Shown here piece after piece: positions 1 through 64,000 of a stretch of DNA of 64,000 bases. The stretch comes from Galerina marginata. Its lineage: Eukaryota; Basidiomycota; Agaricomycetes; Agaricales; Galerinaceae. Each line of letters opens with the position of its first letter. Within the stretch, counting starts at the first letter, position 1. The notes beneath the pieces are model-generated. The model did not search any database. It was not told the DNA's origin and was given only the letters and a program-made list of their open reading frames with translations. The DNA is taken from positions 124,001 through 188,000 of the forward strand of contig JAECYW010000025.1 in assembly GCA_023014335.1 (NCBI GenBank). The letters run 5' to 3'. The position numbers and the translations under genes are program-made.

Positions 1-2375
1 TCTGTGGTTTCTAAAATGTTATCCAAATTCCTTCGGAAGTATCTACTTTTAAATATACATGTCTTCGGTCAGTGAAAGTCTTTTTTTTTTTGAAATATAT
101 ATTCAAACCAGTGAGGTGTGGCTCACAGATTCCATGGCCTTGTCCCGAAATCACCTCGCACCTACTTACATCCAGTCTCACCGTTTTAGGGGTCTATTGA
201 CTCTTAAAATTTGGATATTTGTATTCAGTTGTCTTAAACAAAAGATTTCACGCCTTTATAATCTTTATTTAACCCCCCCAGTGGGCTCAACGTCGATGCA
301 GAAAGCGACCGGGCATCGGGAATTGCACGGTCCGAGTGTTTAAAGTCCGCTCGAACACGCATCAAGGAACTCAACGACAGGCGACTCTGCTTACAACCAC
401 CACCACTTCGTTCCTCAGGCCTCATCATTGCCCACCCCACTCCGCGAAATTCTTTTGTAAGTCTTTATCGTATATCCTACGTGCTTTGCTAACAAACCTG
501 TCTTTGAATTAGGCACTTGAGCTTGAGGTATACGTACAGTATACTCACTCGACTTGGTGCGACGTTGCGACCGCCCGCTCACGTCATGGGTTATGGACCG
601 ACGTTCCAAGCTCTTTGGATGGTAAAGGGAGGCCAAGGAAGATGAAGGGAGACCCTGGAGAGGGAGGCCCGCCAGGTACGTTGTGAGATGAGTCGAATAC
701 GACTCATTTCGCGTTCTCTTCTTCCTCCATCCATCCCTGCTCATCCACCCCGCAACAGGCTGCTACTAGCTCCAAGCACCGTCGCTGCCACCTTATTGGT
801 CCTCTCCGCTGGTAGCGACCTGCGCGCGGCACTGCCTCCCGACACCGTCTTCGCCTTGCGCCGCCATACGAAGCCTACCGCTACTACCCTCTACGATATG
901 AAGGATTCGGGGGTCGGGGGCGGCAGCAGAAACCGTGCTATGAGGATCCGCGGAGCTGCTGCTGCTGCTGCTGCGCTGGGATGTGTCAACGAGGGTGGGA
1001 TGAAATGGAGGCAACGGAACGATTTTTCGTGCCTCCTTCACCCTCATCGCTCCGTCTGGGCGCCGTTCCCCACCCTGGTGGCTGGCCCCGTCATTCGTCC
1101 ACTCACCCCACACTGTCCGTCGCAGCTCATATCTCCATACTCGCCACTCGCCACACTTACGATGACACAGGGAAGCCCTACGGCGAGGAAACAAACGCAA
1201 ACGTCGGGTTCGCGTTCGTCGACAACCTACCTGCTTTGGACACCAGCTCACTCTCCTCTTGCCCCACCCTCTCCCAGCTCGTAGCACGTTGGACGCTCGT
1301 CTTTGTTAACCGCCGCACCTCTATACACTAACACACACACCCTTCCAGACACCGAACGCGCGACCACCGAATCCGACGCGAGGCTACGATCTGACGTCGC
1401 CTACTCTCCAGGTAGCGAACGCACGACAGCCACGTTTGACGTGAGGCCACGATCTGACGACGCCTAGGTGCAGGCGTAATATGTGCGAGAGCCGAGAGGC
1501 CAAGCAACGGAAGCTACCACACACCCACCGCACAACACCATCACTGGTCGCGGTTACGACAGGGAAGGGAGGGACGAGGATTGGGTAACCCATGTGTGAA
1601 GCAGACAAGGGCTATGATGTAGACCAGCACCTGTATCGTAGTTGTATAGATGTGGAATATAATATCTTTTTATTTCCTCATTTTCGGTCACGGGTAGCTG
1701 CATTCCGAATCAGGAAGGTGGTTGAAATATCAGGCCATCCATCCACCCACTGCCTGTGGGTTTCTGGCTACGAAATTAGTATTGATAGATTTGTATTTTT
1801 AAGGGGAATGCAACTAGATAATTTATTCAAAGGATACAGCAATGGTGCGGGAGGGGAGGGGAAAATGATGGAAAAACGAGCCCATCAAATGTTCCAGAGA
1901 TAGCTACCGCATTGAGAATTATCGCAAACTAAAAATAGATCGTCATCCAAATGCTCGAGCGCTAATCCATCCAATCCCGCACGGATTGAGGCGCGCAAAA
2001 AGGTGAATAGGGCGTCAATAATATATCTAATCCTATTGCACAATTTTTCGTGGCTCGAAAGCGCCTATTTCCCGCCCAGGAACAAAAATACCGCCCTGGG
2101 GCCATTCTCCTGCTTTGTTTGTTCCGTGTTTGTACATTCCCGCCATCCTACCCTAATCCTACCCCTTCCCCGCCCTCTATCCCGGCATCCCCGGCATCTA
2201 CAACACCCTACCCGCCCCCAGAGAGAGCTCCCTAGCCTTCCACGGCATTTCCGGCACCCTACAGGATGATTTATAAGATCCTTCCTAAAGCGGAAGCTAG
2301 GCAGTTGGCAAGCTGGATATATCAGAGTTTTAGGCAACTGGCATAGGTTCATATATCAAGGTAGCATCCATAGGT
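1..2375. mobile_element. FB0, right part of a foldback-like element (left end outside window)
   Basis: The right TIR runs from about 1800 to 2375 and ends, read inward, as CACCTATGGATGC, the CACCT-type terminus of this family. Its sequence is alignable, inverted, with the left TIRs at 18938-19660 and 37418-38160, which places FB0 in the same subfamily as FB3b and FB4. The interior starts near the element centre (CGAAATCACCTCGC at about 145-159). It continues with a plus-strand module containing an intron-like interval 457-512 (GTAAGT, GCTAAC, TTAG) and a GGGAGACCC box near 650. A covarying hairpin (ATGAGTCG 688-695 / CGACTCAT 700-707) follows. From 720 to 1620 lies GC-rich, GCT/GCA-repeat sequence with no conserved reading frame. 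The 7 bases after the end (CGACAGG) are the expected duplication, but the left copy is outside the window. Confidence 0.75.
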
Positions 2376-2525
2376 GCGACAGGGTGTTGGCAGGCTTAGC
2401 AGGCGCGGTACGGCAGATCAAATCTTTTGTCGGGAGTGTAGAGTTCTCACTAGTTTGAAAGGCTGGATGAGCATTAGTTTGGGGTGTAACGTCAAAATAG
2501 CCTTTACAGGGAAGAGCACGGTACA
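2376..2525 (-). pseudogene. Downstream flank of repeat-gene copy A, isolated between FB0 and FB1
   Basis: This 150-bp island is nearly identical to 45430-45592, the 3' flank of the repeat-protein gene copy B. It continues after FB1 at 7571. The island therefore belongs to copy A (7571-8861), which was split when FB0 and FB1 inserted downstream of its coding end. The last seven bases (CGGTACA) are the left target duplication of FB1. No coding function is visible in the island itself. Confidence 0.8.
2519..2525. repeat. FB1 left target-site duplication (CGGTACA)
   Basis: CGGTACA occurs immediately left of FB1 and again at 7571-7577. The homologous unoccupied locus at about 45586-45592 has it once, with continuous flanks on both sides, so this is a real 7-bp duplication. 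Confidence 0.92.
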
Positions 2526-3250
2526 CACCTATGGTATGTGGGATCATGTATGAACCCTAGGATATTGCCTAACTAAAGTCATACGTCCACAGCGCCACTT
2601 TGCCAAAGTGGCAAACTTCCTAACACCTAATGTAGTTTAGAGGGTGCCGGGGTGCCGGGGATGCTTTGGTGGGTCTCTGTAGGGGCGGGACCCCGTAAAA
2701 TACCATCAATAATGTTCGGGCTCACTGCACCTCGTCGGGCACTGTTTTTGATGTGGAAATAGCGCCCACCGCCTTGTATTGATGTCTAATTATCATCTGG
2801 GATGTTTGTCACCCCGTCGGGGGGGCGGGACGCACCTAAAACGAATCTGCAACGGATTCCATGAGTCCGTACACGCCCGATTTGGAAAGCGAACTATAAA
2901 TACATCACCGTAGGATGAGCGCTATAAATAGAATCCGTCAATTCTCGATCCGTTTGGGCGGTATATTACCTTCAAATTTTGTTTCCCCTCCACTTTTAAT
3001 ACACAATCGTGATGTCCTTGTAATTACGAACCCAGTGATATAATTTTTATTGTTAAATTTGAGCGGGAAAGCAGAGGAATCCCTTCGGTAAATGGATGCT
3101 GCTCCGAAATTCCGCTATAAATAGATTTCATTGAATTCCCCTCCGTTTTTTGCCCTCCTTTGCCCTCAGTTTGTCTGTCCACTCACTTCTGTGTATATAT
3201 CTGTAATCTACAGTTAATTCTGATTCTAACAGTACTAATTTCATTAAGAA
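2526..3250. repeat. FB1 left terminal inverted repeat
   Basis: Alignable over its length, inverted, with 6860-7570. It carries the shared blocks CATCTGGGATG, CACCCCGTCGGGG, GGATGAGCG and the TATAAATA motif. Inner limit estimated by eye. Confidence 0.88.
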
Positions 3251-4384
3251 ACCAGCCCCACAAGCTTCATAAGGCTTATTGATCTCCTTAGGGGACACTG
3301 TTCCCTCATAAATGCTGTATTTCATTGAATATTATTCTTTACTACACAATACACTACCCTATATAAGTATATACGCATTCAAAGGGGGACGAGGACAGGT
3401 GGGGGCGGAAAGGGGTTAGTAGGGGAGACGGGGAACGGCGGCAGTGGTTGGCGGGCGAATGGGCAGCAGCGGACCAAGCCATCTCCTCAGGGTGTACTTT
3501 GCGATCGAGCTGGTCATGCCCTCCGTCTTCGTCGTCGTCGTCGTCGTAGCTCCAGGGTAGTGAGGGAGAGGGGAAGCAGGCCGAGGGTGCTAAGCGGGGT
3601 GAGGGTGCTGGTTGGCGAGCGAGCAGCAGCAGTAGACGAGAGTTCTGCTAGCATTCAGCTCGACCTGCCCACATCCTCCTCCTCCTGCTCGTCGTCGTCG
3701 CAAAACCCTGGTGACGAGCAGGTTTCGTCACTGCTTACTGGTTCGCGGTCGATGTGGCAGGCGAAGCAAGCACCAGCAGCAAAGATGCTGCTGGAGCCTC
3801 GATACCACGCCACCCAGCAAACGACAACAACAGGAATGTTGGCGATGTTCGTGCCGTCGCCGCCTTGCTCCTCAGTCATCGTTGTGGTCCATGGAGACAG
3901 GCCGGGGGCTGTGGGTGTCGGCGGTCTTCGTCCGTCAGTGGCGTCAGCCTCAGCATACGTGGGCATAGCCCAGCAGCAGCAGCACAGCGGCATTCGAGCG
4001 CTGCCGCGGCTTATGCGCTACCAAGCTGATGGCGCCGCCACAGTACTGGTGCTGGCACTGCTGGCACTGCCAGCGCCGACGTCGGTGCCTCGACCACCGC
4101 TCTCGTCCTCGGGGTAAGGTCGCCTCCCATGTCATAGCCCACGGATGACGTGGGTGACGAGCTGAGAGCTCTGGAAGAGGGGGAAAGCGGGTGCCTGTGA
4201 TGGCTAGGTTGAGCCGGTTGTGTGCTATTGCATCAGGCGGTGCGGGGCGAGTGGGCAAAGTAGGAGACGGGGAGAGAGGCGTGGGCGAAGCGACGGGCGA
4301 GCTGGTTTGACGAAGCGACGGTGGCGGCCAGATGGGCGGTAGTACCTGTTGGGCAAGTGTGGACGATTGTGGAGATGGAGAGGG

Positions 4385-4795
4385 GAGGAAGCAGTCCGAG
4401 TCGCGAGACTCGAACTGGCACGTACTATGCGGGTCTCCCTCTTCTAGGGCCTCCCCTCATACTCCTAATCCCACCCTGGCTTCCTGAACCGACCTCCAGC
4501 CCTCGAGACGCGCCGCCGGCGTCGGTTTCATGTCTGATGCCGGCCTACATCCTTTTGCAGGGGAGAGGCGCACGGCAGGCGGTGATGCTCCAGATTGGGC
4601 CAGTGGTATCCCCGGGCTCAAGGATTCACTGCTGGGCCAAACTGAGGAAGGATGGGGAATGAGGGCGAAAGGTGAGAGGAGGAGGAGTGATCAACCGATT
4701 GTTGTTGATCAACGGTTCGAGCGGGGTTTTAATTCGCGGACCGGTCGCTTTCCGCCTCGACTTCGTCGTCGAGGACGTCGTTGGAGGGTGTAAGG
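4385..4795 (-). other. FB1 left module, candidate structured RNA unit
   Basis: Read on the minus strand, this contains the GACGTCCTCGACGACGAAG start block, GATCAAC/GTTGATC repeats near 4690-4715 and a CCCGGGCTC motif near 4610. These are followed by a GGGAGACCC box (about 4428) and GTACGT. The terminal hairpin has stem CGAGTC (4397-4402) and GACTCG (4407-4412). It mirrors the right-hand module at 5440-5885, so the element is internally palindromic. No conserved protein frame is seen. Confidence 0.55.
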
Positions 4796-5439
4796 ATGAG
4801 TAAACTGATAAAGTTTAGTACTAGAATCCGTTATATATATTGGATTTATCTTAAATCTGAGCTTTAACTACAAAAGTCTTCCCCTGAACCCCGCACTGCA
4901 AGGTATAACCTTCATAACCTGGGTTCGTGGTGATTTCGGGTCATGAAGTGTTCGCAAATTCCACTGGACTGATTCAGAAAGGCTTGAGTACGAAATAAAC
5001 ACATAGAATTAGAATTTAGGTCAATACAATGAATTCTAGATACTTATGGAGAGGTAAAATGGGTGGGTGATAATGAAAGTTGTAGGTTTCCAATGTTGCG
5101 GGGTATTATCAATGAATCTTTCACTTAGTTTGTGTCGAATACACTGTAATCTTTCTGGATGGTCGCACCACCATTGGAGGTCTTAATAAAATAATTAGGA
5201 TATATTCTAGTGACTATTTAATGTAACCTACCATTCTTTTTACAGCTAGAATAAGATTATTTCAGCCCCAAAAGCACAAAAAGTTGAGTCCGAGCATCCG
5301 TAAATCACCACGCAAGTAGGTAGGCTTCAATACACATATATTGTACTCGGATTTTTTGCTTCGGAGGCACATAGTAGGTTGAGAAGTTACTATTCTATGA
5401 CATTCCGAGCCTTAAATAATTATTAAGTGTTCATTTTAA

Positions 5440-5885
5440 CACCTTCCGAGACGTTCTTCTCGATGAGAGGGATCCCGAAGGCGGTCGGGCCGGGTGATCC
5501 AACCAATCACATCGCGTTCCGAATTTCCCAAAGCGGCAGCAGTCACATCAACAACCACGAACGCCGTTGAACCATCACCACCACCACCACCACACTTTCT
5601 CTTGCCCGCCCGCCCCTCAAGACATCTAGTGAGTACTTTTTATTGCAGATGTTTCTTTCTTAACTTACTTACATCTTTTACCTAGGTTATAACGATGCGG
5701 CCGAGAGCGCCGCGGTGCCACGTCGTGAGCCCCCCCTTCAACCTGAGGGCTGTGGGCCGGCGTTTCGACGGTGGAATGGTTCGACGAGGAGACGGACGAC
5801 GGGAGGAGAAAGCAGGGGAGACCCATGAAGTGGGAGACCCACAAGGTGCGTCGTGAATCGAGTCTACGCGACCTGATTCACATCA
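5440..5885 (+). other. FB1 right module, candidate spliced structured RNA unit
   Basis: The order is: CGAGACGT block, CCAATCACATCGCG (CCAAT box near 5503), hairpin-prone ATCAACAA/CGTTGAA, a CCACCACCACC tract, and an intron-like interval 5629-5685 (GTGAGT to CTAG, 57 nt). After that come AGCCCCCC / GAGGGCT (about 5727-5750), GTGGGCCGGCG and two GGGAGACCC boxes (5813-5855). A hairpin GTGAATC / GATTCAC (about 5853-5882) ends the module. The same order recurs in FB2, FB3, FB5 and FB6. A transcribed non-coding role is inference. Confidence 0.55.
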
Positions 5886-6132
5886 CCATTGCCCCCCGTC
5901 CTTTGCTCATCCATCGACCCCCATGCCCACTGCCCTAGCCACATCGCCTCCAGCCATCAGCGCCTCGTCGCTGTCTACGCCGCTCCCGGTGGGAGCCAAC
6001 TTCGACGTCGATACCAACCACGACCCGAAAACGAGTGCAGCACCATGCTGCCCACGTATGCGACAACGAACACGGCCCCCGGCCCCAGCAATACGCAAGC
6101 TGGTATAGCTGGGATGTGGGGATGTGGAAGCG

Positions 6133-6162
6133 CAGCAGCAGCACAATGATGTGCTGCTGCTG
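6133..6162. repeat. Perfect 12-bp-stem palindrome in FB1 hairpin array
   Basis: CAGCAGCAGCAC, a 6-nt loop, then GTGCTGCTGCTG. One of many unrelated short palindromes between module and TIR. Another is at 6293-6301 / 6309-6317 (9 bp). Confidence 0.85.
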
Positions 6163-6859
6163 GTGCCCATCGCTGAACCCACGCCTTCTTTCACCGAGAA
6201 CTCGCGTCTTGGGAGGTCGACGGCGGCCTGCACCTGCAACACCGCACCCCATCCATCACAATCGAGACGGTGTGAGCGGATGGGAAGGAAGGGAGGAGCA
6301 GTATTGTGCTGCTCCTCGTTGGCTTAGCGGGTGACGCGGACGGACGAGCGAGGACCAGCAACCAGCGCCAGCACTCATTCGTGCTGGTGCTCGCGTTCGC
6401 ACCGAGGCTGTAGGGAGGAAACGAGACGAACGCAGTCGTTCCATCCCTGTTCGACGAGGTCGCCGCGCCATGCCTGCCCACCGTCGTTTCCGTCGCTCCC
6501 TCACCCTGCCACATCTCTTCGAAGCACACCGTGCTCGCCATCCATCCGCGGATGAGTTAAGGAATAGCGGCGGCAGCACCTCGTCAATGCTGCTGCTGGG
6601 GTCACAGGGGGGAGGCGTAGCAAACAGGACAGCTATGCCTTCATGCTTTCAACGCCGGCGACGACGCAGACTCCGGTTTCTTGGGCACGCATGGCTAACA
6701 TTGTCGTTAGCTGACACCAATAGTACATACTGTATAGTCGTAGTAGATATATGAAAAGAATACAATACATTACCATCCGGCTGAAGTTGTTTAAGACCAG
6801 GTCAGAAAGTCAATGGGATTCCTAGGCTTCCCCAAGTGAATTTCATTATAAATTTGGTA

Positions 6860-7570
6860 TCATTTGATTCGCAATGGCCAATAGATTACAGCTATGTACA
6901 GAAAGGTGGAGGGAAAGGCAATTTGAGAGCGGGAGAGGGCAAAAACGAGGAGGAATTCCACGAAATCTATTTATAGCGAAATATCGGAGAGCAGCCATTC
7001 ACCGAACGGATTCCTGTGTGTTCCCGCTTACTTTTGGCAATAAAAATTATATCACTGGGTTTGTATTTACAAGGACATCACGATTGTGTATTAAAAGTGG
7101 AGGGGAAACAAAATTTGAAGGTAATATACCGCCCGAACGGATCGAGAATTGACGGATTCTATTTATAACGCTCATCCTACGGTGATGTATTTATAGTTCG
7201 CTTTCCAAATCGGGCGTGTACGGACTCATGGAATCCGTTGCAGATTCGTTTTAGGTGTGTCCCGCCCCCCCGACGGGGTGACAAACATCCCAGATGATAA
7301 TTAGACATCAATACAAGGCGGTGGGCGCTTTTTCCGCATCAAAAACAGTGCCCGACGAGGTGCAGTGAGCCCGAACATTATTGATGGTATTTTACGGGGT
7401 CCCGCCCCTACAGAGACCCACCAAAGCATCCCCGGCACCCCGGCACCCTCTAAAATACATTATACATGGGTGTTAGGAAGTTTGCCACCTTGGCAAAGTG
7501 GCGCTGTGGATGTATCACTTTACTTAGCAAACTTGCCACATATCATACATAATTCTAGCTATCATGGCTG
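6860..7570. repeat. FB1 right terminal inverted repeat
   Basis: Inverted counterpart of 2526-3250, ending in the CAGCC-type terminus at 7570. Confidence 0.88.
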
Positions 7571-7577
7571 CGGTACA
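7571..7577. repeat. FB1 right target-site duplication (CGGTACA)
   Basis: Right copy of the duplication at 2519-2525. It is followed by ATCG, which continues exactly as in the unoccupied copy near 45592. Confidence 0.92.
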
Positions 7578-8861
7578 TCGAAAACAAAAAATTCGAAAAT
7601 ACTACAAAATACAAGTACATCGTTGAACTACAAATCGTCGGCATCCTCCTCGTCCTTGCCGTCCTCTGGGCCAAGCCGACGGCGAGTTGAGTGGCGGTGA
7701 CGGATGGCTGCCACGCGAGCTCGGCATTGGCATCGTTGTCAGAGTCACTGACAACCAGATCATTGCCGGTGGCCAGGCCGACGGCAAGAGTAGTGGTAAA
7801 GACGGGTGGCTGGAGGCCAACAGCGAGAGGAGTGGCCGTGACGGACGGCTGGCGTACAATTTCGGCGTCGGCATCGTTGTCGGAATCACTGACAACGAGA
7901 TCATTGCTGGTGGCCAGGCCGACGGCGAGATCAGATGCGGTGACGAATGGCTGCCGTGCGACCTCGGCGTCGGCGTCGTCCTCAGATTCACTGAGGATGA
8001 GATCATTGCCAGTAGCTAAGCCGACGGCAAGAGGGGGATGGAAGCTGTTTTTGGAAGACTCATTGCCGGACTCATCCAACTTTCGAAATGAAGTCACATG
8101 TGCATCACTAGCGGCGTCTTCATCGTAGCGGCTTGGGACGGGGTCGCCAAACGGGGGAATATCGGAAATTGTGTCAAATCTTGCGCCATCATCCCCGGGG
8201 TGAATCAGTACTTCTGAGGTATCTGTTTTATCAAGGGAACCCGGGGCCAAGCTAATGTTGTATCCCGAGTGCCATTTCCGTTCCCGGGCGCTGACGTGAC
8301 CAGAAAGCCTATCAATGTCGCCCACTGTTAGGACCGGTCCCCAAGTCCACTTGAGAGACGAGTCTGAAAGACCGGCAAGGAGGTCAAGGTCGGCCTGGGT
8401 ATGAGGCTGTTGCCGTTGGCCTCGTGATGCCAGTGCTGGGAGCGGCAGTGCGGAAACTTTAATGATGACGGCTTCATGGAGCTTGAGCAAGGTGGTTGCT
8501 CGGCGGGTGTTCAGTGCGAGTCTGGTGGCCGCTGCTGTCTCAGCTGCCGTGCTGCATTCCCAGAGCTGTTGAACCTTTGTCACCATGTCTGCTGCCAAAT
8601 CCCAATATTCCCGACAGGAACGGCATGCCGGATCTTGCGACAATGCCTGATGGTTGACCAAAGGAGGAAGGCGTAAATGCTTTGGGGGCTCTCTGTATGC
8701 CCTGACTTCTGGCGCCGGTGCCAGTTGAAAATACTCCCTAGCTTGATCATCGGGATTGGGTTCGATGGGCGGCAGCCTGTGCTGCCGATCAAACCTCATC
8801 GCCCGGGGAATGGTCCTTACCGTCATGAAACGGTTGTCGATCCAGGGATCGTGTTCACGTT
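7578..8861 (-). pseudogene. Repeat-protein gene copy A (GLATGNDL-repeat family), truncated and internally deleted
   Basis: Closely matches 58788-59640 plus parts of 45633-46805. The readable part starts at MTVRTIPRAMRF (8826) and has a CRSC motif. It then carries repeats built on GLATGNDL followed by VVSDSDND-type acidic stretches. It keeps the CGA arginine codon (near 8083) that is a stop in copy B. Two breaks are seen. The 5' part is lost at about 8861, where the sequence switches to the neighbouring gene. An internal deletion near 7675 joins a repeat to the last dozen codons out of frame, so the normal ending EDADDL is not read. The protein family is not named; the acidic repeats resemble SUMO-interaction motifs (inference). 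FB0 and FB1 lie in its 3' flank. Confidence 0.75.
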
Positions 8862-8886
8862 AAGCAACAGATCTTCGGCCTTGGAC

Positions 8887-10153
8887 TTACTTCCTTTTCT
8901 TTGTCGCTGGGCCATTTTCACCATCGGGGCTAGGCCGCTTGCCGTTTGGGTTTGGAGGGGCTGGGGACTTGGGGGCTGGCGACGTTTGAGTGGATCTCCT
9001 CAGAGGCTGGGCGGGGCTCGGCGATTTGCTGGCAGACTGGTCGGGCGGGTGGGGATGCGTTGTCCTGGCCTTCGGCGTCGGCGTCTTGATCCATTGTGGC
9101 AACCTCCATCTCGACGTCGCCGGTGTGGGGCGGAATGGAGGGGGGAGGCGCGGTGTGTCTGGCTCAACAACAGGGTGAAGGGCACCAGCTTCAAAGGCAG
9201 TGGTGTTCTTGCCGTCGGGGTTGGGGAGGACTTGGTCTGGAACGGCCGCTGGAACTTCGCCGTCGGCAACGGGAATCAGTTCGCCGTCGGCAGCGGGAAT
9301 GACTTTGCCTTCACCGGCAGGAGTCGAACTGCTATGCGCGACAACTGGCGCGACGGAGTCCGTGACATTGGCCCGACGACGGTCGCAGCTGCATCAGGTG
9401 CCGTTAGGCTACCGTTGCCCGAGGCGGGAACGGCAGGCAGCTGTGACAACGGGGGGGAGGGGAAGATCGCAGTTTCGCCACCTCTAGCCGTGTCCTGAGA
9501 TGACGTGGGGGTGGCAGAAGTGAGTTTGATGGATGGCAAAGAGGGGGCGGTATCGACGACGGGGGAAGGCAGGGAAGGAGGTGGCATTGAAGATGAGGCC
9601 GAAGCCGACGGCACGGCGAGAGCTGGAAAAGACAACGACGACGGCAACGATGGCATCGGCTCTGAGACCTCGAGAGGTGCAATGTCCTCACGAGCAGACA
9701 TTTCCTCCCCCTCTTCCACTCCCTCCATCACATCGTCCTCCTGCTCGGGGGGAGGGGTGTCTTTTGCCCACCGGAACAGAGTGTCAATGGCGTGCGTTGA
9801 CTTGTTCGCCTGCTTAATCAGTATTGGCATCTTGCTGACGAGGTGATGGTGGGCAAAGCCGGTCCTGATGGCCGCTTGCGTCACGGCGTCAAGACGTGCG
9901 ACGATTTCGTCAAGATGGTCTTCAATCACGGCAAGGCGTGCTTCTACAGTGTTGGCCGAGGGATTGAACATATCGTACCTGCCGCGCAAAGGCTCTCGGA
10001 CAGGTTGAAGGACATTCCTTGTATGTACCGCAATGTCCTCCATCCTGTTGAAGACAGTCACAAAGTCCATGTCAACTTGATGTAATTCATTAGAGCAAAA
10101 AGATGTAGTATAAAAAGACGGTGCTTACTGGGTTCCTCTATCAAGCTCCACAT
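8887..10153 (-). pseudogene. Proline/serine-rich nuclear-type protein gene with frameshift
   Basis: Exon 1 is 10153-10129 (MWSLIEEP), followed by a 53-nt intron 10128-10076 (GTAAGC, CTAAT, CAAG) that keeps the frame into IDMDFVTVFNRMEDI. The N-terminal 110 residues look helical (VEARLAVIEDHLDEIVARLD) and are followed by a long Pro/Ser/Ala/Glu-rich tail. Reading shifts frame between about 9360 and 9440; in the second frame the tail continues (PVADGEVPAA near 9250) and ends at 8887 with KKRK, a nuclear-localisation-like terminus. The shift could be a real mutation or a sequence error. It lies 20 bp downstream of the zinc-cluster-like gene on the same strand and may belong to the same ancestral unit. 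I do not recognise the family. Confidence 0.6.
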
Positions 10154-10174
10154 GGCAAACAGATTTGGGATAGG

Positions 10175-11455
10175 CTAACTAACCTCGCCCTTTCTCTTTT
10201 TCCTCTTTCGTATATGCCCGCGATGGACCTGGTTCGGCGTTCTTGCGGGGTTTGACGACGATGCTCTCTTCATCGGGGGGGACCCAATCATTGACGGCGT
10301 CTTGGGTTTCGACTTCGCCTTCGAGGGGCGTTTCTTTGCGGGCAGTTCAACGCGGACAGTTGCCGTCGGCGGAGGATCTTGGGACTTGGCGGCGGCCGAT
10401 GTTGGTTTCGCCCTTGACTTGGGCTTGCCGCCAGGAGTGGTCGACCGAGCAGCATTCCGTTTGTCCTCCCAGAGCTTGAACAGGCCACCGCATTTTATCT
10501 TGCGCTTGTTGCAGATCCAACATGCGCCTCTACCAGATCCGGCGAGCTGAGGATGGCAGGCGTGCTTTTTGTCCTTGCAGTACTTGCAAGGGGGATCATT
10601 CGTCCAAGTCTTGTCGATGGGGGCTTCCGGGCGTATTGGTTTATCGCCGGTATTCTTCGCCTTCCGCGCAATTTTCGGTTCCGTGTCGAGGTCCATGGCA
10701 TTGGGGTCGGCTTCGGGGTCGTAGGCGGCATCAGGGTCCTGGGGATCGGGCTCTTTGTCGGCTTTTTTGTTATCAGCATTGTTCTTGCCGCTTTGGATGA
10801 TGCGCGTACCAGACGTCTCCGCAGGCGGCGGCTGTGAGGGAATGTTTTTGGTGGTCGCCATCAAGCCCGGTGCCTTTGATTTCGGGGCCTGAGTGACGGC
10901 GGATTTTGGTGGTGCGGCTGTTTGCTTGCGTGGTGGTGGCACAGTCGCTGTCGTGACTGGGACAGGCTGCCTTGCCGTCGCCGTTGGCGCAGCGACTGAT
11001 TTCTTTGCCGAAACGGCGGGTGTTGGCTTCCTCGCCGAGGCCGCAGTCACTGGGTTCCTCGCCGAAGCCGTCTGAGAGTTGGTTGCCGTCGGAATCAATT
11101 CATTCGCCAGTTTGCCACGGAGGGTGGCCAAGTACGAGGGCCGGTCGATGGGGGGATGCCATAGCAAGAAGCAGTGGCAATACAAGAAAGGCTTCGCAAA
11201 CAGGGCGAACATTGCCTTTGCGTTGGGATCCCCCGCGTCGGCTGCAACCCCGATTGGACCTTTTTTTTTGAGAAGATCTTTCTGTAAGGAAAGCTGAGTG
11301 AGTTCTTTATTTGTGATCAGCATTGTACTCACAATCATCTTCCGGAGCCCATTCTCCATGGCCTCCACAATTGTTCCATCAACAATGGCAGCCCAAGCCT
11401 TTTGTTCAAGAGCTTCCATCTCAGCGGAAAGTGCGGCAAAAGCAGGGTGAGACAT
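10175..11455 (-). CDS. Basic, low-complexity protein with Cys-rich cluster (Zn-cluster-like)
   Basis: The frame starts at MSHPAFAALSAEMEALEQ (11455) with a helical N-terminus. An Ala/Pro/Thr/Lys-rich middle follows, then an acidic patch (DPDAAYDPEADPNAMDLD). Near residues 300-325 is a cysteine cluster, CKYCKDKKHAC...CWICNKRKIKC, spaced like fungal Zn(2)Cys(6)-type clusters, and the C-terminus is very basic (HIRKRKKRKGEVS). A 51-nt in-frame interval at 11332-11282 has a GTGAGT donor and CTTACAG acceptor and is probably an intron, which would shorten the protein by 17 residues. Such proteins are often repeated near fungal transposons. DNA binding is inferred from the cluster; no partner is visible. 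The start lies 313 bp from the divergent start at 11768. Confidence 0.65.
   Translation of the reverse strand: MSHPAFAALSAEMEALEQKAWAAIVDGTIVEAMENGLRKMIVSTMLITNKELTQLSLQKDLLKKKGPIGVAADAGDPNAKAMFALFAKPFLYCHCFLLWHPPIDRPSYLATLRGKLANELIPTATNSQTASARNPVTAASARKPTPAVSAKKSVAAPTATARQPVPVTTATVPPPRKQTAAPPKSAVTQAPKSKAPGLMATTKNIPSQPPPAETSGTRIIQSGKNNADNKKADKEPDPQDPDAAYDPEADPNAMDLDTEPKIARKAKNTGDKPIRPEAPIDKTWTNDPPCKYCKDKKHACHPQLAGSGRGACWICNKRKIKCGGLFKLWEDKRNAARSTTPGGKPKSRAKPTSAAAKSQDPPPTATVRVELPAKKRPSKAKSKPKTPSMIGSPPMKRASSSNPARTPNQVHRGHIRKRKKRKGEVS
11282..11332 (-). other. Probable retained-frame intron in the Cys-cluster gene
   Basis: GTGAGT at the donor and CTTACAG at the acceptor, 51 nt, a multiple of three, so the frame reads through whether spliced or not. 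The spliced junction is GLRKMI joined to KDLLKKKG. Confidence 0.65.
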
Positions 11456-11767
11456 TTTTGCGAATGGAGGGGAGAAGGGCGGCAGCGGATAGACGGTGAC
11501 GGCTGAGTGGATAGAGGGAGTTGGAAGTTGGGGAGGAAGAATGATTGTTGATCGATGGATGATCGAAAATCAACCATCACGTGATTTATTCCGCACAACA
11601 CTATAAATAGAAATTAATATTCGCGTGATGTGTTCAACAATTCAACATCCCACGCCACACCACGTGTTGCCTCTGTTATTTAAAAGGTTGTTTCGCTCAA
11701 TAGCAAACCCCCTCCCGCTTCTTATCCTTGCCACATATAACAGATGCACAGCGAACCTGACGTTGCC
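11456..11767. promoter_or_regulatory. Divergent intergenic region, possible shared promoter
   Basis: Lies between the start codons at 11455 (minus) and 11768 (plus). It contains CACGTG (about 11579-11584) and TATAAATA (about 11602), oriented to the plus strand about 160 bp before the ATG at 11768. No other gene is seen. Divergent promoter use is inference from spacing. Confidence 0.4.
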
Positions 11768-11774
11768 ATGGACG
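11768..11774 (+). repeat. FB2 left target-site duplication (ATGGACG), original start codon
   Basis: ATGGACG abuts FB2 here and again at 16682-16688. It contains the start codon of the small gene, so FB2 copied the ATG to its far side. Confidence 0.9.
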
Positions 11775-13439
11775 CAGCCATGTCAGCTATATTTCTATAT
11801 GAAACACTGCAATTTCCCAAAAGCCTGTTATACATCCAGAGTGGGTTTTTCCAATACTGCCTTTTTGCAGTCCCTACATTTTACATATCTATAGGGTGGG
11901 TAGGCATGCTGGGGATACGTATATGGGTGCTCTAGGGTGCGGGACATGGTAAATATATGTAAACAATACCCCCCATGATGTCGGGCACTGTATAATAGGT
12001 GCTGCTCATCATTTGGGCGCTTTTGGGCGCCTTTAGGCGCGGGAATAAATTATGCAGGGACCTCAAATATTGATGGATGCTCAATTTGGCTGCTGCTCAT
12101 CATTGGGGGCGGGTTTCGGGGCTGAAAAAGCGCCAGGGGGTATATATTAGTACCCACATTCCATCTGGGATGTTGGTCACCCCGTCGGGGAGGCGCAACA
12201 CGGCTAACTCGAATCTGCAAACGGATCCCATGAGTCCCGCCGGGGTCCTAGTTCCATTTTCGGACGCGTCCCGCGCCTTTTCGGTTCCTTTGGGATTAGC
12301 GATAAAAATAGATTGGGTCAGTTTTAGCGCTATATTCCTTTTATTATTTTCGTCCCGCCACTTCTAAAAGTATATTCGTAATCTCCTTGTAAATACGAAC
12401 CTAATCATATAATTTTTACTGCTAAATGTGCCCCGGAAGTGGTCAAACAAACGAATCATACATACGAGCACCATAGGATGAGTGTTATAAATAGATTTCC
12501 ACAAAATGTCGACCGTTTTTGCCCTACCTCCTCCTCGATATACCTGCCCCCTTACTGATATACATACAGCTGTATTCAGCATGAAAATGCGAGCCTATAT
12601 ATACCAATTTTGCAGGTAAACAACCTGAGCGAAGCCCAGTCTTATTTGTAGCTATAGCGAAAACATCAAGTTAAATGATTCAATGTCTACGACATTGAAT
12701 CTTCGTGGGCTACATTAGCTATTAAAACTACATATATTTAAGTAGGAAGAACAGCGGCAGCAGTAGCTACCCGCCTGTTCACCTTGCCCATCCCATCCCA
12801 ACCTTTTCCACCGTCACTTCGTGCCCTCGCAGTCACGCCGCCGCTTGCCTTTGGGTGGACTCCGATGTCCGAGAGTGCTGGAATTGTGCGTGGTCGACGA
12901 GGACGAGCATCGGGGCCCCACCGACCTGCTAACCTTCGTCGACATCTCTTACGCACGGCAGCCCAACCACGACGTGGGCTCCGGGCAAGAGGCCGTCTGC
13001 CCCAGGATAAGGGGCAAGGCTAGGGATGGGTGGGCGTTCAACAGGCGGAGTGGGCTCCCGCCTTCGCCCTCGCGTTCGCGTCCTTTTTTTACTCGGTCGG
13101 CGTCGATTCCACCTTCGACAATCGCAAGGGGGCGAATAGGGAGTGTGGTGGGCTGGGGAAGTGAAGGTCAGAGTCGATTGACGCCGCGACTGCGGTGTGA
13201 AGACGGCAGGCGGTGGTACGGGCAGTACAAGCGACTGATGGGACAAAGAGGACGAGGGTGACAAGGCAACGCCATCGTTTTCCCCTACATTGCCGCCACG
13301 CCGTCGCTGCTGCACCCTCCCGACCCCACAGCAACGGTGCCAGAGACGCAGCAGCGGTGTGACGCTGCTGCTTCTCCTAACAGCTGCTCTCACAGCCCAG
13401 CCCGTGCCTTCACTCCCTAAGAAAGACCTACGAGAAGAG

Positions 13440-13930
13440 GGAGGGGGTTGGTGCAGACGACGGGCGGAACTCCCGGGCTCGAGTATTCGACGCCCGTCGC
13501 TCTGCATCATGGACAGTGGGGTGGAGAGGTGGTGTGGCCGATGGTGGCTGAATGGAAACGAAGGAAGTGGCATGAAGGAGTGGCGGCATAAAGCGGGGGG
13601 TGTTGGTACCCTGCGTGGAGTCGTGGATGGGCATGGTGGGGTCGAAAGGCGCCGCGGATGGGTGTGGTGGGGAGCCGCGGGGTGTGGTGGGGAGTCGCGG
13701 GAGACGGTGCTGTGCTCTGGAAGCGCCGGCCCACATGCACGAGGCGAGGGGCACCAAACGCGCACTTTTGAGGCTTGAGGGAGCGAGATAGAGAGAGGAG
13801 GCAAGTGGAGGTGGTGGTGGGGAGAAGCAAAAATCAACATCAACGTTGTTGATCGAGGCGTGCAATTGGCTGAGGCACACGGGCCGCGTCGACTCCGATC
13901 CACCTTCAACATCTCGAATATCGTCGTTCC
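13440..13930 (-). other. FB2 left module (diverged type)
   Basis: On the minus strand this reads a GTTGAT block (13840s), a CCACCACCACC tract, GTGCCCCTCGC, then GTGGGCCGGCG (about 13730). The CCCGGGCTCGAG motif with a flanking GTATTCGACG hairpin lies near 13470-13500. The order is the same as in the left module of FB6. No protein frame is conserved. Confidence 0.45.
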
Positions 13931-14394
13931 CATTCCAATGTATGTTCTAGACTCCGGAAATCGGCGGTATATACTGTATATGTAGTTTAGAAATAATATC
14001 TAGCCTCAAATAAATAAAAAATAAGGAGTACCATTTATTAAATTGAGTGTATATCGATTGTTTGAAAACGACGAGGAGTTTCTTTGATCATTCATGCCTT
14101 AAAGCTAAGAAGTAGAGGTTTGGAAAGTTCACGATGTATTTCAGCCCTGTAAAGTATCTAAAAGTTTTTAAATAAGTATATACTCTCTCTTCAAGGTCTT
14201 TTATTGAAGTGAATGCTGCCTAAAGCACCTAAATACCATACCGTTAAAACAGTGTTTGACCGAAATCACCACGCTTGGAGGTAGATGTTCCTATCATACC
14301 GTTAAGACATTGAAATGGCCACCGGACATAGAAAAATTTGTTTTTGAGTAAGCTTAAAATTCATTCCATGATTAATTTCTATAGGTTAAGTTTG

Positions 14395-14841
14395 TGTTAC
14401 CGTCGTCCGAGACGTCTTTGACGACGACGAAGGTCGACGGATTGGTCGGCCCGTTCGAGGTAGCCAATAATATTAATCGCCGAAAAGGCCGAACGAAAGA
14501 TCAACCACCATCAACACTGGTTGATCTTGCTTTCCACCACCACCACCGACTTCCCCTCTCTCCTTCCTGGCCCATTCCGCCCCTCAAAGCCTCAAGAACA
14601 TGTTTGGTACGTGATTTTATGTCCTTTTTTCTGCTACATTACTGATCTCTCTCTCTTAATAGGTATTTCATGCACGTACAACATCGTGCCGCGCGTCGCA
14701 AGCCCCCCCTCACGTCGAGGGCTGTGGGCCGACGTTCCAACGAACTCGGATGGGAATCGGGTGGGGCATGACGAGGGGAGACCCTAGAGGGGGAGACCCG
14801 CCCGGTACGTCGCGAGACGAGTCATATTTTGACTCGTCTTT
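14395..14841 (+). other. FB2 right module, candidate spliced structured RNA unit
   Basis: CGTCCGAGACGTC block, then GATTGGTCGGCCCG...AGCCAAT (paired opposite CCAAT boxes, 14439-14468). A GATCAACCACCATCAA / GGTTGATC hairpin (about 14499-14527) and a CCACCACCACC tract follow. The intron-like interval is 14607-14662 (GTACGT to ATAG, 56 nt). Then come AGCCCCCC/GAGGGCT (about 14699-14722), GTGGGCCGACG and two GGGAGACCC boxes. The final hairpin is AGACGAGTCA / TGACTCGTCT (14815-14839). Confidence 0.6.
14607..14662 (+). other. Intron-like interval in the FB2 right module
   Basis: GTACGT donor and TTAATAG acceptor with a pyrimidine-rich tract, 56 nt. Equivalent intervals of 56-67 nt occupy the same place in FB0 (457-512), FB1 (5629-5685), FB3 (23142-23076 minus and 23969-24031), FB5 (43091-43148) and FB6 (53605-53669). 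Confidence 0.55.
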
Positions 14842-16681
14842 GCTTTCCTTCCTACCCCGCACGCCCCCACCTCATTCGCGCCGCGATAGGCTGGTTCAGA
14901 GCCTGCTGCCGGTGTCTACGCAAATATCGACCCCGCCTGCGTCACCACCTCTCCACGCCGCCTCCGCGTTTAGCCCCACGAACCACCTGCGATCAGCAGG
15001 AGGAGCAGCAGCACGACCGCTGCTGCTCGTACGGCACGAATACTCCCTCCGGGTGCGAAAGCAGCAGCAGCAACAACAACACTACTGCTACTCCGCTAGG
15101 GTGACACGGACGGCGTAGCGAAGAGGCAACAATATTTGTTGCCTCTTCACTCTCACCTCTCGAACATCCTCGCCCCTCGCTCGTCGCCCCGTCACTCGCC
15201 CGTTACCCCTCCACCCGTCCTCGTACCCCAGGCGTTTCCCCCGTCTATACCGCCACCACCCCGAGGTCCGTTGAGGTCCGTTCGCCATTCGCTTGCCAAA
15301 GCAAACACGAAACGCGAAGAACGAACACGAATGCGACGGCGTTCGCGTTCGTTCACCATTCGTGCCCCCCTCTTCTCTCACTACCACTGCCTCACATACC
15401 GACGTCTCCCAGCCCGCAGTCCACGTCACACGTGAGTTGTGATGCATGGGAGATGACGTTGGGATAGGACGAAGTGAAGCGCAGGCTGCAGCAATGGACG
15501 CTGCAGCCTGTTCACTACTCGTCGCTATGCGACGGCAAGTGTGAGATGAGCGAGCTGGAGGATGGCGCGCCTTGGATTCGCCGCCGACTCCCGCCACCTT
15601 ACGGTCCGCACGCACAACACAAGTGAATATCCCGGAGTGGTATGAATGCGACGGTCGCGAGATGTTGGTGGGAGATGGGAGTCGCAGGACTGCTTCTCGG
15701 GTCAGTGGAGGTAAGCATTGCCCAGCTATGTAGCCTTACCACCGTGTAATCGTAGAATATTCATGAATCTCATTTGATTTTTGCATTTATCCGCACAAAT
15801 AAGGCTTTAGGGAACAGCTGGAGCTTCCAGTAGGTATTTATCCATAAAATGGGTATGAATAGGTTCGCATGTTCAAGCTGATTACAGCTGTGTCTACACA
15901 AGTGAAGGGAAAGATAAACTGAGATCGGGGTGGGCAAAAACGGCGGGTATGTTGTAGAAATCTATTTATAACACTCATCCTATGGTGCCCGTAAGTATTA
16001 TTCATTCGTTTGACCACTTCCAGGTAACATTTCGCAATAAAAATTATACCATTAGGTTTGTATGTACAAGTAGGTTACGAATATACATTGAGAAGTGGCG
16101 GGACGGAAATAACGAGAGGAATATAGCACAAAAACTACACGAATCTATTTTTATCGCTCATCCAAAAGGAGCCGAAAAGACGCGGGACGCGTCCGAAAAT
16201 GGAACTAGGACCCCGTCGGGACTCATGGAATCCGTTTGCAGATTCGAGTTAGCCGTGTCGCGCCTCCCCGACGGGGTGACCAACATCCCAGATGGAATGT
16301 GGGTACTAATATATACCCCCTGGCGCTTTTTCAGCCCCGAAACCCGCCCCCGACGACGAGCAGAAGCCAATTTTAATTGCTATCAATATTTAGAGACCCT
16401 GCATGATTTATTCCCGCGCCTAAAGGCGCCCAAAAGCGCCCAAATGATGAGCAGCACCCATTAGGCAGTGCCCGACATCATGGAGGCCATTGTTTACATA
16501 TATTTACTATGCCCCGCACCCCAGAGCACCCATATACGTACCCCAGCAGGCCTAGCTACCCTATAGATGCATAATACATAGCTGACTGCCTTTTGGCAGT
16601 ATTGGAAAAACCCACTCTGGATGTATAACGGGGTTTTGGGATATTGCAGTGTTTCATATATAATCGTAGCTGCTACAGGTG

Positions 16682-16688
16682 ATGGACG
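16682..16688 (+). repeat. FB2 right target-site duplication (ATGGACG)
   Basis: Right copy of the 7-bp duplication at 11768-11774; the reading frame MDDLAPSP starts in it. Confidence 0.9.
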
Positions 16689-16919
16689 ACCTTGCACCCT
16701 CCCCCAACGCGATACCTGAAGGCTTTGTCGTTATTGAGGGCGTCGATGCCAAAAATTACTTGGTTCCTGCTTTCGCCGTGCCAGCCGCAACACTGGAACT
16801 CGCTAAAATACGTCGACGCCGTGAAAACGGAGTGGATTCTCACTCAAAGAGAGGAGGGGTGAGTACCAATCCCATGCCGTTTTTTCTTTCCCCTTGCTGT
16901 CCTATGTTTTGATTACCAT

Positions 16920-17352
16920 GCTGCTCCACTCGATGAACCCTTGCCACGCCGTGCCTTCTTCGCCGTGGCCGTCCTCCTTTCGCCGTGGCCGTGCTCCCTT
17001 CGCCGTGGCCGTGGCTGCTTTGGCAATTCATTTCTACGGCAACTATTAAACAGGGGAATCAGGATGAATGGCACGGCAAGTAGACAACTTTTCATGCCCT
17101 TTCCCTTGCCATCACTCTCCCTTGCCGTTCTCTTGCTTCAATGCCGTCGGTCAGATATTTGTATGGCCTGTTGTCGCCGTGCCGTCTATTTCCGCTCTTG
17201 CCAATGTTCCTACTGCCCTGTTTGTCATGGTCTTGGCAACTTTTGTTGCCGTGCGGTCAATTTGCTTTATTACCAAGGTCCCTGCCATGCCGTGACATGT
17301 TCGCCGTGGCTCTGCGTACTTTGGCATGGCACCTATTTGTCAACGGATTGGG
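16920..17352 (+). repeat. Degenerate GCCGTG-rich minisatellite
   Basis: Irregular copies of CGCCGTGGCCGTG and TTGCCGTGCCGTC, continuing after FB3 at 26281-26680. It lies in the intron of the small gene; no convincing reading frame. Confidence 0.6.
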
Positions 17353-17359
17353 AAAATCA
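17353..17359. repeat. FB3 left target-site duplication (AAAATCA)
   Basis: Repeated exactly at 26274-26280. Confidence 0.9.
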
Positions 17360-18639
17360 CACCTCTATGTGCTACGATCATATATGACATGTAGGTAGCC
17401 TGCCAATAGTAAGGTTACAGATACAGCCCGAACAACCCACTTGGCAAGTTGCCCAAGGGTATCCATGTGACCTTTTAAAGGCTGCCGGGGGTGCCGGGGG
17501 TAGGTGGGTGCATCATTGATAGGGCGGGGACATGTCAACACATGTCAACAATGCAGGAAACAGTGCCCAACACTGTATTTTGGGTTGTGCTCGTCGTAGG
17601 GCACGGATCCGGGCGCGTAAAAAAATAAATAGGGTCTAATAATATTATTACATCCACCTCTGCTGTTTTCGCGCCCCTCGGGAGGCGGGAATGGGTGGAT
17701 TGGCGCGGATAGGTTTGGATGAGCCTCCCAATATTGGCGGGGCAGCTGTCAGACCCGTGTGAATGCTGTAAATACTATCCCCGAGGCTGCCCGAGCATGT
17801 ATTTGGGCTCCCGCTCGCTGTACTGCACGGATTTCGGTGCGGAAAAAATTGCAATAGGGTAATATAATTATTTGCTACTCGATGCCACCTTTTGTGCACC
17901 CAACGGAGGGTGGGAAGGGATGGATTGCAGCGGATGGTTCTGGATGACGTTCCCAATTTGGTTGCACCAGCTCGGGCTTATTCGGTTCCGGTTATTTTTA
18001 GCACAAATGCTCCCTGGACGCATCAGTCGCCTCGCTCTGGTGCTCTGGTACTCATTGTAATTAGAATTTTACTTTACTGAATACATATTCTTAATCCCCT
18101 GGTTAATCCGAGCTCAACCATATAATTTTTATCTTGAAAATCAAACGGGAAGGGATGGATGTAGCGTCGTGCATCCGGATGTACCACAGGATGAGTGTTA
18201 TAAATAGATTTGCTTGACTTTCATGCCGCTTGGCTGGAATTTTACCTCCATTTTTCATGTCCCCTCAGTTTTAAGTATCTAGTCATAGTCTCCTCGTCAA
18301 TACAATTCTAATGATATAATTTTTATGGTTAAAATCGAATGGGAATAGCTACATATCTACTCACTAGTAAATAGTTTTCAGTCAAGCCATCTAAAAATAG
18401 CATTCAACGAAATTTCTCCTCCTTTTGCCGTACATTTAGCCCAATGTACTTTTCCCCTCACTTGAGTATACACATCTGTATTCTACACACAATTCTGCAC
18501 CTAATGATACCAAATTTATAGTACAAGGGCAGGGAATGCCCTGGTAGGCTGTTACTTACTCACAATTTTATAAAAAGCAATACATTATATTAAAGACTAT
18601 CTACTACGTTACACTTTCGGCTGATGTAAATAGATCGGT

Positions 18640-18667
18640 GGGACGAGCAGCGTTGGCTGCTCGTCCC
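18640..18667. repeat. Perfect palindrome, 12-bp stem (FB3)
   Basis: GGGACGAGCAGC, loop GTTG, GCTGCTCGTCCC. Confidence 0.88.
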
Positions 18668-18937
18668 TCCCTGCGTCTCGGCGCGCACAACTCCGAGCAG
18701 TACGAGGCAGTAGCAGCTACTGCCTGCACCCTGTCGTCCACATATCCGGAGGGCAGCGAACATGCTGCCCTCGTCGCTTCGTCGTCTTCTTCTCGTGAGC
18801 AGAGGGTGGCGGGTTGTGTCGCAGGTGACAGAGAAAGGGGTGGTGCAGTGGCAGGTCGCAGCGGGGTCGTCTGGGTGGCAGGCTACCAGCCGCCTTCGCC
18901 AGCTCGTCAACTGCGCGCCACCTGCGCAACAAGGTGG

Positions 18938-21900
18938 CAGCCATGTGTGCTATAATTCTATATCAACTAAGGGTAGTTGCCCAAGAAGCTGATATGTCCA
19001 CAGGGCAGTTTGCCCAACTGCTATTTTAGGAAGGACCTCAGAAATTTAGCTGTAGGGTGCCGGAAATGCCGGGGTTGGTTGGGGATGCCTTTGGGTTGGC
19101 GGGTGGGTGCTCTGGGTGCCGAAAATTCCAGGGAAGAGGGCGGGATATTGGTAGAAAAGCCTGCAGGGGGCGGGAATGTACAAACAATGTACAAACAAAT
19201 CACCAGAATGAAGTAAAACTGGTGTTTTTGCTCCTGGGTGCGAAATAGGCGCTTTCGAGGCGGGGAAAGTTATGCAATGGGTCGGAATATATTCTTGGTA
19301 CCCTATCCACCCTTTAGCGCGCATCAAACGAAACGGGAATGGGTGGATTAGAGAAAGAGCATCTGGATGACCTCTATTTTTAGTTCAACAATATTCCGAA
19401 TGCGGATTTTAGCTCCGGGGCGGTTTGATGGGCTCTTTTTTGCCCCCTCCTCGTGCTCCCTTTGCCGTCCCCCTTGATTTACATAGCTAGTATTCTTCTC
19501 CTCAAAAATGCGAATGCAGTGGTACCAATTTTGTACACTAAAACACATTGGGAGCTGGTGGGCAGCTGGGTAGGAAGATCAGCACCTCTAGAAATCTTTG
19601 AATCCTGATTCGGTTTCACTATCCGTAATTCCAAATTTGATAGAAAAACAATATTATATTTGAGTCTACAGTACAGGTTGACCTATGGAAAAGACGGAAG
19701 GACGATGAACCGACATCAACGTGAGATGACGAGGTCGCAACATCTCACTGCCCTCGTGGCTCAGATGAATTCGTCCATCCCATCCATCACCTAACAATCC
19801 AATGGTGAGTAATGCACCATAGTCGAATGTCTTGGCCGTCCGAGTCGCAGCAGTAGTGGAAAAATGTGTGGCGCCGCTGGAGAGCACCGGAGTGGGGGGC
19901 CGTGGAAAGCGCCAAAGGGAGAGTCAACCAACGTGAACGCCGTCGAGTCAAGACGGCGTTCGTGTTGGGTGACATGGATTCGCGGGTGGTAGTTGGGACA
20001 AGGACGAAGGCACCGCGGTGAAAGACAGGCGGCGAGTCGGCAACGAACGTGTCAGACCGTGATGGGTCTTGGCTCGCCCGTTTCGCACATTGGTGAGGAT
20101 GAGAAGCAGGGTGGATGGACGAAGGCGGTTACGGGCAGTCGAGGATCGACGACGGCGGACTGGGAGGTTCCAGGTGGAGAAACTCGCGTTTGTGAGGCTG
20201 GGGCGAGACCGTGAGCGGTGACTGACGGCAGCATGGACGTGTGTTGGTGATCGCAATGGCGGGTGAACCTGGGTAGAATGGGTGAGTACTGGGAGATGTT
20301 GTATTTCGAATCACCTTCGGCCATACCCCGCCGTGACAACCCAGCCCACCCTTCCCAACGGCGTTTGTATCCTCATACCCTCTGCCTCTGCCTCACCTCC
20401 ACTCACACCACCGAAATCGACGTACCATGCGTCGTGGCTCACGGTTGAGGTGACAGGAACCACGAGCTGGGAAACGTCAGTACCGGGGTAGAGAAGTGCG
20501 GAAGTCGACGAAATGCCAACAACACGAACGTCATCACGAGCATTCGTAATGACGCTCTCGTGTGCGCCTCCTTGTTCCGCGTCGCGTCAGTCGTGAGCGC
20601 TTGATGGTTGTGGTGCTGAAGTAGGAGGGGAGGTGATGCGGCTTGGGGTTGGAGACAACGACGGTCCCGAACACGGCCGAACCTGGGTTGCGCAGTGGCT
20701 TCAGTGGATGGGCGGCGGAAGAGAAAGACGATGAAAACAAATCGAGTTGCAAGACTCGATTCGTCACGTACCAACCGGAGCTTCTGCTACCATGCCCTCC
20801 CCTCGTGCAACCCAACCGCCAGCTCCAGCTCGAACTCACTGTGAGTCGGCCCACATCCGCCAGCGAAGGGAGGGGCACCCGATATCGAGGGCGGCGAGCA
20901 GTATTTAGAACCTACATAGAGCCCAGTTCGTTAGAAACTTGGTAATTGCATCATTAAACCCTAACGTACCTGATTTCTTGAGGTCCTTTGGGTCGGGACG
21001 GGCGAAAGAGTGGCAGGCGATGACGGTGGTCGTGGTTGAGGGCAAAGATCAACGATGTCGAACCGTCGTTGATGTTGTCCGGTTGTTTCCGAGACAAACC
21101 CGATTGGCTGGTAAGCTCAGACCGGGCAGCCTCCGATCCGTTCTCGACATTTGGAACGTCTCCGGGGCAGTCCTCGAAGCATCCGAGGTCCTGAATACCG
21201 TCGGGATACATTTTAACTACATTATAGTACTCTATAGCAAAGTCATAAGTTAATTGAGTAGATTTATGAATGTAAATCTTCAAAATACGATCCCATCTCA
21301 CCAAGCCTCATATTCCCAACCACTACTTCACGGGAAACACATCCATTGTAGGACCAGGTAAAGAATAATAAAGAGAGAGAATAGGTTAGAATAGTTCTAA
21401 GTTCAATACCTACAAGTTTCCACAGAGGATTGGACCCGCACCTTGTAGATTCACCTTGGACATACCTCAATAAGGCTATTCAGAGATGAAACTCGAAGCA
21501 TGTTACACCTTTCGTTTCCAAGCCTTTTGAACCTCTTCCTTTCCACATTCCATTAAAATACAAAACTAAGGAGGTTTAATGTATAATATATCAATATGTA
21601 TAGTCCTATGTACTTGAATAGAAGTTTAAAGATTTACTTGGTCTCAAAAGCCTCTATTACACGAAATCTGAGCCTCAAAAACAGTGCTTGATATATCTTC
21701 CGAGGTATCTACTTTGAAAAAGGAAGGTTAAAAGAGTTCGAAAACCATTTTAATTTCAAATTATATGCTCAAATTCGTGTTGTATGGCCCAAGAAGTGGG
21801 AGATAACGACACGGAAGTCACCTCTCAGAGTCCAATGTAGATATCTTGTTGTTCTGGACGTCGGACTTCGGTAAAAAATTACTATTATTGTTTTACAGGA

Positions 21901-22410
21901 CTTACTAAACTAATTCAAAGCCTAAAATTCTCTATCTATCATCTCAATGGATGTCCGCGTCGATCCAGATGGCGAGCGCACTGGTACTCGCGCTCCCATG
22001 GGTTTGAAACTCCGCTTACATGCGCAATCAACGAACTCCCAACATGAGATCCTGCTTGACAACCACCACCACCGCCTCCTCCAACCCTCTCCCTTGCCCT
22101 CTCTGCCTCAGGAGGTGTTCTGTAAGTGTTCTATAAGTTTTTTCCATATGTTTTATCCAGTACACTGACTTATCCGTTGTCTACATAGACTTTACGACCT
22201 AACACGAACCGATCCGCGCTCCCTGTCGGCACCTTACCTTGTCGAGGTATGCGAGCCGGCTCTCGACGTATTTGGATAGGACACGGGCTATGATGTGAAG
22301 GGTTTGGTGGGTCGTCACGGCTGGGTATGGCCGAAGGTGAGTTGAGATACAAGATCTCCCAGTACTCACCCTTTCTACCCAGTTTCCGTCGCCATTCCGC
22401 TGTCTTGCTG
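18938..22410. mobile_element. FB3b, FB0/FB4-subfamily element nested in FB3, right end missing
   Basis: It begins with a CAGCC-type terminus (CAGCCATGTGTGCTATAATT) at 18938, preceded by AAGGTGG. The left TIR (to about 19660) matches 37418-38160 directly and 1900-2375 inverted. Two divergent modules follow (20735-21170 minus; 21945-22400 plus). Blocks of them are inverted copies of each other: 20255-20350 against 22303-22400 share GTATGGCCGAAGGTGA and CTCCCAGTACTCACCC. After about 22410 the sequence returns to FB3-type palindromes and no right TIR is found. The right arm was therefore lost, and no duplication can be checked. Confidence 0.65.
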
Positions 22411-22653
22411 TCTTGTATCCTATTACAGCAGGAGCGGCAGCCTATGCCGCCGCCCCTCCACCCCGTTCTGCACCCAATCGAGGCAGCAGCAGCAGCAGCA
22501 GAGCGTGCTCCTGATACCACCCCCTCGTTGTGTCGCATGGTCTGCTGCTGCTGCTGCCACGGAGTCGTCGTCGTCTCACGTTGGTTGGTCAATCTTGGTT
22601 GACCGGCTGCGACAGGCGGGGCGGTTGTGAGGTGGCGGCGGCTTTGTGAGGTG

Positions 22654-22696
22654 GCAGAGAGTGGTGGGTGGTGGGTGGTGGGTGGTGGGTGGTGGG
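22654..22696 (+). repeat. GGTGGGT tandem tract
   Basis: About five to six direct copies of a GTGGGTG unit in FB3, a G-rich strand with several GGG runs. Confidence 0.7.
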
Positions 22697-22904
22697 ACCG
22701 CTATTGAAAGCGATGGCAGTTGAAGAAGCAGCAGCGCGAGCGCTGCTGCTTCTCGGTTGGGGCGCTGTGTGAGAAGCGGGGGTGGTTTTTGCAGGTGTTG
22801 GTGGTCGACGGCGATGACAGGTGGTGGTGGTTACGGCGACGAGCTGTACTGGCCTGTTCACGGGCAAGTGAGCGGGGTGGGGGGTGAAGAAAGCAGTTGA
22901 CAAG

Positions 22905-23365
22905 CAAAACGAGTCGAAATATCGACTTGTTTCGCGACGTACCAGGCGGGTCCCCCTCTCCAGGGCCTCCCCTTGTTCGTTCGCCCCGTATTCCTAGCCG
23001 ATGAAGTCGGCGTCGGCCCACAAGCCCTCGAAATGAGGGGGGGCTCGCGACGCGGTGGCGCGAAAGCCTCGTGCATCTAATATATCAAACAAGTTCGTAA
23101 ATTAGTAGAAATAAACATTATATTGATGTAATAAACACTTACATAACTTATTTTGAAGTCTTGAGGGGCGGGATGGGCAAGGAGAGAGAGAGGAGTGGGG
23201 GTAGTGGTGGTGGAAAGCAGAGATCAACGATGCTGATCGCTGTTGATCTGAAGCCCGGCGTTTTCCACGAGCGATTTGATTGGCTCGCTCCAACGGCCCG
23301 CCCAATCTCTCGACCCCATTGACGTTCGAGTGGCCTCGGGTGACGTTGAAACGAGCTGTACAACC
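22905..23365 (-). other. FB3 left module, candidate spliced structured RNA unit
   Basis: Minus strand order: GATTGGCTCG/CCAATC boxes (about 23277-23310), GATCAACAGCGATC / GTTGATCTCTG hairpin (23220-23255), and a CCACCACTACC tract. The intron-like interval is 23142-23076 (GTAAGT to TTAG, 67 nt). AGCCCCCC/GAGGGCTT (about 23021-23045), GTGGGCCGACG and GGGGACCC boxes follow. The last hairpin has arms TCGACTTGTTT and AAACGAGTCGA (22912-22937). Confidence 0.6.
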
Positions 23366-23784
23366 ATATGGTGATAGTAATTTATTTAAAATGCAATTCA
23401 AGATTTTTTTGCTCATGTCCGGTGCACAAACGTAAGTGTGGTTGCTTAAAAACTCGAGGCATAGTCTTGATCACTTCCTAGCTTTCAGACTTCACCTCAT
23501 GTTTCGTGCATTTCAACGTACAGATGGATTGGGAAGGGTATTTATCATGTCAGGCAGTTCGGAAAGGAGGTAAAAATTAATCTAGCATTTGTATCCATTC
23601 CACGAGTATAGTATCCTACGCTGTATACAGTATACTCGAATACTAAAGCCAAATATGTGTGAGGGTGGTGTCCCGAAATCACAACGAAATTTCACTACCT
23701 CAAAATGACGTACAGTATGTCAAAATTTTAATTGTAAAAGCCTGTACATATGTTCTAATAGACATAAATTGTATATACCGATGA

Positions 23785-24120
23785 CTTCAGACAATCGAGA
23801 CGACCAAGACGGATTGGAGTCGCTCCGGGCCGAGCGCGCGAGCCAATCGAATTTGTTGCCGAAACCAGCATCAACAACGATCAACGTTGTTGATGCTGCT
23901 TTCCAACCACCACCACCACTCCCCCTCTGCCCTCCCACCCTCACCCCGCCCCTCAAACTTTTAAAAAGGTATGTTTTGAGTATATTAAACTTGTTTTATC
24001 CATTTTACTAACATTTGTTTTATCTATTTAGACCTGACACGAGCCCAGCAAGCGCGAAAACCGCCGCGTGCCCCTCACTCCCTTGAACATGTGGGCCGAC
24101 GTATTGGGGGTGGAGGGTGG
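23785..24120 (+). other. FB3 right module
   Basis: AGCCAATCG (CCAAT box about 23850), GCATCAACAACG / CGTTGTTGATGC hairpin (about 23870-23901) and a CCACCACCACC tract. The intron-like interval is 23969-24031 (GTATGT, ACTAAC, TTTAG, 63 nt). GTGGGCCGACG follows at about 24088. The CCCGGG motif near 24375 is shared with the diverged module type. Confidence 0.5.
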
Positions 24121-26273
24121 ATAGGGAACCGAGGCCAGAGGGCCGCGGGTGAAGTGCCGACGGCCCAGAGACGGGGGGAGGCCTTGGGGAGGGAAACCGC
24201 GCACCCACCAACCAACTGCCAGCACCACCAACACCAACCACACGTCTGCACCCAACACCACGCGCCTCCCACACCGGGTGCTGCCCACTCTCCGACACAC
24301 ACTGGCCCCAACGCCAGTGCCGATTCCGCTCGGTTCCGCCTCCGGTGCTGATCGGCAGGCGTGAAAGCTCGAGCCCGGGCATTCCACCCGCCGCCTGCAT
24401 CGCCTTTTCGAAGGACCTCGACGGACCTCAAGAGGAGAGGGAACGCGGAGGAGGAAGATGTGTAGGGGGCGGAGGTGGTGGGGATGCGAAACGGGTGGCA
24501 GCGAGGACAGAGACGGAGACGACGGATGACGGGGAGGATTGGGGTTGAGGGGGGGAATGGGGACGATAACGGGACGGTGGGGACAGCAGCAGCAGCCATT
24601 CGCCAGAATGGCTGCTGGTGCAATTTGGTCTCTGCGGCGTGCGACGAGTGGAACAGGCAGCGGCGTAGCCAGCCGTTGCTCTGTCCCTCCTCGTTTTTGA
24701 GTGCTTGCACTCGCACCACGCACCGGGAGGGAGGCGACGAGGCGACGAACATCATTGTTTATCGCCTGCTGCCCTTTCCCTCCCACCTTCGTCGTTCCCC
24801 ATTGTCGTTGAAGGCGTAGAACGCTGTCCGCTTAGGACAGCATTCTCGTCTTTTCGGCCCACCCTCGTTCTGCGAACCGACACCAGCAGTGCACAGCTGC
24901 TGGTGCTCGATTCAGCAGTGTTATCCCAACTGACAACCTCTCGCCGCGTGTTTTTTTTTCTTACTTTTATGTAGTTATACTTATGTATGTATTATGAGCA
25001 ATAAAATACATGATGATTTTGGGCCTACAAGGAAATGAGGAGGAGAAGTGCAACTACCAAGAAAGTGATTAGGTATCCGTGTCTTAACATGGCCCTTTCT
25101 CTATAAAATTGGTATCATTGGAAGCAGAATTAGGTGTAGATTACAACTGTATATATGAAAATAAGGGGACAGCTAAGTGCAGCTCAATATACGGCAAAAG
25201 GAGAAGAGATTTCGTTCAGTGCTATTTTTAGATGGCTTGACTGAAAACTATTTACTAGTGAGTAGATATGTAGCCATTCCCATTCGATTTTAGCCATAAA
25301 AATTATATCATTAGAATTGTATTGACGAGGAGACTATGACTAGATACTTAAAACTGAGGGGACATGAAAAATGGAGGTAAAATTCCAGCCAAGCGGCATG
25401 AAAGTCAAGCAAATCTATTTATAACACTCATCCTGTGGTACATCCGGATGCACGACGCTACATCCATCCCTTCCCGTTTGATTTTCAAGATAAAAATTAT
25501 ATGGTTGAGCTCGGATTAACCAGGGGATTAAGAATATGTATTCAGTAAAGTAAAATTCTAATTACAATGAGTACCAGAGCACCAGAGCGAGGCGACTGAT
25601 GCGTCCAGGGAGCATTTGTGCTAAAAATAACCGGAACCGAATAAGCCCGAGCTGGTGCAACCAAATTGGGAACGTCATCCAGAACCATCCGCTGCAATCC
25701 ATCCCTTCCCGCCCTCCGTTGGGTGCACAAAAGGTGGCATCGAGTAGCAAATAATTATATTACCCTATTGCAATTTTTTCCGCACCGAAATCCGTGCAGT
25801 ACAGCGAGCGGGAGCCCGAATACATGCTCGGGCAGCCTCGGGGATAGTATTTACAGCATTCACACGGGTCTGACAGCTGCCCCGCCAATATTGGGAGGCT
25901 CATCCAAACCTATCCGCGCCAATCCACCCATTCCCGCCCCCCGAGGGGCGCGCAAACAGCAGAGGCGGGTGTAATAATATTATTAAACCCTATTTATTTT
26001 TTTTCCGCGCCCGGATCCACGCCCTACAATGAGCGCAACATAAAATACAGTGTCGGGCACCCCAGGATGCTGTTTCCTACATTGTTGACATGTGTTGACA
26101 TGTCCCCACCCTATCAATGATGCACCCACCTACCCCCGGCACCCCCGGCAGCCTTTAAAGGATCACATGCATACCCTTGGGCAACTTGCCAAGTGGGTTG
26201 TTCAGGCCGTATCTGTAACCTCACTATTGGCAGGCTACCTACATGTCATATATGTCTCTAGCCTACAAGGCTG

Positions 26274-26280
26274 AAAATCA
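26274..26280. repeat. FB3 right target-site duplication (AAAATCA)
   Basis: Exact copy of 17353-17359. Confidence 0.9.
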
Positions 26281-26679
26281 ACTTTTGCCACGTTCTTTTC
26301 CTTGCCATCTCATACCATTCTTGCCGTGCCGACCACATGTTGATATTGCTCGTTATCCAAGGCATGTTGCCTTTGCCGTCATTTCTTTGCCATGGCGGTG
26401 GGCAGCCCACCTTTTTTGATGGAATGTTCATGTCGACTTGTGGTCGTCATGCCATGAGTTGGTCTGCCCGTGCCGTCCCAGGACCATCGCATGCTGTGCC
26501 GCCTTTAGTTGCCGTGCCGTCCATTTCTGCTTTTATGAAGGGCCTTGCTGTGCCGTCGCATTCTTGCCATGGCCGTGCGTACTCTTGGTATCGTCCCATA
26601 CATGACTGCACAGCAACTATTTGGCAATGGAGCATGGAAATGTTGATCAATGTGACCCTGATTTCACGCCTCCGTCCGT

Positions 26680-27075
26680 AGCCTGCATCTGACTTTTTGA
26701 TGCCGTACTTACTTCGATGATTCTACTTTTACCAAGATTTCTGCCATGCCGTCGTGGCCGTGGCTACTGGTAGAATCGGTGTCAAAGAACTACATGCGGC
26801 ATCCGTTCGTAGGCTGCATCTGACTTTTGATGCCGTACTTCAATGATTCTACTTTTACCCAGGTTTCTGCCATGCCGTCGCATGGCCGTGGCTACTGGTA
26901 GAATACATTTAAAAGAACCTGATGCGGCATCCATTTGTTAACATTCGTAGCCTGCGTCTGACTTTTTGATGCTGTACTGTGATGATTCATTCTACTTTTA
27001 CCCAGGTTTCTGCCATGCCGTCACATGGCCGTGGCTACTGGTAGAATCAGTATCAAAAAAAAAAATGTGGCATCT
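26680..27075 (+). repeat. Three tandem repeats of about 125-140 bp
   Basis: Each unit runs from GTAGCCTGCATCTGACTTTT through TTTCTGCCATGCCGTC to TGGCTACTGGTAGAAT. Copies start near 26680, 26810 and 26945. Located in the intron of the small gene; no function seen. Confidence 0.8.
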
Positions 27076-27504
27076 ATTTGTCAATGCAACTGCCTACTCT
27101 ACCCACTCCATCCAGACTTACCTTCATTGTTTATATTTATACATCTGCCTTCTTCTAAGACTTGTTTTTTCCACTTCGTCCTTAAGTTATTCTTAATACT
27201 TTGCTGACTCCTTTGCCAGTCAGGTAATGATCTTGACTTGCCTGCCATTAAGGTCGGTGCACAAAAAATTGACATGCCTGCAGACCCGGTAATTGATTAG
27301 ACCAACACGTTAACAATCCTATTCACTGCCGCTGTAATTTAGAAATTGACTCGCCGTGAAATTCACGGCATTCATTCGGAGATCCAGGCTCTATGTTCAC
27401 AACTCGGCATAACTTACAAGGATGCAAGCCATCGGCTGTACCTGGCCGAGATGGAGAAGCTTGAAGTCAATCAGAGTAGCCGACAGCGACGTAGCCATGG
27501 ATGA

Positions 27505-28140
27505 CTCTGTTGCCGTGGGCCCTTCAAGTGCTGCCAAATAATCCGCCGATCAATAAATACATCATTAACATTTGTAACCTCGTGAATGAATTATCTGTGA
27601 CTGGTTCAACTTTATGATGAAATGTCCTATTTTATTTATTTATTGAGAGGTGGAATGATATGGTTCCACCGTTTTGAGCAATGTTTTGGGCTCATACCAA
27701 GTCCTGCGAAGAATGTCAACTCAAATCGAGTTTTGCCAGTTTGACTTGTCGCCTTTCTTGCCGACGGCAAACTCTGGCTGACGGCAAACTTTGGCCGACA
27801 GCAAACTGGCCAACAACACATTTCATGCCATTGCCGTTTAAACTCAATTGGGGTACCATGTTTGCCCTACCCCCAGACCGTGTCTTGTATGTCCCGTTTC
27901 GCTGTTCCATACCGTATCCATCCCGCCAAGCCTGCCCGTACCCACCCCGCCGTGCCCTGTCTGACCCACATCGGCGAGGCCCTACCCACACCATACCCAC
28001 CCGCTGTGCCCTACGAGTTACCCGCCTCGCCATGCCCTACCCATACCCACCCTGCCAAGCCTACCCCATACCCTCCCGCCGTGCCCTACCAGCTGGCCGC
28101 GCCACCCTACCCCACCTGCTGTCCTACCACTATAGACCAT
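27505..28140. repeat. Gene-free stretch with GACGGCAAAC repeats and a CCCGCC-type minisatellite
   Basis: From 27505 to 27690 nothing is recognised. At 27745-27815 there are three to four copies of CCGACGGCAAAC/CTGGC. From about 27895 to 28130 an irregular minisatellite (ACCCACCCCGCCGTGCCCT, ACATCGGCGAGGCCC) is present. The same minisatellite is found inverted at 40010-40290 and 45110-45235. Confidence 0.7.
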
Positions 28141-28222
28141 CCATAGAATTCTACAGCACCGACTAAGTCGGCACAATGTAAGCGTTCTATAGGTCGAGTC
28201 ACTCGACTATATGTAGCTTGCC
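28141..28222 (-). repeat. Inverted repeat partner of 39905-39995
   Basis: The block with GTCGAGTCACTCGAC and GACTAAGTCGGC, plus the adjoining minisatellite, is nearly identical in inverted orientation at 39905-40290. It forms the junction between the gypsy fragment and the minisatellite. Confidence 0.8.
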
Positions 28223-29276
28223 TATGTGCTGAGTTAAGTGGAACATAGATCTTGCCTCGGAAGTATAGGAGACCGTCGCGCTCAGACCATTCACTAGAGT
28301 GGATAGAGCGAGCGGAGGTTTTCCTAAGCGCTTGAACTGCTTTTGCCACTGGTTCCTCCTCAATTGGACCTTTGACACCTTTGCGGATATCACGGAGGAT
28401 ATCAACCTCAGCGCCCACAACCTCAACTGCCTCTAGAGCACGAATCGCAAAGAGTTTTGGAGTCAGAAGAGTGATATTGGAATTATCCTCTGATCCAGTG
28501 CCATGATCCACTCTTCGAGATAGTGCATCCGGCTTTTCCATAGTCCTGCCTGGTTTGTGGTGCATAAGGAAGTTAAACCGGGCAAGGACCAGGGACCAGC
28601 GAGCTTGACGGCGGTTGAGCTGTTTTGCGGTCATGAAATACTCCAAGTTCTTATGATCCGTCCAGATCTCGACCTGGTGTTCTGCGCCTTCAAGGAAATG
28701 CCTCCACTCTTGTAAAGAGCGGATGATAGCAAGCATTTCCTTGTTGTGAATTTCATAGTTCCGCTTGACAGGGGACATGGACTTGGAGTAGAATGCGACA
28801 GGGTGCCACTTGTCATCATCCGGGGAGACCTGAGACAGTACAGCTCCAGTTGCAAAATCAGAGCTGTCGGCCTCAACGCGGAATGGACGGGTGGAGTCAG
28901 GGGACATGAGAACTGGGGAGGAAGTAACAGACTGCTTGAGCTTGCTGAAGGCAGCCTGCTGATCCGCTCCCCAAGACCATTTCACGTCGTTCTTTGTAAG
29001 ATCACAGAGCGGGCACGCATGCTCCGAGAAGTCGCGGCAGGTAGTCATCCACTGAGCGGCCTTGCTGGAAGTATGTTGACCCTTCCAGAATATTAATGGC
29101 AGTCGCCACAGCGTGAGCTGGAGTGAAGTTGTACCAGAAATCGTGCTCCTAGATGCTTCAGTGACCCAACGGATGGAGTGGGCGCGGAAGCAAATTCCTT
29201 GCGAGATATCCACGTTCCGTGCCTGTATTCCAAAGGGGTGGGGTGTGGAACAATCAAATGGGTTACTCATCTCCAA
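28223..29276 (-). pseudogene. Ty3/gypsy retrotransposon remnant (gag piece fused to RT-RNase H)
   Basis: From about 29040 down, the minus frame reads the end of a reverse transcriptase (DLTKNDVKWSWG...AAFSKLK). It continues into RNase H (RVEADSSDFATGAVLSQ, YEIHNKEMLAIIRSL, WTDHKNLEYFM), then HKPGRTMEKPDALSRR and the start of an integrase N-terminal region (GLLYFRGKIYVP). Upstream (29040-29160), a different frame reads a gag-like stretch, ATAINILEGSTYFQQGRSVD. So an internal deletion has joined gag to late RT. The integrase, protease, most of RT and both LTRs are missing. It is a dead fragment; its 3' end stops at the repeat at 28141-28222. Confidence 0.85.
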
Positions 29277-29945
29277 AAGAACAGAGCATTCTCTTCTTGT
29301 TGGTTGCAGACATTGAACTTAAAGGTTGAAGATCAGTGGAAGGGCGGGTGTGGCGCAGGGAACAAGTCAATGATTGTACTTCTGTTGAGTGCAATCTGGT
29401 CGACACGTGATTGTGTTGAAGTCACAAGCTCAGACACATCAGACAGTGAGACATGCTGGATCTGCTAGGCATTTTGCCCTATTGACCACAGCTCCTTTGG
29501 GTTATTGGGACTGGAGGGACATGTCATGGTCCTCAGGTGTGGAGTCGACACAGGAGTGTATATCTATAGGTGAGTTGGCTGGGTTGAGAGACTTGTGGAC
29601 AGTGATCCTGTGTTGTATTGTTGGCTGCATGGCATTGAAAGTGTTGTTGGCTGGTGAATAAGCACTCATGAATACAACACTGGATGCTGCTCACGTAATA
29701 CTCCAGGAGAATGTCATTAAGAGGTCACTAGAGATCATCTACTAAAAATCAACATTTCCCTCACTTTTCCTTACTCCTTTGTTCTCCAAACTCTCATTAG
29801 GTAAGTTTCTTTCACATAACATTATTTTTTTTACTAAAAACTCTATTTTATACTAGAAAGAGTCATGGTTGCCCTTACACCCATTTCTAATCCAAGCACT
29901 GTAAATTATCTAGAAATTTTTTAGATAATGATAGAAAACTATCTA
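29277..29945. other. No gene seen
   Basis: No repeat or frame is recognised. ATTATCTAG and TTTTTTAGATAAT lie near 29903-29930, just past the helicase-fusion stop codon. Confidence 0.5.
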
Positions 29946-32900
29946 CTAGATGTCAAAATGTTTTTTTGTGTACCAAAGGAAAAGACCTGAAATATGTGTA
30001 AGATTTTTATCTGTTGGTAAAATTACCAACCATTTTGAAAATTCTTCTATGGTCTTCCAGCTGGTTTTAAAATATGCAGCAGCTTCCTGGTGAAGGTCAC
30101 GGTCAAGATAAACGCCAAATGCCACTACAGGGACAATGTCGGGAAAATCACAGTCTTTAGCATTACCAACTTTGTCATGCAAAAGAGTACCTGTCCGAGG
30201 AATGTGACAGAAAAAGCAGGACTTGTTGGGGAATTTTCTAGGATATTGAATGGATGTTTTCCATGACTTGTATTTGCTCCATATGGCTTTCATGTTCTGG
30301 CAAGATTGCAAGTTATGAGAATTTCCAGATTGGTTTTTCATCAAGCAATAAGCACAAGATGAATTGAAAATGGCCAAAGCTTTGTTAAAGCGAGACACAT
30401 ATTCAAGTTTTTCCAGTTCCCGTGTGGCTCGACGATTCTTTGCAGTGTCTGAGAGAGCCATAAATATGGTTTCATCATTGGGTCCACGATGTTTGCGTTT
30501 GAGGCAAATCTTGGTAGAGAATGTTGGTTCAATAATAGGGTTGTCCTTGAGGCGTAATTGACGCTGTTGAAGAGGTTTTGCAAGACACAAGGAACACTTT
30601 TGCCTAGTAGGATTGGCATGACAATATACGCCAACACCATCACTATAGCTGGTGATTGCATAGCGGAAACAATCTGTTTGACTCCAGACATATTCTTGCA
30701 TCTTTGCAAGGCCCCTATAGTCTTCGGGGGGTGGAGGATTTTTGGATGCAGAATGCTTGGTTATCGGAAGAAGAATGCATTGTGCAGGTTTTCCATCACG
30801 ACCGGCTCTAGAAACTTCTTGGATGTAGCTACTCATCTCAATTGGGGTATTGAAATGAATAACAAGACGAACAGATGGGTAGTCGTTACCAGCACTTAGT
30901 GCAGTAGTTGCCACAATGACATTGTTGGGACTGCCATCTGGTTTTTGTCCTTTGTACCAGTTGTTGTAGATGGTGTCCTTTTCTTTTAGTTGCTCTGAAT
31001 AGGTCTTGCTTTCTTTATCATCATCCATTTGTTGACTATGGTAGAAATCACAGTGCAAATGTTGAGCAACTGCTTTCCCTGTTTCCAAATATGGAACAAA
31101 TATCATAATCCGTGATGCTGGATCAATGATACGGTTGTGTCTTGCAATAATGCGATCAAGTTCTGCCAGAGCGGGGACAAGCGATGAACAAGGTGCCTTG
31201 CGAATATATTCCAGTTCCGGTCGATCAGTTCTGCCCCTAAAAACCACTGTGGATGACTGTTCTAATCCAAATAGTTCCATCATACGAGCTTGATGGGCAG
31301 GGGGACATGTTCCAGTCATAAGAACTATTTGAAGTGGAATAAGCCGAAGCTGGTCCAAAAAACCCATGACCTTGCGATAGTCTGATGAAACCAAGGGAAT
31401 TTGAGACTCATCAAAGATAAGTCGCAGAACCTGAAATTGTTCTGTCAGTTTGCCCAAAATTTCAGGCCAGTTTGTTGACATAATAACATCAGCTGAAATG
31501 AGCAAGAACTTGGCATAAGGGCGGAAGAATGTGTTGGAAGGGGAGTATATGTCGAATGGAATCTTCATGGCTGCCAGTTTTCTCTTGTAATCCGAAATCA
31601 ATGAGTTTAATGGGAGAAGAATAATTGCCAGTTCCCCGTCATCGCCCATAAGAGTTGGAAGCATTGCAATCATTGTTTTTCCTGATCCAGTGGCTGAAAT
31701 AACAACCACATCTTGTTCTCTTCGATAAACTTGCAAGATTGCCTGCCATTGGAGCTCCGATGTCCACTGAGTGTTTGGTTTTTGGGTGTATTTCCGGAGC
31801 AAAGCAAGTGCACGAACTTCCAGTTCATCGTCTGATTCGTCATCTGTTGAAAGAAGAGAAAATCAGTATCTGTCTTTGTTGATATAAAAACAATATATAT
31901 AAATATATACCATGTTGAAAGTCTGCAAATGCAACCTGAGAAGTTGATTCTGGGCAAGTTTCTTCATTATCTGTCCATTTGATAGATATTCCAGATGAAA
32001 GCCGAGAAACAGGTGCTGCTGTGAATTGAGGTTATTATGTAGTACTTGATAAAAATCATTTATAAAATTTTACCTTGCTGAGAGATGTCTTCTGCGTTAA
32101 GAACTAGTCCTTCACTACTTGTCACAGACAAGGTTATTGGTTCCAACATTATTACATCTTCATCAACAGTTGTTTCATTTGTCAAAACTGCTAGAGTTGT
32201 CAATAAGTAAAACTCTAAAACTTGTGTACTTATTGCAATACTTACTTAAAGATAAATCCTCTGTTATTGGAGAATCAAGCCCAGACCAGTATTTTTCATC
32301 ATCTTCCTCATCAACAGAGTTTAAATTCTGATCCTGAGATGGAATGTTATCAACTACAAATGGCCACACAGTATTAGACTCAAGGCAGTTATATATAAAT
32401 GAACATATATACCTTGTGTCAAGACTGACTCTTCTAAGGTTTCTATTGATGGAGTTTCAAATGATTCTTCTATAAAAGCTTGTGTTGACAATAGCTCCTT
32501 TAAGGGTTCTATTGATGGAGTTTCTGATGGTTCCTTTATTAAAGCTTCTGAAAAACTTGTTTCCTCATTGGATGGACTTGGTCCTTGGTGAACAATAGTG
32601 GATTGCCCAGATTCCAGACCTTTATTATAATATTTAGCAACTTGCTAAATAATACAATAAAAATAGAATTCACATGAAGCTGTTGTTTTTTGATGAGGAC
32701 CTTGATGCAATGAATTTCAGTAAACCAGTAATAATTGAAATAATCCAAAAGACATACCAGATGTAAGCAGATGCAACATTTGATTCAGAGTCTCACTTAT
32801 CTTTGATTCAAATACTTCTGCCACCTTTGTCATGAGATTATCACCCAATTTGGTTTGAAGGTGTTGCATAATGTCGTTAGTTTGTTTTTCCAATCGAGAA

Positions 32901-35446
32901 TCTAAAACTATTGTCAAACGATCAATTATTTGCTCCATTGTCCGGACAGGGGTTGTATAGTTTGCTTTGATTTTTTTACTTGATGCAAGTTCCGTAAATT
33001 TAGATGCCTGTGCTTCTGAATAAGGTAGTAAATGGCCACCTGGGACAATTTTGCAAGCCACTTGCCAGTCTGTGCTGGCATCTAAAAAAAGAGGAAGGAC
33101 ATCTTCACTAGCTCCAGCCAAGGCTTCTGGACTAAGGCCATAAAGATGGTTTTCTGTAAGGCGGGAATGACCTGATTGCAGTGCATGCACAGATTCTTGA
33201 GAGTCATCATCTTCAACAATAATTTCCATAGCTGGACATATCTTGCGACGGAATGCTGCACTGATATGACGCCAATCTGCCACACCAAATCCAATTGTGA
33301 ATACTGGAATAGTATAGCTTTTCAGAAGTTTGGTGAGATGAGGAGTGTCGAAAATTTCTTTATTGTTGACAAACAAATAGCTGTGGTATCGTTGTTGGAC
33401 ATTGAAGTTGTGTGGATAGCAAATGAATGCTGCTATTTCAGCAAATGGTCGGGCAATAGCAAGATCCTGGATAATGAGGTCGGAAGTTACTGCATCGAGG
33501 GAGTGTGGAACAATTTTGTCTTTGCCAGTGAGTGACACAGATTTGTGGTACTGGCAGAGAATAGCCAGATGGTTGCCCATCATATAAAGTCCACGAAATC
33601 GAGTTCTGGTGTTGATATATTCAATGCATTCAATTTCAGTTCCTCGGCTTGGTGCTCCACCTTTGATGTCTGCACTTGTGATTAAAGCACCATGAAATAG
33701 TGAATAGCTGTAAAGCCACTTTTGCAGCTCGACAACATTCCAAATAGGTTGTCCCAAATTATCTCTTTGTCCTGTCAGAAAACGTTTGGATAAAGCAGGG
33801 TTTTTTAAAATTGCATCAGCTAACAGGTCTCTGTTCTTGAAGCACTTGTTCCGAGGGTCAGAGAATAGGGAATAACCAACATCAGTGTTTGCCATATCAT
33901 CTGTGAGTTCATGATAGTCAATCCTGAGAGGTAAACCCATAAGAACCTCGTGTTCCCAAAGTTCTATAGCATGGTTTTCCAAATTGGTAAACAGTGTTGT
34001 GAGCTTGTCAAACTCAATCTTGTGACCTTTGAAGCGCATAGACCGGTAATGAGTGCGATCTGTCCAGACCACATTTGGTAAACCAGGCTCTAAACGTGCA
34101 AGACTGCTTGCATATTTCTGCATGGTGGAAAGAGTGTTGAAAGTGCTGTCAACTTTTTCTTTGAACCAATGTTCATAAACTGCACATGCTTGGAGATCTT
34201 CAACTCCTCTGTGCTGGGCATAGTTTTTGATTGCCAGAAGCATTACCAATCTGAGGTTATACTTCAACCGGGACACATAGGGGGTGGTGTTTTTTGGAGA
34301 CTGGAAACTTCCATCATGCTTGTGCATTGCACAAGCAAGATGACAAATTGTTGGGTCCCCAATGCTGTTATGTTCAGTTTTTTTCCAGGTTCGGCCCCAT
34401 ATGCGTATAAGAAGATCTTGAATTTTCTGTTGAATATTTTTGAGGTCTGATGGATGGGCATTGACTGCATCACGGAGTTTCTGGACTTCAGCTTGGACTT
34501 TGAGAGGTAAATCAAGATTGTAAATATCTGACTTCCGCAATAGCATAGAAAGCAGCCGGACCAAAGTGGTTTCGTATTGGTCTCGTGTGCTTTGTTCTTG
34601 AAGCTTTTGAAATGGCTGATCGACAATTCTACAGAATTAAAATTACAGCATTTGTCAGTATTCTTTGAATTATTTAGTAAATTGTTAAATAATTCACTTT
34701 CCGTCCATATCATCAGATTTTAACTTCTGCAGCACAATAGTATTGGTATTGTCAATGGCTGTGTATCCTTTATTGTAGATTTCGGTTACTGCTGCTGCCA
34801 ATTTGGCTAGAGGGTCGTCTTTTTTGGGCATTGCAGCAAGACCTATAAGTGTATTGCAGTGATATGGTTCAACATGAAGGTGCCATTTGGTAAATTTCAT
34901 CCATGTTGAGACTGCTCTGGCATCTTGAGCTTTTGAAAAATATTGTGGCACCAAATCATCTCGTAAATTTCGCAGATGGCTAATGGATAGATTGGGATGG
35001 GAAGAATGTGGCTGGGTTGAGGGTACCAATACTTCAAATAAGGTTTTGTTTTGTCCTTTGTTCAACTGTTGGGCAAATATTTGGGGAAGGGTGTTAAAGT
35101 TGGGAGTAGGGATTCCAGTGTGTTTTTCATAATGATGTTTGGGCATTGAGCTCAGTCCAAACACGCCATCACAGTAAGGGCACTTGATGCAGCCAGATTG
35201 AACTGATAAACCACTATACTGGATCACTGGACCTCTGACTATAGGCATTTCATTGACCAGTTGGTACTCTGAAGCGATGTCCATGATTTGTTTGTCGTTG
35301 ACTGTAATGTGGAGACCAGTGTGTTTGTCGGAAAAGTGCCTTGACACAGACTTTGGAAGAAGTACACCTTCACATATACTGCAAACAAGCAGCCTAAGTC
35401 TTGTCTGAATAAAAAGACCTAATGGTTGAAGAAGTGGATGGACCAA
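29946..35446 (-). CDS. OrsD-like C2H2 / tyrosine-recombinase-like / RecQ-type helicase fusion protein
   Basis: Seven exons: 35446-34698, 34628-32758, 32619-32413, 32353-32246, 32190-32074, 32018-31911 and 31843-29946. They total 5,058 nt and read 1,685 codons without a break. Two C2H2-like fingers with OrsD-type spacing lie near residues 22-45 (CSICEGVLLP...HFSDKHTG) and 86-111 (CPYCDGVFGL...HYEKHTG). Residues about 520-760 carry a tyrosine-recombinase-like signature: SRGTE (about 579), DWRH (about 703), GHSRLTENHLY (about 738-749). An acidic linker follows. The helicase has ATGSGKT (about 1104), FDES (about 1201), TGTCPP in place of SAT, ALSAGNDYPSV and QEVSRAGRDG (about 1401). A Cys cluster, CHANPTRQKCSLC, follows. 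DNA unwinding and possible strand exchange are inferred. Upstream start choice is uncertain. The absence of disruption in a field of wrecked genes suggests recent arrival or selection. Confidence 0.82.
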
Positions 35447-37410
35447 AAGGTCTTCTTTTAGTTCATATAGCTGATTTATGCTCTGTTTGATTATTATTAT
35501 ATTAGAGCTGTTTGGATGTATTTTTGAATAGGCTTACTGCGTTTGGCGAGTCCATGGAAAGAATTATCTAGCTAAATGTTAAATAATGCAAATTGTCTGT
35601 AGCAAAGTGTTAGAATGCAGTGTGACATGTCACGTCACAGTCACAAGGCCAAAAAAGCGCACCTTTAGCTGTTGAAGGCAGTGAAGACTGGTTCCAAAAT
35701 AGGAAGGACAAAATTGAGGTTCAAGAAGCAAATAGGGTCCACTTTGATTTAGTTCTCCCACATATAGGACAATAATATAACCAAACAGCAGCAAACAAAC
35801 CTAGGAACCTGGTTATATGTTTAAAAAAACAAAAGATAACATATATGCATAGCTTAATTTATATAATTTAAAAATTTTAGGTGATTAATATAGCTATCAT
35901 TTATCTGTTTTTAAAATTAGTCCAGTACTATTTAATGATTTGCTAGATAATTTCTGCCTCCCCAGTTTTTGCACCTTTAAGCATGGAATGTGATGACTCT
36001 TATTCAGTCTGCTCTTTTGCTGGCTACAATAAGTTCCAGGGTGTTACATAACATTGTCCTTTTATTCCCAAGAATACAACCTGTCACTACACGCTGGTGA
36101 AGGGACAGCTCTTTGGCCAGTCCTGAATTTTTGGATTTTACTTGCTCCTCATACCAATATTGGACTTAGAATAATGATATATCTTGTGTGGTTCATTGTC
36201 TAAGTCTCGGACAATCAGTATAATGACAAATCAAGTAACAAGCTTGCAAACCCAGAACACGAGGGAGGGGAACTGCCAAGTCTCAACCGTGATGGCTTTT
36301 CGAGTCTTGATCTTACTGTAAAAGGAAGGATTGCCAAGCTGAGTCTTGCAGACATCTCGGGCAAACAATGACAGATGCAAATAACAGTGCGCACCCATAG
36401 ACTAAGATAAGATAAGATTACTGTGAGGGCCTGTCCATCGAAACATATGGGCGCGTCTTCCGCAACGCACAGATAAAGTCTAGAACCGGCACATTGGGAC
36501 GTGTTTTACGGTCTTGTATTAACAGAAACCTCTGGCCATCGTTACCAAAGGAGTTGTAAAATATTATTCTCAGTAGTATAAAAGCTGTACGTGTACGTAG
36601 AAAAAGACAAGCAATTTACCACCCACAAGATTATATTTTGAACATTCACCAGAACCTCTTCGAGACTTCTAAGTGTTAACTTGACTTCAAGGAATTTTGA
36701 ATAAACAGATTTATTTGTCTTAGACAAAATTTCACCTTTTGTGATCAGAGTGAATGTACTTGATTTTGAAAAACTTAAGGACTTAAACAATGATCTCTTA
36801 CACCTGTCATGTATTTAACTTGAAGAGGCTTCAGTGGCCATCCAATTAGCCGTGGTAACCTGTACTTTGGTAGTGTGTTGCATGTCTAAGACCTGGACTG
36901 TGGTAGAGGCAACTCAGATAGTTGTAGACTACACCAGACATTGCAGAGTTTCTTCCCATTGAGTAGGGTTTTGGTAACCCCAAGAGAGTCATATGCATCC
37001 CAGAGTGGCATTATCCCGGTTTTCAAGATTCTAAAGTAACCAAGTCCTGTATGTGTCTCATTGACGTATCCCGCAATCCCAAGAGGCAGAGTCTTTGATT
37101 TTGTTATCTGTTTTCAATTCCCCCAATTACAACCTTTAGTGTTCACCTTCGGGTCTATCAGGCTCTCACACCAGCGAGAACCTTGGGAGATATGCGGTCT
37201 GATTGCTTGATCACGTGGGGATCATGGACAAAAATGGATCAAAAGGCATGTCACTTACCTTGTTTCCGTCAATCAACAATTCTCATGTCACTGGTTAGCT
37301 CTATACGGCAACGCTCAATAACACTGGGAACAATAATACGACTTGCCAAACCATTGAAGATATCCATGTTTGACGAGGTCTTGAGTGGAATAGCAGCAAG
37401 CAACAATTAC
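35447..37410. other. About 2 kb without recognised gene or repeat
   Basis: AT-moderate sequence; only short, unsupported frames. ATTATCTAG (about 35562) and CTAGATAATTT (about 35951) resemble a motif at the other end of the helicase-fusion gene, but no TIR is evident. Confidence 0.5.
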
Positions 37411-37417
37411 TGTATGT
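37411..37417. repeat. Presumed left flank duplication of FB4 (TGTATGT)
   Basis: Seven bases before the CAGCC terminus. The right copy is lost with the element's right end, so this is unverified. Confidence 0.3.
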
Positions 37418-39900
37418 CAGCCATGGTTGCTACATTTCTTTATCAACTAGTGGCAGTTGCCTGATCCACCGATATGGAATTTCCAGGAGTTTGCCTGGCT
37501 ACCATTTTAGGTAGCACCTCAGAAAAAAGCTTGTAGGGTGCCGGAAATGCCGGGGGTAGGTTGGGGATGCCTCCCAGAGGGCGGGTTGGGTGTTTTAGAT
37601 GCCGAAAATTCCAGGGAGAGGGGCGGGATATGGCTAGAAAAGCACAGGGGGGCGGGGATGTACAAACAATGTACAAACAATGCACCATTTTGATCCCAGG
37701 GCAGTATTTTTGCTCCTGCATGGGATATGGGTCAATTTGCGGCGCCAAAATTTGTGCAGTAGGTCGGAATATATTCTCTGCACCCTATTCACCCTTTAGC
37801 GCGTGTCAAACAAGTCGGGAATGGGTAGATTAGAGAATGAGCATCTGGATGACGCTCTATTTTTCGTTCACAAATATTCTGAAAGCGAAAATTAGCCCCG
37901 GGATGATTTGATGGGTCGTTTTTGCTCTCCCGTTGCTCTCCCATTGCTGTCCCCTGTAAATAAAATACATGATTGTATTCTCCTCAAAAATGCGAACAAA
38001 ATGATATCAATCTTGTCCCCTGAATCTGCCTGGAACATGGAGAATGACTTTTTAAAAATATCCAGGTGACATCCACACATCGCATTCTAGTTTCTTTTGC
38101 TTTGCGTGCCATTGACTTTAATTAAGTAGCAAAGGAACAATATGTATTTATACTATGCTACAGGACACCGGTACTTTACTGAGGGGCCTAATATACAAAA
38201 GAACGGACAGAGGATGAGGGACGATGTGAGGTGATACGAATGCACGTCCTGTGGTACCCCAACCATCGACGCAGTCCACTATCCACAAGGGAGATGGCCC
38301 TAAAACCAGACCCAACGATGAGTCGGCGTCACAGCAGACGACCATCGGAAAGCGTAAGGGCTGGGCAAGCACATGGCCGCGCGATACATTGACGGCAACG
38401 GCAATGGGTACAGTCTGAAATGAACACAAACACTGCGGTAATGACAGTGTTCGCATTCTCTCGCTCCCCAACACAAGACACCAATGAAGGTGAACGTGCA
38501 CTGGAAGGTGGAGGTGCGAGACGGAAGGCTTGGCTGCTTACTGATGCCATCGAAGTCGTTGTCTCCCGTGCATCGAGTTCCACAAGCAACGTGGAGCACG
38601 AGCAGGGAGACGTCAGAAGCTGCAGGCACGGAGATGGGAGGCATTGCATCGGCGTTCTTGAAACAGCGGGGGCCAGTGGTCGGGATTGTTGAGGCAGATG
38701 GCGGAGGACGTCGAGGTGGACTGGCATTGACGATGGTGTTGGGTGGCGGTCGATGAGACGGCAACGACACAAACATTGTCGCAAATGGACGACGTCTACG
38801 CCTGGCTCCTTGGTTCATGTCGTGTCGCCGTTGTTGAAACGACGAGCCTCCGTGATCATGTGTTTGAGAAAAAGGGGCCGGCGGGGGTTGGACTGGAACC
38901 TACTCGATAGAGAAATGACACGACGCCAATTGTCGTCCGCATTCGCTCTGCGCAGTTGGAAGGGATGAGTGACAGTGTGGACGGGTGGACAAGGAGGGAA
39001 ACAAATTGAGCTGTATGGCTCGATTTGGGACGTACTGGCCGGGCTTCCCTCTTCCAGGGCCACCCCTAACGCCTCCCACACCCTCAACTCCTACCAAAAT
39101 TCCTCCTGAGTCGGTCCACATCCTGGAGGAAAGGAGGGGCACGTGACATCGAACTGATGTCGTCAGGATGTAGACAGTCCCTAAATATAGCCTGAATGGT
39201 CAGAAATACAGACTTTATATGCATAAATACTGATTTACCTGTTGTATTGCATCATTCGGGGTCGGGACGGCCAAAGAGGAGAGAGGGAGAGGCAGTGGTG
39301 GTGGTGGAGGAACGAGATCAACGACTTCTGAACATCGTTGATGGGCTTTCCGGCCGTTTCGGCAACCGACCCGATTGGCTGGGTACCCCGGACCGATCAT
39401 TCTCCGATCCACTCTCGAAGTCTGCAACCCCTATGAGGCAGTCCCCAGGAGATCCGAGAGCATATTTATCAACGGGATGTGTTACTAGACCTGTATATTT
39501 TAGTATTCCCAGCTTGTAGGTCATACTAAGATAAATATGATCTATTACATTTAAAATACAGGCGATGAGCACTGACTAGTAGTGACTACACTCAATGCTA
39601 AGCTACTCCTTCACGGAATAGAACCACTGGAAGCATAAGGAGTATACTGATTAAATTGTGTTAGAGATGTTTATAATTTTAATACATGAGTTTGGAGGAG
39701 TGAATAGGCATCAACCTTGAGAACATCTCAAGGTATGGATCAATCAAGTAGCTATAAAGTGAATATCAATGATAATAAAAAAATGTTCTTCAAATATCTT
39801 CCGAAGTATCTAATTTAAAGCATGTGCATTAGGCGCTCTTATAAATGTAATTTTTATTGAAATATAAGCTTCAATCGGTAAGGTATGGCTTCTCGAATAT
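37418..39900. mobile_element. FB4, left half of a foldback-like element
   Basis: It starts with CAGCCATGGTTGCTACATTT. The TIR (to about 38160) is a direct match to 18938-19660 and an inverted match to 1900-2375. The palindrome-rich interval 38160-38990 is followed by a minus-strand module (38995-39420: GAGCTG/GCTCGATTT hairpin arms 39006-39029, CCGATTGGCTGGG, GATCAACG). The centre (39780-39900) matches the start of the window (CTTCCGAAGTATCTA). It ends where the gypsy/minisatellite repeat begins at 39905. The right half is missing. Confidence 0.75.
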
Positions 39901-39904
39901 GCAC

Positions 39905-40291
39905 ATAGGCAAGCTACATATAGTCGAGTGACTCGACCTATAGAACGCTTACATTGTGCCGACTTAGTCGGTGCTGTAGAATTCTATGGATGGTCTATAG
40001 TGGTAGGACGGCAGGTGGGGTAGGGTGGCGCGGCCAGCTGGTAGGGCACAGCGGGAGGGTATGGGGTAGGCTCGGCGGGGTGGGTATGGGTATGGGTAGG
40101 GTATGGGTAGGGCATGGCAAGGCGGGTAACTCGTAGGGCACGGCGGGTGGGTATGGTGTGGGTAGGGGCCTCGCCGATGTGGGTCAGACAGGGCACGGCG
40201 GGGGTGGGTACGGGCAGGCTCGGCGGGATGGATACGGGTAGGGGATATGGGTTGGGCCTCGCTGATGTGGGTCAGACAGGGCACGGCGGGG
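39905..40291 (+). repeat. Inverted copy of the 27.9-28.2 kb repeat plus minisatellite
   Basis: 39905-40010 matches 28141-28222 inverted (GTCGAGTGACTCGAC, GACTTAGTCGGTGC). It is followed by GGGTATGGGTAGGG-type minisatellite with GATGTGGGTCAGACAGGGCA units, also present at 45110-45235. Confidence 0.8.
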
Positions 40292-41709
40292 AACAGCACA
40301 TATTATGCTCATATATGCCTGCCAGGGGTGCCGGGGAAGGGTGTTTGATGGCTGTTGGGGGCGGGACAGTGTAAACATGTGTCAACAATGCCTAAATGAT
40401 GCCCGGAAACTGTATTTCGGGTGCTGCTCGCTGTTGGGGGCGCATTTGGGCGCGGAAAAAAGATATTCAGGGTCCAATAATATTATTATATGTGCCCCCA
40501 CCCTTTGCGCGCCTCTCGGGGGGCGGGAATAGATGGATTGGCGCGGATGCTTATGGATGACGCGGAAATAATGGGCGGGGGCTGCTGTCAAACAGCTGTC
40601 AACACTGCCCGAAATGCTATTCCGGGCTGCCTGATGCTGTATTTTGGGTCGCGCTCGCTGTACAGCGCGGATCCCGACGCGGAAAAAATTGCAGTAGGAT
40701 ACTATTAATATTTGCTACCTAATGGTACCCTTTGCGCGCCTCACGGGGGGCGGGGATGGATGGATTGGCGCTCGACGGTTTGGATGACGTTCCGAAAATA
40801 ACTCGCGCCAGGCACGCTATTTTTAGAAACTTTTGATGGATCTCACACTTGACAGCTGGGCTTGGTTTCGCGTTTTGCACCTCCTTCCCGTTCGAATTTT
40901 ATTTACTTTAGTGTACAGTTGAGATCCCCTTGTAAATACAAAGCTAATGATACAATTTTTGTCTCAAAATTCGAGGAGGAAGGGGTGGATGCAGCAGCAT
41001 CCATTCGGATGACTTTCTGATCAACCTCCAAATCCGGAAACCACTCCTCCTTGCCTTATAGATAACTTTTACGTTGTAAAAAGCAGTGTATTAGACTAAA
41101 GTAATACATATACATTGTACTACTCAGTGTAAGGAGATAAATTACAACAAACCACAGACCTTGCAGTCTGCATTCCTGGTAGAAAAGGCGGGGCCACCTT
41201 CAACGGCACATCCGTTCGCGCCTCAACCAGTCCCTCGCATCCCGTTGACCTCCCTTCCTTCCGATCACCCCATCTGCTGTGGTATCATGGTCGTACCATA
41301 CCGGTTTCAGCTCCCGCGACCCGGTCATTCGCTAACGAAACAACATTCCCAACCTCGAAACCCATCCACAGCCTAGCACCGCTCGTTGTCTTCCGCAGAT
41401 CGATACTCGTGGGGCTTGGGTAACGAGCTGGGAGATGCCGGTGACACAAGGTAGTGGGCGGTTGGTGGGGGTGGTCGAAGGAAGCTGAAGGCGGCGGGAA
41501 ATAAAGAGGGGCTTAAGGGAGCAGCAGCTCGTCATTGTGAAGTGGTGACGGCGGCAATGCTTTCCTGGTGGCAGTCTGGCCGTACTAAGGCGGACGAGGC
41601 AGTGAAGGGGGGTGACTGCGGAGGCGACGAGGGAGATGGCGGGTGTGAGCCGCAGCCACAACGTGCTGGTGGATTCAAGGCAAATGGTTAAGTGGTATGG
41701 GGCGGACAA

Positions 41710-42260
41710 GAAATATGAAGTGAAGCCAGTCGTATCGACTCGCTTCACGACGTACCTGGTGGATCTCCCACCCCTTGGGTCTTCCCATTGGCTCTGTAAC
41801 CCCCATCAACGCTCCAGATGCTCCCGATGTGGCTTCGCGTTCGTGTTCGTCCAATCCAGTCCCAGCGTAGGCCCACAGTTCTTGCTATGTGGCAGCGTGG
41901 CGGTCTTTGGTGGTTTTTCGTGTTCGTGACTGCCTGGCTTGCGCAACGTGGCCGGCCTACATCCCACTTGCAAGGGGAGAGGCGCGCGGCTAGGTGTTTG
42001 GGTGTCGGTTTGGTTGGTGGACCTCCAGCTGCGCCAGTGGTATCCCCGGGCTCGAGGATTCACTGCTGGCGCTAACTGGGGAGAGGTGGACAAGGGGTGG
42101 AAGGAGCGAAAAGAGAGGTGTTGTGGACAACGGTAGATGTATTTGAGATGGTTGAAACTCTGTTGAATGTGAATCGAGCGGAGTTTTAACTTACCGGACC
42201 GATGAATCCCGCCTCAAATCTCGTCGTTGGCAACGTCGGTGAGGAGTGAGCTACTAGCTA
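41710..42260 (-). other. FB5 left module
   Basis: Minus order: GACGTTGCCAACGACGAG start, then CCCGGG (about 42041), CGCCTCTCCCCTTGCAAG, GTGGGCCTACG, GGGAGATCC box and GGTACGTCGTGA. The hairpin has arms GTGAAGC...CGACT at 41716-41745 (about 12 pairs, one mismatch). Confidence 0.5.
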
Positions 42261-42894
42261 TTATACATAGTTTGACTAGAATTTGTGGTAGATTTATTGT
42301 AAATTCCATTTTGAGGTAAATTAATAAAATTGTCGACCTGTAATTTACAAAGACAGCTCACCTGAGGCAATTATTGCATTTCGTGGTGATTTCGGGTGGT
42401 CGAGAAGTCTATCATTTCATTGGTATGGCTTCAATGGATTGGAGCACCAAAAAACAGCGGGAAATTCAAGATTCATCTAATTAAATACTTTCTAGATACT
42501 TTCGGAACGTCAAAGTGGGCGGGCAATGTTAACAATTGCAAATGTCGGCTGAAGAGCTGAATTCGCGAGGAATGTTCTTTATGATTCATGTCAATTTGAC
42601 TGCAGTAGCTTTACTTCCTTTGTGTAGCCCCGGTATATACTCAGAAAATTCTTGTAATGTATTGTAATTACTATTTTCTATAAACTGAGGTCGTTCATAT
42701 GCACAGAACAGGGATACTAAGTTGATAAAGGTGTATTAAGTCGAACGCGAATGTCCGTAAATCACCATTCAGTCTAGCAGAACACAAATCAACGATATCA
42801 GACTACAAAATTTGCCCTCGGAGGCCGTTATTAAGGCTTTAAATACATATTATATGAGTTTCCGACTTGTAATTTTACTATCAGTACAGCTAGT

Positions 42895-43350
42895 ATTGCT
42901 TTCCGAGACGTCCTTGACAGTGAGCAAACTCCTGAGGCCAACCGGGCCGTGTGATCCAGCCAATCACATTGCTTTCCGAAAGCGGTGACGATGGCATCAA
43001 CAGCCATCAAAGCTGTGAATCTTCAACCTCGACCACCACCACGTCGCCTCCCTCGCTCGTCCGCTTGCCAAAAGCTTCAAGAAACATACTGTAAGTCTTT
43101 TAATGGTTTTAATATGTACATTTTAACTAATATTTCAACTTTTCACAGCTTTTTAAGCCTCGCACAGCACGAACCAACACGACACAGCGCGCCGCCACGT
43201 CGCAAGCCCCCCCTCTTCAACCCGAGGGCTGTGGGCCGACGTCTGGATGGTAGAGTGGGTTGGCGGGGTGAAGAATACAAGGGGGAGACCCGTGAAGTGG
43301 GAGACCCACCAGGTGCGTCGTGAAACGAGTCTTGCAACTTGTTTCACTGT
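42895..43350 (+). other. FB5 right module, candidate spliced structured RNA unit
   Basis: CCGAGACGTCC, GATCCAGCCAATCACATTGC (CCAAT box), and a GCATCAACAGCCATCAA / AGCTGTGAATC hairpin (about 42992-43022). The intron-like interval is 43091-43148 (GTAAGT, ACTAAT, CACAG, 58 nt). AGCCCCCC/GAGGGCT (about 43203-43230), GTGGGCCGACG and GGGAGACCC boxes follow. The final hairpin arms are GTGAAACGAGT / ACTTGTTTCAC (about 43319-43347). Confidence 0.6.
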
Positions 43351-45109
43351 TCTTTTTATCCCCACCGACTTCACTACTCACCAAATGCCTCCAGGCCAAC
43401 CACCCACCTCGTGGAGGGTGTTTCCACCCACACACGCCTCATGGTCTCCACAGGCACTGGATCACCGTCGACGTGCCAGTGCCGCCTGTGTGACTATATG
43501 TCAACTACCCCCTCCCATCGGCTCCATCCCCGCCTCTCGAGACGCCCGACCACGAGCAGCAGCATGTCAACCGCTGCTGCTGGTATGCGTTTGGTCGAGC
43601 AACGGCAGCGGAAACAATGCTGCTGTTTGTGGCTTGGAGGCGGACAGCGGGCAAGCAGCAATGCGCAGGGCTTGGCTCGTGCATTCAGGCCTCGCCCTCC
43701 TGCAGCCTCGCTTTCGGCGTGTCAAGACGGAACGACCGCGACCAGCGACAGCAGCACAGCAGTGCGAGGAACAGCAGCAGCGGCAAAAGGCTGCTGCTGA
43801 GCTATGGTGGCGGACGTGGCAATGCAAGCGAGCAGCATCACCGTGCGGCTGCTTGCTGAGCTGCCATTACCATCTTCCCCCTCAGCCCCCTCTCCCCTCT
43901 CCCGGCATTACCGATGTTTCCTCCTCCGTCGCCCAAGCCCCCCATGGCTAGCAATGCAGGGGAGATGACGGGATGGTGGCGGTGATTGTCGTGGACTGGT
44001 GTCAAGGCCAAGAGTGTCGTCTCGGTCACGAGCGAATGGATCGCGGGAGCTGAAGACGGAGTGCAGCAATGGGAGGGCGGTGGAATGCAGGAGGCCGTTG
44101 AGGCGCGCACTGGAGCGCGAACGAAATCGCCGCAGTAGGTGGGCCTGTACATATACGGGGATTGCGCATCCCCGCAATCTCTAATTGTAGTATACATATT
44201 ATTAGTAAGTAGTAAAAATAATACATTGCTTTAGATGTTTTGCATGGGCCGGCCCCGTAACTGTGTATCTACGAAAAGCTCAAAGCCTGGCATGCCAAAT
44301 TTGGAAACTCGACTCAGATGTCCATCCAAGTGAATGCAGTAGCATCCACCCCTTCCCATTCAAAATTTTCAGTGAAAAATACATCGTTAGAATTGTATTG
44401 TTAAGGGGATTACAGCCATGTATTAAGGTAAGCAAATTTCTAACGGGAAGCAATCGCAAAATGCGAAATAATGGTGAACTGCCAAATGTGAGATCCCATC
44501 AAAGTGTCTAAAAATAGCGTGCCTGCTGCACGTTATTTTTGGAACGTCATCCAAACCGTCGAGCGCCAATCCATCCATCCCCGCCCCCTGAAATATTAAT
44601 AGTATCCTACTGCAATTTTTTCCGCGTCGGGATCCGCGCTGTACAGCGAGCGCGACCCAAAATACAGCATCGGGCAGCCCGGAATAGCATTTCGGGCAGT
44701 GTTGACAGCTGTTTGACAGCAGCCCCCGCCCATTATTTCCGTGTCATCCATAAGCATCCGCGCCAATCCATCTATTCCCGCCCCCCGAGAGGTGCGCAAA
44801 GGGTGGGGGCGCATATAATAATATTATTGGACCTTAGAATATCTTTTTTTCGCGCCCAAATGCGCCCCCAACAGCGAGCAGCACCCAAAATACAGTTTCC
44901 AGGCATCATTTAGGCATTGTTGACACATGTTTACACTGTCCCGCCCCCAACAGCCATCAAACACCCTTCCCCGGCACCCCCGGCAGGCATATATGAGCAT
45001 AATATGTGCTGTTGGCAAGTTTGCCACCTTGGCAAAAATGCGCTGTGGATATCTGACTTTACTTAGTAAAAATGCTACAGGTCATATATAATTATAGCTG
45101 CTATGGCTG

Positions 45110-45429
45110 GGGTGGATACAGGCAGGCTCAGCGGGGGTGGATACAGGTAGGGGATATGGGTAGGGCCTCACCGATGTGGGTCAGACAGGGCACGGCGGGG
45201 TGGTTACGGGTAGGCTCGGCGGGGACGCCACGGAGTTGGTACGGGTAGGCACGGCATGGTTGCTATAATTTGGACACCACGAGGATTAGGACACAGCAAA
45301 ATGCGGTGGGCGACAATGGACCAGATGGGTTGAACACTTGCGGCGGGATTAAAACAACTAAGGCGTAGCGACAGTGTATTTGTCCCAACAACTGGTAAAC
45401 AATATAGACACAGCAAGGAGAAGAAAAAA
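45110..45429. repeat. Minisatellite and unassigned sequence right of FB5
   Basis: Up to about 45235 it repeats GGTGGATACAGG, GATGTGGGTCAGACAGGGCA and GGTAGGCTCGGCGGG. From 45236 to 45429 nothing is recognised. Confidence 0.6.
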
Positions 45430-45632
45430 GCCATGACAGGGTGTTGGCAGGCTTAGCAGGTGCGGTACAGCAGATCAAATCTTTTGTTGGGAGTGTAGAG
45501 TTCTCACTAGTTTGAAAGGCTGGATGAGCATTAGTTTGGGGTGTAACGTCAAAATAGCCTTTACAGGGAAGAGCACGGTACATCGGAAACAAAAAATTCG
45601 AAAATAATACAAAATACAAGTACATCGTTGAA
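45430..45632 (-). other. 3' flank of repeat gene copy B; FB0/FB1 empty site
   Basis: Continuous sequence corresponding to 2376-2525 plus 7571-7635 of copy A, without FB1. CGGTACA occurs once at about 45586-45592. It serves as the unoccupied reference for FB1 and shows the sequence right of FB0. Confidence 0.85.
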
Positions 45633-46805
45633 CTACAAATCGTCGGCATCCTCCTCCTCCTTGCCGTCCTCTGCCTCGGTTTTGGGGGGATCGTTGACCC
45701 AATCGGCCTGTAGAAAGTCAAAGAATGCAGGGGTATAGGCATTGCGAATTAATGTTATGCGCAAGGGTGTAATAACGACGTCGATCAGGTCAGGGGGAGC
45801 ACTCACAGCATTCACAATGGCGGCATTCGGCTGCGCGGGACCAACGGCAGGAGTACGGTGTGGGCTGTCCACCTGCATCTCCATGTCCTGTTCTTCTGGG
45901 TCAGGCGTCCAAATTTCCCTGCGGTCGTTGCTGCTTGAATCGTCGGGAATATCGCTGGCAGCTCCACCATCTAGAGGGTCGGCTTCATTGTTGGCGTCAT
46001 TGTTGGCATCGGTGTCACTATCACTCGCATACCCACGCGGCTGTTGACGCCAACTTGCCTTTTTGTCGGCCTGTGCTGAAGGCAAGGCAGCAGGTTCAGA
46101 TTCGGAGTCACTACTCAAAATCAAATCGTTGCCAGTGGCGAGACCATCCAAATCATCCACGGCCATTGCATCAGACGGCGGGGGGACGTCATCGCCAGCA
46201 CCGTCAGACCCCCCTCCACTTTCCGATTCACTGACCTGTAAATCGTTGGGGGTGGCGAGGCCTTCCTGAACGGACCCTTGAGTGCCCGACAGAGGCTGCC
46301 GTTCCGAGCGCTGCGGCGGGATGACAGGGTCGTCGTCTTCAGACTCACTGACAGTGAGATCATTGCCTGTGGCAAGGCCACGAGGCATGGCGACAGAGGT
46401 GCTGACGACTGACCGCAAAGGGTGGGTGATGAGGCCGTCAGCTTCGTTATCAGAGTCACTCACGGTGAGATCATTGCCAGTGGCCAAGCCGACGGCGAGT
46501 TGAGTGGTGGTGACGGATGGCTGCCGCGCGAGCTCGGCATTGGCATTGTTGTCAGAGTCACTGACAACCAGATCATTGCCGGTGGCCAGGCCGACGGCAA
46601 GAGTAGTGGTAAAGACGGGCGGCTGGAGGCCAACGGCGAGAGGAGTGGCCGTGACGGACGGCTGGCGTACAATTTTGGCATCGGCATCGTTGTCGGAATC
46701 ACTGACAACGAGATCATTGCTGGTGGCCAGGCCGACGGCGAGACCAGATGCGGTGACGAACGGCTGCCGTGCGATCTCGGCGTCGGCGTCGTCCTCAGAT
46801 TCACT

Positions 46806-46813
46806 GAGGATGA
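46806..46813. repeat. Left 8-bp target-site duplication (GAGGATGA) of the 12-kb element
   Basis: Repeated at 58780-58787. Copy A (around 7993-8000) has it once with both flanks continuous, so the empty site is known. Confidence 0.95.
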
Positions 46814-46835
46814 CTGTACTTTACCTCCACCCAGG

Positions 46836-47275
46836 TATTCCATATGGAGTCCATATTCTCCAGATGAGGGAGGTGGACTCCATATGGAGTCCATATGGAA
46901 GACACCCAAATAGGTCAATACTCCATCATTGATGAATGGACTCCACATGGAGTCCATTCATCAAGCAGTGGAGTCCATCTGGACTCCATGTGGGTTCTAT
47001 ATGGATAGAAATATACCAGAGTAAAAAGTTGTAAGTCCATGTGGAGTCCATATGGAGTTTCCATGTGGATTCCGCCTGGACTCCATGTGGATATCATATT
47101 AATGTCTGAAATATCAAGTTAGTCTATATAGCTAGAAAGGTGGAGTCCACATGGAGTCTAAATTTCCAAGCATTAAATTAATAAAATATAATCTAAAATG
47201 CAAATCACCATCAACATAGTTGTACCTAGGTTAATGGAGTCCATATGGAGTCCATATGGAGTCTAAGAATATATT
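46836..47275. repeat. Left subterminal GGAGTCC repeats
   Basis: About a dozen GGAGTCC or GGACTCC sites, often arranged as the palindrome TGGACTCCATATGGAGTCCA. The same motif fills 58425-58750 at the other end. They may be protein-binding sites for transposition (inference). From 47275 to 47641 nothing else is seen. Confidence 0.85.
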
Positions 47276-50200
47276 AGTACTATTGTAAACTAAACTGAAT
47301 ATGTGAGACCTATATTAAGAACAAGTTCAATTGTCATTAATACAGAGGAGGACTGACATAGGAATTACACATTATACTCTATGTTTGGTGTTGATAATTG
47401 GGTGCCAAATGAGTGTTCCACAGTGATGTTGATACATAAGTCACTCAATACTCTGCTTTGAGTGTCTGGTTAAATCAGCATATTACCTTTAGAAGTTGTT
47501 CTTAGATATACCACTGTCTTTAAAAACAACTTTACTATTCAAATTTGTTATAAATAGTATACAAAATACTCTTCTTGTGACTTCAACTTTCTTCTTTCTT
47601 TATTGGTCTTTTAAGAATGAGTTCTTTTGAGTCAAAAGTATTTAATTATCATTATTCCAATGCCTAACAGGGGTGTTTTCTTCAGTTTCTTCACCTTCAT
47701 CATCATCATTTTCTTCCATTTGCTGGGGTTTAGCCTTTTGTTCTTGCTTTTGAATAACATGATTGGTGTGATAAAAAAGCATTGAATGCAAGAACCAGTT
47801 GAAGTTTCCAGATTTCATCCGTTTGACAATTGAATCAAATCCACCCAACCATGCATTTAATTGTTCACATGCTTGTGTGTTGAATGCCCGTTTGAGATAT
47901 TCCTCGCCATTTTTGTCCACATCAATAATGACAAGATTTGGTGCAGACCCATTCATGGGAGCTGGATTACACCATTTGCGGCAGAGGTAATCAGCTGTAC
48001 GATGATTGATGTAGTGATATGAGTCAACAATAAACCGTGAAGTTCTCTTCCAAAGATCCCAAGTTCCATTCACTATACTTGTTCTAAGAACTCGGCAGCC
48101 TTTGTCAATGCAGATATAATTTGGACGAGATTCTCCAGTAGGATAAACTGATGCAAGCCAGTTGAGAATTTTTGTTGGAGACTCGGATTTATCAAATTTG
48201 GTCCATGCAACAACCACTCCACAAGGTTTGGTAATTGTTTCAACACAGTAAAATTTTCCAGGACCAAAGTAGTTATTCCTTGGTATTTCAACATCTTCAT
48301 CATTATCATGTGGCTGAAAATTTCTTTGAAGACCAGGTTGCCAATCTTGTTCTTCGTCTGGCCGTTGGAGCATCCGTCTTACACCAGTTAAAGTTGACCG
48401 ACTATGATCAAGTTTGTACTTTCTCCATTCAGGCTGGTGGCGTTGGCATGCTTGAGTTTTTGCAACTTTTGTAGCTCTGCATTCACGAATACGGCACTTA
48501 TCCCCATATGCTCTTTCATGCTCTGCACAAAATGCTCCTCCTCGAGCATTTTGTAAATCTTCAGTACATCCATCCATAGCACAATGCTAATATAAAAATA
48601 AGAATTGTTTCATAGTTTTGTGATTATCAAGTAAACATACCGTTGGTGCCATAACAATACCATCAACAATAGCCATTGTAACATCATCAAAATCAATATC
48701 CATCTGATCATCATTTGCATTTTCTTCTGCATTTAATTCATTTGCTCTTGTTCGTGCAGCTGCTCTTGCTTGGATTGTTTCCTGTGCTGATTGTTCTGCA
48801 TCCTCTCCAACCAATACAGGTACTGCATTATTGTCGTCTGCTCCAAGCACAGCTGCAGGATCATCATTTCCCATAAATTCTGCAACAGCTTTATATGGCT
48901 GAGCACATTCAGAACAGGAGTGATTTCGAGCTGCTTCTAACATTCCTTCATCCCCTAAAATTTGAAATGCTTGATTTGCAACTTCTTTAATCGATAACCG
49001 TTCTGGCAACTCCAAATAAATGTTTTTGCTACTTGCAATTGATCTGACTGATTCTTGCATAAAAGCCTGCCAGATTAAACGTCTTGTAACGGCTGGTTTG
49101 GAATCTATAGTTGGGTTGCAGTCATTCCAAAATTGAGTGAATGCTGCAGCTGACGCATGAAAATTATACATTCCGCTTATAACAGAGTGTGAAAATTTTC
49201 GATCAACCCATGTTCCACGACCAATTTTGAGATATCTTGCAGAATTTAAGTAAACAGTGTTCCATATTCCTTCATTGTCTTGAATCCGCTCATGATCTGC
49301 ATAATATGAAGCATGGCATTCATCACATTTTGCCATTAAAACTGGGCAATCTTCATGAATCAGGTTATCTTTTATTAACCTGACCAGTGGAATATCTCTT
49401 GGGGTACTTGATTGTTGTAATGCTCGCCGTTGACAGTCACTATTGGTGCAGTGGACAGAAGTTGGACAAATTGTTATAACTGCTTTGATAGCATCATAGG
49501 ATATAGGGTGGATTTTCCCTTTGAGCTTGTTATTTTCCATATATGGGGTAAGTTGGAGCAATGTGGCAAATGAGTCAAGCTTTATAGATAGTTTTGTAAC
49601 CTGATGAGCTTGTTTTGTTGGAAATTCACCAGGAAGAAAAAGAGCCTTGGTATTGGATCCTAACCGGTGCATAATCCCACGGGATAAGCCACGCATCCAG
49701 CCTGATGCAGGAATAATATTTTCATCATCAAAGAGTGAAAATTGTTGTCGAGCATGCAAATTAAGCAGTTCTGGGTTTTCTGTCATGGAAAATAGTACCA
49801 TCAAAACTGTGGCCAAAGAAACATTTGGACTGAATGTTTCCTGGATAAAGTTGCTGAAATGATGGAAAGGTATATCTGGGAAGGGCTGCATGGCTGGAGC
49901 TGCTGCTTCAACGCAAGGTATCAAAACAAGTGATCCAAGAATAATATTTGGCAACCAATAACGAGCAGGAATGCCATGGAGAGAAATTGCAAGAATGAGA
50001 GCATATGTTGCAGATTGACTGCTGAGTACAAGATATAGCACAAGAGTGGCAACCAAGAAAGTCCCAAGCAACGTAGCCAGACTACAAGTACAAAAATTCA
50101 ATATCAGTATTTTTTTTTGATATATCTAGATGTCCATATATCGGGAAAAAAAAAACTAATATATAGTCATGCCTACCTTCTTCGATCCTGTTGAGTGCGT

Positions 50201-50687
50201 TGTTTTTGTCGTCCAAGAACTGGAGGAGGAGGAGGAGGCTGGGCTGGTGTCTCGGCAACAAGGCGACCTTCATTATCCAAGAATTCCTGCAAGTCGACAA
50301 ATGTATAGTCATCCTTTTTGACCCCCCAAATTTCCGCAGCATCATCCCGGGATCCACTTTCATCGCTCAGCCACTCGACCAATTCGGGATAATGACGTGT
50401 CACCAAATCAAACCTTTCACCGTAGTTGGCATGCCAGGCTGATTTGCCGATAAAGATCTCGATGATGTGCTCTTCACAATATCGAGGGATATCAATTGGC
50501 CAATTTCCAGCCTCATTGATTCCCTTTGCTTTCTTTATGGCAGCCTTGCATTCGTTGTATTTACCCCAGTAAAAGCGCATGCCTTTTTTCGTCCGATTCA
50601 TGAAGTAGGTATTGACTCCAAGCTCCTCAGCTAAACGTTCACGGTAGGTTGGTGTTGGAATACCCGAAGCAGTAACCCATGAACCAG

Positions 50688-50694
50688 CAGTATT
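50688..50694. repeat. FB6 left target-site duplication (CAGTATT)
   Basis: Exact copy at 55718-55724. Removing one copy with FB6 restores an open reading frame in the host exon. Confidence 0.93.
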
Positions 50695-52279
50695 CAGCCT
50701 ATACTGCTATATTTTTATATGAAACACTGGGCTTTGCCTAACTAGTGTTATACGTCCACAGTGCGTTTGGCCAGTGTCTGCCAAAAGGCAGTCCCCATGC
50801 ATTTTGCATATACTATGCCTGGGGATCCCGGGGATGCGTATTTTTGTGCCCTAGGGAGGCGGGCATACTGTCCAGTGCTCTCCATGATGTCGGGCACTGT
50901 ATGTAGGGTGCTGCTCATCATTTGGGCGCTTTTGGGCGCGCTTAGGCGCGGGAATAAATCAGTCAGGGTCTCTAAATATTGATGGGCATTAATTTTGGCT
51001 GCTGCTCGTCGTCGGGGGCGCTTTTTGGCGCGGAAAAAGCGCCCAGGGGTCGGCATTGGTACCCACATTCCATCTGGGATGTTGGTCACCCCGTAGGGGG
51101 GGCGGGATGGGGCGTAAAAAAAATGTAACGGATGCCAGAAGTCCCGCCGGGGTCCTCATTCCACTTTCGGACGCGTAGCGCGCCATTTCGGTACCTGTAG
51201 CTCGCGTGATAAAAATAGATTTCTTCAGTTTTCGCACTACATTGCGCTCGTTTTTTCTTTCCCCTCCTTTTTTAATACATAGTTATAATGTCCTTTAAAA
51301 TGCGAATCTAATGATATAAATTTTATTGCCAAAAACGCACAGGAAGGGGTATAACGAGGGACGTTCATATGCAGCCCCGCCGGATGATTTCTAAAAATAG
51401 AATTCCTCGAAAGCCTACCGTTTTCACCGTATATTAGGCTCAAATGACCGCTCCCGCTACTTCTGTAGATACAGCTGAACTATGTGCGTAATTCTGAACA
51501 TAATGATACCAATTTTATTAAGCAAACAATCTTGGATGAGCAGGTTAGCCTTCATACTATATACTTTGGTCAAACCTACAAGTTCTCTCCGTAATACCCA
51601 GTCCCAAGTGCCAGTTTTACTTAATCACACAGAGGATAGTGGGCTCAAATAAGTTAAATATAGGACCTTTTACATATAATGAAGATGTAAACTAATAAAA
51701 GACATTCGCGAACCCGAATGTACAAGGAAAAGTGGGGCGAGGCAGCGACGAACTAAGCGGCAGAACGAAGCAGCAGAACCAGACGACGAACACTGATAGT
51801 TCGTCGCCTCTTCGCCTGCCTCCGAGGTTGTGGTTAAGAAGGGAGAACGCGAGGATCGTCATAAGAGACTCGATCCTCGCATACACCGGTACATGGGCTC
51901 GAAGACGACGACGGCAGCGAAACAAACAACAGCAGGTTAGGCTACTGTTGCTGCCGTCGTTTCGTCTTCGATGCATCCCAGCACCGACCTCTGGCCCGGC
52001 TGCCGCTGTCGTCGTTATCACCATCCATGTCCCCTCCCCTAGACCCGCGGATGAAGCAGCTGACGCAGCGGTCACCGTTCATGCCCCTGCTGTCGCCTTC
52101 GTTCCTGCCCCTACGGTCGCCTTGGTCGCTGTTGTCCTCGTCTCTGCAGCCTGCGTGGGCTTCGTGTGGGTATCGCAGGCGGGAGGGTGTACATCCTGGG
52201 GCCGAATCGTCAAGCTTCGCGAATGGAGTCAAGCTGGCGGAATTGGACAGAGGGTGGTGAGGGAGCGAGCGAAATTCCC

Positions 52280-52940
52280 GGGCGCGAGTATTCGACGCTC
52301 GCTCCACTGCACCTTGAACAATGGAAGGGGGTGGTATGAGGGAAAAGTCGGGGGTTTATCGTGGTTGGGAGGCGCCACGAAGGCGGTTGGGTTCGTGATG
52401 GGCGTCGGGAGAAGCGCCGAGACCGCGGCGTGCGTGACTTCGACGGCGTCCGTGCCCTGCACATGGAGAGGGGAGTGGTGTGGGGTGAACTATGGATGGG
52501 GAGGCGTTTTGGCCAGCGAGGCGTTCGCGGCATTCGAGTCCGACGGTGGTGGACGGCGACCGGCTCTCCTCAAGGCTTCCCCAGCCCTCCTACGCCCACA
52601 GCTTCTACCCAGCCTACAGCTCGAGATCCAGAGCGCCGGCCCACATGCTTGGTGCGAGGGGCACGCGACACGGTTACGCGGTTGCTGGATTCGTTGGACA
52701 CCTATAGCTCGAAATCAAGGTTAGAAAACGTAACAAAATAAGAATGGAATTACTTACAAAAGAGTTCTTGAGGTCTTGAACGGCGGGACAAGGTAGTGAG
52801 CGAGGGTGGGCAGGGAGGTGTTGGTGGTTGGTGCTGAGAAGCAAGATCAACGTTGTTGATCGGTTGTTGATGAAGTCGGGCCGGCGCACTCCGATTGCTC
52901 GTCGACGTTTCGAACGTCCTTGGAGCACTATAAAGTACAT
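52280..52940 (-). other. FB6 left module (diverged type)
   Basis: Minus order: CGTCGACGAG/ATCGGAGT block, GATCAACAACCGATCAAC / GTTGATC repeats (about 52845-52875) and ACCACCAACACC. Then come TGCCCCTCGCACCAAGC, GTGGGCCGGCG (about 52640) and a CGTCGAATACTCGCGCCCGGG hairpin region (about 52285-52302, CCCGGG plus GAGC). It resembles the FB2 left module. Confidence 0.45.
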
Positions 52941-53394
52941 CCAAGAGCTGGAATTAGGTAAGATAGCCTTACATATGTAGTGTAGAGTCTATTTGTATCT
53001 CTGAAAAGTAATAAGACCTGGAAATGCCATGGAATCAAACTGAGTGTGTGTAGATCTACGAAAAGTGACAAGGAAATCTTCGTGAGTTCATGTATTGGAG
53101 CTATCAGTTCAAGGTTTAGGATGTTCTTAGTGGTTATACCCCTTGTAAACTATCTAAGATCTATTAAAATAATGTATATAACCCTTTCAACACACTATCT
53201 GCATCTCATGAAAGCCCGAAGCAGGTGAATAGTCTACCTCGAACCTCCTCGAAGACCGGAAATCACCACGCGGAAGTGGTACATAGCCGTGTCATAACAA
53301 TAAGCAGTCAAAATTAGTCTCGGACATGGTCTAAAAGGCTCGGTATATATATTCAAATACACACTTACACTATTTCCTACCTCCAGGGCTCGTG

Positions 53395-53840
53395 TCGACG
53401 TCGTCCGAGACGTCGACAATAGGCAACCAGCAGCGGCGGATTGGTCGGCCCGATTGAGCCAGCCAATCACATCGTTGTCCGAACACGCCGAACCTCAGAT
53501 CAACCGCCATCAAAGCAGTTTGATCTTGCGCTTGACCACCACCACGGACTCCCTCTCTCTTCGTCTTCCCTCTCACCGCGTTCAAGGCCTTAAGAACATG
53601 TGTGGTATGTGTTTTATTAGTTGATACATATGTTATGTTACTGAAATTGTGTGTTGCTAAGCTATCTAGGATGTTACAAACTTCGTGCCACGTTGCGAGC
53701 CCCCCCGCTATTGAGGGTCGTGGGCCGACGTCCTGAGGGTTTTGGATGGGAAATGGAGGCGAGGGACGACAAGGGGAGACCCTGGAGAGGGAGACCCGCC
53801 TGGTGCGTCGTGAGACGAGTCCAAATACGACTCGTCTCGC
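53395..53840 (+). other. FB6 right module, candidate spliced structured RNA unit
   Basis: CGTCCGAGACGTCGAC, GATTGGTCGGCCCGATTGAG then AGCCAATCAC (opposed CCAAT boxes 53437-53468). A GATCAACCGCCATCAA / GTTTGATC hairpin (about 53498-53526) and a CCACCACCACC tract follow. The intron-like interval is 53605-53669 (GTATGT to CTAG, 65 nt). AGCCCCCC/GAGGGT (53698-53722), GTGGGCCGACG and two GGGAGACCC boxes (53776-53800) come next. The final hairpin is GAGACGAGTC / GACTCGTCTC (53812-53838). Confidence 0.62.
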
Positions 53841-54727
53841 AGTTTTCCACCCCCCACATCGCTCCTTCTAACATAACCCCTCCCCCTTCGTTTTCTATGC
53901 GGAATCGACCTGCCTGCGCCACCAGCTCTTAACGCCGCGTCTGTCGTCTCCCACAGCAAGGTAACTGCGATCGGCAGCAAGAGCAGCAGGCTGCTGCTCC
54001 GCCTACTCCGATACGCATGGCGGCTCTCTGTAGCCCACCTCGCTTTCCCCTCACCTCTCCCCACGTAGCTGGCCAATGCCACTGCCCGTCTCCGCCTTCG
54101 TGGCCCAGATAGTCACCGACTCGCCTGGTCCACCACCCCCGACCCAGCCTGCATGGTTACCCGCCGTACGAGGCATGGCTGCCCCGAAGCGGTCGTGTTG
54201 AGTATGCGATTGCTTCGTCGCTTCCGTCTCTCGCTCCCCCCTCCGACGCCGTATAACTGCTCACCGTAGATGGACTGGGAAAGCAGCAACATTACCGTTG
54301 CTGTCTCTCTAAGGGAGATTGGAGCAGCAGCGACACCTGCTCCTGTTCTGCGCCGATGGTGATGTGGTGGCATGGAGGCGTGGTTGCGAAGACGTTGTGA
54401 TCAGTCGACGCCGCTCTGCCCTTCTACCTACGAAAGCCAGAGACAGACCCCCAGCCAGCAAACGGAGGGCGACGCCGTTGAGTACACGAACGCGCAGACC
54501 ATCCTGGCGTTCGCTGGCACTCTAACCCCCATCGACAGTAGCCCTCATACACCTCCCCTCCCTCGCACCATCCACCTGTACCCACCCTGCAATGTTTGCC
54601 TGCTTGCATACCACACGGTCGCCCATCAAACCCAAAACGGAATACCTGAAGGCCAACGATGAGGGTGGGATGGTATGGAGCGACGGCGGAGAAGGCAGGG
54701 AAAGGAGGCAGCAACCCCCCGTGCCCC

Positions 54728-54779
54728 AAGCGTCAACGAGTGTGAACTGCAGCGCTGCAGTTCACCCTCGTTGACGCTT
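54728..54779. repeat. Long loop-free palindrome in FB6
   Basis: Arms AAGCGTCAACGAG (54728-54740) / CTCGTTGACGCTT (54767-54779) and TGAACTGCAGC / GCTGCAGTTCA (54743-54764), with only a 2-nt internal mismatch and no loop. Confidence 0.9.
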
Positions 54780-55717
54780 CTCATATACATACTTTTAATG
54801 CTCGATAGTGTACATACAATAAGTAATATAATCTAACATTTTCTATATATTCACCAAAGCGAGAGTCTCGAGAATGCCCAGGCTTTCCCCCGAGTGTTTA
54901 ACCACAAAATTGGTACTGCCTGGTCCGGAATTTTATGCTGAATACATCTGGGTAAATAAAATGAGAGGGAGCAGTCAGTAGAGCCCAATGTAGGGTAAAA
55001 ACGGTAGGTTTTCGAAGGATTCTATTTATAGAGCTCATCCGGCGCGGACTGCATATAGCCATCTCTCGTTATACCCCTTCCCGTGCTCTTCTAGCTCTAA
55101 ATTTTATATCATTAGATTCGCACTTTTAAGGAGATTACAGCTATGCTTTAATAAATGAGGGGAAGCAAAAAATAAAGGTAAAATACTGAGAAAACCGAAA
55201 GATCTATTTTTATCGCGCTTGCAACAGGTACCGAAAAGGCGCGCGACGCGTCCGAAAATGGCACGAGGACCCCGGCCGGACTTCTGGCATCCGTTACATT
55301 TTTTTTACGCCCCATCCCGCCCCCCCTACGGGGTGACCAACATCCCAGATGGAATGTGGGTACCAATGCCGACCCCTAGGCGCTTTTTCCGCGCCAAAAA
55401 GCGCCCCCGACGACGAGCAGCAGCAAAAATCAGTACCCATCAACATTTACAGACCCTGAGTGATATTTTCCCGCGCCTAAGCGCGCCCAAAAGCGCCCAA
55501 ATGATGAGCAGCACCCTACATACAGTGCCCGACGTCATGGGGAGTATGCCCGCCCCCCTAGGGCACAAAAATACGCATCCCCGGGATCCCCAGGCCTAGT
55601 ATATGCAAAATGCATAGGGACTGCCTTTTGGCAGACACTGGCCAAACGCACTGTGGACGTATAACACTAGTTAGGCAAGACACAGTGTTTCATATATAAT
55701 ACTGCCTGCATAAGGTG

Positions 55718-55724
55718 CAGTATT
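55718..55724. repeat. FB6 right target-site duplication (CAGTATT)
   Basis: Exact copy of 50688-50694. Confidence 0.93.
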
Positions 55725-57239
55725 GGTGGATGAACTGGCAGTAAAATCATTTCGGAGACGCGAGTCTGAACGTAAACCACCAGTTGTAGAACCACCAGTT
55801 GTGGAACCATGATGAGAAGATGCTGAAACAGAACCAAGATGGCCAAATGTGTTTAATGGAGGCCCACCAGTTGGATCAAATGTCGTCTAAGGAATTCATT
55901 AAATTTAAACTCAGTTCCACGTAATAACAACATACCCCAAGAATGTGCATAATTTTTTTATCATCCTTTGACAACCAATCAATAAAATCGGTGTCTTCAG
56001 GCTTGCGTGAAAGAATGGCTTCAAATTTTCCATATGCTAGCCAATCATCACCATCATTAAAAAAAATATGAACCGTAGGTCCTAGCAAGCCGTTCATATA
56101 AACAAACAATCAACAAGTATAAAAGTGATCTTACGTTGAACTGGAGGATAATTTTTCCCGCCAATTGAGACCGCATCCTGGATAGTCACCACCTTGCTAA
56201 TATCGCTAACTGGTGCTACATAGGATGCCTTGATGCCACTTTCAAGGTCAATCTCCGCAGGATTCTTGTCAGAAAGATAGATATAGATTTTTCCTTTGAT
56301 CGGCTGTGCATAAGGCCGAATGTTCATCTCATCCCAGGTAGCATGGGCATCGGCAATATTAAACGAAGCACCTATTGCCTTACCCCAAATTGTCCCACCA
56401 GTCGAGCGGGATGATCCTTCTGCCCGAATTGCCTTTGTTGGACTATGCACCTTGGGGATGGTTTTCGGTGGACTGGCCATAACAATATCTATTGAACTTA
56501 TTAATATAAACTACAACTAAATAAAAATAAAAATATATACCATCATCCCGAGAGATACGAGGGGGCGAGGGAGAACGCCTACGAGAGGAGGTGCCAGGCT
56601 CACCACGTCCACGGCCACGAGAGGCAGTGCGGGTGCCATCACCGCCACGAGAAGTGGTAGGGGCCTCCGGCGCATGGCTGCGAGTACTGGAGACCGCGCG
56701 GGCAGGAAGGGAGGAGGCCGTGGTGTCGCGGGGTACAGATCCATACCCCCCGTTTTCACCCTCGTCCTCCTCGACCTCGGTGTCACGCCTCGGGCGGTCC
56801 TGGGGTCGCCGTGTGCTTTGACGCGTTCCCGCGGCGCCGTCGTACCTGTCCCAGTCCTCGGCATGCAGGGGCTCATCGTCCTGCACACGCCGCGTGCGTT
56901 TACTGCTTCCCGCGGCGCCGTCATCATCTCCATCCCCTACATGGGCGGCGTTGTCCTTCCCCTTCGCCCGCCGAGTACGTTGGCGTACTCCCGCGGCGCT
57001 GTCTTCGTCTCCTTCCCTTGCCGGTGTGTGGTCCTCGTCGTTGTTGGCTGGCCGGGTGCGTTGGTATTCTCCTGCGCCCTCGTCGTGGTCGTCTCCTTCC
57101 TCAGCGTGGGCGTTTTTGTCGTCGCGTGCCTGCCGGGTGCGTTGATGCCTTCCCGCGGCGGTGTCGTTTTTGGCGTTTCCGTGCTCAGCCTGCGTGTCGT
57201 CGTCGTTGGCGTGGGGTTCGCCGTCTTCGCTGTCCTCAT

Positions 57240-57614
57240 CGTCTTCGCGGCGGCGTCGGCCAGAGGAGGCGGTGGGGGCTTGGGAGGTCGCGGGAGGGGG
57301 TTGGCGGTCGCTGCGCGTACCACGACGGGGTGGGGGGGCGACCTCGATGTCGTGCCCTGCACTGTAAGATATTCAGTAATTAGATAAAATAAAAGAAAGG
57401 AAAAGAAAAGAAAAAAACCGCACGGGGCGGCGGGACGTACTGGGTTCGGTCCTCTGGATCGGCGGCGTCGGCCTCGTCGTCTTCGCGGCGGCGTCGGCCA
57501 GAGGAGGCAGTGGGGGCTTGGGCGGTCGCGGGAACGGGTTGGGGGTCGCTGCGCGTACTACGACGGGGTGGAGGGGCGACCTTGATGCCGCTGGCGTCGA
57601 GGACGCACTCCGTG
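57240..57614 (-). repeat. Duplicated exon in the giant CxC gene
   Basis: Exon 3 (57614-57441) and the first part of exon 4 (57361-57240) encode near-identical stretches, VAPPPRRSTRSD and VAPPPRRGTRSD, each ending SSGRRRREDDE. The introns between them also match, pointing to a recent tandem exon duplication. Confidence 0.85.
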
Positions 57615-58275
57615 CTGTAAAATGTTTAGAAATTAGATAAAATAAATGAAAAGAAAAGAAAAAAACCCCACAGGGGCGGCGGGACGTACTGGGTCTGGTC
57701 CTCGTCGTCGGGATCGACGGCGGCGGCGTCCTCTCTGATCCTCTGTGCACCCGTTTTCCTGCTTTAAAGAGGTTAGCGAAGGGGGAGGGCGGGATGACGT
57801 GGCTACGCACCTTTTTGTCCCGCGTTTTTGGCCGCGGGTACCTCCTCTTTGGCCTCCCGGCCCTCCCCTCCCTCCCCGTGTCGCTTTGGCCGGCTTTCCT
57901 TGTCGCTTATCGACCGCTTGGTCCTCCAGACCGTCGTACTGCGCGTACGAGTCGTTGTCGTCGTCGCCACGTGTACCGCGGCGGCTTCGTTTGCTGGGCG
58001 GCGGCGCGGGGTTCGATTCCTGTCGTTTGCGACGGGTGGCTTCGGAAACGGGGGCGGAGGCGGACGGGGACGCTGCAGAGCGCGTGGTGGGCATGGGGGA
58101 AGACGATGGTGGCGATGGGGGAGGAAAGCGGCGAGGGAGGATGGTGGTGGGACGAAGGAAACGTGTTGACGTGGCAGCGTGGGTTCGAAATGGCTCCGAG
58201 CCGAGAACGCCGAGACGCTTTCCCATGTAGACGTCAACGTGGGTATATAGGGATCAAAATGTCGTACACTTACAT

Positions 58276-58361
58276 TGCCCCCGTGGCTCAACGGTTATGC
58301 GCACTGCTCCGCGGTTTCTCAAGCTCTGGGTTCAATTCCGCTTTATGCCACTTTTTTTTTT
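58276..58361 (+). tRNA. tRNA-like Pol III unit, probably a degenerate or tRNA-derived sequence
   Basis: A-box-like TGGCTCAACGG (58284-58294), B-box-like GGTTCAATTCC (58329-58339) and a T run at 58352-58361 that could terminate Pol III. The T-arm and acceptor stems do not pair well, so a functional tRNA is unlikely. It lies between the start of the giant gene and the right subterminal repeats of the 12-kb element. Confidence 0.35.
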
Positions 58362-58424
58362 CTTTGAATAAATTCAAATAAAATAAGATAAAATACTAAT
58401 AAATTAAATTAAGTCTTTCCACCT

Positions 58425-58750
58425 GGACTCCACTTGGATTTCGCTTAAATTCAATTAAATATTATTGATTTAATGCAATTCAGTGTGTTTTCCATATGGA
58501 GTCCATATGGAGCCTTACTCCACCTGGAGTCCAGTGTGGAGTTGACCAAAAATTTGATAAATTAGTATAATATTGCTCCTCCATGATGGACTCCATGTGG
58601 ACTCCACTCCTCCATCTGGAGTCCATGTGGAGTCCGTACAGTTTCCGTATGGAATTTCAACACAATTTGGCTGGTGTACCAGCCAACCAAAAATGTGGAG
58701 TAACTCCATGTGGACTCCGCCCCTCCACCTAGGAGAGGGTGGACTCCGTA
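58425..58750. repeat. Right subterminal GGAGTCC repeats
   Basis: About nine GGAGTCC/GGACTCC sites, counterpart of 46836-47275. Confidence 0.85.
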
Positions 58751-58779
58751 CGGAAAACCTGGGTGAAGGTAAAGACCTC

Positions 58780-58787
58780 GAGGATGA
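58780..58787. repeat. Right 8-bp target-site duplication (GAGGATGA)
   Basis: Exact copy of 46806-46813; the flank continues as in copy A (GATCATTGCCAGTAGC). Confidence 0.95.
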
Positions 58788-60194
58788 GATCATTGCCAGT
58801 AGCTAAGCCGACGGCAAGAGGGGGATGGGAGCTGTTTTCGGAAGACTCATTGCCAGACTCATCCAACTTTCAAAATGAAGTCACATGTGCATCACTAGCG
58901 GCGTCTTCATCGTAGCGGCTTGGGACAGCGTCGCCAAACGGGGGAATATCGGAAATTGTGTCAAATCTTGCGCCATCGTCCCCAGGGTGAATCAGTACTT
59001 CTGAGGTATCTGTTTTATCAAGGGAACCCGGGGCCAAGCTAATGTTGTATCCCGAGTGCCATTTCCGTTCCCGGGCGCTGACGTGACCAGAAAGCCTATC
59101 AATGTCGCCCACTGTTAGGACCGGTCCCAAAGTCCACTTGAGAGACGAGTCTGAAAGACCGGCAAGGAGGTCAAGGTCGGCCTGGGTATGAGGCTGTTGC
59201 CGTTGGCCTCGTGATGCCAGTGCTGGGAGCAGCAGTGCGGAAACTTTAATGATGACGGCTTCATGGAGCTTGAGCAAGGTGGTTGCTCGGCGGGTGTTCA
59301 GTGCGAGTCTGGTGGCCGCTGCTGTCTCAGCTGCCGTGCTGCATTCCCAGAGCTGTTGAACCTCTGTCACCATGTCTGCTGCCAAATCGCGATATTCCCG
59401 ACAGGAACGGCATGCCAGATCTTGCGACAATGCCTGATGGTTGACCAAAGGAGGAAGGCGTAAATGCTTTGGGGGCTCTCTGTATGCCCTGACTTCTGGC
59501 GCCGGTGCCAGTTGAAAATACTCCCTAGCTTGATCATCGGGATCGGGTTCGATGGGCGGCAGCCTGTGCTGCCGATCAAACCTCATCGCCCGGGGAATGG
59601 TCCTTACCGTCATGAAACGGTTGTCGATCCAGGGATCGTGTTCACGTTCTGGTTCTTTGTTGAGCTTCCACCATTGCTGCCAGTAGATGTCCACAAGGTG
59701 AGATTGATTGTTAGCCGCAATCCCAGCATCCAGAGCATCCAGCAAGAGAGGATCAAACTCCAACGGCAACGCATGGTCGGCGCAAAGGCAAAGGACATCG
59801 GCCAAAGAACGAATAATAATTGGAATTTCAACGCCGTTGCCGGTCGCCGTTCCCTGCCCAATTAGTGACAACACAGCCCTCTTTGCAATCGATCAGCAGC
59901 GTTTGACGGTGACTAAAAGGTGGTCCACTTACCAACTCCTCACGGAGGAACGTTTGCATCCATTTCTGATTTCGCCCTTTTGTCCGAGTGATGAAGCGGA
60001 GTGCCGCCCGAAACCTAGATTCGGCATACCAGACAATATCCTGTGTTTTGCTAACAAAGGCAGGATCGGCACCGTCCTCTAAATTGTAGTGACTGAACAA
60101 TTTGAGCATGTTGATGGGAGTTTGAGATCAAGAATCAATGATTGATAGATGATAAGAATCACAAAATGCATAAAAAAAGTTACGTAATGGCAGG

Positions 60195-61992
60195 TCACAT
60201 TTGGGTTACATAATGCGGTGTAGTTAATCGGAATGTGCGATCGGCCGTGTCGGCAAATTTGGCCCAGTACGCCGCTTGCCGTCGGGCGTAGGCTGCCGCT
60301 CCGGGAGATATATCAGCCACTTGAACGGCGTCCTGCCAGAGACGCTGTTTATGCAAGAAGTATTTGACTGTCCACTGCATTTCATATTTCACCATGGTAA
60401 GCTCTTCATGCCAGCAATCTTTCTGTGCCCGGGCTCGTAGCCAGTGAATGCGTTTAACTATAGTCAATGTATGAGAAGAGAACGAGAATTGAACGGCAAA
60501 AAATGTACACTCGAGTAGACTTGCCGGATCGGCATGGGCCTGCGCATCGCCTTGCTCGGCATTAAGATTATACCAACGGCCAGTCCTCCATATCCATGGA
60601 AGATAGAGAGATGATGACCCGGGAGTATTGGGTCAAAGAATCGCCGTGCTTGCCTTCAAGTGATCCTTCAGAATTATCGGGAATCTGGATAGGAAATCAT
60701 TGTCGCACTGGAGTGCCACCAAGCAGCTGTGGCAACAGCGATAGACCCTGGCATGTAACACCATGGTATGGTGTAAGGCCCTCGCCTTCTTTTGGGCCTG
60801 AGTGCGGCAACTTTTCCTCACGTTGGCACGCATGACGTGGGAGTATTGGAAAGACAGTTCAGCTATAATATCCCGAAGCCGATGGATTTGTGAGCTGGCC
60901 TGTTTTTTCCTGAGGCGTAATTCGACTTCTTTGCCGTTCCCGACCGTGCTCCCATTTGATGGCAGTTTTATCAGTTGCCGCTCAACAACAACTGTAGCTG
61001 TCGCTATGACCGGCGGAGGATTTGGGGCAGGATTGTTCGGGTCGTCAATGCCGTTGACAGCTTCATAAAAACTGATTTTCTTCGCCTTCTGGCATGTCAA
61101 TCGTCGGGGCCGTTTCAAGGACACCTGCGGCTTCGTGGAAATGACGCAATTTGACAAGCATTGGACCAAGTGTTTGCCGTTGCCGTTCGATAATTTGTTG
61201 ATCGTCTTCATGTGGATGCCCACCAAGCCGACGGACCCGATCCTGTAATTCCAGCCTGGAATACGGCTAGATGAGAAATATGCTTTGCTAGCCTTCGGGA
61301 ATTTGAACTCACTGTTTTTCTTCCACCACCAAGGCGTATTCAATCCATTGCTCAATCGCCGTTGCATTCCTATTGGACGGCAGTGTTTTCTCCACTTCCT
61401 CATCGACGGATAGGCGATCGGGAAGTTTGGCAGCATAGATATCCATGACGGCGACATTTTTTAGCCGTTGACGTTCAACATTGACAATGTCCCGGTTCCA
61501 AGAGTGAAGAGAATCCTGCGGCACGGCAGCAGCAATTTCCAAATAGTACTTATTGGCCTGGGCAACCATGTTGGTTGCATTAAAGAATTTAGCACGCAAG
61601 ACCTCTGTCATTGCCACCAGCTTTTTGTGATTAGAATCACAGGCATGATCGTCCAGGATTTTCGCACGATGGGGCAATGTTGCTGTACACGCCGTCGGCG
61701 AGATGGCATTGAGGGAGGACCAGTTTGACTCGAGCATGATGCTGGCAACGGCACCGGCACCGGGAATCAAGCTAGTAGAAAAGCGCCAAAAACATTGGTC
61801 CTTGTGTGCATGAACGTGGAATAAGTCAATTGCCCGGTCAATATCAAGGCCTTCGGGGAGCTGGTCACCGATTCTCCTCATAAGATGAACAATCCACTGG
61901 CAAACAATGTCGTAAATGATCAATAGACCTTGTCTGGGATCAATGTTCAAAATTCTAAGAGCCCTGAGGATACAAAAGTTGGTGTTTTTCTG
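60195..61992 (-). pseudogene. KDZ-type transposase, C-terminal part
   Basis: Exon pieces: up to about 61992-61313, intron 61312-61267 (GTGAGT to CTAG), then 61266 down, with a second intron near 60515-60462 (GTACAT to CTATAG). The first piece carries KDZ-family signatures: YDIVCQW, FHVHAHKDQCFWRF, PGAGAVASIMLESNWSSLN, and LDDHACDSNHKK. The tail includes HHTMVLHARVYRC and the helical end FKRIHWLRARAQKD / VKYEMQWTVKYFLH. The N-terminus, with the first catalytic acidic residue, is missing; the sequence switches to an FB TIR fragment at about 61993. A frame change near 61090 in a T run adds a second lesion. It cannot be active as it stands. The family moves DNA with 8-bp duplications. Confidence 0.85.
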
Positions 61993-62698
61993 CTGTTTGC
62001 CCTTGATGTTGGTCACCCCGTCAGGGAGGCGCGACACGCCTAACTCGAAACTGCAAACGGATGCCATGAGTCCCGCCGGGGTCCTAATTCCATTTTTGGA
62101 AGTGTCCCGCCCTTTTTCGGTTCCTTTTGGGTGAGCAATAAAAATAGATTTGGTCAGTTTTCGTCCTATATTCCCTTCATTCCTTCCCTCCCTCCAGTTA
62201 TCAGTACATATTTGTAATGTCCTTGTAAATATGAACACAATGATATAACTTTTATTACCAAATGTGCCCTGGAAGGGGTCAAACGATTGAATGATATTTA
62301 CAGGCACCATAGGATGAGTGTTATAAATAGATTTCTGTGAAATGTCTACCATTTTGCCCTATCCCAAGCTCAGTTTGTCTTTCCCTTCACTTGTGTAGGC
62401 ACAGCTGGAATCTACATGTAATTGTGAGCATAATGATGCTAATTTTATACCCTAACACCCAGTGGAACGCCTGGTTTAATCAAGTTATGTAGAATGATTA
62501 AATTATATTATTATCGCACTATGTACAACATTATATCTACTGTAAGTATCGCGAGGAGACAAGGAAAGTGTCTCCTCGCAATACTTACTCGTTAACACAG
62601 GTGGAATGGCAGGAGCTCCCTGCCCATTCACCCACTTCACCTGCTCGTCAGTATCCGCCTACGGCTCTCAACTCCCTCAATCCCGTGGTCAAACGTCG
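61993..62698. mobile_element. FB7, fragment of a foldback-like element
   Basis: Matches the FB2 left TIR from GATGTTGGTCACCCCGTC inward (12170-12640), including TTATAAATAG (62321-62330). The outer about 400 bp are missing. A palindrome GTAAGTAT...ATACTTAC (62542-62588, about 19 pairs, one mismatch) is followed by interior sequence to about 62698. It replaced or truncated the 5' part of the KDZ transposase. Confidence 0.75.
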
Positions 62699-63453
62699 TC
62701 ATCTCGTGGTTTGGAGGGTGTTGGCGGCGATCTGGCGCCATCCCTTGGCCTTGCCTTGTTTCTTCGAGGGAGGTGGAGGATCGACGCCAACGGCCTGACC
62801 TTCAACAGCATTAACGTCATTGAGCTGTGTCTTGGGATATTTGGCCAACCCGACGCCGTTGACTGTTTTGATGCCTTTGAACCGAAATGTCTCCTCCGGC
62901 CCATGACTCTCCTGCCTTTCAATGAGATGGTTGAAGAAGCTAACTGTCCTCTCCTTTATCAAGTTCCTCGGGTCACACAGAGCCATGTTGTCAGGAAGAT
63001 ACTTTGGGTCAATGTATGCAGATTGATCCAGGTTTATCTGCTTGTACAGCACATGTTCAGTTTTCTTTGCCGTTGCAAGGTCTGCCACAGTTTGCCGTTA
63101 GCCATTGTGCAGTGTGGGTAGTTGTGAACTTACAGTAATGGGCACTCAAGTATGATTTCAGAAATATCTCCCAGTCCGTTTTAGCCCAGCCAAGACAAGG
63201 GATTGGATTTGGAAGGATCGGGTAGCCCAGCCCAGTGGTCTCAAAGTAGAACTTGAGCTTGCCTTTGTCCATGCCGGTGCCAGGTGGAAGGTGAACACTG
63301 CTGTCAGAGAATGGCACATCACCACTTATTGCCGTGGTTTCAAGAACCTTGACATAATTCATCAAAGCATTCTTCATGTCCTTCACCAGCGTGCCGTGAA
63401 GTTGCATAAAGGGTGATGTCCTATAACCCATCAATTTGGCAATGCGTTCATGC
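62699..63453 (-). pseudogene. Unknown Agaricomycete-type protein, C-terminal exons
   Basis: Exon 63453-63132 follows a TTTGCAG acceptor and reads ERIAKLMGYRTSPFMQLHGT, with MDKGKLKFYFETTGLGYPIL and LGWAKTDWEIFLKSYLSAHY later. An intron 63131-63080 (GTAAGT, GCTAAC, GGCAG, 52 nt) leads to 63079-62699. That exon reads LATAKKTEHVLYKQINLDQS and DPKYLPDNMALCDPRNLIKE and ends in a basic tail with stop at 62699, right at the FB7 junction. The true C-terminus may have been lost. I associate this pattern with uncharacterised, repeated Agaricomycete proteins; no function can be assigned. Upstream exons before 63453 are not resolved. Confidence 0.55.
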
Positions 63454-64000
63454 CTGCAAACTCGCCGTCAGTCAGCACGGCATGTCATACCACGGCATAT
63501 AACAATCAATTGGTTTGAAATTCCTCAAAGTCAAGTTACAATTTTAGAGACTCTTATTGTGCCGCGCAAACGACTGGAGTATAATCTCGTGGGTAGTAAA
63601 TTGCTTGTCTCTACCTATGTAGTCCTACTGCTTTTATAGTACGTTAGGGCTGATACATGTGATACATTTGCGTAAACTACTTGACCAATCTTTGAGACAC
63701 GTCTGCATACTAATCTGTATGACTTCAATAATCCTCATTATCTGGGTGACCTCATCAGATACCAGTTTTGGTAGGTGCTGACAGAAGTAGAACGCGTAAG
63801 CCTCTCTGTGAGGTGGACTCGACCTAGAAGTCATACGTAAGACTTGTACCAGCGAGCGTAGGTGTGCGACCTTCCCTAGGAGAGTCAAAGCCGCGATTTA
63901 AGAGAGTTGCGAACGCACGAGCTAACTCCGTCTGCGGAGCACCCGTGAGTTCAGTCGTCTTTGTCTACAAAGACAATGACTCGGACCTAAGATCACTAGC
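63454..64000. other. No gene recognised to the window end
   Basis: Contains only short frames; no repeat shared with the rest of the window was noticed. Confidence 0.4.

Follow-up and report, generated by a model that had tools for sequence, protein, structure and literature searches.

Four large elements with long inverted repeats lie within 64 kb of the Galerina marginata genome, each between exact copies of a 7-bp sequence, and this raises the question of which enzyme moved them. The initial annotation of this stretch of DNA (64,000 nt in total, here called the window) described the elements as foldback-like, saw no transposase in them and left the mobilising enzyme unnamed. Our analysis indicates that FB1 to FB4 are very probably non-autonomous members of a large and diverged set of elements of the KDZ superfamily, which is Kyakuja-like by the published descriptions of target site duplications (TSDs) and termini.

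Inverted repeats and an empty site at the studied locus

On re-reading of the sequence, the coordinates of the four elements and their four duplications were all exact (Table 1). The inverted repeats had been put at 0.7-1.2 kb, with identities judged by eye, and measured 0.65-1.16 kb in gapped self-alignments (648 bp with 91.5% identity in FB1, 829 bp with 86% in FB2, 1163 bp with 94% in FB3 and 747 bp with 88% in FB4). These alignments began 10-44 bp inside the element and not at base 1. The proposed empty site of FB1 was also confirmed: the joined FB1 flanks matched it in an ungapped alignment of 239 bp with 97.5% identity, in which the duplicated sequence occurs once. Besides the four elements, the window harbors the right part of a sixth element and a damaged fifth element, for which the left tip was not seen in intact form.

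Table 1. Positions of the elements and their parts in the window, and of large relatives elsewhere in the genome.
Feature	Position	Strand	Remarks
FB1	2526..7570	+	5045 bp; ends CACCT (left) and CAGCC (right); duplication CGGTACA at 2519-2525 and 7571-7577
FB1 left inverted repeat (aligned part)	2569..3210	+	partner 6882-7527; self-alignment
FB1 right inverted repeat (aligned part)	6882..7527	-	self-alignment
FB1 empty site	45435..45673	+	within diverged duplicate of FB1 flank; one CGGTACA at 45576-45582
FB2	11775..16681	-	4907 bp; ends CAGCC (left) and CACCT (right); duplication ATGGACG
FB2 internal block	14401..14839	+	intron-like signal
FB3	17360..26273	+	8914 bp; ends CACCT (left) and CAGCC (right); duplication AAAATCA
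FB3 internal block	22902..23315	-	
FB4	50695..55717	-	5023 bp; ends CAGCC (left) and CACCT (right); duplication CAGTATT
FB4 internal block	53399..53837	+	
Sixth element (L053), right part	1..2376	-	CACCT end at 2349-2376; whole element C18:121508-126376; exact 7-bp duplication
Damaged fifth element	40292..45109	+	CAGCC end at 45082-45109; inverted repeats 40292-40713 / 44591-45013
Large element	C18:28182-43636		KDZ and CxC2 matches; exact 7-bp duplication
Large element	C10:1382459-1394582		KDZ and CxC2 matches; exact 7-bp duplication
Large element	C10:1409397-1422560		KDZ and CxC2 matches; exact 7-bp duplication
Large element	C8:780753-795916		exact 7-bp duplication; no KDZ or CxC2 match

Copies of the family throughout the genome

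The host genome (69 Mb) was searched for the ends, with CA as part of the search pattern. Two lists, holding the best 100 of 106 and the best 100 of 121 ends, yielded at least 55 inward pairs among the ends listed, which is a lower bound. Fifty pairs fitted into 10 kb together with their flanks, and 44 of those were read. The other six were a CC pair on C5, omitted since it ended in a verified element (L039), and five mixed pairs, of which two lie on C39 and one each on C31, C32 and C34. Five pairs were larger. For one on C8 and two on C10 the ends were read; the remaining two were a pair of 19.7 kb on C12, which has its right end in common with L048, and a CC pair on C21.

The 44 short elements were 1.1-8.9 kb long, with 37 of them between 4.4 and 6.5 kb, and five elements of 1.1-1.3 kb had the same ends and duplications as the longer members of the family. 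An exact 7-bp duplication was present for 40 of the 44, and 2376 shifted control comparisons gave no exact 7-mer. L043 had a duplication of 8 bp and L040 had none. L032 and L033 lacked a duplication of their own, and theirs matched exactly crosswise, which is an exchange after inversion between the two. No clear base preference was found at the 40 target sites. The 7-bp duplication was thus nearly constant genome-wide and no shifting of the ends between copies was seen, so that the family proposed from the window stood up to the genome-wide search.

Elements combine two different ends

A CACCT end was combined with a CAGCC end in 53 of the 55 inward pairs among the ends listed, and one tip of each type was kept in units from 1.1 to 15 kb. 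The termini were 5'-CA..TG-3' in all 48 elements; CA was preset in the search, but the TSDs fixed the borders at exactly this place. Inward of the tips, 43 of the 44 short elements carried long subterminal inverted repeats. The repeats adjoining the two tips were 82-97% identical, whereas the outer 20 bp of CACCT and CAGCC ends were only 58.6% alike.

KDZ genes in three large relatives with matching ends

The four large elements listed in Table 1 (12-15 kb) had the same ends as the FB family, and all four were flanked by exact 7-bp duplications. CxC2 and KDZ matches were present in three of them, one of which, on C18, was picked for KDZ: it was added since its CACCT end adjoined a KDZ match. 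The two C10 elements were chosen independently of KDZ, and their target sites differ. The sequence examined comprised 7.9 kb from one element on C10, 0.8 kb from the one on C18 and the ends of the rest. For one of the C10 elements, the transposase gene consisted of five exons encoding 626 residues without a stop, its start codon not being located, and the protein matched CxC2 at 7.8e-41 and KDZ at 1.3e-30. The CACCT end of the C18 element showed one difference from that of FB1 in 26 bases. The large C8 element had no KDZ or CxC2 match, which counts against the KDZ explanation. No relative of known structure was found by sequence for the one KDZ protein tried. A search for a longer relative with the same ends and a transposase, as suggested in the initial annotation, was successful, and the likely enzyme can be named as the product of the CxC2-KDZ genes in these relatives.

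We also determined the distance between KDZ matches and ends. Ninety-four of the 135 KDZ rows, with extra exon pieces and rows below the cut-off omitted, were merged to 93 places. At five of these places a strict end facing inward lay 2.6-3.2 kb past the 3' side. With displaced ends the mean was 0.64, and five was reached in 1 of 2000 trials. At KDZ places on C1, C21 and C23 the ends were otherwise arranged or spaced, and this also counts against the KDZ explanation.

None of the 44 short elements held any of the 135 KDZ matches of the genome, and tblastn with the C10 KDZ protein against the short elements found nothing. For transposases of other types, the search was a Pfam scan of the longest ORF in each of FB2, FB3 and FB4, which gave no match. 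Within this scope no transposase was found in the elements, in line with what had been stated from their sequence.

ORFs in the inverted repeats resembled part of a KDZ protein through their match to an ORF of the window (61309-62352). This was rejected as proof of KDZ code within the repeats, since that ORF appears to join repeat DNA and a KDZ fragment. The repeat DNA accounts for residues 2-116 and the Pfam KDZ match covers residues 87-241; the C10 KDZ protein aligned only from window position 62028 downwards. We read this as a junction at about 62005 and a somewhat over-extended Pfam match.

A conserved internal block

An internal block of about 440 bp was common to 25 elements and contained a conserved intron-like signal (GTAAGT..AG). 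No coding signal was detected in the block: there was no period-3 (p = 0.92), and stops occurred in nearly all frames. Gaps between groups were mostly 1-2 bases long. The window gave no Rfam or tRNA match.

Discussion

The earlier reading excluded KDZ because an 8-bp rule was assumed. As reported in PMC12730594, this rule holds for Zisupton and Dileera, while Kyakuja, which also belongs to KDZ, has 7-bp TSDs and 5'-CA..TG-3' termini. We assign the FB family to non-autonomous KDZ elements because longer relatives with the same ends hold KDZ genes and Kyakuja has the same TSD length and CA..TG termini. KDZ in the longer copies and the mushroom-type host add to the likeness. A point that may count against it is that Kyakuja-1_LB and Kyakuja-2_LB of Laccaria bicolor are reported without TIRs, whereas the elements studied here have subterminal inverted repeats of 0.5-1.2 kb, with the outer 20 bp of the two ends only 58.6% alike; the reported families also encode a TET/JBP dioxygenase, whereas most copies here are without a transposase. 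A TET-associated KDZ protein of the G. marginata genome showed 34-35% identity to the C10 protein.

Other fungal systems share some of these features. KDZ1-KDZ3 of Cryptococcus neoformans, as described in PMC12810828, are elements of about 9-11 kb with a KDZ transposase and TIRs, but they have a CxC1 domain instead of CxC2, TIRs of 139-241 bp and TSDs of 4-8 bp. Among the KDZ and Plavaka elements of the mushroom Marasmius oreades (PMC8290104), KDZ elements likewise carry TIR motifs and include non-autonomous forms; these motifs, which are in the supplement of that paper, may overlap the end rule found here.

The label foldback-like was a misnomer. Classical Foldback (FB) elements have long inverted repeats made of short tandem units and duplications of about 9 bp, and most of their copies lack a transposase. 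The G. marginata elements share the long inverted repeats and the many copies without transposase, but the duplication is 7 bp instead of about 9 bp, and the tandem repeat list contained no array within the inverted repeats of FB1-FB4. A Mutator/Foldback family of nematodes features in a paper that mentions a 7-bp TSD (PMC3169594), and this, together with the long inverted repeats, would fit elements of the MULE/foldback type or of Dada in which the duplication is atypical. Dada has TSDs of 6-7 bp (PMC3706591), but it targets specific RNA genes, whereas the target sites here showed no clear preference and tRNA or Rfam matches were absent from the window. Since the longer relatives carry KDZ genes, we give an origin from MULE or Dada almost no weight. 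Mobilisation by hAT7, a type of hAT transposase with 7-bp duplications, is highly improbable: the hAT7 elements of Puccinia do have 7-bp TSDs (PMC12730594), but KDZ genes sit in long elements with CACCT/CAGCC ends.

The short elements could also be autonomous by an unrecognised intron-rich gene, with the KDZ genes of the long relatives as passengers. The length of 37 of the 44 elements and the intron-like block in 25 speak for this, but stops, lack of period-3 and short gaps in the block, as well as the 1.1-1.3-kb copies with family ends and duplications, make it very unlikely. Membership in the Zisupton or Dileera branch instead of Kyakuja is unlikely, though less so. L043 with its 8 bp would agree with it, and TSD length alone is a weak branch marker because the TSDs of Cryptococcus KDZ elements span 4-8 bp (PMC12810828). 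However, only this one of 44 short elements had the 8 bp reported for Zisupton and Dileera, and the near-constant 7 bp and the CA..TG termini are those described for Kyakuja.

If FB1-FB4 are non-autonomous KDZ elements, the transposase made by the 12-15 kb relatives would act on the short copies in trans. It would bind an element at its two ends, one of the CACCT and one of the CAGCC type; the element would be cut out and inserted at staggered cuts 7 bp apart, and repair of the gaps would leave the exact 7-bp duplication. The two end types may have distinct roles in this process. The CACCT/CAGCC pairing rule was not found in the literature searched, which did not extend to supplements; the two-end rule and the intron-like block appear to go beyond the published descriptions found. 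We tentatively propose, as a possible but rather doubtful extension, a KDZ system with two obligatory different ends. Its tips of about 20 bp would escape the homogenisation that affects the adjoining inverted repeats, and the complex formed by the transposase would be asymmetric. In the same reading, the internal block, kept by many 5-kb passengers with a conserved intron of the spliceosomal type, could be a functional spliced non-coding RNA or a leader region of the transposon.

KDZ provides a likely enzyme for a class of orphan repeats that is abundant in a mushroom-type genome. The conserved, intron-bearing and apparently non-coding block can be studied in many natural copies, and the pairing of CACCT and CAGCC ends within long inverted repeats provides a clear and testable rule for end recognition by KDZ transposases.

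Elements in the window and their ends

The borders that the initial annotation had given for the four complete elements FB1-FB4 were right, and the 7-bp target duplications (TSDs) were exact in all four. Gapped alignment of their inverted repeats yielded lengths of 648-1163 bp with 86-94% identity, the alignments starting 10-44 bp inward of the element border. The empty site of FB1 was also confirmed (see table). The FB1 position is the edge of one copy of a duplicated segment with 64-bp repeat units, the copies being 97% identical. FB4 starts 600 bp from a pair of ORFs with CxC5 and CxC6 domains, cysteine clusters with names from KDZ transposases; the ORF pair was not tied to FB4.

Coordinates of features in the window (C18:124001-188000) and elsewhere in the host genome (contigs given as C-numbers)
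Feature	Location	Strand	Remarks
FB1	window 2526-7570		complete element
FB2	window 11775-16681		complete element
FB3	window 17360-26273		complete element
FB4	window 50695-55717		complete element
Damaged fifth element	window, about 40292-45109
Sixth element	window, ends at 2376		right part only
Empty site of FB1	window 45435-45673		239 bp ungapped, 97.5% identity, single CGGTACA
Duplicated segment, 64-bp units	window 7571-8292, 45576-46844, 58755-59079
DEAD/Helicase_C ORF	window 29946-31802	-	1.7e-13 / 1.1e-11
ORF with weak OrsD match	window 34694-35446	-	4.3e-4, below cut-off; 3 kb from DEAD/Helicase_C ORF
Two neighbouring ORFs, CxC5 and CxC6	window 47642-50101	-	1.2e-27 and 2.8e-10
KDZ fragment	window 61309-62352	-	junction with inverted-repeat DNA of FB2 type near 62005; only 29% identity to C10 KDZ protein
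L032 and L033	C5:1462292-1474529		facing, 1.5 kb between, 99.9% identical
L041	C6:935679-940928		interior flip
Large element with KDZ and CxC2	C18:28182-43636
Palindrome upstream of C10 gene	L070:1299-1914 = C10:1387798-1388413		about 613 bp, 92.5%
KDZ with TET/JBP matches 4-5 kb away	C3:1336006-1340571, C10:915502-920041, C39:263804-269172		three strongest TET/JBP dioxygenase matches

The genome (69.3 Mb, 43 contigs) contained 245 occurrences of the terminal pattern CASCY N16 TRTATGA versus 45 for the reversed control. CACCT ends numbered 106 (15 in the control) and CAGCC ends 121 (7 in the control). For pairing, 100 ends of each type were used, and ends facing each other within 20 kb were accepted. 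At least 55 inward pairs were present among these listed ends, and 53 of the 55 combined one CACCT with one CAGCC end. Two of the 55 had a right end in common with another pair. One is a pair of like ends on C5, whose right end is part of L039, a verified mixed element; the other, spanning 19.7 kb on C12, involves L048. The remaining pair of like ends (C21) was outside the set of elements read.

This set comprised FB1-FB4 and a further 40 elements fetched from the genome, 44 in all, with lengths of 1.1-8.9 kb. Genome-wide copies kept the 7-bp duplication that the initial annotation had seen in the window: it was exact in 40 of 44, and an exact 7-mer occurred in none of 2376 shifted comparisons. 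L043 had a duplication of exactly 8 bp, and three elements (L032, L033, L040) lacked one of their own. For L032 and L033, ACATCCT and TCTTTCC matched exactly crosswise, the arrangement expected after an inversion between the two copies. L040 is the only one of these three left without explanation. The 40 target sequences showed no clear base preference (GC 50%).

Positions 3 and 5 were unlike between both ends in all 20 distinct end pairs, a result that repeats the mixed pairing, given that the search itself used CACCT and CAGCC. Independent of the search pattern, the outer 20 bp within an element were 58.6% alike on average (44 elements). Behind the tips the repeats had 82-97% identity, a range that covers the 40 elements whose repeats aligned over more than 400 bp. 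This end rule, with tips less alike than the repeats next to them, goes beyond the published cases compared here. L023, L039, L047 and others are short forms of 1.1-1.3 kb with the same ends and mostly repeat arms alone (for example, 1166 bp with 478-bp arms).

KDZ genes in longer relatives

The initial annotation had reported no transposase in this family and had proposed a search for a longer relative with the same ends that encodes one. The KDZ profile matched in none of the 44 short elements, and the search for longer relatives was successful. Four elements of 12-15 kb had FB-type ends and exact 7-bp duplications, and three of them, one on C18 and two on C10, had KDZ and CxC2 matches. The C8 element had neither among the genome-wide profile matches. 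The C18 element was picked for a KDZ match between its ends; among the others, found by end pairing alone, two of three hold such matches. The two C10 elements belong to a single family and occupy different target sites. Among the short elements only L060 overlapped a CxC2 match; CxC2 pieces lie on either side of it, as would be expected if it had inserted into the CxC2 region of a KDZ gene.

The C10 gene has five exons (CxC2 7.8e-41, KDZ 1.3e-30) and 626 residues without a stop; its start codon was not located. No inverted repeat enclosing the gene was seen within the 7.9 kb of the element read; a palindrome lies upstream. In the C18 element the KDZ portion was 59-69% identical to the C10 protein, and the element's CACCT end had 1 mismatch in 26 bases to that of FB1, which makes this element a candidate autonomous partner of FB1.

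The KDZ profile (PF18758) had 135 matches in the genome. At 5 of 93 KDZ places an inward strict end lay 2.6-3.2 kb past the 3' side; 0.64 were expected from displaced ends, and 1 of 2000 displaced-end trials reached 5. KDZ places on C1, C21 and C23 had ends that differed in distance or lay on the opposite side, which speaks against one simple layout. The closest KDZ proteins (up to 75% identity) include ones from Galerina, Gymnopilus, Psilocybe, Agrocybe and Pholiota, and judged by such relatives the host is a mushroom-type fungus. The KDZ matches near TET/JBP dioxygenases were likened to published TET-bearing Kyakuja.

Shared internal block and interior flips

The internal block and the interior flips likewise go beyond the published cases compared here. 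The block, about 440 bp long, was common to 25 aligned elements, 24 of which fall into three groups with 63-71% block identity between them. FB2 and FB4 inverted repeats matched over about half; those of FB3 matched neither at the cut-off used. The block ran from the CAGCC to the CACCT end in the 25 with the exception of L041; shorter matches in FB1, L032, L033, L037, L038, L040 and L055 had opposite or both directions. A GT donor was found in 24 of 25 blocks (GTAAGT in 15), and most contained an ACTTA- or ACTGA-like motif and an AG. No coding signal was apparent: stops occurred in nearly all frames, there was no period-3 signal, and gaps between groups were mostly of 1-2 bases. The block recurred at many further places (40 of 130 candidates scored) and did not turn up in the 7.9-kb portion of the C10 element that was read. 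Our best guess is a leader or spliced non-coding RNA of the element.

In L041, 63% of the FB2 interior was reversed and 22% forward, with unchanged ends. In C18 the KDZ gene is directed towards the CACCT end; in the other five of the KDZ set from the displaced-end comparison it is directed towards CAGCC. Such interior flips would follow if inverted repeats recombined with each other, and the exchange in L032/L033 is an instance of this process that involves two elements.

Relation to known KDZ elements

The founding paper on the KDZ superfamily is reportedly that of Iyer et al. 2014. The initial annotation had set KDZ aside for an 8-bp rule and left the enzyme unnamed. The 7-bp length was real, but relatives carry KDZ genes and Kyakuja makes 7-bp duplications. 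Excerpts of Kojima 2025 (PMC12730594) describe two Kyakuja families of Laccaria bicolor with 7-bp TSDs and 5'-CA..TG-3' termini without TIRs, 8-bp TSDs for Zisupton and Dileera, and 7-bp TSDs for hAT7 of Puccinia. Excerpts of two other papers report Cryptococcus KDZ elements with TSDs of 4-8 bp and TIRs of 139-241 bp (PMC12810828) and KDZ elements with TIR motifs in Marasmius oreades (PMC8290104). Our elements share TSD length and terminal dinucleotides with Kyakuja.

The elements are very probably non-autonomous KDZ elements moved by Kyakuja-like transposases of longer relatives. What was observed is the ends, the TSDs, the empty site and which genes the elements hold; from this we infer cut-and-paste in trans with roles for both tips: KDZ protein made by long copies would bind one CACCT and one CAGCC tip and then excise the element, and insertion would follow with a 7-bp stagger. 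We read the family as a new KDZ variant, not as a superfamily of its own, and two of its features deserve tests.
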